Origin: Bacteroidaceae bacterium
Lineage (GTDB): Bacteria; Bacteroidota; Bacteroidia; Bacteroidales; Bacteroidaceae
Direction: 5' to 3'
Assembly (NCBI GenBank): GCA_017470425.1
Contig: JAFUYT010000001.1
Location: 1-64,000 of the forward strand
Length of the DNA stretch: 64,000 nucleotides
Of the stretch, positions 1 through 64,000 are shown one piece after another. Under the pieces are notes generated by a model. That model was not told the DNA's origin, made no database searches, and saw nothing but the letters and a program-made list of their open reading frames with translations. A program made the translations under genes and the position numbers. Numbering within the stretch: the stretch's first letter is position 1; the number at the start of each line of letters is the position of its first letter.

Positions 1-1
1 G

Positions 2-18
2 CCCCTGAAGCTCAGGGG
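2..18. terminator. Short GC hairpin at the left edge
   Basis: CCCCTGA and TCAGGGG form a perfect 7-bp stem with a 3-base loop. It lies just downstream, in the leftward sense, of the leftward promoter at 42-49. It could be a leader hairpin or early terminator of a transcript leaving the window. There is no T-run, so the function is unproven. Confidence 0.3.
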
Positions 19-41
19 TGCCCCTTTCTCGTTTGCGGGTG

Positions 42-49
42 CAAAGGTA
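42..49 (-). promoter_or_regulatory. Leftward Bacteroidota -7 box
   Basis: CAAAGGTA on the plus strand is TACCTTTG reading leftward, matching the Bacteroidota -7 consensus TAnnTTTG. It would drive a gene beyond the left edge of the window. Bases 1-148 hold no convincing gene, only this promoter and the hairpin at 2-18. Confidence 0.6.
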
Positions 50-148
50 CGGCGAATCTTTCATTCCTGCAAGCGTTTCGACAAAAAAGTTACAAAATAT
101 TTTCAAATACCTTGACGAAGATCAATCCCTCGCGCGCGTACCTATATA

Positions 149-1246
149 TTATTTATACTTCGCCCAGTACTCGTCCAAGGACGTGCCGGTGATCTTCTCG
201 AAACTGCTGCGGGCGGTTTTGACGGTTCCGAAGCCGGCATCCTGACAGCCACTGAGGGTCCGGATCTCGCCACGGGCAATCATACGTTGCAGCTCGGCGA
301 CGCGGTAGGTGCTGATGTACTCATGGATATTGTAGTACCCCTGGCTGCGCACGGACTGCAAGAGGAGGTGGCGGTTCAAGCCTACCGCCTCGCAGAGCTG
401 GTCGCGGCCGAAGGAGTAATCCTTCCAGGCGTCGTGGTGGTGTTGCATCCAGAACTCGATGCGCTCGAAGCGATGGAGGTTGGCCTCGTTGAAGTCCTCG
501 CCCTGCTCCTCGCCGGTCTCCTCCACGACGGGCTCTTCCTCCACGGTCTTGATCTCGGGTTTCGGGAGCGTCAGCGCCAGTGTCTCCAACGTGCGGAAGC
601 ACATGTAGAGGTTCTGCAGCGTCAGGATGACCAGCCAGAGCAGGAAGAGATGCGGACTGTAGTCAATGGTCATCCACACGAAGATACAGGAACTGCAACC
701 GAGGCCTATGCAGTAGCCTATGAGATAGCGCGGAATATCCGGATGCAGGAGGAGGGTGCGCGGGAGCCTGAACATATTGACAATGTAGTAGATGCTCAGG
801 ATCAGGAAGGCGAGGCGCAGGAGGACGTCGCTGGTAAAGAGATAGTCGGGAAGCTCCGACCACTCGCGGATCTGCACGGGATGCACGCCCAGCAACAGCA
901 TGACGCCATAGAGAAGGAAGAGAACGGCCACGGGAGCAGCATAACGCAACATTCGCTTCCACTGGAGATAGGCGGGCATGGGGATGCTCAGCGGGTAGAT
1001 GGACTGCAGGAAGACGGTGGCCGTGAGTGCGAACAGGAGCCCCGGCTCCAGCTTGGCCGGCGTGACGCCCTCGATGGCATCCGCGAAGAGCCACAGCACC
1101 AGGCAGGCAAATCCGAAGAGTCCCATCACAGCAGTGATGGAGAGGTACTGCGCGCGGTGGCGCGCGAACAAAGCCATGACGGCGGCCATCATCAGGTGAG
1201 CGACGGTGGCGATGAGCAAAACGCTGGTGAATGAGATGGAAATCAT
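149..1246 (-). CDS. Membrane-anchored AraC-family transcriptional regulator
   Basis: This 365-residue protein has about seven hydrophobic segments in its first 240 residues, then a charged Glu-rich linker and a C-terminal AraC-type double helix-turn-helix. The HTH part runs from near FWMQHHHDAWKDY to the ALDEYWAK-like end and contains YNIHEYISTYRVAELQRMI. The architecture matches membrane AraC regulators common in Bacteroidota, in which a multi-pass sensor is fused to the DNA-binding domain. I chose the ATG at 1246 because the TTG at 1285 lies inside the promoter box at 1283-1290 and so cannot be in the mRNA. The gene diverges from punA. The ligand and targets are unknown; the neighbouring genes give no strong hint. 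Confidence 0.85.
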   Translation of the reverse strand: MISISFTSVLLIATVAHLMMAAVMALFARHRAQYLSITAVMGLFGFACLVLWLFADAIEGVTPAKLEPGLLFALTATVFLQSIYPLSIPMPAYLQWKRMLRYAAPVAVLFLLYGVMLLLGVHPVQIREWSELPDYLFTSDVLLRLAFLILSIYYIVNMFRLPRTLLLHPDIPRYLIGYCIGLGCSSCIFVWMTIDYSPHLFLLWLVILTLQNLYMCFRTLETLALTLPKPEIKTVEEEPVVEETGEEQGEDFNEANLHRFERIEFWMQHHHDAWKDYSFGRDQLCEAVGLNRHLLLQSVRSQGYYNIHEYISTYRVAELQRMIARGEIRTLSGCQDAGFGTVKTARSSFEKITGTSLDEYWAKYK

Positions 1247-1282
1247 AGGGATGATAGGCTCTGATGGCGTGTTGTGACCGTG

Positions 1283-1290
1283 CAAAGGTA
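1283..1290 (-). promoter_or_regulatory. -7 box of the AraC-type regulator
   Basis: TACCTTTG on the minus strand lies about 37 bases upstream of the ATG at 1246. It fixes the start by excluding the in-frame TTG at 1285. Confidence 0.7.
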
Positions 1291-1353
1291 AAATGTTTTA
1301 GGGAAATGAACAAATTTCAGGCTCCAAAATATGCGAGGTGTGATTTTTATTGT

Positions 1354-1361
1354 TAACTTTG
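1354..1361 (+). promoter_or_regulatory. -7 box of punA-thiL
   Basis: TAACTTTG lies 33 bases upstream of the ATG at 1395. Transcription would start near 1367, so the TTG at 1350 cannot be the translation start. Confidence 0.7.
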
Positions 1362-1394
1362 CAACGAAAAACCGACAAAAACATCTTGACCACT

Positions 1395-2276
1395 ATGTAC
1401 GAGAAGATTCAAGAAACAGCATCGTGGCTGCAAGCGAGGATGCAGACACACCCCTCGACGGCCATCATCCTGGGCACAGGCCTGGGCCGTCTGGCTGAGG
1501 AAATTCAGGTGGAACAAGCCATCGACTACAAAGATATTCCGCATTTCCCCGTCTCGACGGTGGAGGGTCACAGCGGCAAGTTCATCTTCGGCAAGCTGGG
1601 CGGCATTGACATCATCGCCATGAAGGGGCGTTTCCACTACTACGAGGGCTACTCGATGAAGGAGGTGACGTTCCCCGTGCGTGTGCTGTATGAACTGGGT
1701 ATCAAGACCTTGTTCGTGAGCAACGCTGCCGGCGGCATGAACCCCAGCTTCAAGATCGGTGACCTGATGGTGATCACCGACCACATCAACTTCTTCCCGG
1801 AGCACCCGCTACGCGGCAAGAACTTCCCCACGGGTCCGCGCTTCCCTGATATGCATGAGACCTACGACCCCTCGCTGATAAAGCTGGCCGGCCAGATTGC
1901 GCGCGAGAAGAAGATACGCCTACAATATGGTGTCTATGTGGGCGTACAGGGTCCCACCTTCGAGACGCCCGCCGAATACCGGATGTACCGCATCCTGGGC
2001 GGCGATACGGTGGGCATGAGCACGGTGCCCGAGGTGATTGTGGCGCATCACTGCGGCATCCGCACCTTCGGCATCAGCGTGGTAACGGACCTGGGCGGCT
2101 TCGACAACCCCGTGGAGGTGTCGCACGAAGAGGTGCAGGAAGCGGCCGACAAGGCGCAGCCCATCATGACCGAGATCATGCGTGAGATGATCGTGCGTTC
2201 CGAGCAGTTGGAACACACCAGGAACGAGACTTTCAACACAATCCACCCAACAGAGACATGGAAATCGCAGAAATAG
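1395..2276 (+). CDS. punA: Purine-nucleoside phosphorylase
   Basis: This enzyme cleaves purine (deoxy)ribonucleosides with phosphate to a free base and ribose-1-phosphate, in cytoplasmic purine salvage. The 293-residue product has the family's phosphate-site motif near its N-terminus (ILGTGLGRLAEEI), the conserved VEGHSGKFIFGKLGG and FHYYEGYSMKEVTFPVRV segments, SNAAGGMN, the VYVGVQGPTFETPAE substrate loop and the VGMSTVPEVIVAHHCG motif. This is the trimeric PNP type. The ATG at 1395 follows the promoter at 1354-1361. The last 19 bases overlap thiL, so the two genes are translationally coupled. Confidence 0.95.
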   Translation: MYEKIQETASWLQARMQTHPSTAIILGTGLGRLAEEIQVEQAIDYKDIPHFPVSTVEGHSGKFIFGKLGGIDIIAMKGRFHYYEGYSMKEVTFPVRVLYELGIKTLFVSNAAGGMNPSFKIGDLMVITDHINFFPEHPLRGKNFPTGPRFPDMHETYDPSLIKLAGQIAREKKIRLQYGVYVGVQGPTFETPAEYRMYRILGGDTVGMSTVPEVIVAHHCGIRTFGISVVTDLGGFDNPVEVSHEEVQEAADKAQPIMTEIMREMIVRSEQLEHTRNETFNTIHPTETWKSQK

Positions 2277-3514
2277 GTGAGTTCGGGCTGATACGCCACC
2301 TCACCGAGAACATCAAGATACAGAACGCAGAGACGCGCAAGGGCGTGGGCGACGACTGTGCAGTGCTGCAATTCGAGACGGGACGGCAGGTGCTGGTGAC
2401 CACGGACCTACTGATGGAGGGCGTGCACTTCGACCTGCAATACACGCCGCTGAAGCACCTGGGCTACAAGAGCGCTATGGTGAACCTCTCGGACATCTAC
2501 GCCATGAACGGGCGACCACGCCAGATGACGGTGTCGTTGGCGCTCTCAAAGCGCTTCAAGGTGGAGGATATGGAGCAGTTCTACGAGGGCTTACAGCTGG
2601 CCTGCGAGGCTCACGGCTGCGACATCGTAGGCGGCGACACGACCTCTTCGCTCACGGGGCTGGCCATCAGCATCACCTGCATCGGTGATGCGCGGCCGGA
2701 GGACATCGTCTATCGCGACGGCGCCAAGGACACGGACCTCATCTGCGTCACGGGCGATCTGGGGGCTGCCTATATGGGGCTACAGCTGCTGGAGCGGGAG
2801 AAGGCGGTGTTCAATAGTCAACTAAGGGACCTGGCGATAAAATCGCCAGGCGCTATCGCAAGAGGAAGAGCAAGCGGAGAGAACAACGGGGCAACAAGCG
2901 GGGATGGAACAAGCGGGGCAACAAGCGGGGATGGAACAAGCGGGGATGGAACAAGCGGGGCAGGCAGCGGGGATGGAGCAAGCGGGGCAACAAGCGGGGC
3001 AGGCAGCGGGGATGGAGCAAGCGGGGCAAGCAGCGGGGCGATGGAGGATCTTGTCGCTGATTTTCAGCCGGACTTTAGCGGCCGCGAGTATTTGCTAGAG
3101 CGACAGCTGAAGCCTGAGGCACGCCGGGATATCATCGAGGCGCTGGCCAAGGCGGGCATCCGCCCCACGGCGATGATGGACATCAGCGACGGCCTCAGCA
3201 GCGAGCTGCACCACATCTGCTCACAGAGCCATACGGGCTGCCGCATCTACGAAGAGCGCATCCCGCTGGACTACCAGACGGCGGTGATGGCCGAAGAGCT
3301 GAACATGAACGTGACGACCTGTGCCTTCAACGGCGGCGAGGACTACGAGCTGCTGTTCACCGTGCCCCTCACGGAGCACGACCGCGTGGCGGCCATCCCC
3401 GGCGTGAAGGTCATCGGACATATCACAAAGCCGGAGCTGGGGCTGCTGCTGGTCTGCCGCGACGGCACGGAGATGGAGCTGAGGGCTCAGGGATGGAACC
3501 ACATGAGAAAATGA
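2258..3514 (+). CDS. thiL: Thiamine-monophosphate kinase with a Gly/Ser-rich insertion
   Basis: ThiL phosphorylates thiamine monophosphate to the cofactor thiamine diphosphate using ATP. The N-terminal half shows GVGDDCAVLQ, TTDLLMEGVHFDL and SDIYAMNGRP; the C-terminal half shows MMDISDGLSSELHHIC and FNGGEDYELLFTV. At 418 residues it is about 70 longer than usual. The extra residues lie between VFN (about residue 187) and FQPDFSGREY (about 268) and consist of a palindrome-encoded segment followed by Gly-Ala-Thr-Ser-Gly-Asp repeats. Both flanks stay in frame and catalytic motifs are intact, so the enzyme is probably functional with a disordered surface loop. It overlaps punA by 19 bases. Confidence 0.93.
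   Translation: MEIAEIGEFGLIRHLTENIKIQNAETRKGVGDDCAVLQFETGRQVLVTTDLLMEGVHFDLQYTPLKHLGYKSAMVNLSDIYAMNGRPRQMTVSLALSKRFKVEDMEQFYEGLQLACEAHGCDIVGGDTTSSLTGLAISITCIGDARPEDIVYRDGAKDTDLICVTGDLGAAYMGLQLLEREKAVFNSQLRDLAIKSPGAIARGRASGENNGATSGDGTSGATSGDGTSGDGTSGAGSGDGASGATSGAGSGDGASGASSGAMEDLVADFQPDFSGREYLLERQLKPEARRDIIEALAKAGIRPTAMMDISDGLSSELHHICSQSHTGCRIYEERIPLDYQTAVMAEELNMNVTTCAFNGGEDYELLFTVPLTEHDRVAAIPGVKVIGHITKPELGLLLVCRDGTEMELRAQGWNHMRK
2830..2850. repeat. Perfect palindrome at the edge of the thiL insertion
   Basis: Nine-base arms CCTGGCGAT and ATCGCCAGG flank a 3-base AAA loop. The palindrome lies in coding sequence immediately before the thiL repeat tract. Similar GCGAT/ATCGC palindromes lie in coding sequence at 32934-32952 and 36311-36331. 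Confidence 0.85.
2889..3037 (+). repeat. In-frame 12/15-bp tandem repeats inside thiL
   Basis: Three repeat units alternate: a 15-bp unit ATGGAACAAGCGGGG, and 12-bp units CAACAAGCGGGG and CAGGCAGCGGGG. All are multiples of three, so copy-number changes keep thiL in frame. The tract encodes Thr-Ser-Gly and Ala-Ser-Gly strings. Confidence 0.9.
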
Positions 3515-3516
3515 AA

Positions 3517-3720
3517 AAATTAAAGATTAGAAGATTATAAGATTGGGAAATAAAGATTATAAGATATAAAGATTGAAAGATTGAGGAATATATTCAACTT
3601 TTAACCTTGAACTTTTAACTTTGAACTTTTAACCTTGAACTTTTAACTTTGAACTTTTAACTTTGAACTTTTAACCTTGAACTTTAAACTTTGAAATCTA
3701 AACTTTGAACTTTAAACATT
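3517..3720 (+). repeat. AT-rich simple repeats between thiL and lpxK
   Basis: Bases 3517-3590 are variations on AAGATTATAAGATT. Bases 3596-3720 are about ten imperfect copies of an 11-13 bp unit of the type TTTAACTTTGAAC, alternating with TTTAACCTTGAAC. Several copies contain TAACTTTG, which equals the -7 promoter consensus, so the tract could act as a run of weak promoters for lpxK. The tract ends directly at lpxK. Confidence 0.85.
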
Positions 3721-3761
3721 AAATTACTCTGGAAGGTGATCTGATCCATATCAATGACTGG

Positions 3762-4808
3762 TTGCGACCGCTGTCGTGGTTGTACGGGATTGGCGTGCAG
3801 TTGCGCAATGCGTGCTTCAACGCCGGCATCCTGAAGGAGACGGTGTTCGACTGCCCTGTCATCTGCATCGGCAACATCACGGTCGGCGGCACAGGCAAGA
3901 CACCGCACACGGAGATGTTGCTACGGCTGCTGATACCCCGCTACCGCGTGGCGGTGCTCAGCCGCGGCTACAAGCGCAAGAGCAAGGGCTACCACGTAGC
4001 AACGCTGGAGAGCCCGATGACGGAGATCGGCGACGAGGCATGGCAGATGAAGCATAAGTTCCCCGAGGCGGTCATCGCCGTCGATGGGAACCGGCGTCGC
4101 GGCATCCGCCGCCTGCTGACAGACGAGACCACGCGCGGCATCCAGGTCATCCTCCTCGATGATGCCTTCCAGCATCGCTATGTCAAGGCAGCGCTGAACA
4201 TCCTGCTGACAGACTACCACCGCCTCATCACGGACGATGTCCTGCTGCCGGCAGGGCGCCTGCGCGAACCCATCACGGCGAAGGAGCGCGCCCACATCGT
4301 GGTCGTCACCAAATGTCCGAGCGACATGAAGCCCATGGACTACCGTGTCGTGAAGGAGGCACTGAGCCTGCGGCCGCACCAGCACCTGTTCTTCTCCACC
4401 TTCCGCTATGGCGCCCTCTACCGTCTGTTCGACGAGACTCCCGGCCAGGCCGAGGAGCTGAACGCCGATACCCACGTACTGCTGCTCACCGGCATCGCCT
4501 CGCCACAGCAGATGCTGCTGGACCTGCGCCGCATCACGCGCCACATCACCCCTCTCTCCTTCCAGGATCACCACCAGTTCACCAGCCACGACATCCAGAG
4601 ACTGGAAGAGGCGTTCACCGCCATGCAGGGCAGCAAACGCCTCATTATCACTACCGAGAAGGATGCCGCGCGGCTCCGCCTTGTCGAGAGCCTCTCCCCC
4701 ATCGTCCGCCGTCACATCCATGTGCTTCCCGTGGAGACCGAAATCCTCCGTGGCGAGCAGCAGGTGTTTGAGCGGCAGATCGAGGAGCAGATAGCACCCT
4801 GCCGGTGA
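3762..4808 (+). CDS. lpxK: Tetraacyldisaccharide 4'-kinase (lipid A)
   Basis: LpxK adds the 4'-phosphate to the lipid A precursor at the inner face of the inner membrane. The 348-residue frame shows the membrane-facing start RPLSWLYGIGVQLRN, the P-loop GNITVGGTGKTPHTE, VAVLSRGYKRKSKGY, ILLDDAFQHRYVK and TTEKDAARL. The first standard start codon is the TTG at 3762. However, the frame is open back to 3723 and the upstream codons (from 3729, CTG GAA GGT GAT CTG ATC CAT ATC AAT GAC TGG) read like the usual LpxK N-terminus. The true start may therefore be the CTG at 3729. It is convergent with sppA with a 7-base gap. Confidence 0.95.
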   Translation: MRPLSWLYGIGVQLRNACFNAGILKETVFDCPVICIGNITVGGTGKTPHTEMLLRLLIPRYRVAVLSRGYKRKSKGYHVATLESPMTEIGDEAWQMKHKFPEAVIAVDGNRRRGIRRLLTDETTRGIQVILLDDAFQHRYVKAALNILLTDYHRLITDDVLLPAGRLREPITAKERAHIVVVTKCPSDMKPMDYRVVKEALSLRPHQHLFFSTFRYGALYRLFDETPGQAEELNADTHVLLLTGIASPQQMLLDLRRITRHITPLSFQDHHQFTSHDIQRLEEAFTAMQGSKRLIITTEKDAARLRLVESLSPIVRRHIHVLPVETEILRGEQQVFERQIEEQIAPCR

Positions 4809-4815
4809 TTCTTTT

Positions 4816-6624
4816 TTACCAGACTTTCAGTTCAAACGGTACGCGCGCATAGATGCACTGGTCGATGCGGCGGGGTTGCATCATCATCTGCATCGTGCTG
4901 AGCATCGGGTAGAGTTCCCCGAGCGTCGCCTTCATGCGGGCATCGAAGTAGCTCTCCTGCTGTTGGTTCAGAAACTGATCCATGAAGCTGGCAGGTGCGG
5001 GGTAGGTATCTACGGAATATTTCTCCAGCTCCGCCAGTGCAGCCGCCTCGGCGATGGCATCCTCGAGGTTGCCGAGCTGATCTACGAGACCCTTCTCGAT
5101 GGCCTGCTCACCCGTCCACACGCGGCCCTGCCCGATGGCATCCACGCTATCCTTGGAGATGCCACGACCCTCAGCCACGCGGCTGATGAAGAGGTCATAG
5201 CCACGCTCAATCTCTGCCTGCATCAGCGAAGCCTCCTCCGCCGTGAAGGGGCGTCCCAGCATCCCGTATATCGTGGGTGCGCCGAAGTCGGCGTGGCGGT
5301 TGGTCTTGACGACGTCGAAATGCAGTCCCAGCTTCTGCGTCAGCAGCTCCGTAGCGTCGGGAATCATACCAAAGATGCCGATGGAACCGGTCAAAGTGGA
5401 AGGTTCAGCAAAGATCTTATTGGCGCCGCAGCTGATATAGTAACCGCCGCTGGCAGCCATACCGCCCATGGAGATGACCACGGGCTTCTCGGCCTTCAGC
5501 AGCTGCACTTCATGCCAGATCTGCTCGCTGGCGAAGGCACTGCCGCCGCCGGAGTTCACACGGATGACCACCGCCTTCACATCCTCATCCTTGCGGAGCT
5601 TCTGCAGCTCGCGGATGGTGGGGTTCGTCTGGATGGTAGGCGTGCTGGAAGCCAAGGGGTTGGTGGAAGCCTGATCCACGATGTCGCCGTAGGCGTAATA
5701 GACAGCCACGCGCCCCTTCTCGTCCTTCTTCTCGGCCGCAGCGGCGAGATCGGCAGGCGTGACGAAGCGGATCGGTTTCTTCTCCCCGAGCTCCAGTTTC
5801 GTACGCAGCATCTCCTTGAAGCCGTCGAGATAAGCCAGCGTATCGACCATCCCGCTCTCCACGAGGAACTCCGTGGGCTGCATCGCCGTGAGCGTATCGG
5901 CCAGCGCGTTGAGCTGTTCGACAGAGAGCTGGCGGCTGGCGCCGACCTCCGAAGTCATCTGGTTCCAGATGCTGGCCAGATAGCTGTTGACCTGCTCGCG
6001 GTTGGCATCGCTCATCTCCGTGTTGATGAACGGCTCCACGGCACTCTTGAACGTGCCCACCTTGAAGACCTGCATCTTCACGCCGAGCTTCTGCATCACG
6101 TCCGTGAAGAACACGGGAACGGACGCCAGGCCGTGCCAATCGACGATGCCCTTGGGGTTCACGACCACCTTGTCGGCCACGGAAGCCAGATAGTAGGCCA
6201 TCTCGGAATAGACATCGCCATAGGTGTAGATCCACTTGCCGCTCTCCTTATATTTCACGAGCGCCTGACGGAGCTCCTGCAACATGGCAGGGGTGGCACC
6301 GCCGAAGCCCGTGCCGATTTCCATGTAGATACCCTCCACCTTGTCGTTGGTGGCGGCCTCCTCGATGGCGGTGAGGAGTTGGTCGAGGCCGAGTGTCTCG
6401 AACTGGTTGCCCATGATCAGCGCCAGAGGATTCTCCTCCTCGGCGCGCTCCTCGATGGCGCCGTTGAGGTTGATGCGCAACACCGAGCCCTTGCGGACGC
6501 TGGCCGTCTGGCCCTCGCTGGCTGCCATCCCGATGAGAGAGACCAGCATGATCACGAATGAGAGCATGAACCACAGTCCGATGCCCACAACGGTAGCAAA
6601 AACATACTTTAGAAACTGTTTCAT
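4816..6624 (-). CDS. sppA: Signal peptide peptidase SppA (67K type)
   Basis: SppA degrades cleaved signal peptides in the membrane, with its active site in the periplasm. The 602-residue protein has one N-terminal membrane helix (after [19 protein letters not shown]) and two tandem ClpP-like SppA domains. The first domain supplies the Lys (region [11 protein letters not shown]). The second supplies the Ser in [11 protein letters not shown], with [15 protein letters not shown] ahead of it. The ATG at 6624 fits the promoter at 6661-6668; the earlier in-frame start at 6663 lies inside the promoter. Close linkage of sppA with lpxK, pnp and thiL is common in Bacteroidales. Confidence 0.93.
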
Positions 6625-6660
6625 ACGATTGATAGATAATGATGATTCCTTTTCAAGGCG

Positions 6661-6668
6661 CAAAAGTA
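6661..6668 (-). promoter_or_regulatory. -7 box of sppA
   Basis: TACTTTTG reads leftward here, 37 bases ahead of the sppA ATG. Confidence 0.65.
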
Positions 6669-6763
6669 CGACAAAATTATAGAAAATGCATTTGAAAACC
6701 CATTTTTTCGGTTACGCAACGATAATTATACCAATTTTACCCTTCCTCGCCATCCCTTTGCAG

Positions 6764-6771
6764 TAATTTCG
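6764..6771 (+). promoter_or_regulatory. Probable -7 box of the DUF4105 gene
   Basis: TAATTTCG resembles TAnnTTTG with one mismatch and lies 10 bases ahead of the ATG at 6782, which would give a very short leader. Confidence 0.4.
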
Positions 6772-6781
6772 CGGCCAAATT

Positions 6782-8020
6782 ATGAAAAGCTACTTAAGAT
6801 TTATCCAAGCCCTGTACGTTGCGTGGTTCTTCCTAGTTACATGGGTTACGACAACACAAGCACAGAATCCTGTCATCGAGGACAGCACTGCGTTCCTGCG
6901 CGTCAGCCTGTTGGTGGCAGAGCCCTCTGAGCAGCACCCCCAGAGCGTATTCGGTCATGCGTTCCTGCGGATGCAATGTCCGCCGGAGAATCTTGACTAC
7001 TGCTTCTCAATGGAGAGTGGTGACTACGAGAACTTTCTGGACATCTGCACTGGCAACTACCCCAACCGGCTCGTCTGCGTTCCCACGGCAGAATACGTGG
7101 GCAGTTTCCGCCGCGAGGGTCGCATCGTCACGGGCTATCCACTGAACCTGACGTTGGAAGAGAGCCAGCGCCTGTGGCGCATCCTCGATGAAACCGTCAG
7201 CCAGGGGCTCTCTCCCTATCATGACTTCTTCTACCACGGCTGTTCCCGCGAGATCATCCGCTTGTTAGGCTACAGTCTCGACGGCAAAATTGTCTATGGC
7301 TCCACCGCACAGAAGTACGGTAACACCATCTTCGTCTTAGGTAATCAGTCGCTACCCGAGAACAGCTGGATGCATCTGCCACCTTCATTGCTCAGCACCA
7401 CCGACGGCACCGACCGCATACTGACAGCTGAGGAGAAAACTATGATCCCCTATATCATCCCCGACCTGCTGTCCGATGCCTGCATCGTGGACGAGGTTGG
7501 CGGCAACCGCCCTGTTCTGAAAGACGAGGCACCGGAAGTCTTCATGCCCACCCAGCACCAAAGCACCAGCACACGCTGGCCACCTTACGTGTGGTTCGTC
7601 CTCCTGCTATGCGCCACGCTCATCGTTGGCATCCTGTCGCTGCTGTCCATAGCATCCAAGCCGATGAAATGGTTCATTTCTGCTTTTGACGCGCTGCTTT
7701 TCACCAGCTACCAGCTGCTTTGGATGGTACCGTTCGGCATCTGCATCCTATCCTCGCTTCCGACGACGAGCGGCTGGAACTGGAACTACATCATCTACAA
7801 CCCCATTCCCCTGATCATCTATGGCATCGACTGTCACCGACCCTTCTCCGTTCGCGTGCGCGCGAACTATTATATAGTATATACCATCGTACTCGTGCTG
7901 TTCATGGTGTGCATGGCCGTTGCGGGCGACCACCTCATCGCCGAGCAGTATCTGATTACCAGCACATTCGCTGTACGCTGTATTTTCAAAGCAATCAATC
8001 ATCATCATCAAATCACCTAG
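6782..8020 (+). CDS. DUF4105/Lnb-type periplasmic-domain membrane protein
   Basis: The 412-residue protein has a signal sequence (to about residue 27, TTTQAQ), a periplasmic domain to about residue 250, and four to five membrane helices after residue 258. The periplasmic part shows the DUF4105 signatures: an FGHAFLRM segment near residue 56 and YHDFFYHGCSREIIRLL near 150, which supply His and Cys candidates. Pfam links this domain to Lnb, the lipoprotein N-acyltransferase of some Firmicutes, so a role in lipoprotein N-terminal acylation is plausible but not shown. It is followed after 12 bases by a large T9SS protein and probably shares its transcript. Confidence 0.65.
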   Translation: MKSYLRFIQALYVAWFFLVTWVTTTQAQNPVIEDSTAFLRVSLLVAEPSEQHPQSVFGHAFLRMQCPPENLDYCFSMESGDYENFLDICTGNYPNRLVCVPTAEYVGSFRREGRIVTGYPLNLTLEESQRLWRILDETVSQGLSPYHDFFYHGCSREIIRLLGYSLDGKIVYGSTAQKYGNTIFVLGNQSLPENSWMHLPPSLLSTTDGTDRILTAEEKTMIPYIIPDLLSDACIVDEVGGNRPVLKDEAPEVFMPTQHQSTSTRWPPYVWFVLLLCATLIVGILSLLSIASKPMKWFISAFDALLFTSYQLLWMVPFGICILSSLPTTSGWNWNYIIYNPIPLIIYGIDCHRPFSVRVRANYYIVYTIVLVLFMVCMAVAGDHLIAEQYLITSTFAVRCIFKAINHHHQIT

Positions 8021-8032
8021 TCTTTTTTACAC

Positions 8033-11000
8033 ATGAAACAAAGATTACTTCTCACGGTAGCCACTCTGTTGATGAGCATCGGTTCAGCGATAGCCAACAA
8101 CAACGACTACTACTTCAAAACGACTGTCACCGCCAGCGGTGCCGGCAAAGTCTATGCGAGTGAAAGCGCTGATGCCACGCCAGACTATCAGAAATCAGTG
8201 ACTGTCAATCCAGCCTCCCAAAATGCGGGCTCAGCACCCACGAAGAACATCTATCTGTGGGCACAGCCCGAAGCAGGCATGGAGGTGACATGGAGCACCA
8301 CGGGCGGCAACAGCGTGCGCATCACGCCCAATGCCGAGGATCCCAACAGAGCAACAGCCGCCATCACTGGTTCGACGAATTCTTCCATCGAGTACCAGAT
8401 TACAGCGACCTTCTCGACACAGACCAAGGCCACCAAGCCCGTCATCAAGTCTGCCGATGAGCAGACGCTCTTCTGGCCCTCGACGGAAGTCATCATCGTA
8501 ACTCCCGATGAGGGTGCCGTCATCCGCTACACCCTCGACGGCAGCGACCCGACATCCGAGAGTGCCGCCTACACCGGCCCCATCACCATCAGCGAGACAA
8601 CGACGGTGAAAGCAGCCGCCTACGTGGAAGGACTCACAGAGAGCGACATCGCCAGCATGGCGTTCACTCTCGGCGAGCACTATGACAACATCGCCGCCTG
8701 GAAGGAGGCTGCGCCCACGGGCGTGACCTTCATCACACTGACCGATGCCGTGGTGCACACCATCGCCAGCACGACCAATGCTTATATTCAGGATGCGAAC
8801 ACTCCCCATGCCGGCCTATGCCTGTATAACGGCCAGAACGGCATCCTCGCCGTCGGCGACAAAATCAGCGGTGTCGTGCGCGGTACGCTCAGCGTGAACG
8901 CCGGCATCACCCGCCTGGGCAACTGGTCACTGAACCCGGGCTACGAGAAGACATCTGGCAGCGAAGTACCCGCTGCCGAGCTCACGAAGGCAGCGCTCGC
9001 AGAGAACTATGATGACTACCTGAGTATGCACGTGAAAGTCACCGAAGAGGTCTATGTCAGCGACGTGCGCAACTACACCATCACCGTCAATGACAATGGC
9101 GGTATTCAGTTCTATCGTGCCGACACGAGCCTGGACATCCAGCCCAACAAGAACTACTACTTCGCTGGCCTTTGCAACAATAGCACCAACAAGCGTCTGT
9201 CCATCTACAGCGCAGCCGATATCCAGCCCGGTACACCCATTCTGGATGCTCCGTCCATCACGCTGCCCGAGGGCCGCACGAGCTTCTTCCCCACCGCCAC
9301 GGTCACCATCTCCGCCCAGGAGAATGCCACCATCTACTACACCGTTGACGGCAGCGAACCGACCACGGAGAGCACCGTCTATACGGAACCCTTCAGCATC
9401 GCCGAGACAACAACCGTCAAGGCCTTCGCCACCCTTGAAGGCTGGCAGCAGAGCGCTGTGAGCGAGGCTATCTTTGAGCTGGAGATGGTGCCCGCCGACA
9501 CCCCCGCCATCACCATCGGGAACGGCACGGCCACCTTCTGGCCCACGACAGACGTGACCATCACAGCCCAAGAGGGTGCCGCCATCTACTATACCCTCGA
9601 CGGCAGCACCCCCACTGAGGAGAGCACACGCTACACAGAGCCTTTCAGCATCAGCGAGACGACAACCGTCAAGGCACTGGCCATCGTGGAGAACTATCTC
9701 CCCAGTGCTATCGGCGAAGCCACCTTCAGCGCCGTGAAGCCCGATGGATTCATCCGTCTGTCGAAGTCTTCCCTTGCTGTGTTCGTTGATGCCCAAGGCA
9801 TGGTACCCGTGGAGGAACAGAGCAGCGAAGGCATTGTGTGGAGTAGCAGCGACCCTGAAACCGTAGAGGTGGATGCCCAGACGGGCGCGTTCGTGGCCAA
9901 GGCCGTCGGCACGGCAGTCCTCACAGGCGAGCTGGCCGAGAACGACCTCTTCACCGCCGCTTCCGTGACCTTCACCGTGCGCGTTGTCACCCCGAAGTAT
10001 CAGGTTGAAAACGGCGACTTTGAACTTTGGGACGACGAGGGTACGGCCAACGTAGAGCCCGCACACTGGAACTCCTTCCAGCACGCCAGCGGCAGTCTGG
10101 CCAGCACCGTGGCAGCTCAGCAGGTGCAGAAGTCCGACGATGTACGTCCGGGCAGTGAGGGCACGAGCAGCGTGCGCATCTATGCACGCAACGTATTCCT
10201 CGGTATCGCTGCACAGGGCAACCTTACCACAGGACGCATCAACGGCGGTTCAACCACCGCCACAAATGCCAACGGCAACTACAATTACACGGACACCGAG
10301 AACGATGATTTCCACCAGCGCGTCACGGGTCTGCCCGATGCCATCCACGTATGGGTGAAGAGCGGCAGCTCCATCGGCGGCAGCATCACCTGCAACCTCC
10401 ACACGAGCGGCGACGAACTGTATCAGGATCCCCTTGGCACCAGTGAAGGTCATACCAACAAAGGCGTCACCGTGGTGGCTCATGCCGAGAACAACAATAT
10501 CGCCCGCAGCGATGACTGGCAGGAGCTGTATATCCCCTTCACCTACAACGAAGAAGCCGGGGACATCCGTCCCGAGTACGCGCTCGTCACCCTTACGACC
10601 AGCGGCATTCCCGGCCAAGGCAGCACAAGCGACTGGATGATCATCGACGACTTCAGCTTCATCTACAACTCCGAACTGGCCTCAGCCACCTACGACGAGA
10701 ATGAAGTGGTCTTCGACAAGGACGGCAAAGCCAGCATCGACGCACGATACAATGCCGACATCCTCGCACTGACGAGCAACGGACAGGGCGCCGTCATCAC
10801 CACTGCATACGATGCCAAGACGGCGGTGCTGACCATCACCGTCAGCGGTGACGACGTGGAAGAGAACGCCAACAACGTGCACACCTACACGGTTCAGTTC
10901 AGCAAGCCCTCTGCCGAGATCGCCACGGCGACCTTCAAGGGCTCCGAGGCTGAGTTCAGCGCGGATGGCAAAGCCACAATTTCCAGTTATTGGAATGAAG

Positions 11001-11287
11001 GTGACGAGGTGGAAGTGACCACCGTCGATGCCGATGCCGTCGTGGAAATCACCTACCCCGTCAACGAGGGTGACACCGACATCGTGATTGTCGTGAAGGC
11101 TGCCGACTACGACGAGGACACGGACAACACCCGCACCTATGTCATCACACTGGATACCCCCACTGGCATCCGCGGCATCGCAAGTGCCGAAGAGGGCGAA
11201 TACTACGATCTGGCCGGTCGCCGCGTGACGGCACCGCGCAAGGGACAACTTTACATCCGTGGCCACCAGAAAGTGCTCGTAAAGTAG
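8033..11287 (+). CDS. Large T9SS surface protein with chitobiase-like, Ig-like and PCMD domains
   Basis: This 1084-residue exported protein has a signal peptide (residues 1-21). Three repeats of the chitobiase/hexosaminidase C-terminal type follow, at about 135-210, 400-480 and 485-565; each carries a YTLDGSxPT or YTVDGSEPT motif and ends in ETTTVKA. Between the first and second lies an OB-like domain (about 215-395). Next come a bacterial Ig-like BIG2 domain (about 575-650), a PCMD carbohydrate-metabolism domain (about 655-875, NGDFELWDDEGTANVEP) and two beta domains starting ATYDENEVVF and ATFKGSEAEF. The tail YYDLAGRRVTAPRKGQLYI is a short T9SS sorting motif. No catalytic domain is evident; a glycan-binding or matrix role is inferred. 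It is a paralogue in part of the 14223 gene. Confidence 0.8.
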   Translation: MKQRLLLTVATLLMSIGSAIANNNDYYFKTTVTASGAGKVYASESADATPDYQKSVTVNPASQNAGSAPTKNIYLWAQPEAGMEVTWSTTGGNSVRITPNAEDPNRATAAITGSTNSSIEYQITATFSTQTKATKPVIKSADEQTLFWPSTEVIIVTPDEGAVIRYTLDGSDPTSESAAYTGPITISETTTVKAAAYVEGLTESDIASMAFTLGEHYDNIAAWKEAAPTGVTFITLTDAVVHTIASTTNAYIQDANTPHAGLCLYNGQNGILAVGDKISGVVRGTLSVNAGITRLGNWSLNPGYEKTSGSEVPAAELTKAALAENYDDYLSMHVKVTEEVYVSDVRNYTITVNDNGGIQFYRADTSLDIQPNKNYYFAGLCNNSTNKRLSIYSAADIQPGTPILDAPSITLPEGRTSFFPTATVTISAQENATIYYTVDGSEPTTESTVYTEPFSIAETTTVKAFATLEGWQQSAVSEAIFELEMVPADTPAITIGNGTATFWPTTDVTITAQEGAAIYYTLDGSTPTEESTRYTEPFSISETTTVKALAIVENYLPSAIGEATFSAVKPDGFIRLSKSSLAVFVDAQGMVPVEEQSSEGIVWSSSDPETVEVDAQTGAFVAKAVGTAVLTGELAENDLFTAASVTFTVRVVTPKYQVENGDFELWDDEGTANVEPAHWNSFQHASGSLASTVAAQQVQKSDDVRPGSEGTSSVRIYARNVFLGIAAQGNLTTGRINGGSTTATNANGNYNYTDTENDDFHQRVTGLPDAIHVWVKSGSSIGGSITCNLHTSGDELYQDPLGTSEGHTNKGVTVVAHAENNNIARSDDWQELYIPFTYNEEAGDIRPEYALVTLTTSGIPGQGSTSDWMIIDDFSFIYNSELASATYDENEVVFDKDGKASIDARYNADILALTSNGQGAVITTAYDAKTAVLTITVSGDDVEENANNVHTYTVQFSKPSAEIATATFKGSEAEFSADGKATISSYWNEGDEVEVTTVDADAVVEITYPVNEGDTDIVIVVKAADYDEDTDNTRTYVITLDTPTGIRGIASAEEGEYYDLAGRRVTAPRKGQLYIRGHQKVLVK

Positions 11288-11385
11288 TCACGTAGCAAAT
11301 GCTATTTTACCCCATTTCATCGGCATCCTGACCACCTCATAGAAGGAAGGTCACATCCTTGGGATTTGTTCCACGCTTGGAACTA

Positions 11386-11431
11386 CGCGAAACCTCGCGA
11401 GCTTATGGCCATAAGCTCGCGAGGTTTCGCG
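11386..11431. repeat. 46-bp perfect palindrome
   Basis: Two 23-base arms, centred between 11408 and 11409, are exact reverse complements. Each arm contains AAGCTCGCGAGG or its complement. The right arm is also the first unit of the tandem array that follows, so the palindrome is an inverted copy of the repeat unit joined head to head. Confidence 0.92.
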
Positions 11432-11608
11432 CATAAGCTCGCGTGCTTCAGCACGTAAGCTCGCGAGGTTACGAACGCAAGGCCGTGAGGCGACAGACGG
11501 AAGGCCGTGAGGCGGCAGGTGGAAGGCCGCAAAGTGACAGGCATAAGGCCGCAGGGCAACAGGTGGAAGGCCACAATGTAGCAGGCGTAAGGCCGTGGGA
11601 TTCCTGTG
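11411..11608 (+). repeat. Nine degenerate 22-bp tandem repeats
   Basis: Nine consecutive units have an exact 22-bp period. Units 1-3 share TAAGCTCGCG; units 4-9 share AAGGCC followed by variable GTGAGG-like sequence. There are no spacers, so it is not a CRISPR array. The 11288-11832 gap holds this array, the palindrome and the promoter of the next gene; the open frame through the array is not considered coding because it lies upstream of that promoter. Confidence 0.88.
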
Positions 11609-11739
11609 AGAAGCTGGTGACCTGTTTGGCAACAACATGCCCGCTTCGAGACAGCTGCCCGAAGAGTGAAGCTCTATGGATTTTCGGTAATCAGGGCACA
11701 TTTTACCATTTTTACACTATATATATCGCGCGTAAGCAC

Positions 11740-11747
11740 TACCTTTG
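11740..11747 (+). promoter_or_regulatory. -7 box of the PCMD lipoprotein operon
   Basis: TACCTTTG lies 86 bases upstream of the ATG at 11833. It places the transcription start downstream of the 22-bp array. Confidence 0.65.
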
Positions 11748-11832
11748 TGCCGTTATTGGGTCCGTTGTGCCCTTTATCGAGCACTCTACCTTTCACCCAG
11801 AACATCAAAAGTCACCATTTAATCAGAACATA

Positions 11833-13377
11833 ATGAAGAAAAACATTCTCTTCTGCAGTCTGCTCCTCTCCGCCGCCATGACGTTCACGTCGTGCTCCAG
11901 CGACGAGCCAGCCAATGCAGAATGTGACATCGAACAGGCATGGGTACACATGGAAGATCCGGGACGCATCTTCTATCACAAGGCTGACACGATAGCCGAC
12001 ATTCTCCCATCCTATGACTCCAACGACATCCAGTTCCCGCTGGTCCGCTACAACGCGAACATCGGTATGGTGCCCTTCTACGTGGTCATCACGCCGGGCG
12101 CCAAGATCTATCAGCTCGTCAACGGCAAGGAAGTCGCCTTCGCGAGCGGCAGCCCCGTTGATTTCTCCGATGACCAGGAGCAGCGCTTTCGCGTGCGTTC
12201 CGAAAATGGCGCCTACATGCGTGAATATACCATCCGCATCAAGCATGACAAGGAGCCCAGCATCAGCACACAGACCTGCGAGCTGGGAACCGTGGCCTTC
12301 ACGGCAGTCCCCTTGTCCGGCAACCAGTTCTCCGCCGACCAAGTCATGGATATAGATCCCTACGGCGAGGTTCCCGTACACATCGAAGGCACCTACGACG
12401 GGCATACGGCCACCTTCACCCTGACCTTCTCCCTGGATGACGAACATTCCGTAGAGCTCAACTATGCCGAAGAAGAGCTCCGCGGCACATGGAACGGCCA
12501 GGAGATTATCCCGCAGACAGGCGTCGTGCAGGTCAGCGAGGCCGGTGGGCAGCTGAGCATCACGCTCTCCGAGCTGTCCGTTCAGACCGCTACCCTGATC
12601 CACTTCAACTTCGAGGACTTCGGCTTCGACCAGACCAACACCTTCCACGTGTGGACCGAAACAGATCCCACCGTCAACGATCCCGCCCTGTGGGCCACCG
12701 GCAACCCCGGCTTCCAGCTGAGCATGAGCAGCGCCACATGGGATATGTACCCCAGCATCTCCGAAGAGGGCGGCGTAGATGGCGGACGGTGCGTCAAGCT
12801 GACGACGCGCAGCACGGGCAGCTTCGGCGCCATGGTGAACATGCGCATTGCAGCCGGCAATCTCTTCACCGGAAGCTTCGACGTAGGCAATGCCCTGAAG
12901 GAGGCGCTGGCTGCGACGCTGATGGGTAAGTCCTTCGCCCACAAACCCCTCACGATGCGCGGCTACTACAAGTTCGTTCCCGGCAGCACGAAGCAGGACA
13001 AGGCCGGCAAGCCCATCGAGGGCGAAACCGACGTCTGCGACTTCTACTGCGTCGTCTATAAGAACACGGACGCCAACGGCAACAAAGTGCAGCTGGACGG
13101 TAACATCCTGGACACCGACAAGACGAAGAACCCGTACGTGGACAACATCGTGGGTATCGCCCGGGTGAAGAGCGCCGACATCATCACCGGCGCCGAGGCC
13201 TGGAACTACTTCGAGCTGCCCGTGGTCTATACGCAAGAGCTCGAGCAGGACGAGGTCCTCGGCCGTCAGTACTCCGTGGCCGTGGTCTTCTCGTCGAGCA
13301 TCGACGGCGCCTACTTCCGCGGCGCCATCGGCAGCACCCTGTGGATTGACAACGTCACCCTCATGTGCGAATACTAA
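11833..13377 (+). CDS. PCMD-domain surface lipoprotein
   Basis: This 514-residue protein begins with a lipoprotein signal (MKKNILFCSLLLSAAMTFTSC) whose Cys lies in a TSCSS context typical of Bacteroidota lipoproteins. Two beta-rich N-terminal domains follow. The C-terminal half is a PCMD-type domain, with FEDFGFD, the WDMYPSISEEGGVDGG segment and a C-terminal TLWIDNVTLMCEY strand. The family is assigned to carbohydrate metabolism or binding only by context; no catalytic residues can be named. The ATG at 11833 is preferred because a lipoprotein signal starts there and the promoter is just upstream. It is probably co-transcribed with the barrel protein at 13401. Confidence 0.8.
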   Translation: MKKNILFCSLLLSAAMTFTSCSSDEPANAECDIEQAWVHMEDPGRIFYHKADTIADILPSYDSNDIQFPLVRYNANIGMVPFYVVITPGAKIYQLVNGKEVAFASGSPVDFSDDQEQRFRVRSENGAYMREYTIRIKHDKEPSISTQTCELGTVAFTAVPLSGNQFSADQVMDIDPYGEVPVHIEGTYDGHTATFTLTFSLDDEHSVELNYAEEELRGTWNGQEIIPQTGVVQVSEAGGQLSITLSELSVQTATLIHFNFEDFGFDQTNTFHVWTETDPTVNDPALWATGNPGFQLSMSSATWDMYPSISEEGGVDGGRCVKLTTRSTGSFGAMVNMRIAAGNLFTGSFDVGNALKEALAATLMGKSFAHKPLTMRGYYKFVPGSTKQDKAGKPIEGETDVCDFYCVVYKNTDANGNKVQLDGNILDTDKTKNPYVDNIVGIARVKSADIITGAEAWNYFELPVVYTQELEQDEVLGRQYSVAVVFSSSIDGAYFRGAIGSTLWIDNVTLMCEY

Positions 13378-13400
13378 CCCCTCAACCTCACACACCGATC

Positions 13401-14189
13401 ATGAAATTACAACATACCATTCTACTGACGATTGCTCTGCTGTTGAGCACATCATTATCCGCACAAGAGGATGCCTACGAGAAGTGGGGGCCGCGCAGCC
13501 TGAACCGCTCCGGATGGATCCTGCGCCTGGGCTATGTCATTGGCGGCACGACGCCCCTGCCCCTGCCCGGCGAAATCCGCCACATCAATGCCTTCAAACC
13601 GCTGGGCGGCCTCACGTTCGGCGCCGACTACTACCAGATGTTCTCGCGCAGGTTAGGTCTGCAGGCCGGCGTCCATTTCTTCTATGAGGGTTTCCACACG
13701 AGTGCCGACGTGAAGAACTACCGCATGGGCATCGACCAGGGCGGTAACCACCTGGAAGGCAACTTCACGGGAACCGACGTCACCGACACCAAGATGGTGG
13801 GCATCACCATCCCCATCACCTGCACCCTGCGCCTCTCCCCGCGCTGGAATTTCGGGGCGGGTCCGTTCTTCTCCTTCGTCGGCAACGGCTCCTTCGAGGG
13901 TGAGGTCTATGACAACAGCGAAGGCATCGGTTACCTGCGCGAGGGCGACCCGACCGGCAAGAAGATAGCCATCACCCGCGAGAACCCCGCGACCTACGAC
14001 TTCGCCTCCGACATGCGCCATTTCTACTGGGGCGTGGAAGTGATGTTTGAGTGGAAGGCCCTGCAGCACATGAACGTCTTCGGCGCTCTGGACTGGGGCG
14101 TGAGCAGCATCTTCCCCAGCGAATTTGAGACCGTCTCCTTCAGGATGTACCCGATTTACGCCAAGATCGGTCTTGCCTACAGATATTAA
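13401..14189 (+). CDS. Outer-membrane beta-barrel protein, PorT-like
   Basis: The 262-residue product has a signal peptide ending near SLSAQ. Alternating hydrophobic strands follow and the protein ends in an aromatic terminal strand (YPIYAKIGLAYRY), as expected of an outer-membrane barrel. Segments GLTFGADYYQMFSRRLGLQ and GVEVMFEWKALQHMNVFG resemble the PorT-like/beta-barrel families of Bacteroidota. The function is unknown; it sits 23 bases after the PCMD lipoprotein and 33 before the next T9SS protein, which suggests one operon for a surface assembly. Confidence 0.7.
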   Translation: MKLQHTILLTIALLLSTSLSAQEDAYEKWGPRSLNRSGWILRLGYVIGGTTPLPLPGEIRHINAFKPLGGLTFGADYYQMFSRRLGLQAGVHFFYEGFHTSADVKNYRMGIDQGGNHLEGNFTGTDVTDTKMVGITIPITCTLRLSPRWNFGAGPFFSFVGNGSFEGEVYDNSEGIGYLREGDPTGKKIAITRENPATYDFASDMRHFYWGVEVMFEWKALQHMNVFGALDWGVSSIFPSEFETVSFRMYPIYAKIGLAYRY

Positions 14190-14222
14190 CCATCTCATCA
14201 GAGGAAAGCAACACGACTCTAT

Positions 14223-17200
14223 ATGAAAAAGTTATTTACATTATGCATTTCCGCCGTCCTCAGCATGACGGCCATGGCACAACGCCAGATTCAGAATCCG
14301 GGCTTCGAGGCATGGGAGAATGAGGGAACGACCTCCGTCGAGCCTGAACACTGGAACTCCTTCATGTCCGGCACCGGCAACTTCAAGAGCCTCGCCGCTG
14401 CCCAGCAGGTAGCGAAGTCCGATGACGCCCATAGCGGCAGCGCCAGCGCCCGCATCTATGCCCGCTCCGTCTTCGGGGTCGTCGCCCAAGGCAACCTCAC
14501 GACGGGCTGCATCAACATGGGCAGCACCAATGCCAACGATGCCAACGGCAACTACAACTACACCAACGAGGACGACGCCAACTACCACCAGGCGTTCACG
14601 GGTCTGCCCGATGCCATGCGCGTCTGGACGAAGGCCTCCTGCGCCTACCCCGCCGGTGCCAGCTGCACGCTGCACACCCTCGGCTATTTCCAGGATCCCA
14701 CCGGCAACACCATCACGGCGACTGTCATCGCCCGTGCCAACACCTCCGACATCGCCAGCAGCGATGCTTGGCAGGAGGTCATCATCCCCTTCACCTATGA
14801 GGTGACGGACGGCACACGCCCCTCCTACGCCCTCGTCACTCTCACCACCAGCGGCACTCCCGGAAAGGGTGCCGCCAGCGACTACATGCTGGTCGATGAC
14901 GTGGAGTTCCTGTACTACAGCGAGCTGCAGAGCATCACCTTCAACAGCAAGGACATCGCCGTCACGGGCAACACCATCACCATCGACGGCACCTACGACG
15001 AGGCACTGCTGCAGCTGAAGAGCAACGGCCAGGGCGCCACCATCAGCACCAGCTACAACGCTGCCAGCAAGACGCTCGCCGTCAGCATCAAGGGCGAAGA
15101 CATCGCCGAGAACCCCACGAACCAGCACACCTACACCCTCATCTTCACGGGTGCAGACAATGAAGAGCCGGGTCCCGGTCCTGAGCCCCAGCCTGAACCC
15201 AACATCAAGGATCACTTCGGCAGCCTCGTACCCTTCGGCGACTTCGAGGCGTGGAAGAGCGAATGTGGCACGACCAAACAGATTGGCTCGGGCGGCGGTG
15301 ACTACCAGCGTCCCGGCAGCGAGCCCGAGGGTTGGAATGGCGGAAGCTATCATTTCAACGTGCGACTCGTCACCAACAGTATGCGCTCACAAGTGTTAGT
15401 TGAGCCCTCCACGAGCGCCAACGGAACCGGCAAGGCTGTCAAGCTGACCAACAAGAGCGATAGCTATTGGGGCAACAGCATCACGTTCCCCGGCTTCATC
15501 ACGTATGGCAACCTGTGGCTATGGAGCGGAGCCACCAACTACAAGAACACCGACGAGGGCGTCTATGGCGGTATCGCCTACACGAAGCGCCCCGATGCCA
15601 TCCGCGGACAGTTCAAGCGTCCCGCAGGCACGACGGAGAACGCCCACGTCATCGCCTACCTGTGGAAAGGCACCATCCAGGGTAACATCGGAGCCTACGA
15701 CAGCCCCTCCACAGGCACCGACGACCTCGACCGCGCCATCATGGGCAAGGTTGACCGCGTCGGCGGCAATGGTCAGTTGATTGCCTCCTGCGACTACACC
15801 TTTAAGGAGACAAAGGATGGCGGCTGGGAGACCATCACCACTCCCCTCACCTACGTGGCAGGCCAGGAAGAGACCGTGCCCGAGAAGATGAACATCATCA
15901 TCTCCGCAGGTGACTATTGGTCACGCAACATCCAGGACGGCAACACGCTCGAAGCCGACAGCATCGAGTTCCTGTTCTATTCCGAGCTGGCATCCGCCAC
16001 CTACGACGGCAAGGACATCGTCTTCGACGAGGAGAACCATGCCATCATTGCAGCCGACTATTCCGCCAGTAAGCTGGCGCTGACGGCGACGGGGCACGAT
16101 GCAGCCATCGAGACGGCCTACAACAGCACGACCCGCGTGCTCACCATCACCGTCAAGGGCGGCAACATCGAGGAGAACGCCGACAACTACCACACCTACA
16201 CCCTTCAGTTCCCCTTCTACGCCGACCTCAAATCGGCCACGTACAAGGGCGTCGCCGTCACCTTCGACGAGGAGAATCACGCCGTCATCGATGACAACTA
16301 CGAAGAGGCAGAGCTCCTGCTCACCGCCCGCGACGACGCAGCCACCATCGAGAAGAGCTACAACTCCACCACGCGCATCCTGACCATCACCGTGAAGGCG
16401 GGCGACTACGCTACCAACGAGGGCAACGTACAGACCTACCGCATCGAGTTCCTGCCACAGGAGAAGATCATCCGCGAGCGTTCCTACACCGACCAAATCC
16501 AGGTGACGGTGAACGAGGGCGAGGGCGAGCTCCAGAGCGCCACCATCACCCTACAGGAATGGAGTACAGGCTACACCTCACTCATCCTGAAGAACTTCAA
16601 GATGGGCAACGCCAGCAACCCCATCCCCGTGGGCTCTATCGTAGTGAACGACCTCACGCTGCAGAGCGACGGCACCTTCGAATCCACCCGCACCATCACC
16701 ATCCTGGCCGGTGACAATCCCGCCGACGCACAGTGGATTGGCCCGGCTTTGGGCGAAGTCCCCGTAGAAATCAGCGGTCAGGAGCTGACGGGGCGCGACA
16801 CCCCCGACTCACTGCACGTGCAGATCCAGATTGACTTGAGAGATCGCATGAATCAGTTCGTGGATGTGCTCTTCGGCAAGTCGCTCATCGACAAGAAGGA
16901 CGACGGTGGCGAAGAGAAGCCCAGCTCCAAGATTACTCTGCCCGACCATCAGGACTACGAGGATGACCTTGTCGTCACGCTCAACGGCAGCAAGACCGCT
17001 CCGCAGACCACCGTCATCTCTGTCGATTTCCATAAGAACAACAACACCCTCGACCTCATGCTGAAGGACTTCGGGCTGCAAGACGGAGAGACAGTGTTGC
17101 CTGTCGGCACTATCTACGTGAAGGGCATCGGCTACACGCTGAGGAACGGCATTGCCTATGCCAGCTTCAATAAGAATGTGACGGTAGCCATCGAAGAAGG

Positions 17201-17960
17201 CAGCGATCCCAACGTTATCTGGACCGGTCCCCTGCTCGGCGAAATCCCCATCACGCTGGCAGGTAAGGCAGGCGTGGAGAAACTCTTCTGCACCATTGAC
17301 ATCAATATGGCAGGCGTGGGCATCGTCCATGTCGATTTCGGCACCGACGCTGACTGGCCTATCATCAAGGGCGGCGATGATGAACCGAAGGAGGATCCCA
17401 TCCTGCGCGACTACACCTTCCACGATGTCCTGACAGTACGCGTCAATGGCGAGCGCAACGCCTATCAGGAGGCTGACGTGCAGATGAAGGTCAACGACGA
17501 CGGCAGCATCAACCTGACCCTCCAGAACTTCCTGCTCGAACTCGTCGATGGCAACTACGCTCCATTGGGCAATATCGAACTGCACGATATCTTCCCCGTT
17601 GAGGTGAAGGACAAGGACTACTACATGTTCGTGGCGAACGAGACGCTGCTCATCCAGGACGGCGATGACAGCCAGAAGATCTGGATTGGAAGCCAGCTCG
17701 GCGAGATTCCCGTGGCCATGTCTGGAAAGATCGCACGCAACCGCCTCTACTGCACCATCAGCACATGGATGGAATCTCTGGAACAGTCCGTATATGTCGT
17801 CTTCGGAGAGAACTTCTCCGACGGTATCGAGGACGTAGCCACCGGCGCCACCATAGACAACGGACAGCGCCGCGAGATCTTCAACCTCGCCGGACAGCGC
17901 ATGAGCACGCTCCACAAGGGCGTGAATATCGTCAATGGCCAGAAGATACTGGTGAAATAA
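14223..17960 (+). CDS. Large T9SS surface protein with PCMD and calycin-like domains
   Basis: The 1245-residue protein has a signal peptide (residues 1-19). A PCMD-like domain follows (about 20-230, NPGFEAWENEGTTSVEPEHW), closely matching the PCMD part of the 8033 gene. Next come a beta repeat, a Pro/Glu linker near 315, a second PCMD-like domain (about 328-575), two more beta repeats and three calycin-like lipid-binding-type barrels (about 745-885, 900-1040 and 1050-1200). Each barrel contains an IWTGPLLGEIPI-type motif (WIGPALGEVPV, WIGSQLGEIPV). The C-terminus FNLAGQRMSTLHKGVNIV is a T9SS sorting tail. A glycan- or ligand-binding surface role is inferred from the domains only. Confidence 0.8.
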   Translation: MKKLFTLCISAVLSMTAMAQRQIQNPGFEAWENEGTTSVEPEHWNSFMSGTGNFKSLAAAQQVAKSDDAHSGSASARIYARSVFGVVAQGNLTTGCINMGSTNANDANGNYNYTNEDDANYHQAFTGLPDAMRVWTKASCAYPAGASCTLHTLGYFQDPTGNTITATVIARANTSDIASSDAWQEVIIPFTYEVTDGTRPSYALVTLTTSGTPGKGAASDYMLVDDVEFLYYSELQSITFNSKDIAVTGNTITIDGTYDEALLQLKSNGQGATISTSYNAASKTLAVSIKGEDIAENPTNQHTYTLIFTGADNEEPGPGPEPQPEPNIKDHFGSLVPFGDFEAWKSECGTTKQIGSGGGDYQRPGSEPEGWNGGSYHFNVRLVTNSMRSQVLVEPSTSANGTGKAVKLTNKSDSYWGNSITFPGFITYGNLWLWSGATNYKNTDEGVYGGIAYTKRPDAIRGQFKRPAGTTENAHVIAYLWKGTIQGNIGAYDSPSTGTDDLDRAIMGKVDRVGGNGQLIASCDYTFKETKDGGWETITTPLTYVAGQEETVPEKMNIIISAGDYWSRNIQDGNTLEADSIEFLFYSELASATYDGKDIVFDEENHAIIAADYSASKLALTATGHDAAIETAYNSTTRVLTITVKGGNIEENADNYHTYTLQFPFYADLKSATYKGVAVTFDEENHAVIDDNYEEAELLLTARDDAATIEKSYNSTTRILTITVKAGDYATNEGNVQTYRIEFLPQEKIIRERSYTDQIQVTVNEGEGELQSATITLQEWSTGYTSLILKNFKMGNASNPIPVGSIVVNDLTLQSDGTFESTRTITILAGDNPADAQWIGPALGEVPVEISGQELTGRDTPDSLHVQIQIDLRDRMNQFVDVLFGKSLIDKKDDGGEEKPSSKITLPDHQDYEDDLVVTLNGSKTAPQTTVISVDFHKNNNTLDLMLKDFGLQDGETVLPVGTIYVKGIGYTLRNGIAYASFNKNVTVAIEEGSDPNVIWTGPLLGEIPITLAGKAGVEKLFCTIDINMAGVGIVHVDFGTDADWPIIKGGDDEPKEDPILRDYTFHDVLTVRVNGERNAYQEADVQMKVNDDGSINLTLQNFLLELVDGNYAPLGNIELHDIFPVEVKDKDYYMFVANETLLIQDGDDSQKIWIGSQLGEIPVAMSGKIARNRLYCTISTWMESLEQSVYVVFGENFSDGIEDVATGATIDNGQRREIFNLAGQRMSTLHKGVNIVNGQKILVK

Positions 17961-17968
17961 GAAGATTG

Positions 17969-18000
17969 CGGAGGAAGGGGCGCTCAGCTCCTTTCCTCCG
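17969..18000. terminator. Hairpin between convergent genes
   Basis: CGGAGGAAGG pairs with CCTTTCCTCCG with one bulged base. It sits between the stop of the 14223 gene and the stop of the NSS transporter and could serve both. Confidence 0.55.
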
Positions 18001-18027
18001 TAATCAAGAGATATTCACAACGGTTCC

Positions 18028-19389
18028 TTAAGGCAGGAGCTCGTTGATGAAGATGGCCATGATGGCCAATGGGGCAACCCAACGAATTAAGAAGAAGAAG
18101 CTCACGAACAGCCAGCGCGGGAACCGCAGCTTATGGTTGTTCGTGAGTTCCTTTATAACCAGGTTCCTCGGCAAGTACCAACCCACGAAGATACTCAGCA
18201 GGAAGCCGCCCAGCGGCATGATGATCTTGGCGGAGAGGAAATCGAAGAAGTCGAAGAACGTCAGTCCGAACAGGAAGCGCACATCCTTCAGCGGACCGAA
18301 GCTCAGCGCACACACCGTGCCTAGGGCGATGCACGAGAGGGTCACCACGCTGGTAGCCGTGCGGCGCGACAACCGGAAGCGCTCGATGAACAGCGCCGTC
18401 ACGGGCTCGTGCAGGCTCATCATGCTCGTCAGTGCAGCCAGCAGCAACAGCAGATAGAACATCACGGCAAAGAACCAACCCACAAGCGGCACGTTCTCGA
18501 AGGCCATCTGGAACACCGAGGGCAGCGTGATGAACACCAGCCCAGGACCCGCATCGGGAGCCACTGTCTGCACCGAGAAGACAGCCGGGAAGATGATGAA
18601 ACCGCTCATGACGGCCACCATCGTGTCGATGAGGGCGACGCTGCCGGCAGTCTTCAGCAGACGGGCGTCATCGGTGAAGTAGCTGGCATAGGTGCACAGG
18701 CAACCCATTCCCACGCTCAGCGAGAAGAAAGCCTGCCCCATGGCACTGAGCAGCACGCCGCCGTCGAGTTTCGAGAAATCAGGTTTCAGCAGGAAACGGA
18801 GCCCGTCGGACGAACCAGGCATGGCGAATGAACCCACCACCAGCACGGCGATGATCAGCAACAGCAGGGGCATCATCAGCTTGGAGTACTTCTCGATACC
18901 GGCCTGCACACCGCGCACGATCACCCAGTGCGACATCAGCAGCACCACCGCCGTCATCACCACAGGCATCCACGCACTCTGCGTGAACTCCGTGAAGTAG
19001 GCCGCCGAGTCCGACATCGTCGTGACGCGTCCCATGACCGCCGAGATCAGGTACTGCAGTGTCCAACCCGCCACCACACTATAGTAGCTCAGGATGAACC
19101 ACGCCGCGAAGACACCCATACCGCCCTGAAAGACCCATGCTGTGCCGGGAGCCAGCGTGCGGTAGGCATCGAACGGGTTCTGGTGGGTGTTGCGCCCCAC
19201 GATGAACTCCGCCGTCATCAACGGCACGCCCAACAGGATGACACACAGGATATAGACAAGTATGAAGGCGGCACCGCCGTTAGCACCCACCTCCGTGGGG
19301 AAGCGCCACACATTACCCAGCCCCACGGCAGAGCCTGCCGAGACGAGGATGATACCTAATTTGCTTCCGAAAGTTGCTCTTTTTTCCAT
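18028..19389 (-). CDS. Sodium-dependent transporter, NSS/SNF family
   Basis: This 453-residue, multi-pass inner-membrane protein has the LeuT-fold signature near its N-terminus (GIILVSAGSAVGLGNVWRFPT followed by GGAAFILVY) and about eleven hydrophobic segments. The family imports amino acids or related amines with Na+. The substrate cannot be read from sequence. The ATG at 19389 is chosen because it begins MEKRATFGSKLG, the usual start of bacterial members, and follows the promoter at 19398-19405. It is transcribed divergently from the VanZ-like gene. Confidence 0.9.
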   Translation of the reverse strand: MEKRATFGSKLGIILVSAGSAVGLGNVWRFPTEVGANGGAAFILVYILCVILLGVPLMTAEFIVGRNTHQNPFDAYRTLAPGTAWVFQGGMGVFAAWFILSYYSVVAGWTLQYLISAVMGRVTTMSDSAAYFTEFTQSAWMPVVMTAVVLLMSHWVIVRGVQAGIEKYSKLMMPLLLLIIAVLVVGSFAMPGSSDGLRFLLKPDFSKLDGGVLLSAMGQAFFSLSVGMGCLCTYASYFTDDARLLKTAGSVALIDTMVAVMSGFIIFPAVFSVQTVAPDAGPGLVFITLPSVFQMAFENVPLVGWFFAVMFYLLLLLAALTSMMSLHEPVTALFIERFRLSRRTATSVVTLSCIALGTVCALSFGPLKDVRFLFGLTFFDFFDFLSAKIIMPLGGFLLSIFVGWYLPRNLVIKELTNNHKLRFPRWLFVSFFFLIRWVAPLAIMAIFINELLP

Positions 19390-19397
19390 ATCGGCGG

Positions 19398-19405
19398 CAA
19401 AAGTA
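19398..19405 (-). promoter_or_regulatory. -7 box of the NSS transporter
   Basis: TACTTTTG reads leftward 9 bases ahead of the ATG at 19389. Its upstream region overlaps the rightward promoter at 19419-19426, so the two divergent promoters probably influence each other. Confidence 0.65.
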
Positions 19406-19418
19406 CGAATAAAAGTTG

Positions 19419-19426
19419 TACTTTTG
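19419..19426 (+). promoter_or_regulatory. -7 box of the VanZ-like gene
   Basis: TACTTTTG lies 28 bases ahead of the ATG at 19455. Only 13 bases separate it from the divergent -7 box. Confidence 0.65.
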
Positions 19427-19454
19427 CGCTCAAAATCACATAAATCTCCACACA

Positions 19455-19856
19455 ATGCTTACTTTTTGTAAAGAGCGCCCGCTCTCATGGCTCGTCACCG
19501 TAGCCATCGTGCTGCTCTCGCTACTCCCCATCGGAGCCGTTGAAATCGCGGAAAACGTGCCTTTCGCCGACAAATGGACACACATGGTGATGTACGCCGT
19601 CCTGACGCTCGTCATCTGGATGGAACACGTCCGCCGCACCACTCCGCCCTCGCCACGTTTCCTCATCCTGTGGGCCATCCTATTTCCCATCACCCTCGGC
19701 GGGATTCTGGAGCTGCTGCAAGCCTACGCCACCACCTACCGCAGCGGCGAGTGGATGGACTGGGCCGCCGACAGCGTCGGCACCCTCCTGGCCATCCCTG
19801 TGGCGTTCTTGCTCACCAAAGTCCTACAGACCAAAGCAAGCACTACAACGGATTAA
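19455..19856 (+). CDS. VanZ-like membrane protein
   Basis: The 133-residue protein has four predicted helices and VanZ-like signatures: ADKWTHMVMYAVLTLV near residue 40, and LELLQAYATTYRSGEWMDWAADSVG near 88, which holds the conserved E...R..sW.D...N/S.G pattern. Members are small inner-membrane proteins of uncertain function, named after a teicoplanin-resistance accessory gene; resistance should not be inferred here. The ATG at 19455 follows the promoter. Its 3' end overlaps the convergent DUF3109 gene by 14 bases. Confidence 0.8.
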   Translation: MLTFCKERPLSWLVTVAIVLLSLLPIGAVEIAENVPFADKWTHMVMYAVLTLVIWMEHVRRTTPPSPRFLILWAILFPITLGGILELLQAYATTYRSGEWMDWAADSVGTLLAIPVAFLLTKVLQTKASTTTD

Positions 19857-20466
19857 CTTCCAGTTCTGCGGCGACGCTACATAGCTCGTCGTACCACGCC
19901 TGCCCGAAGCGGCGGATAAGGGGGTCGCGGAGGAAGCGGTAGAGGGGAAGGTCGAGTTCGAGGCCGCGCTTGCGGGCGGCATCGCAGATAGCCCAGCGGT
20001 GGTAGTTGAGCCCCACGAGGCCACCGGCGAAGTGCTTCTCACGAATGGGATAAAGGGCACAAGAGATAGGCTTCATGAAGCGGCTCTTGCCGGCACGGCA
20101 GGCAGCCTCGAGAGCGCAGAGGCAGCATCCCTGGGGAAGAGCATCGACTTGCGTAGGCGGGTAGTTGTAGTAGGTGAACACGCAATCCTTTCCGTTTACG
20201 ATGCTGGTGACGAGGTCGCCTTCGACATCGGTGTAGGCGACGCCCTGTCGATCGACGGTGCTCTGTGCCGATGCCGACATCAGAGGCCATGCAGCATCCA
20301 GCGAGGCTTCGATTTCACCGATTTCATTGAACGTCACAGGTGCTCCCGCATCACCCTCAATACAGCAGGCACCGCCGCAGGCATCGAGGTCGCAGCAGAA
20401 CCGTTCAGTGAGGAGATCGCCAGAGATGAGGACACCACCGACTTCAAGGATAGGTACGTTCACCAT
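19843..20466 (-). CDS. DUF3109 family Cys-rich protein
   Basis: The 207-residue protein opens with ILEVGGVLISGDLLTERFCCDLDACGGACCIEGD and contains further Cys clusters (GCCLCALEAAC, SCALYPIRE), which form the DUF3109 pattern. The Cys arrangement suggests a metal or iron-sulfur site. Function is unknown. The ATG at 20466 overlaps the stop of ung by 7 bases, so the genes are translationally coupled; it is the last gene of the dapB-lepB-ung operon. Confidence 0.85.
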   Translation of the reverse strand: MVNVPILEVGGVLISGDLLTERFCCDLDACGGACCIEGDAGAPVTFNEIGEIEASLDAAWPLMSASAQSTVDRQGVAYTDVEGDLVTSIVNGKDCVFTYYNYPPTQVDALPQGCCLCALEAACRAGKSRFMKPISCALYPIREKHFAGGLVGLNYHRWAICDAARKRGLELDLPLYRFLRDPLIRRFGQAWYDELCSVAAELEVNPL

Positions 20467-21119
20467 TCTATCGGCACTATGCCATGTTGGATGAGGTAGT
20501 CGTTGCAGAGCTGGAAGTGGTGGTTGCCGAAGAAACCGCGGTAGGCTGAGAGGGGTGAGGGATGGGCGGAGCGGAGGACAAGGTGACGGGCGGAGTCGAT
20601 GAATTGGGCTTTTTGACCTGCATAGCTGCCCCAGAGAAGAAATACAAGATGTTCGCGCTCCCGCGCGAGCGCACGGATGGCGGCATCGGTGAATGTCTCC
20701 CAACCGCGGCCCTGATGGGAACCAGCCTGCCCACGGCGCACAGTGAGGGTAGCGTTCAGGAGGAGGACACCCTGCTGCGCCCAGCGCGTCAGGTCGCCGG
20801 AAGCGGGAGGCGGCGTGCCGAGCTCCTGCTGGATCTCGCCATAGATGTTACGGAGCGACGGCGGCAACGCCACTCCCTCGGGAACGGAGAAGGAGAGCCC
20901 CATCGCCTGACCGGGCTCGTGGTAGGGATCCTGCCCGAGGATAACTACTTTCACACGGTCGAAGGGCGTGGTGTTGAAGGCGTTGAAAATCTTCGAGCCC
21001 GGCGGATAGCAGGGACCTGCGGCATACTCCTGCCGGACAAAAGCCGTGAGCTGCTCGAAGTAAGGCTGCTGGAACTCCGTAGCCAGCTGCCTGCCCCATG
21101 AAGGTTCAATCTTTACCAT
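20460..21119 (-). CDS. ung: Uracil-DNA glycosylase
   Basis: Ung excises uracil from DNA in base-excision repair. The 219-residue protein shows the catalytic GQDPYH motif near residue 61, the stacking FS of MGLSFSVPEG, LLLNATLTV and the DNA-intercalating HPSPLSAYRGFFG near the C-terminus. The length is normal for family 1. It follows lepB with a 1-base gap and precedes DUF3109 with an overlap. Confidence 0.97.
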   Translation of the reverse strand: MVKIEPSWGRQLATEFQQPYFEQLTAFVRQEYAAGPCYPPGSKIFNAFNTTPFDRVKVVILGQDPYHEPGQAMGLSFSVPEGVALPPSLRNIYGEIQQELGTPPPASGDLTRWAQQGVLLLNATLTVRRGQAGSHQGRGWETFTDAAIRALAREREHLVFLLWGSYAGQKAQFIDSARHLVLRSAHPSPLSAYRGFFGNHHFQLCNDYLIQHGIVPIEW

Positions 21120-21120
21120 T

Positions 21121-22587
21121 CTAATTCATATTCTCCACCCATCGGAAGAGGCGGTTCCAGCGGATGTGGCCATCTGTCCAGCCACGGTCTTTGTCAATAG
21201 AGAGCCAGATCATGATGGGCTTGCCCACGACATGGTCCTCGGGCACGAAGCCCCAGTAGCGGCTGTCGGCGCTGTTGTGGCGGTTGTCGCCCATCATCCA
21301 GTAGTAATCCATCTGGAAGGTGTAGCTGTCGGTCTCCTCGCCGTTGATGCGGATCTTGCCATCGGGCGTGACCTCGAGTTGGTTGCCTTCATAGACGGCA
21401 ATGGGACGCTCGTAGATGGGCAGGTTCTCAAGGGTGAGGTGGATGCTCTCGCCGCGCTTGGGAATCCACAGGGGGCCGTAGTTGTCGCGCGTCCAGCCGT
21501 AGAAGCCGTCCAGAGGGTAGAGCTCAGCGGTGACGGCAAGGGTATCGACCTCGATGCTCTCCACGAGGTCGGGCATGGCAAGGAGGGCATCGCGCGTGGC
21601 GGCGGTCAGCGGCATGACGCCCGTATGGTGGAAGCCGTTGCGCCCGTAGAGGTCGTCGTTGCTCAAGTGTAAGTCATGCGCCACCTGCTCCGGCAAGTCG
21701 CGGCGGCCGTCGCGCAGGCGGATATGGTAGTTGTACTGCACGTTGTCGGGCTCCTTGTTGGGCTTGCCGTCGAGATAGACGACGCGATCCTTGATCTGCA
21801 GGATCTGCCCAGGGAGGCCCACGCAGCGCTTCACGTAGTTCTCGCGGCGATCCACCGGGCGCCACATCACCTCGCCGAACTCAGCGGCGTTCAGGTTGAT
21901 ATACTGCCGTCCGAGGCGGTAGTAGTACTGCGCAAGGCGACGCTTGTCGATCGACGAGAGGTCATCGGTGCGCGGCAGCGAGCCATTGTTCTCATAGACG
22001 ATCTGCTGGCCGTAGGCGTAGCACATACCGTAGAAGTCCTGTGCCTGATAGATGGGATTGGCCACGACAGTATCCCCGGAGGGGTAGTTGAAGACCACGA
22101 TGTCGTTGAGCTGCACGGGTTTCGGGTGTACACGCTTGTAATCCCACTGGATGAGGGTGCTGTAGCTCTTGGCGCCGCCGGGGAGCGTGTGCTGCACGAG
22201 GGGCAGCGAGAGAGGCGTCTGCGGCACGCGGGGGCCGTAGCTCATCTTCGACACGAAGAGGTAGTCGCCCACGAGCAGGCTCTTCTCCAACGACGACGAT
22301 GGAATGGTGTAGTTCTGGAAGAAATAGATGTTCACGAAATACACTGCCACGAGCGCGAACACGATGGCATCGACCCACGACATGATGGTGCGCGTGACGG
22401 GGTTCTCCAGCTCCTTCCACCACGACCAGGGAATCTTCCGGGTGATGTAGATGTCAAAGATGAAGGGCACGATGATGAGTCCCCACCAGGCATCGACCCA
22501 CGCAAGGAACCAGATGTACAATCCCGTGACGACGAGCATCTTGGCCCAGTCGCGCCACGTCAGCGGTTTCTTATCTAACTTTTTCAT
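21121..22587 (-). CDS. lepB: Signal peptidase I
   Basis: LepB removes signal peptides from secreted proteins at the outer face of the inner membrane. The 488-residue protein starts with about three hydrophobic segments. It carries the catalytic Ser in IPSSSLEKSLLVGDYLFVSK (near residue 98), the catalytic Lys in YVKRCVGLPGQIL (near 250) and the GDNRHNSADSRYWGFVP box near the C-terminus. A long insertion between the Ser and Lys boxes is normal for the Bacteroidales form. It lies 2 bases after dapB in one operon. Confidence 0.95.
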   Translation of the reverse strand: MKKLDKKPLTWRDWAKMLVVTGLYIWFLAWVDAWWGLIIVPFIFDIYITRKIPWSWWKELENPVTRTIMSWVDAIVFALVAVYFVNIYFFQNYTIPSSSLEKSLLVGDYLFVSKMSYGPRVPQTPLSLPLVQHTLPGGAKSYSTLIQWDYKRVHPKPVQLNDIVVFNYPSGDTVVANPIYQAQDFYGMCYAYGQQIVYENNGSLPRTDDLSSIDKRRLAQYYYRLGRQYINLNAAEFGEVMWRPVDRRENYVKRCVGLPGQILQIKDRVVYLDGKPNKEPDNVQYNYHIRLRDGRRDLPEQVAHDLHLSNDDLYGRNGFHHTGVMPLTAATRDALLAMPDLVESIEVDTLAVTAELYPLDGFYGWTRDNYGPLWIPKRGESIHLTLENLPIYERPIAVYEGNQLEVTPDGKIRINGEETDSYTFQMDYYWMMGDNRHNSADSRYWGFVPEDHVVGKPIMIWLSIDKDRGWTDGHIRWNRLFRWVENMN

Positions 22588-22589
22588 TT

Positions 22590-23336
22590 TCAGAATTGGA
22601 ATAGGTCATTCATACTGAGCAATCCGCTGTGCTCAACCGTGTATTCAGCCGCGAGGACGGCGCCGAGGGCAAAGCCCTTGCGGGAGTGGGCATCGTGGGT
22701 GATGGTGATCTGGTCGGCCTCGGAGTCGTAGCGTACGGTGTGGATGCCAGGAACTTCGCCGCGGCGGTAAGATATGATTGGAATCCAGCCAACATGGGAC
22801 AGCAGACCCTCTCCCTGCTCCCCTCCATTACGGGAGGGGTTGGGGGTGGGTCTTTCGGTGTGGGCCTCCAATATCTGGTCGGCCAGCGTGATGGCCGTCC
22901 CGCTGGGGTGGTCGAGCTTGTGGACATGGTGGGTCTCCTCCATCTCCACATCGTACTGCGGGAAACGGTTCATGATGCGAGCCAGATAGCGATTGACAGC
23001 ACCGAAGATGGCCACGCCGACGGAGAAGTTAGAGGCCCAGAACAGCGTCTTGCCTTCCTCTGCACACTGTCGCCGTACCTCAGCCTCGTGCTGCGAGAAC
23101 CACCCTGTGCTGCCGGAAACGACCTTTACGCCGGCGGCAAACGCCTTCTGGACGTTGTCGAAAGCCACGGCGGGCGCCGTGAACTCGATGGCCACGTCAG
23201 CCGAGCGGAATGCCTCGCTGCCGAAGTCCTGTGGATTATCAATGTCGATGCGGCAGACAATCTCGTGCCCGCGGTCGAGGGCGATCTGCTCTATCATACG
23301 GCCCATCTTGCCGTAACCTATCAATGCAATTTTCAT
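22590..23336 (-). CDS. dapB: 4-hydroxy-tetrahydrodipicolinate reductase with palindromic insertion
   Basis: DapB reduces the lysine/diaminopimelate precursor with NAD(P)H. The 248-residue protein begins with the Rossmann motif MKIALIGYGKMGRMI and shows EFTAPAVAFDN, GSTGW, ASNFSVGVAIF and the catalytic region ETHHVHKLDHPSGTA. After LEAHTE a run encoding PTPNPSRNGGEQGEGLL replaces the usual linker before GEVPGIHTVRYDSEAD; this comes from the palindromic element at 22804-22853. The active-site motifs are intact. The ATG at 23336 follows the promoter at 23360-23367. It is the first gene of the dapB-lepB-ung-DUF3109 operon. Confidence 0.95.
   Translation of the reverse strand: MKIALIGYGKMGRMIEQIALDRGHEIVCRIDIDNPQDFGSEAFRSADVAIEFTAPAVAFDNVQKAFAAGVKVVSGSTGWFSQHEAEVRRQCAEEGKTLFWASNFSVGVAIFGAVNRYLARIMNRFPQYDVEMEETHHVHKLDHPSGTAITLADQILEAHTERPTPNPSRNGGEQGEGLLSHVGWIPIISYRRGEVPGIHTVRYDSEADQITITHDAHSRKGFALGAVLAAEYTVEHSGLLSMNDLFQF
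22804..22853. repeat. Palindromic element inserted in dapB
   Basis: The element is about 50 bp, bounded by AGACCC and GGGTCT. Inside, CCCCTCC and GGAGGGG form a perfect stem at 22820-22839. Its left part, CCCTCTCCCTGCTCCCC, differs by one base from bases 56862-56878 inside metG. It adds an in-frame peptide to DapB. Confidence 0.75.
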
Positions 23337-23359
23337 GATGCTCTGTGGATTTAGCGGGG

Positions 23360-23367
23360 CAAAGGTA
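23360..23367 (-). promoter_or_regulatory. -7 box of the dapB operon
   Basis: TACCTTTG reads leftward 24 bases ahead of the dapB ATG. Confidence 0.7.
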
Positions 23368-23494
23368 CATATATTTTGCGATTTGAGCACTCATGAATGG
23401 CATTTTATGACATTCCGAGGGCCTCTTTTGGGGTTATTTAAGATGCAAATGACATTTTTTTAAAAGAACAGGCGGCGATCCGTGAGGAAAAGAC

Positions 23495-23502
23495 TATCTT
23501 TG
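23495..23502 (+). promoter_or_regulatory. -7 box of DUF2851-dprA
   Basis: TATCTTTG lies 34 bases ahead of the ATG at 23536 and rules out the in-frame start at 23482. Confidence 0.7.
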
Positions 23503-23535
23503 CACTGTCTTACTCTTATATCCATCTCTATTTTC

Positions 23536-24840
23536 ATGGAAGCGCTGTTGCACTACGTGTGGAAACACCGGCTGTTCCCGCTCACGCCCATGCAGACGAC
23601 GACGGGCGAGGTCGTGGAGGTCATCGACCCCGGGCTGCACAACCGCAACGCCGGCCCCGATTTCTTCAATGCGAAGGTGCGCATCGGAGGAACACTATGG
23701 GTGGGCAACGTAGAAATGCACTTGCTCTCCAGCGACTGGTACCGCCACGGACACGACCACGATGCTGCTTATGACAGCGTGGTTCTGCACGTGGCGGAAA
23801 CGGTTGATACCGACGTGGTGACAGCCGACGGCAAGCGGCTGCCGCAGCTACAATTAGAGATTCCCGCGAGCGTGCGCGAGAACTACGGACGGCTCTGCCG
23901 GACAGAGGATTATCCGCGTTGCTGGCCGGTCATCCCACAGCTGTCGAAGCTCACCGTTCACGCCTGGATGTCGGCGCTGCTGGCAGAGCGGTTGCAGACA
24001 CGCGCAGAGCGCTGCTTGGAGCGCCTCGCCGCCACCGATGGCGACTGGGAGCGGACGCTGTTCATCACGCTGGCACGCAATTTCGGCTTCGGCCTCAACG
24101 GCGATGCCTTCGAGGTGTGGGCACGCCACCTGCCGCTCTACGCCGCCGCCAAGCACCGTGACGATGTCTTCCAGCTCGAAGCGCTGTTTCTGGGATGTGC
24201 GGGGCTGCTCGAAGAGGCGGCCATCCCGCCGTCGGCACAAGCAGCGGCCCACGACGACGCCTACCTGCAACGCCTGCGCAGGGAATACAGCTACCTGCAA
24301 CATAAGTTCCAGCTGGCTGCACCGATGGAAGCACACCACTGGCGCTACCTGCGACTGCGCCCCCAGAACTTCCCGCACCTGCGCATCGTGCAACTGGCAC
24401 AGCTCTATGCACGCCAGACAGCGGGACTCGCCGCCCTCCTCCATGCCACCACACGGGAGGCACTGCACGCGGCCTTCGACACACAGGCCACAGCGTACTG
24501 GCAGACGCATTACCTCTTCGGGATGCCCTCGGCGCACAGCGAGAAACGCCTGTCCGCCGCCAGCCGCGACCTGCTCATCATCAACACCGTAGTCCCGATC
24601 CTCTTCGCCCACGGACAGGCCCACTCCGACGAGAGCGAGCAGGAGCGGGCCGTCGAGCTGCTGGAGCAGCTGCGGGCAGAACATAACTTCATCCTCCGGC
24701 AATGGCAGCAGTGCGGGCTCGCCGTGGAGACGGCCGCCGACAGCCAGGCACTCATCCAGCTGAAGCGCGAGTACTGCGACCGCCACGACTGCCTCCGCTG
24801 CCGCTTCGGATACGAATACTTGAAAACGAACCATGACTGA
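23536..24840 (+). CDS. DUF2851 family protein
   Basis: The 434-residue protein starts MEALLHYVWKHRLFPLTPM and continues with GEVVEVIDPGLHNRNAGPDFFNAKVRIGG, WVGNVEMHLLSSDWYRHGHD and YDSVVLHV, the well-conserved front of DUF2851. These His/Asp/Glu-rich segments suggest a metal-dependent or nuclease-like fold, but no function is established. The C-terminus has a Cys cluster (CDRHDCLRCRFGYEYL). It overlaps dprA by 8 bases (ATGACTGA), a conserved-looking coupling that hints at a role linked to DNA processing. Confidence 0.85.
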   Translation: MEALLHYVWKHRLFPLTPMQTTTGEVVEVIDPGLHNRNAGPDFFNAKVRIGGTLWVGNVEMHLLSSDWYRHGHDHDAAYDSVVLHVAETVDTDVVTADGKRLPQLQLEIPASVRENYGRLCRTEDYPRCWPVIPQLSKLTVHAWMSALLAERLQTRAERCLERLAATDGDWERTLFITLARNFGFGLNGDAFEVWARHLPLYAAAKHRDDVFQLEALFLGCAGLLEEAAIPPSAQAAAHDDAYLQRLRREYSYLQHKFQLAAPMEAHHWRYLRLRPQNFPHLRIVQLAQLYARQTAGLAALLHATTREALHAAFDTQATAYWQTHYLFGMPSAHSEKRLSAASRDLLIINTVVPILFAHGQAHSDESEQERAVELLEQLRAEHNFILRQWQQCGLAVETAADSQALIQLKREYCDRHDCLRCRFGYEYLKTNHD

Positions 24841-25984
24841 CCAAGAACTTCTCTATACGATGGCGCTGACGATGGCACTGCGCCAACAGTCACGCCACCA
24901 GCGCCTGCTGCTGGATGCCGCAGGCTCCGCCACTGCGGTCTTCGAGAACCGTAAGGACATCGGGCGGATGATGGAACACGTCTCTGAGCGCATGGCCGAC
25001 ACGCTGGCATCGCTGGACAGCTTCCTGCCGCGCTGCGAGCACGAGCTCACCTACGCCCGCGACCACCGCATCCGCGTCGTAGCGCTGCACGACGAGGCGG
25101 CCTACCCGAGCCGCCTGCGGCAGTGCGAGGATGCGCCGCTCGTGTTGTACGTCCTCGGCGAAGTGGATCTGAACGCGCCGCGCATCGTCAGCATCGTGGG
25201 TACACGGCGCTGCTCCGAGCGGGGACGCGACCTGTGTACGCAACTGGCACGCAGCATCGCGGAGAAGTGCCCAGGCACGCTCATCGTCAGCGGACTGGCC
25301 TACGGCATCGACGTGGCCGCACACCGCGCAGCTCTCACCCACGGATTGCCCACAGCTGGCGTGCTCGCCCACGGCCTCGACGAAATCTACCCGCGTGCAC
25401 ACCGCCCCATCGCCATCGAGATGCTCCGCAGCGGAGGACTCGTGACGGAGTTCATGAGCCACACGCAGATCGACAAGGTGAACTTCCTGCAGCGCAACCG
25501 CATCGTGGCGGGGCTGGCAGACGCCGTCGTCGTCGTGGAGAGCCCCGCACGCGGAGGATCCCTGAACACGGCGCGCCTCGCCGGCGACTACCAGCGTGAA
25601 GTGTTTACCTTCCCCGGCCGTCCCTCGGATGTGCTCTCGGAAGGCTGCAACCTGCTCATCCGCCGCAACGGCGCCACGCTCATCACCTGCCCCGAGCAGC
25701 TGCTCACGGATCTCGGCTGGGAGCGGCGGAGCAATCAGCCGGAGCCCCCACAAAGCACTCCCGCCGCCGACGCCGGACAGGGCACCCTCTTCCCCACCCT
25801 GAGCGCTGAGGAACAGACGGCGGTGGATGCGCTCCGCGCTGCCGACGGCGACATGGCGATGACCGACCTCGCCCACGCCCTCGGCGTGCCGGCATACAAA
25901 ATCACGCCTCTCATGCTCGCATTGGAGATGAAAGGCGTGGTAAAGATTCTACCCGGAAGCCGCTATCACCTATTCGGCGGATAG
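24833..25984 (+). CDS. dprA: DNA-processing protein DprA
   Basis: DprA loads RecA on incoming single-stranded DNA during natural transformation. The 383-residue protein has an N-terminal helical part. The Rossmann-like domain (about 105-300) carries VSIVGTRRCSERGRDLC, IVSGLAYGIDVAAHRAAL, GGLVTEF, FLQRNRIVAGLADAVVVVE, RGGSLNTA and FPGRPSD. A C-terminal winged helix of the DprA type follows (residues about 325-383). A Pro-rich linker near 305 separates them. Its 3' end overlaps the convergent HIT gene by 15 bases. Confidence 0.95.
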   Translation: MTDQELLYTMALTMALRQQSRHQRLLLDAAGSATAVFENRKDIGRMMEHVSERMADTLASLDSFLPRCEHELTYARDHRIRVVALHDEAAYPSRLRQCEDAPLVLYVLGEVDLNAPRIVSIVGTRRCSERGRDLCTQLARSIAEKCPGTLIVSGLAYGIDVAAHRAALTHGLPTAGVLAHGLDEIYPRAHRPIAIEMLRSGGLVTEFMSHTQIDKVNFLQRNRIVAGLADAVVVVESPARGGSLNTARLAGDYQREVFTFPGRPSDVLSEGCNLLIRRNGATLITCPEQLLTDLGWERRSNQPEPPQSTPAADAGQGTLFPTLSAEEQTAVDALRAADGDMAMTDLAHALGVPAYKITPLMLALEMKGVVKILPGSRYHLFGG

Positions 25985-26377
25985 CTCAAAATCCCGACGG
26001 ATGGCATCGGCGACGGCCTGCATCTCCTCTGCCGGAAGCTGGAGCTTCGGGTTGGAGAAGAGCATATCGCGCTCGCTCTGCATCGGGATGAGGTGGATGT
26101 GGGCGTGCGGCACTTCCAGCCCCAGCACCGCCTCACCGACCTTCACGCAGGGGATGACCCGCTTGATGGCACGTGCCACGCGGGCAGCAAAGACATGCAG
26201 CCCTGCCAGCTCCTCGTCGGTCAGGTCAAAAATGTAGTCAACCTCGCGGCGCGGGATCACGAGCGTGTGACCCTTCACCAGCGGGTTGATGTCGAGAAAG
26301 GCGTAGAAGTCCTTCGACTCGGCACACTTGTAGCTGGGAATCTCACCAGCAGCGATTTTACTGAATATGGATGCCAT
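25970..26377 (-). CDS. HIT family nucleotide-binding protein
   Basis: The 135-residue protein ends its core with the histidine triad HAHIHLIPM and begins ASIFSKIAAGEIPSYKCAES, the usual start of bacterial HIT hydrolases. Such enzymes split nucleoside phosphoramidates or dinucleotides. It follows greA after 2 bases and is probably in the same transcript. Confidence 0.95.
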   Translation of the reverse strand: MASIFSKIAAGEIPSYKCAESKDFYAFLDINPLVKGHTLVIPRREVDYIFDLTDEELAGLHVFAARVARAIKRVIPCVKVGEAVLGLEVPHAHIHLIPMQSERDMLFSNPKLQLPAEEMQAVADAIRRDFELSAE

Positions 26378-26379
26378 AG

Positions 26380-26850
26380 TTATTCCTCGTAGCTGATACT
26401 AAGGATTTCCAGTTGAATCATGCCCTGCGGCACACGGATATCGACGACCTCGCCGACCTTCTTGCCGAGCAGTCCCTGAGCGATGGGTGTCTTCACGCTG
26501 ATCTTGCCCTCGCGAAGGTTGGCCTCCGTCTCGCTGACAATGGTGTAGGCCATCTTGGCATTGTTCTTCACATTCTTCAATTCGACGCGTGTGAGAATCT
26601 GCACCGTGTCAGCATTCAGCTTGGTCGTGTCGATGATTTTGGCGTCGGCGATGGTCGCCTTGAGCTGCGTGATTTTCATTTCGAGCAAGCCCTGAGCTTC
26701 CTTGGCGGCGTCATACTCTGAGTTCTCGCTGAGGTCGCCCTTGTCGCGCGCCTCCGCGATGGCAGCGGATGCCTTGGGACGCTCCACTGCTTCGAGCTGA
26801 TGGAGCTCGGCCACGAGCTTATCGTAGCCTTTTTGAGTCATGTAAGCCAT
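26380..26850 (-). CDS. greA: Transcription elongation factor GreA
   Basis: GreA rescues backtracked RNA polymerase by stimulating transcript cleavage. The 156-residue protein has the N-terminal coiled coil (MTQKGYDKLVAELHQLE with EARDKGDLSENSEYDAAKEAQ) that carries the acidic tip, and the C-terminal FKBP-like domain (TPIAQGLLGKKVGEVVDIRVPQG). The length is normal. Its promoter is at 26942-26949, giving a leader of about 85 bases. Confidence 0.97.
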   Translation of the reverse strand: MAYMTQKGYDKLVAELHQLEAVERPKASAAIAEARDKGDLSENSEYDAAKEAQGLLEMKITQLKATIADAKIIDTTKLNADTVQILTRVELKNVKNNAKMAYTIVSETEANLREGKISVKTPIAQGLLGKKVGEVVDIRVPQGMIQLEILSISYEE

Positions 26851-26941
26851 TTATATTTATAATTTTACGATTTACAACTTATGCAGACAAAAGGAAAAGA
26901 GCTCCGTTGCTGTACGGAACCCTTCATTGACTTTTGCGGTG

Positions 26942-26949
26942 CAAAGATA
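26942..26949 (-). promoter_or_regulatory. -7 box of greA-HIT
   Basis: TATCTTTG reads leftward, 92 bases ahead of the greA ATG. Confidence 0.65.
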
Positions 26950-26992
26950 GGTTTAAAAGTGATTCGCTCCAAATCTTTTGGCAGAAAAATGC

Positions 26993-27022
26993 AGGAAAAG
27001 CCCTCTCGCGAGGGCTTTTCCT
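26993..27022 (-). terminator. Intrinsic terminator of the NfeD-flotillin operon
   Basis: A perfect 13-bp stem (AGGAAAAGCCCTC with GAGGGCTTTTCCT) closes a 4-base loop. It lies 33 bases after the stop of the thioredoxin-like gene and is followed leftward by a T-rich stretch. Confidence 0.85.
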
Positions 27023-27055
27023 TTGTTCTACGGCTCTTTATCAGAGAAATATGTG

Positions 27056-28267
27056 CTACAATGCGGCCTCAATGGCCTTGCGGAGATCGGGAATCTGATC
27101 ACCGCGTGCCTGCAACTCAGAGCCGCGGCCAATCAGGAAGTAGGTGGGCAGCGACTGCACGCCATAGAGGAGCACCATGTCATTGGCCACGCCCTCAGGG
27201 CAATAGACGCACACCCACGGGAGCTGCTCGCACATCGTCTTCCAGTAGTGCTCGTCGGCATCCAGCGACACCTGATAGATCTCCAAGCCGCGTGCATGAT
27301 AGGCGGCATAGAGCTCACGCATCTCGATGATGCGCTGCTGGCTCTGCGGGAGGCTGTAGGCGGTGAAGTCCAGGAGCACCACGTTGTCGTGGAGGTCGGA
27401 GAGGCGACGCTCCACGCCGTGGATGTCGTCGAAGCCGAAGTCAATGATGCCCGACTCGCGCACCTTGTCGCCATCTACCTGCAGCTCTATTGTGCGCGGC
27501 GGTCGCGTGTTGCGCAACCCTCGCAGCGCGATATTCCGGAGATTCTCTGTGCGGCGGTGATGCGGGTAGAGTTGTTCCCACTGCGTCGCCACTGCGGCGA
27601 AGTACTGCACATCGCCCCGGTCACTCTCGGGGTTGAAGAGCATCTGCGAGCCGATGGTCTGGAAGAGCGCGAAGTAAGCCGCTGCCGAGCCCGGGGCCTT
27701 CAGGATATAGTCCGCCTTCAACGTCTGCTTGTAGAGGCTCACCAGATGCTGCGCGCGCTCCTGCTTCTCCATCGCTGAGAGGGATGCCTCGGCGCCGAGT
27801 GCCTGAAGCTGTCGCTGCAGCTGGATGTTCATGAGCGATATCGTTTTCATCGTGCGCGAGGCGGCGTTGCCTTCGATGTCGTAGTCGATGGACATACGCG
27901 CAAAAGGCGCTTCCACGGTGATGTCGGCGAGCGTATCGACCGCGAAGTTGATGATCTGGCTGCCGATACGCAGACGATAGAACTCCGGGATGGCAGTGCT
28001 GTCAGCAGGCACCGTGAACGCGAAGACACCGTCAGCTTTCAAGCGTGCGGAGTCCAAAGGCTGCACGCCGTCCAGCGTCACCGCCTCCAGCACGAGCGTG
28101 GAGTCCTCGGCGCCCGTGATGGCGCCCTCGACGGCCACACGCGGTCCGCCGTCGGAGCACGACACCATCGTCAGGAACATATAGCATACCAGCAGTACAA
28201 TCAGCGCCATCGCGATCACGCCGCGCATGATTGCCTGGTTCGTGCGTTGTGCTTTACGTTTGCGCAT
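27056..28267 (-). CDS. DUF4369/thioredoxin-like exported protein lacking CxxC
   Basis: The 403-residue protein has a single N-terminal membrane segment (GVIAMALIVLLVCYMFLTMVSC), which could also be a lipoprotein signal with Cys at about 37. A DUF4369-like beta domain follows (about 45-150), then a helical linker and a C-terminal thioredoxin fold (about 265-403) with VVLLDFTAYS, EIYQVSLDAD and SLPTYFLIGRGSEL. At the place of the usual WCxxC the protein reads YSLPQSQQ, so it cannot be a standard disulfide oxidoreductase. It follows the flotillin gene by 12 bases. Confidence 0.8.
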   Translation of the reverse strand: MRKRKAQRTNQAIMRGVIAMALIVLLVCYMFLTMVSCSDGGPRVAVEGAITGAEDSTLVLEAVTLDGVQPLDSARLKADGVFAFTVPADSTAIPEFYRLRIGSQIINFAVDTLADITVEAPFARMSIDYDIEGNAASRTMKTISLMNIQLQRQLQALGAEASLSAMEKQERAQHLVSLYKQTLKADYILKAPGSAAAYFALFQTIGSQMLFNPESDRGDVQYFAAVATQWEQLYPHHRRTENLRNIALRGLRNTRPPRTIELQVDGDKVRESGIIDFGFDDIHGVERRLSDLHDNVVLLDFTAYSLPQSQQRIIEMRELYAAYHARGLEIYQVSLDADEHYWKTMCEQLPWVCVYCPEGVANDMVLLYGVQSLPTYFLIGRGSELQARGDQIPDLRKAIEAAL

Positions 28268-28279
28268 AACAACCTGTGA

Positions 28280-29650
28280 TCAGCTTTCAGCTGCCTCGTC
28301 GGCAGCGCGCTCCGCCTTCTTCTTCGCCAGATATTCGGGGAGGCTCAGGCCTGCCTGGTCGAAGAGGTCGTTGAGGGGAGGGATGGACTTCATGAGACCA
28401 CTGACGAAGCCTGCGGTAGAGCTCTTGCCGTCGGCACCGCCCTGGCCGCTGTCCCAGACAGTCACCTTGTCGATATTGATGCCCTTGATGGCCTCGACCT
28501 GCGTCTTGACGAGTTCCGGCAGCTTCTCTAAGAGGAGGAGGGAGTACGCGGAGGTGGCATCGCCGCCGGCCGCCTGCACCATTTTGTCGTAACCCTGTGC
28601 CTGACGGGTCAGGATCTCGTAGAGACCCTTTGCCTCGGCTTCCATCTTCGCGAAGACGGCGTCGGCCTCACCACGTGCGATGGCACGCTTCTGCTCTGCC
28701 TCCGCCTCGGCGGCAATGATCAGTCGCTGCTTCTCGATTTCCTGCTGCACGATGACGTTGGCCGTCTCCGTCGCACGTTCACGCTCCGCACGCGCCGTCT
28801 CAGCGATCTGCTCGGCAGCGTAAGCCTCTTCGAGCGCCTTTGCCTGCTGCACCTTCTCGGCGGCATTGGCCTTGCGGGCAGCCTCGGCTTCCTTCTCGCG
28901 GCGGTATGCCTCGGAGTTGGCGATTTCGACTTTCGCCTCGTTCTCGCCCTTCACGGCCTGTGCGTTGGCCTCAGCGGTACGCACACGCGTCTCACGGACA
29001 GCCTCCGCCTTACCAATCTCACCGATCTTGTCCTGCTCAGCCACGCGCACCTTCGCCTCATTGATGGCCTTGGCGGCAGCCTCGCGACCCAGCGCCTCGA
29101 TGTAACCGCTCTCGTCCTTGATATCCGTCACGTTCACGTTGATCAGCCTGAGACCAATCTTCTTCAGCTCCACCTCGACGTTCGTGGAGATGGCCTCAAG
29201 GAACTTATCGCGATCGGAGTTCAGCTCCTCGATGGACATCGTGGCAATGACCAGACGCAGCTGACCGAAGAGGATATCGCGGGCGAGCTCCTGAATCTGC
29301 TGCGGCGTCTGACCGAGCAGGCGCTCTGCGGCAGCACTCATGTACTCCGGTTCCGTAGAGATACCCACGGTGAAGCGGCAGGGCACATCCACGCGGATGT
29401 TCTGGCGCGACAGGGCATTCGTCAGGTTGGCATCGATGCTCAGAGGCGTCAGCGACATATAGGCATAGTCCTGAATGATCGGCCACACGAAGGCACCACC
29501 GCCGTGCACGCACTTGGCAGAGCCCTTGGCGGCGCTGGTTCCGTAAATCACCAAAATCTTGTCCGAGGGACAACGACGGTAGCGGTTGAACAAGGCAACC
29601 ACCAGAAAGAAGGCCACGACAACGGCCACAACTACGATGTAGAGATCCAT
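28280..29650 (-). CDS. Flotillin-like SPFH protein
   Basis: The 456-residue protein has one N-terminal membrane helix (YIVVVAVVVAFFLVVALF), an SPFH/band-7 domain (about 28-200, including GGGAFVWPIIQDYAYMSL and the LGQTPQQIQELARDILFGQLR segment) and a long Ala/Glu-rich coiled coil (about 205-350). A C-terminal globular end follows. The family scaffolds membrane microdomains. It lies after a gene for an NfeD-like protein, the usual partner, with a simple-repeat spacer of 44 bases. Confidence 0.93.
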   Translation of the reverse strand: MDLYIVVVAVVVAFFLVVALFNRYRRCPSDKILVIYGTSAAKGSAKCVHGGGAFVWPIIQDYAYMSLTPLSIDANLTNALSRQNIRVDVPCRFTVGISTEPEYMSAAAERLLGQTPQQIQELARDILFGQLRLVIATMSIEELNSDRDKFLEAISTNVEVELKKIGLRLINVNVTDIKDESGYIEALGREAAAKAINEAKVRVAEQDKIGEIGKAEAVRETRVRTAEANAQAVKGENEAKVEIANSEAYRREKEAEAARKANAAEKVQQAKALEEAYAAEQIAETARAERERATETANVIVQQEIEKQRLIIAAEAEAEQKRAIARGEADAVFAKMEAEAKGLYEILTRQAQGYDKMVQAAGGDATSAYSLLLLEKLPELVKTQVEAIKGINIDKVTVWDSGQGGADGKSSTAGFVSGLMKSIPPLNDLFDQAGLSLPEYLAKKKAERAADEAAES

Positions 29651-29654
29651 GTTT

Positions 29655-29692
29655 TTAGCTGAAAGTTGAGAGTTAAAAGTTGAGAGTTGAGA
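29655..29692 (+). repeat. AGTTGAGAGTTAAAAGTTGAGAG simple repeat
   Basis: An imperfect tandem of AGTTGAGAG fills the spacer between the NfeD-like and flotillin genes. The reverse-complement motif AACTCTCAACTCTCAACT occurs at 63260-63278. Confidence 0.7.
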
Positions 29693-29694
29693 GC

Positions 29695-30363
29695 TTAAAG
29701 TTTTTCCACTAACAGGCTACCACCGTCTATTATAGAGGTAACGCGCACGCGTGCGCCCGTAGGGATACCTTCACCGTCGGTAAAGGCATTCAGTTCGTGG
29801 ACAGAGCCGTTGATGCTGATTTGAATCTTGCCTGCTGCAGTGTGACTGCCGGGGATGCGGAGATAGACGCTGGCCGTCTGCCCCACGCAGTCCTGGATGC
29901 GGAAGCTGCCGTTGCGCTCCAGACTCATGATGGCACTGAACAGCAACACGAAGACCGCCACGAAGAGCAAGCCGATCAGGAAGCTCAACAGAATCAGCAG
30001 CGTCTGGCTCTTCACGACCGGTGCCAGACTGATGCCGCCCCAGCCGAAGCCCAGGAAGAAATTGATGAAGTTGCGCAGCGAGAACAGCGAGAAGATGCCG
30101 GCAGAACCCAGCGTGCCCTCGTGACCCGTGTGCCCCACGGAGATGTCCGTGTCGCCGCCCGCATCCACATCGACATCCGTGTGGACGTCGAAATCGGTGC
30201 TGACATCGGCATCGACATCAGAGTCCATGTCGCCGATGCCGAGCAGCATCAGCGCGTTCTGAATGACAAACACTACGCTCGCAGCAATGGCGCAAGCCCA
30301 GAAGACCTGCATCGTGGAATCCAGCGAGCTGAACCAGTTAGAAATAGAAGTAAGCATATTCAT
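29695..30363 (-). CDS. NfeD-like membrane protein
   Basis: The 222-residue protein has an N-terminal helix, an acidic Asp-rich stretch with alternating DVD/DVH (about 46-75), two or three further helices (NFFLGFGWG, LLILLSFLIGLLFVAVFVLLFS) and a C-terminal OB-fold (about 150-222, GQTASVYLRIPG to GSLLVEKL). NfeD proteins pair with flotillins, probably aiding assembly. The Asp-rich stretch could bind cations. It is the first gene of a three-gene operon with flotillin and the thioredoxin-like protein. Confidence 0.85.
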   Translation of the reverse strand: MNMLTSISNWFSSLDSTMQVFWACAIAASVVFVIQNALMLLGIGDMDSDVDADVSTDFDVHTDVDVDAGGDTDISVGHTGHEGTLGSAGIFSLFSLRNFINFFLGFGWGGISLAPVVKSQTLLILLSFLIGLLFVAVFVLLFSAIMSLERNGSFRIQDCVGQTASVYLRIPGSHTAAGKIQISINGSVHELNAFTDGEGIPTGARVRVTSIIDGGSLLVEKL

Positions 30364-30378
30364 CTAAGATTTCCACGA

Positions 30379-30386
30379 CAAAGATA
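30379..30386 (-). promoter_or_regulatory. -7 box of the NfeD-flotillin operon
   Basis: TATCTTTG reads leftward 15 bases ahead of the ATG at 30363. Confidence 0.65.
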
Positions 30387-30428
30387 CAGCTTTTAAGCTT
30401 ACACACCAAATGATTTCCCGAAAAAATA

Positions 30429-30526
30429 CAAAAAAACGACCATCCTCACGGACAATCGTTTTGCAAAATCATTTACCTTATAAACTAACTAACTAAATCT
30501 TTACGCAAAAGGCTTTCTCCTTTTTG
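30429..30526 (-). ncRNA. Candidate small RNA
   Basis: A leftward promoter (30532-30539) is followed by about 98 bases with no credible reading frame and then an intrinsic terminator. The 5' part folds into a hairpin (CGCAAAAAGG with CCTTTTGCG, one bulge). A mostly unpaired middle contains TTAGTTAGTTAG. The 3' hairpin has an 11-bp stem with a GTGA loop, then a T-run. The signal is a self-contained transcription unit between the NfeD-like gene and the 30800 gene; the family was not recognised. It occupies part of the 436-base gap 30364-30799; the rest of that gap shows nothing else but promoters. Confidence 0.5.
30435..30460 (-). terminator. Intrinsic terminator of the candidate small RNA
   Basis: The leftward strand reads AACGATTGTCC, GTGA, GGATGGTCGTT and then seven T. 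All 11 positions pair if G-T pairs are allowed. Confidence 0.75.
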
Positions 30527-30531
30527 CGCTG

Positions 30532-30539
30532 CAAAGGTA
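30532..30539 (-). promoter_or_regulatory. -7 box of the candidate small RNA
   Basis: TACCTTTG reads leftward. It is separated from the nfeD-like gene by a terminator and by that gene's own promoter, so it does not serve that gene. Confidence 0.6.
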
Positions 30540-30767
30540 CGGCAATTTACCCGATCTTTACGTCAAATTCATGCTATAAAGCATAAGAAACCCCGTTTTC
30601 CTTGACATTTATCAATCACCCGCCCCTTTCATAGGATAGATTTCTCCCCCCATTCCCACCAAGCACTTCACCCCACTTTCTGCCTCCCCGAACTAAAAAA
30701 CGTCTAAAAATTAGACACGCTTCGAAGAATTCTTAGCAATTATGAACTCGCTATGCTGGAAAAGGCG

Positions 30768-30775
30768 TAACTTTG
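30768..30775 (+). promoter_or_regulatory. -7 box of the 30800 gene
   Basis: TAACTTTG lies 25 bases ahead of the ATG at 30800. Confidence 0.65.
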
Positions 30776-30799
30776 CGGCCAGAAAAACAAGAATGTATC

Positions 30800-31408
30800 A
30801 TGGCAGACAAAATCATTCAACTGACCACCCAACAATTAAGCGACCTCGTGAGCGAGGCCGTAGAACATGCTATTAAACGGCTGGACAATGTACAAATCAT
30901 TGAATCCTCTGACAATCAGACAGAGGATTCTAACAACGTTCGCGTAGGGGAATTCTCTGAAGAGCAATACCGCGAAGCGATGGCAACAATGGCCGCCAAT
31001 CGAGGTGCAGGCAATGAGCCCAAAGTAGGACTCTTCTGGTATAGTATCTCGGAAAAGCAACTTTTTGGCGTAGTTACTCACAAGAGAACAGATTACCTAA
31101 AGCCAAATGCAGGTGGTGGGTTAATCACTTGCAGTGAGATGCATGAAGATGTGTGGAAGAAGGAGTTCTATAAGCAGAAGTTCCATAAGAATGGCGTTGG
31201 CCCCTTCAAAGGAGAATACCAGTTCCGCCCTCGTGGCCGTGTGTTCTATTCTCCTGCAGAAGACCAGTATATCATAGCTGTGGGCTCGTGGATTGACCAG
31301 CACCCTGAGGCCATTGACCTCGTGCTCGAAGAGTTTGATTTGCCTCGCGATAAGACCATTGTTCAAAAAGCGTCACATTGGGATATCGGCCAGACATGGA
31401 ATGACTGA
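30800..31408 (+). CDS. Hypothetical protein, Bacteroidota-type
   Basis: I do not recognise this family. The 202-residue soluble protein starts with a short amphipathic helical segment (MADKIIQLTTQQLSDLVSEAVEHAIKR cut after about 27 residues). A Ser/Asn/Asp-rich linker follows, then a compact domain (about 65-202) with VGLFWYSISEKQLFGVV, SEMHEDVWKKEFYKQKF, PFKGEYQFRPRGRVFYSP and DLVLEEFDLP. There is no signal peptide or membrane segment. The N-terminal helix resembles those used for oligomerisation or DNA contact. Base composition is more AT-rich than neighbours. It has its own promoter and precedes the MutS homologue by 24 bases. Confidence 0.7.
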   Translation: MADKIIQLTTQQLSDLVSEAVEHAIKRLDNVQIIESSDNQTEDSNNVRVGEFSEEQYREAMATMAANRGAGNEPKVGLFWYSISEKQLFGVVTHKRTDYLKPNAGGGLITCSEMHEDVWKKEFYKQKFHKNGVGPFKGEYQFRPRGRVFYSPAEDQYIIAVGSWIDQHPEAIDLVLEEFDLPRDKTIVQKASHWDIGQTWND

Positions 31409-31432
31409 CAAATAAAGAAACTTTGCCACTTG

Positions 31433-33274
31433 ATGACCAATCTCAGGGCATTCTATGACGAGAAGGCAGCAGCGCTACGCCGTGAAGTGGCGGTGCTGCG
31501 GCAGCGGTCGCGCAGCTTCGTGGTGGGAGAGCTGGCTGCCTTTGGCGCAGCCGTAGCGCTGGCTGTCACGTGGATAGCGACAGAGGCCAGCTGGCCGGTG
31601 TTGTTGGCGGCAGGCGTGGCAGGCGGCATCTATCTCTGGATTCGCAGCCGCGACATGCGGAGCAGCGACCGCCTGGAGACGTGCGAGGGGCTGCTCAGTG
31701 TTTATGAAGGCGAACTGGCCGCGCTTGACGGCGACTTTTCGCGCTTCGACGACGGGAGCCGGTATGCCGACCAGCATCATGAGTTCACGATGAATCTGGA
31801 TGTCTTCGGGCGCGAGTCCCTCTACCAGCGCATCGACCGCACAGCCACCACAGGCGGTGCGGACTTCCTGGCGGCAAGGCTTGCAGAGACGAGCGTGCCG
31901 TCGCCGGAGGAGATCCGGCAACGGCGAGAAGCCATCAATGCCCTGGCTGCCGACGAGTCCCTGCGAACGGCTTTCATGGCGCAGGGCAGGGATGCGTCGG
32001 CAGGAAGCCGAGGCCCCGCACCCGCGGGCAAGGTTGATACCGCCGCCGTGCTGCGTGCGATAGCTGCCGTGCAGGACATCTCCATCTCCTCCTTTGCCGC
32101 CACGCCCGCAGCCCTGCTACTGGCCGTGCTGCTGCTTGGAGGATTCTATGCGCTGCTGGCGGCTGCTATTCTCGGCTTCATCGGCGCTGGCGCCGTGATG
32201 GCATGGGCTGTGCTCGAAGTCCTCGTTGCCAGCCTCCTCTTCGCCCGCCCATTGCGGCTGACGAGCCGCGCCACGAACGGAATCCTGAAATCCCTCAGGA
32301 GCTACAGACGCCTGATTATCCTTGCTGCACCGGCAGGGGAGAAGGCCTTCTGCATCCTCGAGCGCATCGTGGCCAGCATCGACCGCCGCAACGAGTTCTG
32401 GATCTTCATCTCCAACGCACTTTTCCTGGCCGACCTGTTCATCGTGCACCGCTTCCTGCGGTGGCGCCGGAGCTATCTGACGAGGCTGCCCGAATGGATA
32501 GATGAGGTGAGCTGCTTCGACGCCCTCGTCTCGATGGCCACCTTCCGCTACAACCATCCCGAAGCCACCGATGCCGAGGTCGTCGCCTCGCCTGCCATCG
32601 TCTTCGAAGCAGAAGAGCTGTGGCACCCCTTCCTCGGCGCCGAAGCCGTGCGCAACGACTTCCGCCTCGACGACGGACACTACTACATCATCACGGGGGC
32701 CAACATGGCGGGCAAGAGCACCTTCCTGCGCACGGTGGGCATCAACGTCCTGCTGGCGCGCTGCGGCCTGCCCGTCTTTGCCCGACGCCTCCGGCTCTCG
32801 CCCTTCGCTCTGTTCACCTCCATGCGCACCACCGACGACCTCCAGCACGGCATCTCCTACTTCAACGCCGAGCTGCTGCGTCTGCGCCAGCTCCTGGAAG
32901 CCGTCACCCCCAGTCAGCCGGACCGTTCCTTACGTCGCGATTCCATCGCGACACCCCCTCCCCCCTCTTCCCACACCCTCATCATCCTCGACGAGATCCT
33001 GAAGGGCACCAATTCCCTGGACAAGCTCAATGGCTCCCGCCTCTTCCTCGAAGCCGTCTCGGCGCTGCCCGTCACCGGCATCATCGCCACCCACGACCTC
33101 GAGCTCTCCCGCATGGCCGACGAGCACCCCGACCGCTTCCACAACCACTGCTTCGAGATTCAGCTGGCCGACGACATCACCTATTCTTACCGCATCACCC
33201 CCGGCGTAGCACGCAACCAGAATGCCACCTACCTGCTCCGCCAGTTCCTCAGCTCATTAGCTCCGACCCCATAA
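31433..33274 (+). CDS. Membrane-associated MutS-family ATPase
   Basis: The 613-residue protein lacks the mismatch-recognition domain of true MutS. It has two hydrophobic segments near residues 30-65 (ELAAFGAAVALAVTWIA) and two more near 220-270. The C-terminal MutS ATPase (about 400-613) has the P-loop ITGANMAGKSTFLRTVG, Walker B IILDEILKGTNS and signature IATHDLELSRMA. Between the last helix and Walker B a segment (RSLRRDSIATPPPPSS) is encoded by a palindrome-containing insertion at 32934-32952. Function is unknown; it is unlikely to do classical mismatch repair. The TTG at 31430 was passed over for the ATG at 31433. Confidence 0.88.
   Translation: MTNLRAFYDEKAAALRREVAVLRQRSRSFVVGELAAFGAAVALAVTWIATEASWPVLLAAGVAGGIYLWIRSRDMRSSDRLETCEGLLSVYEGELAALDGDFSRFDDGSRYADQHHEFTMNLDVFGRESLYQRIDRTATTGGADFLAARLAETSVPSPEEIRQRREAINALAADESLRTAFMAQGRDASAGSRGPAPAGKVDTAAVLRAIAAVQDISISSFAATPAALLLAVLLLGGFYALLAAAILGFIGAGAVMAWAVLEVLVASLLFARPLRLTSRATNGILKSLRSYRRLIILAAPAGEKAFCILERIVASIDRRNEFWIFISNALFLADLFIVHRFLRWRRSYLTRLPEWIDEVSCFDALVSMATFRYNHPEATDAEVVASPAIVFEAEELWHPFLGAEAVRNDFRLDDGHYYIITGANMAGKSTFLRTVGINVLLARCGLPVFARRLRLSPFALFTSMRTTDDLQHGISYFNAELLRLRQLLEAVTPSQPDRSLRRDSIATPPPPSSHTLIILDEILKGTNSLDKLNGSRLFLEAVSALPVTGIIATHDLELSRMADEHPDRFHNHCFEIQLADDITYSYRITPGVARNQNATYLLRQFLSSLAPTP
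32934..32952. repeat. Palindrome inside the MutS-family gene
   Basis: Eight-base arms GTCGCGAT and ATCGCGAC surround a 3-base loop. The palindrome is in a segment absent from the family consensus, just before Walker B. Confidence 0.8.
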
Positions 33275-33389
33275 AACGGTTAAGAGAGGGCTTAGAGAGT
33301 AGAATTTTGTCAGGCCTGGCACAATTGAGCACAATAATACGTGATATTCATACGTTTCTTTGACAGGAACCAATCCATCCATTAACTGT

Positions 33390-34217
33390 ATGAAACTGTC
33401 ACGAGTTCTTTCCCTTCTTCTCGTTTTGACCTTAACCTGTTCTTGCTGCGAAACGGAAGAATCTCCGGCGAGCGAACACACCTACTTGTTGGAAGCACTT
33501 CTGGCCGACAGGCAGAGCCTTCGCTTTAGCTATAACCGTCAAGGTCAAGTCGTTCACAGTGAAGAAGCCGACACACTATTCGGGAGCACATATTATTCCG
33601 TTTCACGAGATTACGACTACGCGCTGCTGCAGGGCCTCATCTTCTGTCGCAGCATTTATCACCGCGAAGGTGAATGGGGACATGAGCCTACGGAGTTGCT
33701 GTACCTCGACACCCTGTTTCTGAGCTCACGACAAAGGGTAGATAGCATCCACCGTCACCTGACGATTGAAGGGAACACTCAGCAGAGCTTCTCTCTATGG
33801 TATCAATACGACGAAGGGAACCAGCTGACCGCCCTGAGTCTCAAAGCCATCCCCACGGGCGGATGGCATGGACCAAGTACACAGAAGTGGCAATCGCAAG
33901 GTACACTCGAATGGCAGGATGGCGGCATCACCCGCTTCGTGCAACCCGACAGACGCTCAACGAAGCATTACTCCTACACGGAAATACCAAACACATTCTA
34001 TTTGGATGCCCGCAACAATCTCATCTATGATGATTGGATTCCTCTTCTTCAGTGGTTTGGCAAGCGGCCTCTCTACTTACAAGAGAGCCAGGAAGAAGAA
34101 GGCATACGCACCCTCTTCAGCTATCAACACCAAGATGGGCTCCTTATCTCTGAAACGATAGAATCCATTCATGAGGGCAAGACCGAAACGGGCATACTGC
34201 ACCTCGTGTGGAAGTGA
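33390..34217 (+). CDS. Exported lipoprotein of unknown function
   Basis: The 275-residue product begins with a lipoprotein-like signal (MKLSRVLSLLLVLTLTCSCC). The body is beta-rich with repeated YxxD/E patterns (SFSLWYQYDEGNQLTALSL, TLFSYQHQDGLLIS), typical of YD-repeat-like or DUF4595-type Bacteroidota lipoproteins, but I could not assign a family. The ATG at 33390 is chosen because the signal begins there. It is downstream of the MutS homologue. Confidence 0.65.
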   Translation: MKLSRVLSLLLVLTLTCSCCETEESPASEHTYLLEALLADRQSLRFSYNRQGQVVHSEEADTLFGSTYYSVSRDYDYALLQGLIFCRSIYHREGEWGHEPTELLYLDTLFLSSRQRVDSIHRHLTIEGNTQQSFSLWYQYDEGNQLTALSLKAIPTGGWHGPSTQKWQSQGTLEWQDGGITRFVQPDRRSTKHYSYTEIPNTFYLDARNNLIYDDWIPLLQWFGKRPLYLQESQEEEGIRTLFSYQHQDGLLISETIESIHEGKTETGILHLVWK

Positions 34218-34304
34218 AGCCTTACTCTGTCTTTAGATATAAAGAGTTCGTGAAGGATGCCCAAAAGGCACTGATGTGAGTTGCTATCACGCGCGCGAGA
34301 GAGT

Positions 34305-34883
34305 AAATTGGAATTTTTACCTACACTTCTACACTTTCGTGGCACATATTATTCAAAAGCAAATAGTTATAGTGGTGTAGGATCGGGTGTAGGAAGACAA
34401 AAAGGGTGTAGAATATTGCCATAATACGGCCAAACACACGGAAAAAGACTGGCTTCTTTCAGAGAAAAGAAGAATCACAAAAGAAGAATCACAAAAGAAC
34501 GTGCAATATTTTCTCACGCGTGATAAAATATTTTATCACCGATGATAAAGATATTTATCATGCGTGAGAAAAACCGATTCCTTTAAATGTTTGAACTCTT
34601 GAAACCTTGAAACCTTAAACCCTTGGCCCCTTGAACCCTTGTGCGTAACATCATCTGGAGTGCCGCTGTGTCTTCCATCACTACACCATTATGAGTCGCA
34701 CCAGCTAACGCGCCAACCACACACGGGTGACAACCGCCTAATCAATTCTGTATAAAAGCCCGAATTTATCCCTTATCCTACACTCCTACACCATATTCTA
34801 CACACCAATCTACACCCTACACGGCATTGTATATCAACACCTTGCCAAGAAAGGTGTAGATATGTAGGTAAAAATGGCCATTT
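34305..34883. mobile_element. Gene-free stretch bounded by inverted repeats (possible MITE-like element)
   Basis: The 34218-35283 gap holds no gene. Inside it, bases 34314-34334 and 34854-34874 are inverted copies matching at 19 of 21 positions (TTTTTACCTACAC core), with weaker matching for about nine more bases outward. Between them are several GTGTAGG/CCTACAC motifs, the palindrome at 34509-34572 and CTTGAAACC simple repeats near 34600-34640. No transposase frame is present. The inverted ends are themselves made of the local repeat motif, so a mobile origin is only a possibility. Confidence 0.3.
34509..34572. repeat. Large nested palindrome
   Basis: CTCACGCG and GCGTGAG flank two tandem smaller palindromes. 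The left one is perfect over 18 bases (TGATAAAATATTTTATCA, 34521-34538); the right one, 34543-34560, is near-perfect (TGATAAAGATATTTATCA). The whole 64-base block reads nearly the same on both strands. Confidence 0.85.
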
Positions 34884-35208
34884 AATTAAATATACATTTA
34901 CAAAAGCTCTTTCAACTGGTTAACAAGGCACAATCATAAATTGTATGCTGAAACATTCGGCGTTCCACATTTGACCCCTTCAGCACACGTCCTACACCTT
35001 AATTATATAATAGCCCTCTCAAAAGGGGGCATGGTTCACATGTACACATTTTCTTTATTAAGCCAAAACGCTCCTAACGTTATGATAGACTTAAAGAACT
35101 GAGTTGTCTCTTACGCCTTTTTTTGTAAGAAACTGCAAAAAGAACATAAAAAAACACTTCTGATGAGTATTTTCCTTCAAATTGTTTGCTCATCTCAGAG
35201 AAAAGCAG

Positions 35209-35216
35209 TACCTTTG
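35209..35216 (+). promoter_or_regulatory. -7 box of the abi-like pseudogene
   Basis: TACCTTTG lies 67 bases ahead of the ATG at 35284. Confidence 0.65.
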
Positions 35217-35221
35217 TATCA

Positions 35222-35283
35222 ATAGTTCCCGCCACGCCTCCTAACAATGCGTACCACGGCGGGACTTCGTCATTTATAAAGGT
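35222..35283 (+). ncRNA. Structured leader of the abi-like gene
   Basis: The leader between promoter and ATG contains the stem TCCCGCC (35227-35233) with GGCGGGA (35258-35264), loop 24 bases. AbiF-type genes are known to be preceded by a conserved structured RNA (the abiF motif), reported as an RNA antitoxin. Whether this leader is that motif is an inference from position and stem only. Confidence 0.4.
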
Positions 35284-35747
35284 ATGAGATATAACAAGCA
35301 GCCAACAGACATCACCACCCAGCTTACCATGCTGAAGCAACGCGGTCTCATCGTCAGTGATGAGGACACGGCTCTAAAACAACTGGCCTCCATCAGCTAC
35401 TTCCGCCTGGCAAGTTACTGGAGGATTTTCGAGACTGACGAGGCTACACACCAGTTTGCCAGCGGCACTCGTATCGAAGATATCATTTCACTATACACAT
35501 TCGACCGTGAACTGCGTTCCATTATTTTCACCGCCATTCAGGATATTGAGGTGGCCCTGCGTACTCGCATCATTCATTTCTTCTCCCTGTCACATGGCGC
35601 ATTCTGGTTTTTGACAAGCAATTCAACAAGAAGATGCAACTGCTGCTTGACACCTGCGTCATTATAGCACATGCCATCACCGAGCACCTCACGAACTCTC
35701 CAGCGACCAGAAGTTTCCATTCTATCGTAGCTAAGGCCTCGACCTGA
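35284..35747 (+). pseudogene. Frameshifted AbiD/AbiF-type (Abi_2, HEPN) gene
   Basis: The first 105 residues match the Abi-like family: MRYNKQPTDITTQLTMLKQRG, the LASISYFRLASYW segment, YTFDRELRSIIFTAIQDIEVALRTR and the HEPN RxxxxH motif (RTRIIH), then HGAFWF. At the T-run near 35610 the frame shifts: one missing base would restore DKQFNKKMQLLLDTC and continue to a stop at 35747. The C-terminal HEPN motif (RN...H) is absent, and the family normally has about 300 residues. Abi_2 proteins are HEPN RNases in phage defence and are proposed ancestors of Cas13. The copy here is judged inactive. Confidence 0.75.
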
Positions 35748-35881
35748 TAGAATACTAACCCGTTACACAATCCTCTACATCCATCAATAGCGGCGTAAAC
35801 CATTTGATTCCGGGCAGTCGCCTTTATATCCGATTAACATAAATTAAGGGACATCGGTGATGGCAATTCGGCCAGATGCTG

Positions 35882-35889
35882 TATCTTTG
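35882..35889 (+). promoter_or_regulatory. -7 box of the 35912 gene
   Basis: TATCTTTG lies 23 bases ahead of the ATG at 35912. Confidence 0.65.
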
Positions 35890-35911
35890 TGACGATAAAT
35901 GAAACCGCATC

Positions 35912-36928
35912 ATGGAGGATACAACAGAGTTCATCGTATCGCTGCGTCGAGAGATCGAGGCTGCCGTGGGGCGCAAGATGCGCACTCCCAAGGACTTCGA
36001 CTTCCTCTCGAAAGCTGTGTTCGACAAGCTCCACGAGAACATCAGCGCCACCACGCTCAAACGCCTGTGGGGCTACTTCAAGGAGAATGTCACACCGCGA
36101 CATTCCACACTTGATTTCCTGGCACAGTTCATTGACTATGCCGGATGGGAGGACTACTGTCTGCAACATTCACCCCAGCCCGCCCCGCAGGAGATCCCAG
36201 CATCCGCCGCCACCGCCACCGCCGCCTCTGCCTCAGCCACCGCCACCGCCGCCTCTGCCTCAGCCACCGCCACCGCCGCCTCAGCCGCCTCGCCCTCCAC
36301 CCCGAGTGCGCCCGGCGATTTTGTCGCCGGGTCCCCCACCACCCACGCCGCCCGCCGCTGGACGGCATGGTATGTGGCAGCCGCCTTCGCTCTCGTGCTG
36401 ATCGCAATCGCCACCGGCATCTATCTCTCATCAGGCGCAGACACCAATGCGAATAGCACGAACAACAGATACGTGCTCAAGCAAGGGCAGAAATTCCCGT
36501 CCTGCGGAGAGTACTTATCGCTTTTCGGCATACGCTCCTCCGATACGCCCTGGCATGAGCCACTCCCCCACCACCCCAGCATCGCCGTGTGGGGACCGCA
36601 GTACCACAACCCCAACTGGCACAACGACGGCAACCCCGACAGTCTGATGCCCACCATCACCGAGTACTGGGAGCCGACGGAGATAGAGGACACACTGGCT
36701 GTACGCACCGTGCTCGATAAGATGAACCGCGAGGGCTACTACATGAGCCGGCGCCTCAACGAAGTTCGCATCACCTTCATGCGCGACCTCATCGACAGTT
36801 CATACGTCTTCCTCGGTGTCTATAGGTTCTCACTCGAGCACTCCGACACCACGCATATCGTGTGGGAGCGTGTGGCCAAGGAGTGCGATCTGAGCCAGCT
36901 GGCCTACCTCGAGCAGTTGCGGAATTAG
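35912..36928 (+). CDS. Membrane protein with Bacteroidota helical N-terminal domain and Ala/Thr linker
   Basis: The 338-residue protein starts with a helical domain (1-90) with TPKDFDFLSKAVFDKLHENISATTLKRLWGYF, a pattern seen at the front of many Bacteroidota proteins of unknown role. A low-complexity Ala/Thr/Ser linker follows (about 97-135), made by 27-bp DNA repeats, then a palindrome-encoded APGDFVAG, one membrane helix (about 152-172, WYVAAAFALVLIAIATGIYL) and an exported C-terminal domain (about 185-338). The topology, cytoplasmic domain then one helix then exported domain, would suit signalling. The family was not recognised. Confidence 0.7.
   Translation: MEDTTEFIVSLRREIEAAVGRKMRTPKDFDFLSKAVFDKLHENISATTLKRLWGYFKENVTPRHSTLDFLAQFIDYAGWEDYCLQHSPQPAPQEIPASAATATAASASATATAASASATATAASAASPSTPSAPGDFVAGSPTTHAARRWTAWYVAAAFALVLIAIATGIYLSSGADTNANSTNNRYVLKQGQKFPSCGEYLSLFGIRSSDTPWHEPLPHHPSIAVWGPQYHNPNWHNDGNPDSLMPTITEYWEPTEIEDTLAVRTVLDKMNREGYYMSRRLNEVRITFMRDLIDSSYVFLGVYRFSLEHSDTTHIVWERVAKECDLSQLAYLEQLRN
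36209..36283 (+). repeat. 27-bp in-frame repeats
   Basis: Nearly three copies of a 27-base unit encode Ala-Thr-Ala-Thr-Ala-Ala-Ser-Ala-Ser. The period is a multiple of three, so length changes keep the frame. Confidence 0.85.
36311..36331. repeat. Palindrome inside the 35912 gene
   Basis: Arms CCCGGCGA and TCGCCGGG flank TTTTG. It lies between the Ala/Thr repeats and the membrane helix. Confidence 0.8.
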
Positions 36929-37015
36929 CCCATTTCATCGGGGGAAAGCGCAAATGGACCAAATGGACCAGTCATAAGATTTTGTTTGGACTGGTTCATT
37001 TGTCCTCGTTATGGT

Positions 37016-37023
37016 TACCTTTG
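37016..37023 (+). promoter_or_regulatory. -7 box of the subtilisin gene
   Basis: TACCTTTG lies 36 bases ahead of the ATG at 37059 and overlaps the apparent upstream start at 37011, which is therefore rejected. Confidence 0.7.
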
Positions 37024-37058
37024 CACCCGCAAGACAACTAACCATAACAATAACATCT

Positions 37059-40000
37059 ATGAAACACTTATCTCTTACCGCTCTGACGCTGCTCTGGGCA
37101 GCGGCAACGATGCCCGCGTTCTCGCAAGTCTCAAACGACAATGAGGACGGAGTGTACAAGATTGACCGCACTTCTGCCACCGACTTCGTGCCGGGACAGG
37201 TGCTGGTGAAATTAAAAGACAGCGCACCCGCACAGGTGCGACGAAATGCCAAGGGCAAGTTCCTGAGCGCTGGTGTTGGCAATCTCGACAAGGTGCTACA
37301 AGAGTTTGGCGTCGAAAAAATGGAGCAGCTGCTGCCTCATGCCAATACTTCCAGGAATCCTCGTCGAGCCAAGGCATACAGCGGTGACATCGTTGAAGAA
37401 CGCGACCTGACACAACTCTACAAAGTTGTACTTCCAGAGGAGAAGGCCGGGCAAACCTTGCAGATGGTGGAGAGACTGAAGGGACTTGGCGAGGTGGAGT
37501 TTGCCGAGCCTAACTACAAACTATACATCACGGATGCCATGATTGCCGAGAGTTATAGCGACAATCCGATGGCTTCGCAGCAATGGTATCTTGACAACTA
37601 TGGTGTGAAGGAACTTTGGACAAAGCCCATCATCAACCCGAAGCGCCCTGTCATTGCCATACTCGACACGGGTGTCGATATGACGCACCCCGACCTCGTG
37701 GATAATCTGTGGATAAACACTGCCGAGGCCAATGGCGAAGAGGGTTACGATAACGATGGCAACGGCTTTGCAGGTGACGTTCATGGTTGGGACTTCATCA
37801 ACAACACCCCCAACGTGCGCGACTTCAACATGCACGGCACCCACGTGGCAGGCATTGCTGCCGCCTCCAACAACGGCATCGGCATTGTCGGTGCCAACCC
37901 GCAGGCCCTCATCATGCCCATTTCGGTGATGCAGAGCGACGGAACGGGCGACGTAGCCACCATCATCAAGGGTATTGACTATGCCGTACAGAATGGTGCC
38001 GACGTGCTAAACTTCTCCTTGGGCACCTATGCCAACAGCCTCGCCATGCGCCAGTCGCTGGAGCGTGCCTACCAGACTGCGGTGATTGTGGCTGCCGCAG
38101 GTAATGATGAATTAGGTATCTATCCTGAATGTGGTTCCTCGAAATATAAACCTATGTTTCCTGCTGCATATCCTTTTGTCCTTGGTGTTCAGGCGACAAA
38201 TCAATATGGTAGCCGTGCCCGTTTTAGTAATTTCGATTGTGATGGCCCAAATTATTCTGCAGTTTCTTCAAAATATGACCCCGAAGGCTTCAACTACGAA
38301 CTGTTTGCTCCCGGTGTCAATATATTAAGCACTATTCCTGGAGGAAAATACAGGGAACTTAATGGCACATCAATGGCATCCCCCCTGGTGGCTGGCGCTG
38401 TCTCTGCATTAAAAATGGTAAAGGAATATGACACGCAGGAAATCCTCTGGGGAGACCTTTTGCATACCCATAATATAGCGGAGGCATACGCCGTTACCGA
38501 ACGTCCGGCAGAACTGGATATGCTGAATATACAAATGCGCAATCGCAAGGAATTGTCCGATGAGACCGAGGAAGACTATAGCGGCGACCACGAGATAGAT
38601 GCAGGCGAGACGGTCTCCATTTATCCTGTCATCCGCACCACCTTTGGCGAAGCAAGCAACATCAAGATGCATTTGGAGATGGGCGATGAGTTCGAAGACC
38701 CTAACACGGTGGAGTTCTTGACGAATGAAGTGGATTTTGGTCTGCACCTTGATGCCTATGGCAAGGGCGTTTCTCTGAATCCATTGCAAGTGAAAATCGC
38801 TGATAACATTGCCGATAACCGGCATATTAAACTGAAGGTGGTGGCTGTTTGCGATGAGTCAGAAGATACAATCGAATGGCCGTTTACAGTAGTTGTAGTT
38901 AATATGGTAAAGATAAGCGGCCTTATCAGTGAAGACCGAACGCTGACCGCCGACCATGTCTATTACGTAAATGACAATTTGGCCATTACGGAGGGTGCCA
39001 CACTGACCATTGAGCCGGGGACTCGACTGGAGTTTGCTTCGGGCAAGATGCTCTCATCGTTTGGCAAGCTCAAAGCCAACGGAACCCCCGAGAAGCCAAT
39101 CGTCTTCACGGGCTACCACAGCGCTTACTGGGGTGGCGTGAAGACACACGAGTCAAAAGGGCAACATTCATACTGGACAAACACAGTGTTTACCAACGAC
39201 GAGCAGACACTCTTCACGCTGTTACCTTCGGAAGCTACTCCTAATAAGCTGGATGTATCTATTTTCACCAAACATATTTATTATAAAGACGGCGAAAACT
39301 ACACAGGAAAAGGGTTTTCTTTCCTTGACTATGTGAATGGATGGAATCATGAAATGGCTTCAAGAGACATGACTGCAAGGCAAGACCTGCTGACCGACCC
39401 CGATTTCATCACTCCCGCCTTACAACAGATGAAGCAAGACATAGAGGACTATTGCAATAGCTATGCTACGGAGTGGTCGGAGGAGTATCCGAACGACGCT
39501 TATGTCCAAATCTATAACAATCAATGGTACATCTACGACAACCCGCGCGATACCATTTCATACTGCAGGCTGGACCATCTACCAAACACAGCGACGTATC
39601 TGCCCTACTTAAAAGACTGTGTCGTCACCTGTAATAATGACCCTAATTGGGGGCTACTTCCAATGCCTTCTCTGGTGGGCGTAAGAAACAACATTGTAAA
39701 CGGATATATAATGGGAGCGATAAATGAAGAACTAACTCATAGCAATCTTGTCAATCTGTGTGTAGGAGGATACGCTTATAGTAATCTGCACAGCTGTAAT
39801 TATTTCAATAACAACGTGCGTGACTCACGTGGTCGTACGACTGACTATATGTTGGATTTTAATCCAGGCAGCCCCGCGGTCGACAAGGCTGAATATCCCT
39901 CTTACTTGGGAACGTCTCGGGAAGATTTGGTACGTCCTCACATCTGCGAAATGGGTAACGGTGGTGATGGCTATGGTAGGATTGACCTGAGCAACATGCC

Positions 40001-41411
40001 CGCACAGCCTTTCGCCGAGGCCCACGGCATCGTGTGGAAAGTCTGCGTCAACGGCAAAGATGCGCAGGACGAGTTCGAGGACCTGCCACCTCTCGGTGTG
40101 GGCAGGCATAAGTTCGAGGTTTATTTCAATCGCCCGATGAATGTGGCCGTGGCACCGCAGATTTCGTTTGGCGTCCGTGACCCTTGGACACAGAACACGG
40201 TTGCAGAGGATGGCAGTTGGAGTGCCGACAGCCTCGTCTATACGGCCTACAAGACCATTGACGGCAAGACGAAGAGCGACGGTGTGAACCGCATTTATGT
40301 ATGGGGTGCAGAGGACAATGAGTATTTCGAGATTCCCTACGAGAAGACACGCTTCAATATCAATATTCAGGCTGCAGGCTCAATGGCCACTGGTTTTGCT
40401 GCCGAGGCAAAAATGGGCCGCGTTGACTTGACGTGGAATAATGAAAACAACGACTTCGACGATGCTATGGGCTTCAATATCTACCGCTATGGCGAGTCTT
40501 ATCAGAAGATTCTGCCAGCAGGATGGCGCGACGATGGAAAATATTATAGTAATCCTGATACCATTATGGTGGCCGACACGCTGCGTCTGAATCGTGAAAT
40601 CGTAGATATCGAGACGACAGAGTTCACCGACTATGAAGTGACACCTGGAACAACCTACTACTATTATTATAAGGTACTGTCAACGGGTTTGACGGAGTAT
40701 GACGTGTCCAACGTGGTGGCAGCGACACCGCTCACATCAACGCTGGGTGATGCCAACGGAAGTGGCGATGTGGATGTGGCCGACGTCATCACCACCGTGA
40801 ACTACGCTGCCGGCATGGAGCCCAAGCCCTTCATCTTCGAGGCGGCCGACATGAACACAGACCTTAGCATTGACATCCTCGACGTGATCGGCATCATCAA
40901 AAAGATACTGAACCCCGATGCCGAGGTGAAGGCTGCGGTAGAGGCTGTGGCCACCTACACCATCAAGGACGGCACGCTGTATGTGGAGAGTCCTGTGGCA
41001 CTGGCGGGCGTGCAGGTGCAACTGAGTAATTCACAATGCACAATGCATAATTCACAATTCAGAGTGGCTGACGACCTGAATGGCTTTGAGCATACATCGG
41101 CTTGGCTGAGCGACAACGACTATCTATTCCTCGCCTACAACATGAACGGCAAGACTCTCGACGCCGGCAAGCACGCCCTGCTGCACATCGGCACGGCCAA
41201 GATTGCCGACATACACTTCAGCGACAGCGCAGGCCACAACGTGGAGGCTATGGGCGACGAGGCTACTCGCGTGAACCGCATGGCCAGCGACGTGATGACC
41301 GTGCCGGGCATCTACGACCTGCAAGGCCGCAAGATCACTGGCAACAGCGCTGAGCAAAGCTGTCTGCCAAAGGGTGTCTATATCATTAACGGGCACAAAG
41401 TCGTGCGCTGA
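37059..41411 (+). CDS. Secreted S8 subtilisin-like protease with dockerin and T9SS tail
   Basis: The 1450-residue protein has a signal peptide (MKHLSLTALTLLWAAATMPAFSQ cut near 22) and a propeptide with VPGQVLVKLKD. The catalytic S8 domain has the Asp in AILDTGVDMTHPDL, His in HGTHVAGIAAASNNG and Ser in NGTSMASPLVAGAVS, so it looks active. Beta domains follow, then FN3-like sequence near 1115-1220. A dockerin-like pair (DANGSGDVDVADV and DMNTDLSIDILDVIGI) and the sorting tail YDLQGRKITG end the protein. A repeat-derived insert (LSNSQCTMHNSQF) sits between dockerin and tail. Patches near 38100-38400 and 39600-39850 are AT-rich compared with the rest. The next gene encodes cohesins. Confidence 0.9.
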   Translation: MKHLSLTALTLLWAAATMPAFSQVSNDNEDGVYKIDRTSATDFVPGQVLVKLKDSAPAQVRRNAKGKFLSAGVGNLDKVLQEFGVEKMEQLLPHANTSRNPRRAKAYSGDIVEERDLTQLYKVVLPEEKAGQTLQMVERLKGLGEVEFAEPNYKLYITDAMIAESYSDNPMASQQWYLDNYGVKELWTKPIINPKRPVIAILDTGVDMTHPDLVDNLWINTAEANGEEGYDNDGNGFAGDVHGWDFINNTPNVRDFNMHGTHVAGIAAASNNGIGIVGANPQALIMPISVMQSDGTGDVATIIKGIDYAVQNGADVLNFSLGTYANSLAMRQSLERAYQTAVIVAAAGNDELGIYPECGSSKYKPMFPAAYPFVLGVQATNQYGSRARFSNFDCDGPNYSAVSSKYDPEGFNYELFAPGVNILSTIPGGKYRELNGTSMASPLVAGAVSALKMVKEYDTQEILWGDLLHTHNIAEAYAVTERPAELDMLNIQMRNRKELSDETEEDYSGDHEIDAGETVSIYPVIRTTFGEASNIKMHLEMGDEFEDPNTVEFLTNEVDFGLHLDAYGKGVSLNPLQVKIADNIADNRHIKLKVVAVCDESEDTIEWPFTVVVVNMVKISGLISEDRTLTADHVYYVNDNLAITEGATLTIEPGTRLEFASGKMLSSFGKLKANGTPEKPIVFTGYHSAYWGGVKTHESKGQHSYWTNTVFTNDEQTLFTLLPSEATPNKLDVSIFTKHIYYKDGENYTGKGFSFLDYVNGWNHEMASRDMTARQDLLTDPDFITPALQQMKQDIEDYCNSYATEWSEEYPNDAYVQIYNNQWYIYDNPRDTISYCRLDHLPNTATYLPYLKDCVVTCNNDPNWGLLPMPSLVGVRNNIVNGYIMGAINEELTHSNLVNLCVGGYAYSNLHSCNYFNNNVRDSRGRTTDYMLDFNPGSPAVDKAEYPSYLGTSREDLVRPHICEMGNGGDGYGRIDLSNMPAQPFAEAHGIVWKVCVNGKDAQDEFEDLPPLGVGRHKFEVYFNRPMNVAVAPQISFGVRDPWTQNTVAEDGSWSADSLVYTAYKTIDGKTKSDGVNRIYVWGAEDNEYFEIPYEKTRFNINIQAAGSMATGFAAEAKMGRVDLTWNNENNDFDDAMGFNIYRYGESYQKILPAGWRDDGKYYSNPDTIMVADTLRLNREIVDIETTEFTDYEVTPGTTYYYYYKVLSTGLTEYDVSNVVAATPLTSTLGDANGSGDVDVADVITTVNYAAGMEPKPFIFEAADMNTDLSIDILDVIGIIKKILNPDAEVKAAVEAVATYTIKDGTLYVESPVALAGVQVQLSNSQCTMHNSQFRVADDLNGFEHTSAWLSDNDYLFLAYNMNGKTLDAGKHALLHIGTAKIADIHFSDSAGHNVEAMGDEATRVNRMASDVMTVPGIYDLQGRKITGNSAEQSCLPKGVYIINGHKVVR
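41026..41064 (+). repeat. AATTCACAATGCACAATG repeat inside the protease gene
   Basis: Imperfect tandem copies of AATTCACAAT and ATGCACAATGC lie in frame and encode NSQCTMHNSQF. This AT-rich unit is of the intergenic type and looks like an insertion. Confidence 0.7.
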
Positions 41412-41420
41412 TTTTAACAG

Positions 41421-41497
41421 ACAACGAATTAGACGAATTAGACGAATTTCGGCATGACTTGGGAATCATTCGTATAATTGGTGTAATTCGTTGTGAT
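41421..41497. repeat. Long inverted repeat between protease and cohesin genes
   Basis: ACAACGAATTA and TAATTCGTTGT are exact inverted copies. Between them lie further GACGAATTA and ATTCGTATAATT copies that extend the pairing imperfectly. It could work as a terminator for the protease gene and overlaps the region expected to hold the next promoter. Confidence 0.6.
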
Positions 41498-41521
41498 AAG
41501 AACAAAAAAAAGACTCTGTAT

Positions 41522-44152
41522 ATGAATAAGATAATGTTTGTATTGGCCAGCGTGTTCCTGTGCTTCGGCATAGGAGCCAGGGCTGGCAATGTGGTCACGA
41601 TAGGCACGGTCAGCGGTGTGCCGGGCGACGAGGTGACGGTCAGCATCGGCCTCACAAACACGGATGCCGTTGCCGCCCTGCAGGTGCTGCTGCCACTGGG
41701 CGAACAGCTGAGCTACGTGGAAGGCTCGGTCGCGCTCGGCAGTCGTTGCAGCAGCCATAGCGTGACAGCGGGTGTGAAGGACGGAGCACTCAGCCTGATG
41801 ATTTACTCCCTGAACATGACGGCCTTCAGCGCGGGCGAAGGTGAGGTGGCTTCCTTCCGGCTGAAGCTGGGCAACCAGCCATCCGACATTGTGCTGGCCG
41901 CATCGAAAGTACTGCTGACCGACACCGACGGCAACAGCATCGCCGACGCCACGGCTACCGGCGGCAGCGTGAGCATACGCTGTGCACGGGCGCAGTACAG
42001 CACGACGAAAGTGGATTTCGGCAGCGTGCCCATACGCAGCACGTACCACCGGTCGGTGCAGGTGACCAATACGGGCAACGAACCGCTGACGATCTCCGGC
42101 CTTCAGTTCAGCAGCTATCCCACCCGCTTCTCCTCCGACACCTCATTCCCGCTGACCGTAGAGGCGGGCAGCAGCACCAGCATCGACATCCGCTATGAGC
42201 CCGATGCAAGGGGTACGGTGAAGGAGACGGTAAAGGTGGTGTGCAACAGCATCTCGAAGCTGAACAGCATCACGCTGGCGGCGCAGCCCTTTGCCGTGAA
42301 CGAGCTGCACATACAGCCCGCCGAGGGCCTCTCCGACGAGACGGTTACAGTTGCGATGACAATGAACAACATGGACGCCATCAGCGGCTTCCAGCTGGAG
42401 TTCACGCTGCCGGAGGCGCTGACCTACGTGACGGGCAGCTTCGCACTCTCCGGCCGCAAGCAGAACCACAGCGTGGTGGAGTCGCTATCGAACGGCACCC
42501 TGCGCATCCTCTGCTATTCCCCCGACGACACCGCCTTCACGGGCGAGGACGGCACGCTGGCCACGATGCAACTGCGGCTCACGGGGCGCAACAGTGCAAC
42601 GCTGAAGGCATCGAAGTGCCTGCTCACAGCCACCATCGACAACGTGGTGACCGATGTGTGTTCTGCCGACTACGGCGCCACCGTCACCATCCGAAGCCCA
42701 CGAATCAATGCCAACAACAAGCTGGAGATGGGAGCAACGCCCGTCACAGAGGATGCGATGTCCGCTCTCACGGTGCGCAACTACGGCAATGCACCGCTGA
42801 TCCTCAGCCGCGTGGTGTTTGCCGATGAAGGCTTCGCCATCAGCGAGGACCTGCCCGTGACAATCGAGGCATGGGGCTCGAAGGAGCTGACCGTGGTCTA
42901 TCCGAGCAAAACCGAGGGCGACTACTCCACGACGATGCACATCTACAGCAACGACCCGGAGCAGCGCCTGCTGGATGTCAGCGTGACCGGTAACCGCTTC
43001 GCGCCGAACTATCTGTCGTTCGCCGCGAAGGATGTCCTCGCGGGACAGGATGTGAGCGTGGATGTGTCGATGAGCAACTACGATGCCGTCAACGGCTTGC
43101 AGTTCGACGTGGAATATCCGTCGGACTACTACGAGCCCACCTCTGAGCTGACGACGACGGCACGGGCCGCAGGACTTACGGTGACCGAGCACAGCATCGC
43201 GACGAACACCGTCCGCTATTTCTTCTACTCCCTCAGCGATGCCGCCATAGCAGCGGGCGACGGCCAGATCCTCACCTTCACGCTCCACGCCAAAGGCAAT
43301 GCCCCGGAAGGTGAATATGCCCTCCAAGTGAAGAACATCATCCTTGGCACACCCGCGATGGCCAACAAATACGCTGGCGACATGACCGACGAGGTGACAT
43401 TTCAGGTCGTAGATAGGCTCACCATTGTTCTCGACGAGAACTCCACCGTGCCACCCGAGGCCAGCGACGGCGCAGTGAATGTGCGGATGAAGCGAACCAT
43501 CAAGGCCGGGGAGTGGAGCACCATCTGCCTGCCCTTCGCCATGACGACGTCACAGATGACAGCAGCCTTCGGCGAGGATGTCGAGCTGGAGGACTTCACG
43601 GGCGTAGAGGCAACCTACGATGATGCCGGGGAGAACATCATCGCCCTGACATTGAAATTCCGGGATGCCACCTCCATCGAGGCGAACCATCCTTATATCT
43701 TGAAGGTGTCGGAACCTGTAGCGGAGTTTACCGTGGAGGATGTCGTCGTTGAACCCGACGAGGCTGCTGTGAACTGCGACCGCATCGGGCAGGGAACGAT
43801 GAAAGACCCCTACCTCTACAACAGCTTCATCGGCACCTACGTCGCCCAGACAGAGCTCGCCGCTATGAAGCTCTTCCTCGATGACAACACGTTCTACTAC
43901 TCAACTGGACAGACCAAGATGCAAGCCTTCCGCGGCTACTTCGACTTCTACCACGTGCTGACCGCCGTGGAGGAGGCTCATTCCAAAGTGGTGATGGTCT
44001 TCAACATCGATGACGTAGCAACGGGCATAGAAGGAAGAACGAATGACGGAATGACAGGTGACGAATGTTTCGACCTCGCCGGACGTCGTGTGGCGAAGCC
44101 TCAGCAGCGCGGCCTGTATGTCATGGACGGACGAAAGGTCGTCGTGAAGTAA
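41522..44152 (+). CDS. T9SS surface protein with three cohesin-like domains
   Basis: The 876-residue protein has a signal peptide (MNKIMFVLASVFLCFGIGARA). Three similar beta domains follow at about 22-150, 275-395 and 495-620. Each opens with GxxGDEVTVSIGLTN, DETVTVAMTMNN or GQDVSVDVSMSN and carries LQVLLP, FQLEFTLP or LQFDVEYP, as in cohesin modules. DUF1573/ASH-like domains lie between them (VDFGSVPIRST, LEMGATPVTED). The tail FDLAGRRVAKPQQRGLYVMDG is a T9SS sorting motif. Cohesins bind dockerins with Ca2+, and the neighbouring protease has a dockerin-like pair. The ATG at 41522 is preferred because a signal peptide begins there. Confidence 0.8.
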   Translation: MNKIMFVLASVFLCFGIGARAGNVVTIGTVSGVPGDEVTVSIGLTNTDAVAALQVLLPLGEQLSYVEGSVALGSRCSSHSVTAGVKDGALSLMIYSLNMTAFSAGEGEVASFRLKLGNQPSDIVLAASKVLLTDTDGNSIADATATGGSVSIRCARAQYSTTKVDFGSVPIRSTYHRSVQVTNTGNEPLTISGLQFSSYPTRFSSDTSFPLTVEAGSSTSIDIRYEPDARGTVKETVKVVCNSISKLNSITLAAQPFAVNELHIQPAEGLSDETVTVAMTMNNMDAISGFQLEFTLPEALTYVTGSFALSGRKQNHSVVESLSNGTLRILCYSPDDTAFTGEDGTLATMQLRLTGRNSATLKASKCLLTATIDNVVTDVCSADYGATVTIRSPRINANNKLEMGATPVTEDAMSALTVRNYGNAPLILSRVVFADEGFAISEDLPVTIEAWGSKELTVVYPSKTEGDYSTTMHIYSNDPEQRLLDVSVTGNRFAPNYLSFAAKDVLAGQDVSVDVSMSNYDAVNGLQFDVEYPSDYYEPTSELTTTARAAGLTVTEHSIATNTVRYFFYSLSDAAIAAGDGQILTFTLHAKGNAPEGEYALQVKNIILGTPAMANKYAGDMTDEVTFQVVDRLTIVLDENSTVPPEASDGAVNVRMKRTIKAGEWSTICLPFAMTTSQMTAAFGEDVELEDFTGVEATYDDAGENIIALTLKFRDATSIEANHPYILKVSEPVAEFTVEDVVVEPDEAAVNCDRIGQGTMKDPYLYNSFIGTYVAQTELAAMKLFLDDNTFYYSTGQTKMQAFRGYFDFYHVLTAVEEAHSKVVMVFNIDDVATGIEGRTNDGMTGDECFDLAGRRVAKPQQRGLYVMDGRKVVVK

Positions 44153-44255
44153 AGAATGTATTTTAATTAGACACTCCTCCAGTCAAAGAACCTCTTTTTG
44201 CACCCGTTTCAATACTTTTGTCTGCATTTATGCGTTGGCTTCCACTGATTCTTCG

Positions 44256-44263
44256 TAACTTTG
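44256..44263 (+). promoter_or_regulatory. -7 box of fucO
   Basis: TAACTTTG lies 66 bases ahead of the ATG at 44329. A second candidate, TACTTTTG at 44213-44220, lies upstream. The leader contains the small palindrome TTAGCAAGCTAA. Confidence 0.6.
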
Positions 44264-44328
44264 CACTATCATATTAAGAATTAGCAAGCTAAGGACTCTT
44301 ACTAACTAACCTCATTTAAAGCAAATCT

Positions 44329-45483
44329 ATGGTTAACAGATTTATCCTTAACGAAGTATCTTACTTCGGACCCGGAGCTCGCAAGGAGCTGCCCGGCGTG
44401 GTGAACCGACTCGGTTTCAAGAAGGCTCTCGTCGTTACAGACAAAGGGCTGATGCAGTTTGGCGTGGCAAAGATGGTGCTCGACGTGATGGACGAGGCTG
44501 GCATCGCCTACGACATCTTCGACGACGTGAAGCCCAACCCCACCGTGACGAATGTGAAAAACGGCATCGAGGCCTGCCAACGTGCTCAGGCAGATTTCAT
44601 CGTAGCCATTGGCGGCGGCTCGTCGATGGACACGGCCAAGGGCATCGGCATCGTGGTGAACAACCCCGAGTTTGCCGACATCGTCTCGCTCGAGGGCGTC
44701 GCCAACACGAAAAAGAAGGCACTGCCCATCATTGCGCTGCCCACGACGGCCGGCACAGCAGCCGAGACGACCATCAACTACGTCATCATCGACGAGACGC
44801 GGCAGGCTAAGATGGTATGCGTGGATCCCAACGACATTCCTTGTGTCGCCATCATCGATGCCGAGCTGATGTACTCTCTGCCTAAGAGCCTCACCGCAGC
44901 TACGGGTATGGATGCCATGACGCACGCCATCGAAGGCCTCATCACGAAGGCTGCATGGGAGCTCTCTGATATGTTCGAGGTGAAGGCTATTGAGATGATC
45001 TACAAGTACCTGCCTCTGGCCGTCAGCGAGCCTACGAACCCTGTCGGGCGCGATGGCATGGCCGTGGCTCAGTATGTCGCCGGCATGGCCTTCTCGAACG
45101 TAGGCTTAGGCGTAGATCATGGCATGGCTCACCCGCTGTCAGCCCTCTTCGACGTTCCCCACGGCGTGGCTTGCGCCATGCTACTGCCCACGGTGATGCG
45201 CTTCAATATGCCTGCCGCAAAAGAGAAGTACGTAGAGATTGCCAAGGCCTGCGGCGTCTATGAGGCAGGCATGACCACCGATGAGGCTGCCGAGGCAGCC
45301 TGCAAGGCCATTGAGAGCCTGAGCGCCCTCGTGGGCACCAACAAGCGTCTCACCGATCTTGGCATTGAGGAGAAGGACATCGAAGCCTTGGCCGAGCAAG
45401 CTATCAACGATGTCTGCACGCCAGGCAATCCCCGTCCCGTGACGAAGCAGGACATCATAGATCTCTACCACCAGATCCTGTAG
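44329..45483 (+). CDS. fucO: Lactaldehyde reductase / iron-containing alcohol dehydrogenase
   Basis: FucO reduces L-lactaldehyde, from fucose or rhamnose breakdown, to propane-1,2-diol using NADH. The 384-residue protein has the NAD loop AIGGGSSMDTAKGIGI, then PTTAGTAAETT, and the metal site: Asp in DAELMYSLP, His in MDAMTHAIEG, the GVDHGMAHPLSALFDVPHGVACAMLLP segment. N-terminal VNRFILNEVSYFGPGA matches FucO more closely than other members. No fucose or rhamnose genes flank it; it stands alone with its own promoter and terminator hairpin. Confidence 0.9.
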   Translation: MVNRFILNEVSYFGPGARKELPGVVNRLGFKKALVVTDKGLMQFGVAKMVLDVMDEAGIAYDIFDDVKPNPTVTNVKNGIEACQRAQADFIVAIGGGSSMDTAKGIGIVVNNPEFADIVSLEGVANTKKKALPIIALPTTAGTAAETTINYVIIDETRQAKMVCVDPNDIPCVAIIDAELMYSLPKSLTAATGMDAMTHAIEGLITKAAWELSDMFEVKAIEMIYKYLPLAVSEPTNPVGRDGMAVAQYVAGMAFSNVGLGVDHGMAHPLSALFDVPHGVACAMLLPTVMRFNMPAAKEKYVEIAKACGVYEAGMTTDEAAEAACKAIESLSALVGTNKRLTDLGIEEKDIEALAEQAINDVCTPGNPRPVTKQDIIDLYHQIL

Positions 45484-45540
45484 GCAACAGTTTTCCCCCG
45501 ACGAACCTGTAAGCGGGCAAGCGACACATCCGCTATCATT

Positions 45541-45583
45541 TTAAGGCAGGCCTGGCAGCACTATAGCTGCTGGCCTGCCTTAA
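45541..45583. terminator. Hairpin after fucO
   Basis: TTAAGGCAGGCC and GGCCTGCCTTAA are exact inverted copies, with GCAGC/GCTGC pairing inside. There is no T-run. It lies 58 bases after the fucO stop. Confidence 0.65.
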
Positions 45584-45653
45584 CTATCACACCTCCACGC
45601 CGAGAGCCAGCGCCTGCGTGTGCCGGTCATCAAGGTAGATTACAAGCTGTAAG

Positions 45654-45887
45654 CTAATCGTTTGTCGGTACGATGCTTTCGCCCTCGTAATAGCGCACCA
45701 GCAGGGCTTTCACGCCCACCATCAGGCGGCTTTGAAGGAGGGTGGCACGGCTCTGGAGAAGGGTGGCGGCAAGGGTGTGGCGGGCAGCCCGAACGTATAG
45801 TGTCGTGGCTGCGATCAGCAGGAAGAGTGCTCCAACTCTCTTAAGTTGATTGATTATTCCTTCATGATGGAATGATTGTTCCGTCAT
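45654..45887 (-). CDS. Possible small membrane protein
   Basis: A 77-residue frame from the ATG at 45887 has one hydrophobic segment (VGALFLLIAATTLYVRAA) and a repeated TLLQSR sequence. A leftward TACCTTTTG at 45990-45998 would serve it. No family was recognised and its 5' end is made of the 22-bp repeat, so it may be spurious. Confidence 0.3.
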   Translation of the reverse strand: MTEQSFHHEGIINQLKRVGALFLLIAATTLYVRAARHTLAATLLQSRATLLQSRLMVGVKALLVRYYEGESIVPTND

Positions 45888-45921
45888 GATGGAATGATTG
45901 TTCCATGATGATGGAATAATC
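45862..45921. repeat. GATGGAATGATTGTTCC repeats
   Basis: Two identical 21-base copies of TCATGATGGAATGATTGTTCC-type sequence occur with a 22-base period, followed by a third partial copy. Confidence 0.8.
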
Positions 45922-45989
45922 AAGGCTCCTATATGGGTTGGGCAGAAGGTTTAGGTGTGTGACATGATACGAATCGCTGTTTAGGGCTG

Positions 45990-45998
45990 CAAAAGGTA
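45990..45998 (-). promoter_or_regulatory. Weak leftward -7-like box
   Basis: The leftward strand reads TACCTTTTG, one T longer than consensus. It may serve the small minus-strand frame at 45654-45887. Confidence 0.35.
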
Positions 45999-46062
45999 AG
46001 CATTTCCTCTAAAGAAAACTTAAATTCTTTATCGGAATGGCTTATATTTCACTATATTTATA

Positions 46063-46070
46063 TATATTTG
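46063..46070 (+). promoter_or_regulatory. -7 box of the porin-NRPS-MATE operon
   Basis: TATATTTG lies 38 bases ahead of the ATG at 46109 and downstream of the upstream in-frame start at 46037, which is therefore rejected. It is the only clear promoter seen before the NRPS. Confidence 0.6.
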
Positions 46071-46108
46071 TGGCCGCGTTATGGAATGTCAAACAAGAGA
46101 ACAGTAGG

Positions 46109-47551
46109 ATGAAGCATAAAAGAAACTTCATGAACAGGGACACCAGTCTGACCGCTATCATCGCAGCAGCATTGCTGGAGGATAGTTGTCACTACGTGAT
46201 AAGACTCTTTGCCGCGGCGTCATTCTTGATGGTGTCTGGCAGCATTTGGGGACAGAACGATTCTCTGGCCAGTGACCAGCGCGTGGCGCTGCAACCTGTC
46301 AAGAAGAACCAGCTCGGCTTCAGCATGAATCTGCTGACGCACGGCGAGATCTGTAGCGGCGGGCTGCCCCGGAACGCCAATGCCAGCCCTGGAGAGGACC
46401 ACTCCCGTTTCCTCTCCGGGCGCTTGCGTCTGAACGTGGACTACCAGCGCTCCGGCCTGCAGGCCCACGCCATAGTCCAAAACTCTGCGATATGGGGCAG
46501 CAAAAGCAGCAATAGCCTGACGCTGTATGAGGGGTGGGCGAAGATAACGGCCAAATTCGGCCTCTTCGCGCAGGTGGGCCGTATCGCCCTGGCCTACGAC
46601 GACGAGCGTATCATCGGCCCCAACGATTTTGCCACGGCAAGCAAGTCCCACGATCTGGTACGTGTGGGCTACGAGGGTCACGGACATCAGGTCCATGCGC
46701 TGCTGGCCTTCAACCAGAACGGGCCCTACAACGGCACTTATTATGAAGACGGGTCGCAGCTGTACAAGTCCATGCAGACGCTGTGGTACCACTACGATGT
46801 GCCGAAGGTTCCCCTGGGTGCCTCGCTGCTCTTCATGAACATCGGGCAGCAGGCAGGCGTCCAGGGCGACGCGTACAACCCGCCCTCCACACAATATCAG
46901 CAGATGTATGGCGCCTACGTCAAATACCATCCCAGATACCTGACCCTCGAGGCATCGTATTACCGTCAGTCGGGCAAGGTGGTCAACGAGTTTCAGCAGA
47001 CCGGCTCCATCAAGGCTTGGATGGCCAGCGTGAGAGCCAGCGTCAGACCTTTCGACAAGTTCGGCTTCCTGCTGGGCTACGACTACCTGAGTGGTGATGA
47101 CTATGTGCCTGTCATCCACGGCGGTACGCTGGGCCTGGCTCGCCACGAGACCGTGAAGGGCTTCACCCCTCTGTACGGCTCACGCACCAAGTTCTACGGC
47201 CTCCTGGACTACTTCTACGAGAGCGCCTACATCAACGGCTTCACGCCCGGACTGCAGAATCTCTTCGCAGGAGGCCAGTTCTATCATAAGGGCAAGTTCA
47301 TGTGCAGCGCCACCTACCACTATCTGGCCACTGCCGCAGCGCTCCCGGACCTCGGCCGCACACTCGGACACAGCGTCGAGCTGCAGGCCAGCTATCAGTT
47401 TACCAAGGATATCCTTCTCGTGGCCGGTTACACACAGATGCACGGCACCGAGACGATGAACCGTCTGAAGCAAGGCAGCTCCACGGGCCGCGCCCTCTGG
47501 GGATGGTTCTCGCTGGTTGTCTCCCCAACTCTATTTACCGCAAAATTCTAA
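46109..47551 (+). CDS. Outer-membrane porin-like barrel
   Basis: The 480-residue protein has an extended N-terminus with a signal-like hydrophobic segment (LFAAASFLMVSGSIWG, cleavage near WGQ), then alternating strands. Segments such as GRLRLNVDYQRSGLQAHAIVQN, LYEGWAKITAKFGLFAQVGRIALAYDDERI and LTLEASYYRQSGKV recall alginate-export/porin-type barrels. The C-terminal strand ends LVVSPTLFTAKF. The NRPS starts 6 bases after its stop, so they share a transcript; a role in outer-membrane passage of the NRPS product is inferred. Confidence 0.75.
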   Translation: MKHKRNFMNRDTSLTAIIAAALLEDSCHYVIRLFAAASFLMVSGSIWGQNDSLASDQRVALQPVKKNQLGFSMNLLTHGEICSGGLPRNANASPGEDHSRFLSGRLRLNVDYQRSGLQAHAIVQNSAIWGSKSSNSLTLYEGWAKITAKFGLFAQVGRIALAYDDERIIGPNDFATASKSHDLVRVGYEGHGHQVHALLAFNQNGPYNGTYYEDGSQLYKSMQTLWYHYDVPKVPLGASLLFMNIGQQAGVQGDAYNPPSTQYQQMYGAYVKYHPRYLTLEASYYRQSGKVVNEFQQTGSIKAWMASVRASVRPFDKFGFLLGYDYLSGDDYVPVIHGGTLGLARHETVKGFTPLYGSRTKFYGLLDYFYESAYINGFTPGLQNLFAGGQFYHKGKFMCSATYHYLATAAALPDLGRTLGHSVELQASYQFTKDILLVAGYTQMHGTETMNRLKQGSSTGRALWGWFSLVVSPTLFTAKF

Positions 47552-47557
47552 ATCGAC

Positions 47558-50500
47558 ATGAAAACCTACGCACCTTTAACCAAAACGCAGTACGGCCTCT
47601 ATGTGGAATGTGTCAATCACCAGGGAGAGGTCTGCTATAATATACCTTATTTATATACTCTGGACGGCAGTCTGGATGGAGAGCGGCTATGCAAAGCCAT
47701 CGAGACCGTCGTGGCTGCCCATCCGACGCTGTTCACCCGCATCGAGGTGGACGAGCAGGGCGACCCTGTGCAGACGATCGACGATGCGGAGAGGTTCTCG
47801 CTGACCGTGGAGAGCGTGAGTGACATCGAGGCTGAGAAGGCACGATTCGTTCAGCCGTTCAGCATCGTGGGCGACCGTTTGTTCCGCATCCGTCTGTTGA
47901 AAGATGCTTCACACTACTACCTGCTACAGGACATCCACCATATCATCAGCGACGGCACATCGCGCAAGGTGCTCCTTACGGATATCGAGAAAGCCTATCA
48001 CGGCGAACAGTTAGAGGCTGAGGCACTGCCGCTGGCCGAAGTTGCCAAGGCTGAGGCAGCAGTGCGCGAGACCCCGCAGTTCGAGGAGGCCAAGAAATGG
48101 TATGGCGAGAACTTTGACTGCGGAGACACCGACTCACCGCTGTTAGGAGACCTGGAGGAAGATGGACCTAAGGAGGGACTGCTGACCCGCACGATGAGTG
48201 TGGGCACCGATGCTGTCGATGCCTTCTGTAAGGACAATGGCATCTTCAAGAGCACTTTCTTCACGGCCGCCTATAGTGTCCTCCTGGCCAAGTACAACAA
48301 TGAGCAGGAAGTGCTGTTCAGCACCATCCACAACGGCCGCGCCGACAAGCGTCTGGCACATGCCGTCGCGATGCTCGTGAAGACACTGCCCGTATATGCC
48401 AAATTTGCAGACGACACGACGGTACTTGATTTCCTACGTGCCGGACAGGATCAGATGACTGGATGCCGGCAACATGAGGCCTACGCCTACAGCGATGTGG
48501 TGAACGACTTAGGTCTGCGGCCTGCCACCACGTTTGCATGGCACGGACCGCTCTTTGACAGCCTCCGGTTTGACGGTAAGGCGATGACGGCACAGCGCCT
48601 GAACAACAACACCATCGAGGTGCCGCTCTATGTGAAGGCATACGTCCGCGACGGCCACTACTGTGCAGAGGCAGAGTACGACGGCGGCGTGTATAGCGAA
48701 GCACTGATCAGTCAGTTTCTGGAGAGCTACGAGGCGGTCGTGGAGGGATTCCTCGCCAAGGAGAGGCTGGCGGATATTGCCATCGCCACGCCCTCGCAGA
48801 TGAACCTGCTCGACTCGTTCAATCAGAACGACGTCGATTACGACCGCTCGCAGACCATCGTCTCCCTGTTCCGCCGTCAGGCAAAGGCTACGCCCGACAA
48901 GACGGCCGTCGTCTTTAAGGACAAACGGTTTACGTATGCCGAACTGGACGATATCAGCGACCGCATCGCAGGATACATCGCCGGCAGGGGCTTGGGCTTG
49001 GAAGATATTGTAGCCGTCCTGATTCCCCGCTCGGAGTGGATGGCCATCGCCTCGCTGGGCGTCATCAAGGCTGGCTGCGCGTTCCAGCCATTGGATCCGA
49101 CATACCCGAAGGAGCGTCTGAACTTCATGATGCAGGATACCGGCACCCGGCTGCTGATAGCCGACGAGGAACTGCGTCCGATCGTTGATGAATACGATGG
49201 CGAGGTCTTGTTGACCAAGGACCTGCTGCAGTGTGCTGCTACTGATTCGCTGCCGGCAGAGCCGAAACCCGAGAGCCTCTTCACGCTCATCTACACCTCG
49301 GGCTCCACGGGTGTGCCGAAGGGCGGTATGTCGGAACACCGGAACTGGGTGGCGTTCTGCCACATGCACCAGCAGTTCAATAACATCACGGCTGCGAGCA
49401 AGGTGGCAGCCTACGCCAGCTATGGTTTCGATGCCTCGCCGATGGAAATCTTCTCGGCCCTCACCATTGGTGCCGAGCTGCATATCGTCCCCGAGGAATT
49501 GCGTCTTGACCTCATCGCCCTAAACGACTATTTCGAGCAGAACGCAATCACCCACGGCTTTATGACTACGCAGGTAGCCTATCAGTTTGCCACCAGTATC
49601 GAGAACCACTCGCTGCAGGCGCTCATGACAGGCGGCGAGAAGCTGTCAACGCTGACGCCGCCCAAGACCTACAGCCTGACGAATGGCTATGGCCCATCTG
49701 AGACGATCTGCTATGTCACCGCCTACAAGGTGACGGAGCGGATGAAGAATATTCCTATCGGTCCTGCCATGCAGAACTGCCGGCTGTACATCGTTGACCC
49801 GCAAGGGCATCGCCTGCCCGTGGGTGCTGCCGGTGAGCTATGGGTGGCAGGGCCGCAGGTCAGCCGTGGCTATCTGAACCGCCCGGAGAAGACGGCAGAG
49901 GTATATATACCGAATCCGTTCGCGACAGAAGAGAAATATGCCCGCGTCTATCGCACGGGCGACATCGTGCGCTACCTGCCAGACGGCAACATCTCGTTTG
50001 TAGGCCGCCGGGACGGACAGGTGAAGATTCGCGGCTTCCGCGTCGAACTGAAGGAAGTGGAGGCCGTCGTCCGTGAGTTCCCCGGCATCAAGGACGCTAC
50101 CGTGCAGGCTTTCGACGAGCAGGGCGGCGGTAAGTTCATTGCGGCCTACGTCGTCAGCGACGAGCCGATAGACATCGAGGCGCTGAACAGCTTCATCCTC
50201 GACCAGAAGCCGCCTTACATGGTGCCGGCCGTGACGATGCAGATTGACGCCATCCCGCTGAACCAGAACCAGAAGGTGAACAAGCGCGCACTGCCGAAGC
50301 CGGAGAAGAAGGCCGCTGCTGTAGAGGAGTCGGATGTGCCGATGAACGTGCTGGAACAGGAGTTGCACGAGATGATTGCCGCCATCGTCGGTAACACCGA
50401 TTTCGGCATCACTACCGTCTTGGGCTATGCCGGACTCACCTCTATCTCTGCCATCAAGCTGGCCGTGCAGGTGAATAAGCGCTTCGGCGTAACCCTCGAC

Positions 50501-53500
50501 TCAAAGTCGTTGGTGAAGACGGGTACGCTGCAGAGCATCGAGAATGAGATCATCTGCGAGATGCTCAATGGACAAACGGCTGCGCCAAAGGAGGGTGACA
50601 CCAATAGCTGTCAATTAGAGAGCGTCCCGCTCTCCTACGCCCAGACGGGTGTCTATTTCGAGTGTCTGAAGAATCCCACTTCGACCATTTATAACATCCC
50701 CTGTCTGCTCAGCTATCCCGCAGGCATAGAAGCCGGCAGACTGGCCGATGCGGTAAGGACGGTTGCGGAGGCTCACCCGGAACTGAGTGTTCACTTCGCC
50801 ACAGAGGGAGACCGCATCGTCCAGACCCTGGCCGGCAGTGTACCGGTGGAGGTGCCCGTCACAGAGATGACAGACGAGGCATTGGCAGACTATAAGACCG
50901 CCTTCGTCCGTCCGTTCAACTTGCAGAAGCCGCCGCTCTACCGCTTCGAGGTGGTGAAGACCGAAAGCGGGACGCATCTATTGACGGATGTCCACCACTT
51001 AGTGTTCGACGGTGGCTCCACCGACTTGTTCATCCGTCAGATTGCCAGTGTGCTCGACGGCGCCCCCGTCGAGAAAGAGACCTACACCTACTTTGATTTC
51101 GTAGCCGACCAGCAGAAGGCTGAAGAAAGCGACACGTTCAAGTCTGCACAGCACTTCTTCGCCGAGAAGCTGCAGACCTGCGAGGGTGCCAGCGAGATTC
51201 CTGCCGACATGCCCCAGACAGACCAGCAGGGGTTCATCGCTGAGGCCGTCTGCCCCACCGACCTCGACAAGGCCACCGCTTTCTGCCGTCAGCAGAATAT
51301 CACGCCGGCCCATCTGTATCTGGCTGCAACGAGCTACGTCGTCTCGCGCTACACCAACAACCGCGAAGTGTATCTGAGCACGATCAGCAGCGGACGCTCC
51401 AACCTGAGGATTGCCGACACGGTGGGTATGTTTGTCAACACCCTGGCCTTAGCCATGAAGATCGACGATGTGACGGTGGCCGACTACTTGCACGAGGTCA
51501 GCGAGACCTTCGACGAGACGCTGCGCCACGAGGACTATCCCTTTGCCCGCATTGCCGGCGACTATGGCTTCCGCCCCGCCATCTGCTACGAATATCAGGT
51601 GGGGGTGGTGTCGGAATACACCGTCGGAGGCAAACCCGTCGGCCACGAGGTCCTGGAGCTGAACGTACCGAAGTTCAAGATCAGTGTCAAGATCCTGACT
51701 GACGGCATCAGGGTGCAATATGACGATGCTGCTTACACAGCGGAGCTGGCACAGGGCCTGGCCGACAGCATTGCCGCCACCGTAGAACACATCATCGCTC
51801 ATCCCGAGGGCAAGGTGCGCAAGCTGTCCATCGTCAGCGCGGCACAGGAGGAACACCTGAACCACATCCGCCAGACGGCCACGGGCGATGCTCCGTTCAA
51901 GGTGTTCTGCGACTGTTTTGCCCACTATGCCCAGACACAGCCCGACCGCATGGCACTCATCGGCTGCGACGCCCGGTTCACCTATCGCGAGTTCGACGAG
52001 ATGACCTCACGTATCGCAGGAGCACTGCAGACGCTGGGCGTACAGCCGCGTGACCGCGTGGCCCTGCTGCTGCCGCGTACCAGCCGGCTCATCCTCTCGA
52101 TGTTCGGCGTGCAGAAGGCCGGAGCTGCCTACATACCCTGCGATCCCGAATATCCTGCCGACCGCATCAAGCTCATCCTGGAGGACAGCGAGGCCCGCTT
52201 CATCATCACTACCGCCGACCGTCTCGACAGCGTGCCGGCCGGCAAGGGTATCGACGTGGAGACCCTCGTCTCGTCGGATGCTGCACTGACGCCTGTCGAT
52301 ATCACTCCCGACGACCTTGCGTATCTCATCTACACCAGCGGCTCTACAGGCCGACCGAAGGGAGTGATGCTGCGTCACGAAGGCATGTGCAACTACGCTA
52401 CCCCGCTGCCCGCCAATGTCGAGGCCTACGCTGTGGCAAATGCAGCAGACAGCATACTGGCAGTCACCACCATCTCCTTTGATGCCTCGCTCCACGAGAT
52501 CGCCATCTCGCTCTTCAACGGCCTCACACTGGTGGTGGCCAACGAGAATCAGACGAAGAACCCGCTCGATATGGCCGCCCTCATCCGCGAGCACCACATT
52601 GGCTATGTGTCGGCTACGCCTTCGCAGTGGCAGACATGGATCTACAGCGATGACTTCGTAGAGGCGATCCGCACCGTTCCCATCATCCGCTTCGGCGGCG
52701 AGAAGCTGCCCGAGAGTCTGCTCCACCAGATGCAGCAGCTGACACCGTCGCGCATACTGAACACCTACGGGCCTACCGAGACGACCGTCTCCTCGAACAT
52801 CCAGGAGCTCACCCATGCAGAGCGCGTCACGGTGGGTCGTCCGCAGCTGAATGTCAAGGAGTTTGTGGTTGACAGCGACGGCAACGAGCTGCCGGTAGGT
52901 GTCGTTGGCGAGCTGTATATCGGAGGCCGTGGCGTGGCTCGTGGCTACAACAACCTCGACGAGATGACGCGCGAGCGTTTCATCGACTATCACGGCACAC
53001 GCATCTACAAGTCGGGCGACTATGCCAGGTGGCTCCCCGACGGCGACGTGGCCATCCTCGGACGTACAGACCACCAGATCAAGTTACGCGGCCTGCGCAT
53101 CGAGCTGGGTGAGGTGGAGAACGTCATTGCCCGTGTAGAAGGTGTGAAGAATGTCGTCATCATGATCCGTAAAATATCAGGCAAGGAGCATCTCTGTGCC
53201 TACTTCACCGCCGACCATCCTATCGACATTGCCGAGATGAAGGCTGAGATCAGCAAAAGCCTCACGCAGTATATGGTGCCTACCGCCTACCTGCAACTCG
53301 ACAAAATGCCGATGACCCCTAATGGCAAGACAGACATCAAGGCTCTGCCCGACCCCGAGCTGGCGGTCAGCAGCGAATACGAAGCACCCCAGAACGATGC
53401 CGAACGCACCTTCTGCGACATCTTTGCCGATATCCTGCAGATGGACAAGGTGGGAGCCACCGACAACTTCTTCGACCTTGGCGGAACGTCGCTCGTCGTC

Positions 53501-54838
53501 ACCCGCGTCATCATCGAGGCTGACAAGGCAGGACTGCACGTGTCCTATGGCGAGGTATTCGCCAACCCCACACCACGCAAGCTGGCTCTGCTGACGACTG
53601 GCGGCGCAGCTCCCGCCGGTTCATCCGACGGGACCCCGTCAGCCACTCCCGACCCCGTAGCCGACTTCGACTACACCGCCATCAACAACCTCTTGCAGCG
53701 CAACACGCTGGGCTTCTTCCGTGCAGGCGAGCGTCAGCAGTTAGGCAACGTGCTGATTACCGGAACCACGGGCTATCTGGGTATTCACATCCTGCGCGAG
53801 TTGATTGACTCAGATGCAGGAAACATCTATTGCATGGTACGTGGCAAGACCCTGGCAGCCGCAGAGAGCCGTCTCCGCACCATGCTCTTCTACTATTTCG
53901 ACAGCCCTTATGAGGAGCTGTTCGGAAAGCGGCTGCATGTTGTCCTCGGCGATGTCACCAACGACCTTTGTGGTGTGCTCAACGGTTATGCCATTGACAC
54001 TGTCTTCAACTGCGCCGCCGTCGTCAAGCACTTCTCTGAAGGCACGGAGATTGAAGACGTCAACATCGGGGGTGCGCAGCGATGTGTAGAGTTCTGTATC
54101 AAGACAGGTGCCAGACTCATCCACATCTCCACCGCCAGCACACGCGGCCTGTGGGCTGGCGAGATCAAGAATGAAATCTTCTCCGAGCAGCGCCTCTATA
54201 TGGGGCAGTATCTGGGCAATCAGTATATCTATTCTAAGTTCATGGCCGAACGGCTGATCCTTGACGCCGTTGCCCTCCACGGCCTGTCCGCAAAGATCAT
54301 GCGAGTGGGTAATCTCGCTGCCCGCTCCACCGACGGCGAGTTCCAGGCGAACTTCAGCACCAACTCGTTCATGGGACGTATCCGCGTGTATAACATGCTG
54401 GGCTGTTGCCCGTATGGTATGCGCAACAAGCGTGTGGAGTTCTCGCCTATCAACGAGGTGGCTCGCGCCATTGTGCTGCTGAGCGCTACGCCTGAGGAGT
54501 GCACCGTGTTCCATCCGTATAACATACACGGCCAGTTCCTCGGCGATGTGCTCTCTGCCTTGACAGTCGTCACGGGAGGCATCCGCTTCGTCGAGCAGGA
54601 AGAGTTCCAGCAGGCGATGGATGAGGCCGGGAAAGACCCACAGAAAGCCAAGCAGATGGCTGCTTTGTTGGCCTACAAGGACATGGCCCACGGGAAGAAG
54701 ACGACCGACGTGCAGCGTGACAACGACTACACCACGCAGGTGCTCTATCGCCTCGGCTTCAGTTGGAGTCCCACTTCATGGGACTATATTGAACGTATGC
54801 TCACTGCCATCGGCGGCTTCGGATTCTTCGAATATTAG
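47558..54838 (+). CDS. Two-module NRPS with terminal thioester reductase (C-A-T-C-A-T-R)
   Basis: The 2426-residue synthetase starts with a condensation domain (1-430, HHIISDG near 127). A1 (431-915) has YTSGSTGVPKG and NGYGPSET; T1 carries its Ser in AGLTSIS (near 961). C2 (1023-1445) has HHLVFDG near 1147; A2 (1450-1945) has YTSGSTGRPKG and NTYGPTETT; T2 has DNFFDLGGTSLV (near 1975). The reductase R (2060-2426) has the NADPH site LITGTTGYLG and YIYSKFMAE. The leading C domain implies N-acylation of the first residue and R implies release as an aldehyde. Pocket residues read by alignment to GrsA: A1 D-A-M-F-M-G-G-C-Y, like branched aliphatic codes; A2 D-A-H-S-R-G-T-V-S, unassigned. No phosphopantetheinyl transferase lies in the window. 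Confidence 0.95.
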   Translation: MKTYAPLTKTQYGLYVECVNHQGEVCYNIPYLYTLDGSLDGERLCKAIETVVAAHPTLFTRIEVDEQGDPVQTIDDAERFSLTVESVSDIEAEKARFVQPFSIVGDRLFRIRLLKDASHYYLLQDIHHIISDGTSRKVLLTDIEKAYHGEQLEAEALPLAEVAKAEAAVRETPQFEEAKKWYGENFDCGDTDSPLLGDLEEDGPKEGLLTRTMSVGTDAVDAFCKDNGIFKSTFFTAAYSVLLAKYNNEQEVLFSTIHNGRADKRLAHAVAMLVKTLPVYAKFADDTTVLDFLRAGQDQMTGCRQHEAYAYSDVVNDLGLRPATTFAWHGPLFDSLRFDGKAMTAQRLNNNTIEVPLYVKAYVRDGHYCAEAEYDGGVYSEALISQFLESYEAVVEGFLAKERLADIAIATPSQMNLLDSFNQNDVDYDRSQTIVSLFRRQAKATPDKTAVVFKDKRFTYAELDDISDRIAGYIAGRGLGLEDIVAVLIPRSEWMAIASLGVIKAGCAFQPLDPTYPKERLNFMMQDTGTRLLIADEELRPIVDEYDGEVLLTKDLLQCAATDSLPAEPKPESLFTLIYTSGSTGVPKGGMSEHRNWVAFCHMHQQFNNITAASKVAAYASYGFDASPMEIFSALTIGAELHIVPEELRLDLIALNDYFEQNAITHGFMTTQVAYQFATSIENHSLQALMTGGEKLSTLTPPKTYSLTNGYGPSETICYVTAYKVTERMKNIPIGPAMQNCRLYIVDPQGHRLPVGAAGELWVAGPQVSRGYLNRPEKTAEVYIPNPFATEEKYARVYRTGDIVRYLPDGNISFVGRRDGQVKIRGFRVELKEVEAVVREFPGIKDATVQAFDEQGGGKFIAAYVVSDEPIDIEALNSFILDQKPPYMVPAVTMQIDAIPLNQNQKVNKRALPKPEKKAAAVEESDVPMNVLEQELHEMIAAIVGNTDFGITTVLGYAGLTSISAIKLAVQVNKRFGVTLDSKSLVKTGTLQSIENEIICEMLNGQTAAPKEGDTNSCQLESVPLSYAQTGVYFECLKNPTSTIYNIPCLLSYPAGIEAGRLADAVRTVAEAHPELSVHFATEGDRIVQTLAGSVPVEVPVTEMTDEALADYKTAFVRPFNLQKPPLYRFEVVKTESGTHLLTDVHHLVFDGGSTDLFIRQIASVLDGAPVEKETYTYFDFVADQQKAEESDTFKSAQHFFAEKLQTCEGASEIPADMPQTDQQGFIAEAVCPTDLDKATAFCRQQNITPAHLYLAATSYVVSRYTNNREVYLSTISSGRSNLRIADTVGMFVNTLALAMKIDDVTVADYLHEVSETFDETLRHEDYPFARIAGDYGFRPAICYEYQVGVVSEYTVGGKPVGHEVLELNVPKFKISVKILTDGIRVQYDDAAYTAELAQGLADSIAATVEHIIAHPEGKVRKLSIVSAAQEEHLNHIRQTATGDAPFKVFCDCFAHYAQTQPDRMALIGCDARFTYREFDEMTSRIAGALQTLGVQPRDRVALLLPRTSRLILSMFGVQKAGAAYIPCDPEYPADRIKLILEDSEARFIITTADRLDSVPAGKGIDVETLVSSDAALTPVDITPDDLAYLIYTSGSTGRPKGVMLRHEGMCNYATPLPANVEAYAVANAADSILAVTTISFDASLHEIAISLFNGLTLVVANENQTKNPLDMAALIREHHIGYVSATPSQWQTWIYSDDFVEAIRTVPIIRFGGEKLPESLLHQMQQLTPSRILNTYGPTETTVSSNIQELTHAERVTVGRPQLNVKEFVVDSDGNELPVGVVGELYIGGRGVARGYNNLDEMTRERFIDYHGTRIYKSGDYARWLPDGDVAILGRTDHQIKLRGLRIELGEVENVIARVEGVKNVVIMIRKISGKEHLCAYFTADHPIDIAEMKAEISKSLTQYMVPTAYLQLDKMPMTPNGKTDIKALPDPELAVSSEYEAPQNDAERTFCDIFADILQMDKVGATDNFFDLGGTSLVVTRVIIEADKAGLHVSYGEVFANPTPRKLALLTTGGAAPAGSSDGTPSATPDPVADFDYTAINNLLQRNTLGFFRAGERQQLGNVLITGTTGYLGIHILRELIDSDAGNIYCMVRGKTLAAAESRLRTMLFYYFDSPYEELFGKRLHVVLGDVTNDLCGVLNGYAIDTVFNCAAVVKHFSEGTEIEDVNIGGAQRCVEFCIKTGARLIHISTASTRGLWAGEIKNEIFSEQRLYMGQYLGNQYIYSKFMAERLILDAVALHGLSAKIMRVGNLAARSTDGEFQANFSTNSFMGRIRVYNMLGCCPYGMRNKRVEFSPINEVARAIVLLSATPEECTVFHPYNIHGQFLGDVLSALTVVTGGIRFVEQEEFQQAMDEAGKDPQKAKQMAALLAYKDMAHGKKTTDVQRDNDYTTQVLYRLGFSWSPTSWDYIERMLTAIGGFGFFEY

Positions 54839-54840
54839 AT

Positions 54841-54868
54841 GAATGGTCAACGCTCAATGGTCAATGTA
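54841..54868 (+). repeat. AATGGTCAAcgCTCAATGGTCAATG repeat
   Basis: Two imperfect copies of AATGGTCAA fill the spacer between NRPS and MATE genes. The spacer is short and has no terminator. Confidence 0.6.
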
Positions 54869-54875
54869 TTAAACG

Positions 54876-56213
54876 ATGAGTAAGGACATCTCATTCAATA
54901 CCGAGTACTGGCGCTTCCTCTGGTCCTCCATCCTGATTGCCCTATCGGCATGTCTCGGCAATGTCGTGGACTCTGTCATCGTCGGAAACCTGATTGGCGA
55001 GGACGGCGTCAGTGCCATCAACCTCTCAAAGCCCGTCACACAGTTCATGTTCACCATCAGCATGCTGCTCTCTACGGGAGCAGGTATGCTCGTGGGTATG
55101 GAACTGGGCAGGAAGGACTACCGGCGAGCCTCCTACATCTTCACCCTTTCCACCATCGGCTGTCTGGCTTTCGGTATGTTGCAGACGGTGGCAGGCCTGT
55201 TCTTCACCGACGACATCACCCGATGGTTTTGTACCCACGAACAGCTCCTCGCCGCCACGCGCGACTACCTCTTTCCGCTGATGATGGGTGCGCCTGCCTA
55301 TATGATGTCGTGGGCACTGGCCACGATGGTGGGTGTCGATGGCAGCCCGCGCCTCGTCTCCGCGGCCATCCTCATCGACAATGCCGTCAACCTCTGTTGC
55401 GACATCATTTTCATCCAGTGGTTCGGGTGGGGCATCGAGGGCTCATCGACAGCCACCGTCATCGGCCACATCGTAGGCATCGCCTTCATGTGCTGGCACT
55501 TCCGCTATCCCGATCATCACCTGCAAATGGCCTTTGCGGGCGGGAAGGCAGGGGCAACCTTCAGGGCGATGGTCTCTCAGGGTGCGCCCTTGGCACTGGC
55601 CTCCATCAGCCTCACAGCACTCCTCTTCTGTGCCAACAGCATCGTGCTCTCTACCATGGGGCGGACGGGCATCTTCGCATTCTCCGTCTGCATGAACATC
55701 CTGTATATCTACAATCTCTTCCTCTCAGGCACCTGCCGTACCGTTCAGTCGCTGGGCTCCATACAGGTGGGAGGGGGGGACAATGAGAAGTTCCGCCTCG
55801 TCATCAGCAAGTCATTCCGTTTCATCACCGTCGCCATGCTGACGACATGTGCCTTCATCTGGATAGCACCCGAAGCCGTCACCCGCTTCTTCGGCGCTGA
55901 CGAAGGGGATATGATAGCCGAAGGAGTCCGCGCCTTGCGCATCTTCGCCCTCAGCTTCATCCCCTTCTGCTATATCTATACCGCCATGGTCGTCTATAAG
56001 CTCTACGGCTATCACACCATCGCCCTCTTCATTTCCCTGGCTCTCTCGCTGACCGTCATTCCCGTCCTGTGGGTCATCTCCCTTACAGCCCCCGACTACC
56101 TCTGGTACAGCTACCTCATCGCCTACGCCATAGAGGCCGTCGCCATCCTTGTGCTCCACAAAGTGACACATGCCCGCTTTCAGCTTAAGTCCTCAGACAT
56201 GCCGCCTGCATAA
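54876..56213 (+). CDS. MATE family efflux transporter
   Basis: The 445-residue multi-pass inner-membrane protein has two six-helix halves. The N-half shows ACLGNVVDSVIVGNLIGEDG and LLSTGAGMLVGMELGRKD; the C-half has GTCRTVQSLGSIQVGGGDNEK and FFGADEGDMIAEGVRALRI. MATE proteins export small cationic or amphipathic compounds in exchange for Na+ or H+. It starts 37 bases after the NRPS stop on the same strand and is followed by a strong terminator, which marks it as the last gene of the cluster and probable exporter of its product. Confidence 0.92.
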   Translation: MSKDISFNTEYWRFLWSSILIALSACLGNVVDSVIVGNLIGEDGVSAINLSKPVTQFMFTISMLLSTGAGMLVGMELGRKDYRRASYIFTLSTIGCLAFGMLQTVAGLFFTDDITRWFCTHEQLLAATRDYLFPLMMGAPAYMMSWALATMVGVDGSPRLVSAAILIDNAVNLCCDIIFIQWFGWGIEGSSTATVIGHIVGIAFMCWHFRYPDHHLQMAFAGGKAGATFRAMVSQGAPLALASISLTALLFCANSIVLSTMGRTGIFAFSVCMNILYIYNLFLSGTCRTVQSLGSIQVGGGDNEKFRLVISKSFRFITVAMLTTCAFIWIAPEAVTRFFGADEGDMIAEGVRALRIFALSFIPFCYIYTAMVVYKLYGYHTIALFISLALSLTVIPVLWVISLTAPDYLWYSYLIAYAIEAVAILVLHKVTHARFQLKSSDMPPA

Positions 56214-56221
56214 TATAAAAA

Positions 56222-56262
56222 TTTTACTGCAAGCTCTTTTTCCACAAGAGCTTGCAGTAAAA
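56222..56262. terminator. Bidirectional terminator between MATE and metG
   Basis: A perfect 17-bp stem (TTTTACTGCAAGCTCTT with its complement) closes a 7-base loop. It has a T-run or A-run at both ends, so it can stop both convergent transcripts. Confidence 0.9.
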
Positions 56263-56293
56263 AAAGGTATAGGAGTGTAGGTCTAATGGGGTA

Positions 56294-58516
56294 TTACCCG
56301 ACCTGCGAGCCGGGCTTCACGTCTTTGGTCGTTGTCACCACGCTCAGACTCTCGTCGAAATCCACGGCTGAGAGGATCATGCCCTGGCTCTCGAGACCCA
56401 TCATCTGGCGCGGCTCGAAGTTGGCCACGAAAAGGATGCGCTTGCCGATGAGCGCCGACGGGTCCTCGTAGAAGGCGGCAATGCCCGAGAGAATAGTGCG
56501 GTCCTTGCCGGTGCCATCGTCGATAGTAAACTGCAACAGCTTCTTGCTCTTCTTCACCTTCTGGCAGTCCTTGATGAGACCCACGCGGATGTCGAGTTTT
56601 TCGAAAGCCTCAAAGCTGACGTTGGGCTTGGCCCCCCGTGGCCCCCCAGCGGGGGGCGTTTGCTGGCTGCCTGCCTTATTATCCCCCGCCGGGGGATTAC
56701 AGGGGGCCTGCGCCTTTGCATTTTCCTTCTTGATGCGTGCGAGGCGGTCCATCTGCTTCTGAATGGCCTCGTCCTCGATCTTCTCGAAGAGCAGTTCGGG
56801 CTTGGCCAGCTGATGGCCGGCGGGCAGGAGGTCGGTGCTGCCGAGGCGGGACCACAAAAGCCCCTCTCCCCGCTCCCCCCGTGGGGGGGAGAGCCGCACT
56901 GCCGTGTCTTTCTTTTCCTCAGAGGATAAGGAGTCCTCCCCCCCACGGGGGGAGTTAGAGAGGGGCCCGACTCTAAGCATCTCCCTAAGCTTCTTGCTGC
57001 TGAACGGCAGGAAAGGCTCGAAGGCGATGGCGAGGTTGGCGGTCAGCTGGAGCGAGATGTTGATGATGGTCTTTACGCGCTCGGGGTCGGTCTTGATGAC
57101 CTTCCACGGCTCGCTGTCGGCGAGGTATTTGTTGCCGATGCGGGCAAGATTCATGGCCTCCTTCTGTGCGTCGCGGAAGCGGAAGTTGTCGAGCAGGCTC
57201 TCCATTTTGCATTTTACATCCGCAAACTCGCTGAGGGTTTGTCGGTCGTAGTCGGTCAGCTCGCCGCAGGCGGGCACGACGCCCTCGTAGTACTTCTGCG
57301 TCAGCTGCAGGGCGCGGTTTACGAAGTTGCCGTAGATGGCCACGAGTTCGTTGTTGTTGCGCGCCTGGAACTCCGCCCAGGTGAAGTCGTTGTCCTTGGT
57401 CTCGGGAGCCGAAGCGGTGAGGGCATAGCGCAGGACATCCTGCTTGCCGGGGAAATCGACGAGGTACTCATGGAGCCACACGGCCCAGTTGCGGGAGGTG
57501 GAGATCTTGTCGCCCTCAAGGTTCAGGAACTCGTTGGCGGGCACGTTGTCGGGCATGATGTAGCCGCCGTGCGCCTTCATCATCACGGGGAAGATGATGC
57601 AGTGGAAGACGATGTTGTCCTTTCCGATGAAGTGTACGAGGCGCGTGTCCTCGTCCTGCCACCAGCGTTGCCACGTGCCCCAGCGTTCGGGGTTGCTCTC
57701 GCAGAGCTCCTTGGTGTTGGAGATGTAGCCGATGGGGGCGTCAAACCAGACGTAGAGCACCTTGCCGTCGGCACCTTCAACGGGGACGGGTATGCCCCAG
57801 TCGAGGTCGCGCGTCATGGCACGGGGCTGCAGCTCCATGTCGAGCCAGCTCTTGCACTGCCCGTAGACATTCGAGCGCCACTCCTTGTGTCCTTCCAGAA
57901 TCCACTCCTTCAGCCAGCCCTCGTAGTCGTTCAGGGGCAGGAACCAGTTGGTGGTGTCCTTCAGCACGAGCTGTGCGCCGCTCTCCTTGGAGCGCGGGTT
58001 GATGAGCTCGGTGGGGTCGAGGTCGCGGCCGCATTTCTCACACTGGTCGCCGTTGGCTTCGTTGTGGCAGTGGGGACATTCGCCCACGATGTCGCGGTCG
58101 CTCTTGAAGGTGCCTGTTGTCTCGTCGTAGAACTGTTTCGTGGTCTTCTCAATGAGCTTACCATCGTCGTAGAGCTTGCGGAAGAAGTCAGCGGCGAACT
58201 GGTGGTGCGTCGCACTCGTGGTACGGGAATAGACGTCGAATGAGATGCCGAACTCCTCGAAGGAGTCCTTGATCATCTTGTGGTAGCGGTCCACCACCTG
58301 CTGCGGAGTGATGCCCTCCTTACGGGCGCGCTGGGTGACGGGGACGCCGTGCTCGTCAGAGCCGCCGATGAACATCACCTCCTCGCCCTTCAAGCGCAGG
58401 TACCTTACATAAATGTCCGCAGGCACATACACACCCGCGAGGTGGCCGATATGCACGCCGCCGTTGGCGTATGGCAGGGCAGACGTGACGGTTGTTCTCT
58501 TGAAATTCTTTGCCAT
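56294..58516 (-). CDS. metG: Methionyl-tRNA synthetase with two palindromic insertions
   Basis: MetG charges tRNA-Met. The 740-residue protein has the class I core with [17 protein letters not shown] (HIGH) and [12 protein letters not shown] (KMSKS variant KISTS), a zinc knuckle region ([16 protein letters not shown]), the anticodon-binding domain and a C-terminal tRNA-binding OB-fold (from about 630, [14 protein letters not shown]). Two low-complexity runs interrupt linkers: one after KKLREMLR (about 518-552) and one after KKENAKAQ (about 600-628). Both are encoded by palindromic DNA. Domain cores remain intact, so activity is expected. Confidence 0.96.
56641..56697. repeat. Palindromic insertion A in metG
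   Basis: Two stem-loops lie side by side: GCCCCCC/GGGGGGC (56641-56657) and ATCCCCC/GGGGGAT (56681-56697). They encode the Pro-Pro-Ala-Gly strings between the anticodon-binding and C-terminal OB domains. Confidence 0.85.
56860..56966. repeat. Palindromic insertion B in metG
   Basis: The 107-base element is bounded by exact 9-base inverted ends (GCCCCTCTC and GAGAGGGGC). Each side holds a G/C palindrome (CTCCCCCC with GGGGGGAG, at 56873-56891 and 56936-56954). Bases 56862-56878 match the dapB element at 16 of 17 positions. Confidence 0.85.
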
Positions 58517-58557
58517 TGTATCTTAGTATTTATCCAGTCAATCCCGAAAAAGCGGCG

Positions 58558-58565
58558 CAAAGGTA
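58558..58565 (-). promoter_or_regulatory. -7 box of metG
   Basis: TACCTTTG reads leftward 42 bases ahead of the metG ATG. Confidence 0.7.
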
Positions 58566-58613
58566 GGGATTTATTCTGATATTCCCTCTATTCTCGGTTG
58601 AAAAAAGTGGATG

Positions 58614-60857
58614 TTAGTCTTCTGCGAGCGCGAAGTCGAGTTGTTTCTTGTCGAGATTGGCCCGTGCTACGCGGATGCGGATGGGGTCTCCGAGGGTGTA
58701 GCGATGGTGGTGGCGCCGGCCGACGAGGCGGTAGTTGCGCTCGTCGAAGTCGTAGTAGTCATCATCGAGGTCGCGCAGCGGCACCATGCCTTCACATTTC
58801 GAGTCAGTGAGCTCCACATAGAGGCCGAACTCGGTGATGCCGGAGATGATGCCATCGAACTCCTGTCCGAGTTTGTCGGCCATGAACTCCACCTGCTTGT
58901 ACTTGATGCTGGCACGCTCGGCGAGTGCTGCCGTCTGCTCCATGTCACTGCTCTGCTCGCACAGCGCCTCGTACTTCTCCTGGTTGGCGGAGCGCCCGCC
59001 TTCGGCATAGCGCGTGAGGAGGCGGTGCACCATCAGGTCGGGGTAGCGGCGGATGGGCGATGTGAAATGCGTGTAGTAGTCGAAGGCGAGGCCATAGTGC
59101 CCTATGTTGACGGTGGAGTACTTCGCCTTCATCATGGCGCGTAGGGCCACCATCTCCACGAGGTTCTCTTCCTTCTGTCCGTGCACCTCGTGCAGGAGCC
59201 GGTTGAGGTTCTTGCTGATCTCCTGCTTGGAACCGGTGGTCTTGAGCTTGCGGCCGAACTTGGTGACGAACTGCGAGAGGTTCATCAGTTTGTCAGGATC
59301 GGGCTGTTCGTGGATACGGTAAGGCAGCACCTTGGCTTTCTTGCCCTTGGGCACGCGTCCTACGCTCTCGGCCACCGTGCGGTTGGCCAGCAGCATGAAC
59401 TCCTCAATGAGCTTGTTGGCATCCTTGGCGACCTTGTAGTAGGTGCCGATGGGGTGCCCCTTCTCGTCGATGTCGAAGCGCACCTCGGGCCGTTCGAAAT
59501 CGACGGCTCCAGCCGCGAAGCGCTTCTGGCGGAGGAGCTTGGCGAGGCGGTTGAGGGTGATGAGCTCTTCGGCGAAGGGAGTCCCCTCGCATCCTCCCTG
59601 AGAGGAGGCCTCCACTTGCGGGACGTGGTCACCGGGCGCATGGTAGTCCTCGGGGCTTGCCTCGTGGCGTGCCTCTAAGAGCGCCTGCACCTCTTTGTAG
59701 GTGAAGCGGCGGTCGCTCTTGATGACGGTGTGGGCGAGGTGCCATCGCTTGACCTCCGCCTTCTCGTTCATCTCGAAGATGACGCTGTAGCAGAGCTTCT
59801 CCTCGTCGGGGCGCAGGGAACAGATGAAGTTGCAAAGGCGTTCGGGCAGCATCGGGATGGTGCGATCGACCAGATAGACGGAGGTGGCGCGCTTGATGGC
59901 CTCCTTGTCGATGAGGGAGCCCTCGGTCACGTAGTGTGATACATCGGCGATGTGTACACCTATTTCATACAGGGTCCCCTTCCCCGCTCCCGAGGTGAGA
60001 GCCCTGAAGGAGAGGGCATCGTCGAAGTCCTTGGCATCACGCGGGTCGATGGTGAAGGTGACGCGGTCGCGGAAGTCCTCGCGCTCGGCATAGTCCTGCG
60101 GCGTGATGGTGGCGTCAATATGGTTGGCCGCTTCCTCGACCGCCTTTGGGTAGGTGTAGGGCAGCCCGAACTCCGCCAGGATGGCGTGCATCTCGGTCTC
60201 GTTCTCGCCGGACTTGCCGAGCACCTCCACGATCTTTCCGATGGGATTCTTGGAGCCTTCAGGCCACTCGACGATCTTCACGATGACCTTGTCACCCGCC
60301 TTGGCGCCCTTGAGCTGTCCCTTGGGGATGAAGATGTCGTTGGAGAGCGTGCGGTCCTCGGTGAGCACAAAGGCGAAGTCGCGGCTGACGCTAAGCTTGC
60401 CCACGAACTGCTTGTCGGCACGCTGCAGGATGGCGGTCACCTGCGCCTCGCGCACATGGCCGCGGCGCCGTGCCATCATCTGGATGCGCACGCGGTCGCC
60501 GTCCATCGCGTGGAGCGAATTGCGCTCCGCCACCAGAATGGGTTCGCCGCCGTCGTCGGGCAGGAAGGTGTTCTTGCCGTTGTGCTTGCGCTGGAAGAGG
60601 CCCTCCATGACGGAGCTCTTCGATGCCAGCTCGTAGCGCATCTGCGCACGTTCGATGATATAGTCGTCCATCAGCAGGTCATCCAGCACATCCATACACA
60701 GCAGCTTGCCGGGGTGCGTGTTGAGGTGTAGCTCGCGGAAGATGGTCTTGATATCGACCACCTCGCCGGCGTGCGTCTGGAAGAGATTCATGACCAGCTC
60801 CGTCAGCTGTGACTTGTTCAGGCGGTGTCCGCCCTGTTTGTTTTTGCTCTTTGACAT
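58614..60857 (-). CDS. rnr: Ribonuclease R
   Basis: RNase R is a 3'-5' exoribonuclease that degrades structured RNA. The 747-residue protein has an N-terminal winged helix, cold-shock domains, the RNB catalytic core (with TFTIDPRDAKDFDDALS, VHIADVSHYVTEG, TSVYLVDRTIPMLPERLCNFICSL and FTSPIRRYPDLMVHRLL) and a C-terminal S1 domain. Two short extra segments occur in the core: LTSGAGKGT after DALSFRA, and GDHVPQVEASSQGGCEG near residue 430; both coincide with G/C-rich palindromic DNA. The ATG at 60857 is used because the TTG at 60884 lies inside the promoter. Confidence 0.95.
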   Translation of the reverse strand: MSKSKNKQGGHRLNKSQLTELVMNLFQTHAGEVVDIKTIFRELHLNTHPGKLLCMDVLDDLLMDDYIIERAQMRYELASKSSVMEGLFQRKHNGKNTFLPDDGGEPILVAERNSLHAMDGDRVRIQMMARRRGHVREAQVTAILQRADKQFVGKLSVSRDFAFVLTEDRTLSNDIFIPKGQLKGAKAGDKVIVKIVEWPEGSKNPIGKIVEVLGKSGENETEMHAILAEFGLPYTYPKAVEEAANHIDATITPQDYAEREDFRDRVTFTIDPRDAKDFDDALSFRALTSGAGKGTLYEIGVHIADVSHYVTEGSLIDKEAIKRATSVYLVDRTIPMLPERLCNFICSLRPDEEKLCYSVIFEMNEKAEVKRWHLAHTVIKSDRRFTYKEVQALLEARHEASPEDYHAPGDHVPQVEASSQGGCEGTPFAEELITLNRLAKLLRQKRFAAGAVDFERPEVRFDIDEKGHPIGTYYKVAKDANKLIEEFMLLANRTVAESVGRVPKGKKAKVLPYRIHEQPDPDKLMNLSQFVTKFGRKLKTTGSKQEISKNLNRLLHEVHGQKEENLVEMVALRAMMKAKYSTVNIGHYGLAFDYYTHFTSPIRRYPDLMVHRLLTRYAEGGRSANQEKYEALCEQSSDMEQTAALAERASIKYKQVEFMADKLGQEFDGIISGITEFGLYVELTDSKCEGMVPLRDLDDDYYDFDERNYRLVGRRHHHRYTLGDPIRIRVARANLDKKQLDFALAED
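59972..60017. repeat. Degenerate palindromic insertion in rnr
   Basis: CCCCTTCCCCGCTCCC at 59976-59991 differs by one missing base from the metG element core. A stem GCCCT/AGGGC follows at 60001-60017. It encodes the extra residues in the RNB domain. Confidence 0.55.
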
Positions 60858-60881
60858 GGCAGTAGGTAGAATAGTTTGTGG

Positions 60882-60889
60882 CAAAGATA
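60882..60889 (-). promoter_or_regulatory. -7 box of rnr
   Basis: TATCTTTG reads leftward 25 bases ahead of the rnr ATG. Confidence 0.65.
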
Positions 60890-60953
60890 GTGTTTTTCAG
60901 ACATAGAAACGCACAAAATACTGATAAAATATGTCAAATCCCACAAAAAGCAG

Positions 60954-60961
60954 TACCTTTG
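60954..60961 (+). promoter_or_regulatory. -7 box of the SDR gene
   Basis: TACCTTTG lies 25 bases ahead of the ATG at 60986 and rejects the in-frame start at 60878. Confidence 0.7.
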
Positions 60962-60985
60962 CGCCCGAATCAGAAAACTTTCGAC

Positions 60986-62032
60986 ATGAAAATACTCGTT
61001 ACGGGAGCCTCGGGCTTCATCGGCAGCTTCATCATCGAGGAGGGACTGCGGCAAGGCCACGAGATGTGGGCTGGGATGCGCCGCTCCAGCAGCAAACAGT
61101 ACCTCACCGACCCGCGCACACGCTTCGCGGAGCTCGACCTGGGCAACCCTGAGCGCCTCTGCGGACAGCTCAAGGACTACCGCGCACAGATGGGTGGCCA
61201 GGGATGGGACTATGTCATCCACGCCGCCGGCGCCACGAAGTCGCTGAAGCGCGAGGGCTTCTTCCGCACCAATACCGACGGCACCCGCAACCTGGTGAAC
61301 GCGCTTCGCGCGGCGGAGATGATGCCGCAGCGCTTCGTCTTCGTCAGCTCTCTGAGCATCTTCGGCGCCATCCGGGAGGAGAAGATCGGCACCGACGGCT
61401 CCGCCCGGCGCTACGCCGACATCACCGCATCGGACACGCCACGCCCCAACACCGCCTATGGCGAGAGCAAGCTGGCCGCCGAGAACTTCCTGCGCACGCA
61501 GGCAGACGTGCCCTGGGTCATTCTGCGCCCCACGGGGGTCTATGGCCCTCGCGAGCGCGACTACTTCCTGATGGCGCAGAGCATCCAGCAGCATGTGGAC
61601 TTCGCCGTGGGCTACGAGTCGCAGGAGATCACGTTCGTCTATATGAGGGATGTCGTGCAGGCAGCCTTCCTCGCCTGTGAGCGCCCCGCCGAGCAAGTCC
61701 TGCACCACGCCTACTTCCTCTCCGACGGCCACACCTACGACAGCCGCCGCTTCAGCGATCTGCTGCAGCGCGAGATCGGCACGCGACTGGTGCTCCACAT
61801 CAAGGCGCCGCTCTGGTTCCTGTGGCTCATCTGCGCCGTCAACGGCACCGTCTGCCGCTGGATGGGCAAGCTCACGACGCTGAACATGGACAAGTACCAC
61901 ATCCTGGCACAGCGCAACTGGAACTGCGACATCGAACCCGCCCGCCGCGAGCTCGGCTACCAGCCAAAATGGAACCTCGAGGAAGGCGTTCGCGAGACGG
62001 TGAGATGGTATAAAAAGGCCGGGTGGCTGTGA
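60986..62032 (+). CDS. NAD(P)-dependent epimerase/dehydratase-type SDR
   Basis: The 348-residue extended short-chain dehydrogenase begins with the NAD site MKILVTGASGFIGSFIIEEG and has the catalytic Tyr-Lys in NTAYGESKLAAE and the active-site Ser in FVSSLSIFG. Near the C-terminus a hydrophobic segment (APLWFLWLICAVNGTVC) suggests contact with the membrane, unlike soluble sugar epimerases. Membrane-associated SDRs of this annotation include the bacterial ceramide reductase CerR; this identity is an inference. It precedes the PAP2 gene by 36 bases. Confidence 0.8.
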   Translation: MKILVTGASGFIGSFIIEEGLRQGHEMWAGMRRSSSKQYLTDPRTRFAELDLGNPERLCGQLKDYRAQMGGQGWDYVIHAAGATKSLKREGFFRTNTDGTRNLVNALRAAEMMPQRFVFVSSLSIFGAIREEKIGTDGSARRYADITASDTPRPNTAYGESKLAAENFLRTQADVPWVILRPTGVYGPRERDYFLMAQSIQQHVDFAVGYESQEITFVYMRDVVQAAFLACERPAEQVLHHAYFLSDGHTYDSRRFSDLLQREIGTRLVLHIKAPLWFLWLICAVNGTVCRWMGKLTTLNMDKYHILAQRNWNCDIEPARRELGYQPKWNLEEGVRETVRWYKKAGWL

Positions 62033-62035
62033 AAG

Positions 62036-62068
62036 ATTAGGAAATTATAAGATTATAAAATTACAAAA
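62036..62068 (+). repeat. GATTATAAGATTATAAAATTACAAAATT repeat
   Basis: This simple AT repeat runs directly into the TTG start of the PAP2 gene. It resembles the tract at 3517-3590 ahead of lpxK. Confidence 0.75.
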
Positions 62069-63049
62069 TTGAAGAACTTACGATTGTTGCCTATTGAGAA
62101 GGTGGCGGCGGCGTACTGCGCGCTGACCTGTCTGCTGATGCTCATCATGATGCCGCGACTGGTAGATCCCGCCGGGATGCTGCTGATGCGCGTGGAGTGG
62201 CTGGCGATGACGATTGCCCTCATCGGCATCTCCCATTACCTGAACCGCGTGCCCCGTCTCACCCTCTTCCTGCGCGTGCTCGGGCAGATGGCATGGCTGG
62301 CGATATGGTACCCCGACACCTACGAGTTCAACCGCACGTTCAACAATCAGGACCACCTCTTTGCCGCCACCGAGCAGACGCTGTTCGGCTGCCAGCCGGC
62401 ACTTGAGTTCAGCCAGGCGTTGCCTGGTGCCGTGTGGAGCGAAGCCTTCAACCTGGGCTACTGGAGCTATTTCCCGATGATGGGCGTTCTCATCATCGCC
62501 ATCCTCATCAAGGAATGGCGCGGGGAGACGGGGTATCGGGCGTTCAAGGCCGTCTCCGCCACGCTCCTCACCGCCTTCTTCCTCTACTACGCCATCTACA
62601 TCTTCCTGCCCGTGGCCGGTCCCCAGTTCTACTTCCAGGCCGTGGGCATCGATGAAATCCTGCAAGGGCACTTCCCCGCACTGGGCACCTACTTCAGCAG
62701 CCACACCGAGATGCTGCCCGCCCCTGGCTACAGCGACGGCCTCTTCTACCACCTCGTCAGCGGTGCCCAAGCCACCGGCGAGCGCCCCACCGCCGCCTTC
62801 CCGAGCAGCCATATCGGTATCTCCACCATCCTGTTGCTGCTCTCGCGCCGCCACGTCCCCGCCCTCACGAAGTACCTCCTCCCGTTCTGGGCGCTGCTCT
62901 GCTGCGCAACCGTCTATATCCAGGCCCACTACTTCATCGACGCCATCGCAGGTCTCCTCAGTGCCCCCCTCATCCTATACATTGCCCGCCAGCCTTTTAC
63001 GACGAAACCAACTTTTCCCAGGGGAAGTACTCACGCCGTGACGGTGTGA
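62069..63049 (+). CDS. PAP2-type membrane protein (lipid phosphotransferase/phosphatase-like)
   Basis: The 326-residue protein has about seven to eight hydrophobic segments. PAP2 motifs appear at the C-terminal half: GERPTAAFPSSHIGIS near residue 240 and YIQAHYFIDAIAG near 285. The IYIFLPVAGPQFYF stretch before them is seen in PAP2_3 and inositol-phosphorylceramide-synthase-like proteins. Members move or remove phosphate headgroups on lipids. The TTG at 62069 is the first usable start; an AT repeat lies immediately upstream. Its neighbour is the membrane-associated SDR, which together suggest lipid modification. Confidence 0.75.
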   Translation: MKNLRLLPIEKVAAAYCALTCLLMLIMMPRLVDPAGMLLMRVEWLAMTIALIGISHYLNRVPRLTLFLRVLGQMAWLAIWYPDTYEFNRTFNNQDHLFAATEQTLFGCQPALEFSQALPGAVWSEAFNLGYWSYFPMMGVLIIAILIKEWRGETGYRAFKAVSATLLTAFFLYYAIYIFLPVAGPQFYFQAVGIDEILQGHFPALGTYFSSHTEMLPAPGYSDGLFYHLVSGAQATGERPTAAFPSSHIGISTILLLLSRRHVPALTKYLLPFWALLCCATVYIQAHYFIDAIAGLLSAPLILYIARQPFTTKPTFPRGSTHAVTV

Positions 63050-63103
63050 CGCCGTCAAGCAACAATTGAGCCCCGCCCAGCCTTCCCGAGGGGAGGAGTT
63101 CTG

Positions 63104-63139
63104 AAGACCTTGCTCTTAACGGCCGAAGAGCAAGGTCTT
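63104..63139. terminator. Hairpin after the PAP2 gene
   Basis: A perfect 14-bp stem (AAGACCTTGCTCTT with AAGAGCAAGGTCTT) closes an 8-base loop. There is no T-run. It lies 55 bases after the PAP2 stop. Confidence 0.65.
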
Positions 63140-63252
63140 ACGGCGATAAGAGCCTGCTCCTGCGACAAATCATTCAACACATGATTCAAACAAAAAAGTC
63201 GCAAGAATCTAAAAATTGTTCAAAATCATCCTCTGAGCAGTCAAAAACTCCC

Positions 63253-63280
63253 TACTTTCAACTCTCAACTCTCAACTTTT
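63253..63280 (+). repeat. AACTCTCAACTCTCAACT simple repeat
   Basis: The tandem lies directly ahead of the promoter of the glycosyltransferase gene. It is the reverse complement of the repeat at 29655-29692. Confidence 0.75.
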
Positions 63281-63283
63281 CCT

Positions 63284-63291
63284 TACCTTTG
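63284..63291 (+). promoter_or_regulatory. -7 box of the glycosyltransferase gene
   Basis: TACCTTTG lies 23 bases ahead of the ATG at 63314. Confidence 0.7.
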
Positions 63292-63313
63292 CCCCCGTAA
63301 AACGAACACCAAG

Positions 63314-64000
63314 ATGAGATATAGCATCATTGTTCCCGTCTATAACCGTCCGCAGGAAGTGGCGGAGTTGCTACAGAGCCTGACGAAGCAGACCTTCAGG
63401 GACTTCGACGTGCACATCGTGGAAGATGGCTCCGACGTCGCCTGCCGCGAGGTATGCGACCACTTTGCCAATCGCGTGGACCTGCATTATTATGTAAAAG
63501 AGAACGGCGGACCGGGCGCTGCCCGCAACTATGGCGCCGAGCGTGCCACAGGCGACTATCTCATCGTACTGGACTCCGACGTGGTGCTGCCGCCCGGCTA
63601 TCTTGCCGCCATCGAGCGGGAGCTGGAGGAGACGCCCTGCGATGCCTTCGGCGGCCCCGACCGCGCTCACCCGGATTTCTCGCCCATTCAAAAGGCTATC
63701 AGCTACGCCATGACCTCGTTCTTTACCACCGGCGGTATCCGCGGCGGTTCTTCCGCCCGTAGGGGAAAACGAGGAGCCTTGGACAGGTTCTATCCACGCT
63801 CGTTCAACATGGGTGTAAGCCGCGCGCTGTGGCAGCGTCTGGGCGGTTTCCGCCAGATGCGCTTCGGCGAGGACATCGACTTCAGCTACCGCATCTGCGA
63901 GGCGGGCGCCAGTTGCCGCCTGTTCCCGGAGGCGTGGGTGTGGCACAAGCGCCGCACGGACTTCGGCAAGTTCTTCCGTCAGGTAAAGAACTCGGGAACA
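63314..64000 (+). CDS. Family 2 glycosyltransferase (partial)
   Basis: The frame is open from the ATG at 63314 to the window's end (229 residues seen). It starts MRYSIIVPVYNRPQEVAELL and has the GT2 nucleotide-sugar features VEDGSDVACREV, GGPGAARNYGAERA, the DXD-type metal site LDSDVVLP, and GGFRQMRFGEDIDFSYRICEAG near 180-200. It transfers a sugar to an unknown acceptor, probably in surface polysaccharide or lipid glycosylation. The C-terminus, including any membrane segment, lies outside the window. Confidence 0.88.
   Translation, partial: MRYSIIVPVYNRPQEVAELLQSLTKQTFRDFDVHIVEDGSDVACREVCDHFANRVDLHYYVKENGGPGAARNYGAERATGDYLIVLDSDVVLPPGYLAAIERELEETPCDAFGGPDRAHPDFSPIQKAISYAMTSFFTTGGIRGGSSARRGKRGALDRFYPRSFNMGVSRALWQRLGGFRQMRFGEDIDFSYRICEAGASCRLFPEAWVWHKRRTDFGKFFRQVKNSGT

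Follow-up and report, generated by a model that had tools for sequence, protein, structure and literature searches.

What does a two-module nonribosomal peptide synthetase (NRPS) make when its gene is set between those of an outer-membrane barrel and an exporter, and does the product leave the cell through these neighbors? The question is raised by a row of three plus-strand genes at 46196-56213 of the window, as we call the whole 64,000-nucleotide stretch of Bacteroidaceae DNA analyzed here. The row runs barrel, NRPS, MATE exporter; all three open reading frames are intact, and the gaps between them are 6 bases (barrel/NRPS) and 37 bases (NRPS/MATE), which agrees with the initial annotation of three tightly spaced genes on the same strand. 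We lean, by a little more than an even chance, toward reading the row as a biosynthesis-and-efflux operon for a small product of the protease-inhibitor type. The features are collected in Table 1.

The same annotation had bounded the row by one promoter and a strong terminator, and neither of these held up. The promoter amounts to a -7-like box, with neither TTTG nor TTG found at the expected spacing from it, and a scan for sigma70-type promoters over 44500-58000 returned three sites, all of them on the minus strand and none on the plus strand. On the plus strand the stem of the downstream hairpin is followed by an A-run; the T-tract belongs to the minus strand, so that the hairpin suits the end of the convergent MetRS gene (56294-58516) better than the end of the operon. 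As a terminator of the operon it would not be canonical, although plus-strand transcription may stop there.

Table 1. Positions of the genes, synthetase domains, and candidate signals of the row in the window
Feature	Position	Strand	Details
Putative -7 element	46063..46070	+	TATATTTG, agrees with TAnnTTTG, the -7 consensus of Bacteroidetes; -33 element not seen
Outer-membrane beta-barrel, AlgE/OprD-like	46196..47551	+	predicted fold; PF13372 below cut-off
Two-module NRPS, C-A-T-C-A-T-R, 2,426 aa	47558..54838	+
C1 condensation, presumed acylating starter	47564..48817	+	HHIISDG at residue 127
A1 adenylation	48848..50287	+	code DAMFMGGCY, aliphatic-type pocket
T1 carrier	50339..50557	+	GLTSIS, Ser962
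C2 condensation	50618..51859	+	HHLVFDG at residue 1146
A2 adenylation	51917..53347	+	code DAHSRGTVS, Arg1711 at the 299 position
T2 carrier	53408..53587	+	LGGTSL, Ser1978
Terminal reductase (R) domain	53747..54835	+	TGTTGYLG, Y2223xxxK2227; nearest solved chain 6vtj_A
MATE-family exporter	54876..56213	+	Pfam MatE
17-pair hairpin	56222..56262	-	T-tract on minus strand; listed as terminator-like for minus only

The synthetase appears to be complete. Pfam models place two Condensation, two AMP-binding, and two PP-binding domains and one NAD_binding_4 (reductase) domain in it, and all 21 of the core-motif strings searched for are present, as the C-A-T-C-A-T-R architecture assigned to this single protein would have it. 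Inactive C, T, or R motifs had been named as a possible flaw; when the window protein is aligned with seven homologues (54-75% identity), all eight sequences share, without change, the two HHxxxDG motifs, the two carrier serines, and residues Y2223 and K2227 of the R domain. Among solved structures the R domain is nearest to 6vtj_A (9e-66, with query residues 3-371 of 372 aligned), and it matches 4f6c, the R domain of AusA, at 9.8e-33. We take 6vtj and 6vtz to be the NRPS reductase domain mru_0351 of the rumen methanogen Methanobrevibacter ruminantium, a comparison limited to the R domain. A search for the phosphopantetheinyl transferase, which had also been proposed, found one elsewhere in the incomplete genome (L001); this 188-aa protein, the only one found, is presumably Sfp-like, to judge from its motif.

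In the named genome collection, at least 466 stretches encode a relative of the NRPS at E of 1e-3 or better, and the best 80 of these were taken as the named loci, so that counts lean to close relatives. The titles of these best 80 of at least 466 loci are of Prevotella, Prevotellaceae, Muribaculaceae, and other Bacteroidales, many from the rumen, omasum, and abomasum. The neighborhood survey covers 97 distinct NRPS genes, the window included, that is, 101 less four near-duplicates (L048/L158 and L049/L105, for example, each the same genome in two loci, were removed as duplicates), and it counts NRPS frames of 2,300-3,600 aa, so that copies cut by contig ends are left out. Fifty-six of the 97 are at least 66% identical to the window NRPS (itself included) and are called close relatives here. 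Where the flank suffices, and again counting the window, 41 of 49 close relatives have the barrel directly upstream and 8 do not have it there; a MATE gene follows at no more than 2 kb in 47 of 53, and two of the other six have one at about 4.5 kb downstream. The full row is present in 36 of 48. Among the 35 more distant synthetases of the 97-gene survey, the neighbors are a STAS gene in 15/22, a barrel directly upstream in 7/22, an SNF symporter in 4/22, and a MATE gene downstream in 1/22. An SNF sodium symporter stands in the slot of the barrel, before the NRPS, at L060, L061, L068, L149, L155, and L156.

Searching from the barrel instead, over 301 genomes of the family, gave 34 matches at 1e-60 in 33 genomes. 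Twenty of these were fetched, a set that may overlap the earlier survey (L182 and L187 resemble L125 and L094), and an NRPS adjoins the barrel in 11 of the 20: in both loci of the window's genus and in 9 of 18 from other genera (six genera). The nine loci with no adjoining NRPS are three whose contigs do not exceed about 6 kb, L189, and L192-L196; in the last five the barrel has 39-45% identity, and the stretch holds no NRPS, SpoIIE, or STAS gene. In 101 genomes, the window's among them, 15 of 18 barrel matches of at least 46% identity adjoin an NRPS, the other three being L073, L074, and L075, of which L075 is close to a contig end. Rows of SpoIIE, STAS, and barrel genes with no adjoining NRPS are seen at L074:5579-9465 and L189:9677-13583.

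The barrel frame opens at 46037 and ends at 47551, and the most likely start within it is GTG 46196, judging from alignment with the starts of the relatives and from an N-terminus that by eye resembles a signal peptide. Against the Pfam family PF13372 (Alginate_exp) the window barrel scores 18.1 bits, under the gathering score of 25.2, and the barrel of a relative (L042) scores 26.5 bits. A predicted model, in which 100 of 451 residues have a pLDDT below 50, has the AlgE/OprD-like channel fold, shared at 13% identity with the AlgE alginate exporter and the OprD/Occ channels; AlgE is the best match, by a narrow lead of 1.6 Z units over OccD2 and MOMP. The nearness of this model to AlgE supports the assignment as an outer-membrane barrel. 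Net charge, computed for 17 barrel sequences, ranges from -5 to +11 with no pattern. The exporter is likewise confirmed as a MatE-domain protein (95.9 bits against PF01554, over the gathering score of 24.9; 131 against NCBIfam TIGR00797, below the cut-off of 147.4), and MATE is a conserved neighbor in the relatives.

On a possible though unlikely reading, the barrel would be a porin by which peptides or precursors are taken up, and the MATE protein alone would export the product. SNF sodium symporters are an importer family, and since they occupy the slot of the barrel in some relatives, that slot could serve uptake rather than export. The OprD/Occ uptake channels are among the near fold matches, and barrel and MATE are uncoupled in the synthetases whose A2 resembles A1 (see below), with a barrel upstream in 6/14 and a MATE gene downstream in 0/15. 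Against uptake stand the exporter AlgE as the top fold match, for all the narrowness of its lead, and the joint presence of barrel and MATE in those 36 of 48 rows of the window's clade.

Most close relatives have a further pair of genes at the head of the row. Counting close relatives with flank and including the window, a STAS gene lies upstream in 45 of 49 and a SpoIIE gene in 42 of 49. At L042:4496-7032, and at the equivalent place in most close relatives, Cache-SpoIIE-HATPase and STAS genes precede the barrel-NRPS row at near-constant spacing; the SpoIIE protein of L042 combines Cache, SpoIIE phosphatase, and HATPase domains, and its STAS protein is of the anti-sigma-antagonist type. From these domains the pair is a predicted partner switch, and it probably controls the barrel-NRPS row in the relatives. 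SypE of Vibrio fischeri is reported to be a dual serine kinase/phosphatase that acts on the STAS protein SypA (PMC8256260). The relatives are similar in having phosphatase and HATPase in one protein beside a STAS protein, but they differ in the fused Cache sensor and the neighboring NRPS operon, and the window does not have the pair.

In the window, tblastn with six SpoIIE and four STAS references gave chance-level matches for genes or remnants of either kind (best E 0.65). Of the two STAS matches in the genome, that on contig C21 adjoins an 808-aa SpoIIE-type frame and that on C18 falls within a 579-aa frame; the C21 pair could act on the window cluster in trans. A quick tree of 90 R-domain rows puts the window in a supported group (97*) of eight rows, all of which have STAS except the window and L109. 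This suggests that the switch was lost in these two lineages or was moved to a part missing from the window's MAG; the latter is 72% complete, so a switch elsewhere in the genome is possible. The description of the cluster as self-contained had to be given up, since an external phosphopantetheinyl transferase and an acyl donor are required and since, with the SpoIIE-HATPase/STAS pair present in most close relatives and missing here, the term describes an exception.

As to the product, the intact leading C and terminal R domains are in keeping with the suggested reductive release of a dipeptide that is probably N-acylated. Comparison of C1 with solved structures did not separate a starter from an ordinary condensation domain, and its acylating role is presumed. 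The pocket positions, 299 included, follow GrsA and were placed by eye against LgrA alignments; read in this way without a reference set, the pockets are a weak basis for the substrates of A1 and A2. The module-1 pocket is of the aliphatic type, as first described. For module 2 the Arg in the pocket (R1711) is real, but the label "unassigned" can be replaced, because Arg at 299 hints at Glu or Asp; it suggests an acidic substrate, as in ruminopeptin. Arg is found at this A2 position in 60 of 95 rows, 55 of them DAQSRGCVA with near-duplicates counted, and in 56 of 91 once near-duplicates are removed. On balance the product class would be an N-acyl-aliphatic-acidic dipeptide aldehyde, exported by MATE and barrel, to which we give slightly better than even standing. 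By description only, this N-acyl, aliphatic, acidic aldehyde is like ruminopeptin, an N-acyl-Leu-Glu aldehyde from the rup cluster and its kin in gut Firmicutes (e.g., BGC0001686); the window differs from rup-type clusters in lying in Bacteroidales and in having an outer-membrane barrel and a MATE gene, to which the relatives add the partner switch.

A pyrazinone had been offered as an equal alternative, and it would require that C1 be non-acylating or skipped, so that a free-amine dipeptide aldehyde could cyclize as in aureusimine or phevalin. An N-acyl cap takes away the free amine that this cyclization needs; hence cap and pyrazinone are mutually exclusive, and if C1 acylates, pyrazinone formation is ruled out. 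The aureusimine synthetase model NF047350 is indeed the best whole-protein match in NCBIfam (1124.9 bits), and AusA is likewise a two-module NRPS with a terminal R domain. AusA is, however, A-T-C-A-T-R, without a leading C domain, whereas the window NRPS has one that is intact, its HHxxxDG motif invariant in the eight aligned sequences, and the NF047350 cut-off of 2500 bits is not reached. Although gut dipeptide aldehydes are reported to have been isolated as pyrazinone by-products (PMC12327764), we consider cyclization improbable here.

We hold it to be just as improbable that the product is an alcohol, formed by the R domain or by an upstream FucO-like Fe-dependent dehydrogenase, and so no aldehyde protease inhibitor. 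Some NRPS R domains reduce twice, and a gene of the lactaldehyde-reductase type lies upstream on the same strand (44329-45483). Its enzyme nevertheless exceeds the NCBI lactaldehyde reductase cut-off. Within 7 kb upstream and 6 kb downstream of the NRPS, a span that many of the flanks do not fill, no same-strand FucO homologue was seen for any of the 96 remaining genes of the survey, and in five of five same-genus relatives (G002, G005, G016, G027, and G034) the FucO match (1e-100) and the strong NRPS match are on different contigs; for these reasons FucO is disfavored as a gene of the cluster. An empty-site test on 60 relatives found a FucO match (1e-100) in 14 and a MetRS match in 13 of those, never both on one contig, which left no locus to show whether the cluster had inserted between the two genes.

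Chance co-localization of an NRPS with a multidrug MATE and a general porin is very improbable: both transporter families are common and the five barrel homologues of 39-45% identity have no NRPS in their stretch, but the near-constant order and short gaps recur across dozens of species, which argues that they exceed chance, and 15 of the 18 closer barrel matches adjoin an NRPS.

The aldehyde-exporting operon that we prefer would work as follows. The Sfp-like transferase, whose gene is seen, would arm T1 and T2. A1, judging from its pocket, would load T1 with an aliphatic amino acid (for example Leu, Ile, Val, or Met), and C1, given its intact motif, would cap this first residue with an acyl group that probably comes from a fatty acid. 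More tentatively, A2 may load an amino acid with a side chain that faces Arg1711, Glu and Asp being the likeliest. C2 would then form the dipeptide, and the R domain, whose active-site residues are seen, would free it with NAD(P)H, presumably as an aldehyde rather than an alcohol. The product would cross the inner membrane by MATE and the outer membrane through the AlgE/OprD-like barrel, a direction consistent with their co-localization and the predicted fold. In most close relatives the Cache-SpoIIE-HATPase/STAS switch heads the gene row and probably controls it.

The second adenylation domain varies within the family. In 23 of 95 rows A2 resembles A1 of the same protein, with a median identity of 70% (range 54-92%), and these 23 domains have a median identity of 66% to the window A1 and 35% to the window A2, which marks an A domain copied from one module to the other. 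In this class (L053, L056, L057, L058, and others) the A domain that lies between C2 and T2 has been exchanged naturally for a copy of the first. A MATE gene lies downstream of 45 of 52 Arg-pocket proteins versus 0 of 15 with an A1-like A2; for other A2 codes it is downstream in 3/3 (DMKN), downstream in 0/2 and upstream in 2/2 (DAEG), and downstream in 0/3 of the rows with single codes. The association between A2 pocket and MATE was rejected as independent evidence, since on the R-domain tree a single independent contrast is all that stands behind it.

More tentatively, and with the odds against it, we propose for several genera of one Bacteroidales family that a Cache-sensing switch may govern N-acyl-aliphatic-acidic dipeptide aldehydes that exit across both membranes by a dedicated path of MATE and an AlgE-like barrel and are aimed at Glu/Asp-specific proteases of competitors or the host, that the product has been changed by copying of A1 into module 2 and by exchange of transporters, and that the window comes from a lineage that has escaped local control by the switch.

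Gut bacteria are already known to have dipeptide-aldehyde NRPSs, the characterized clusters being from Clostridium and Ruminococcus in the portions of the literature covered; the part that seems to be new is the barrel- and partner-switch-linked family in Bacteroidales. A rumen survey of 5,346 NRPS clusters names no product for those of Bacteroidota in the part consulted (PMC8241843), and a survey of the phylum is reported to rate Bacteroidia low for natural products (PMC9248904). A literature search spanning mostly titles and the openings of abstracts, with subscription papers largely outside it, found no description of such a family. The family is conserved in Bacteroidales, and many of its members are from the forestomachs of ruminants; its operon includes an outer-membrane channel and, in most close members, a partner switch. 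It thereby gives a specific hypothesis for a product, along with a case in which NRPS product secretion by a Gram-negative gut bacterium can be tested.

Several further features were observed. At L184 a barrel and a MATE gene that look intact enclose an NRPS split into frames of 609 and 1,834 aa, by a frameshift or a sequencing error. A PaaK/FlxY-like adenylate-forming ligase, which might supply an aryl or acyl starter, lies 3' of the NRPS at L043:13384-14736 and also at L047, L059, L102, L106, L117, L141, L150, L178, and L190. Six synthetases are 2,814-3,499 aa long (L055, L060, L064, L117, L133, and L144), and an MFS transporter gene precedes each of those at L055, L133, and L144. In the assembly of the window's genome (G000), AMP-ligase matches with identical scores at C23:128751-129806 and C24:51506-52561 perhaps reflect a duplicated assembly stretch. 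Upstream in the window itself, two proteins are encoded at 37011-44152, a subtilase of 1,466 aa and a cohesin-domain protein of 897 aa.
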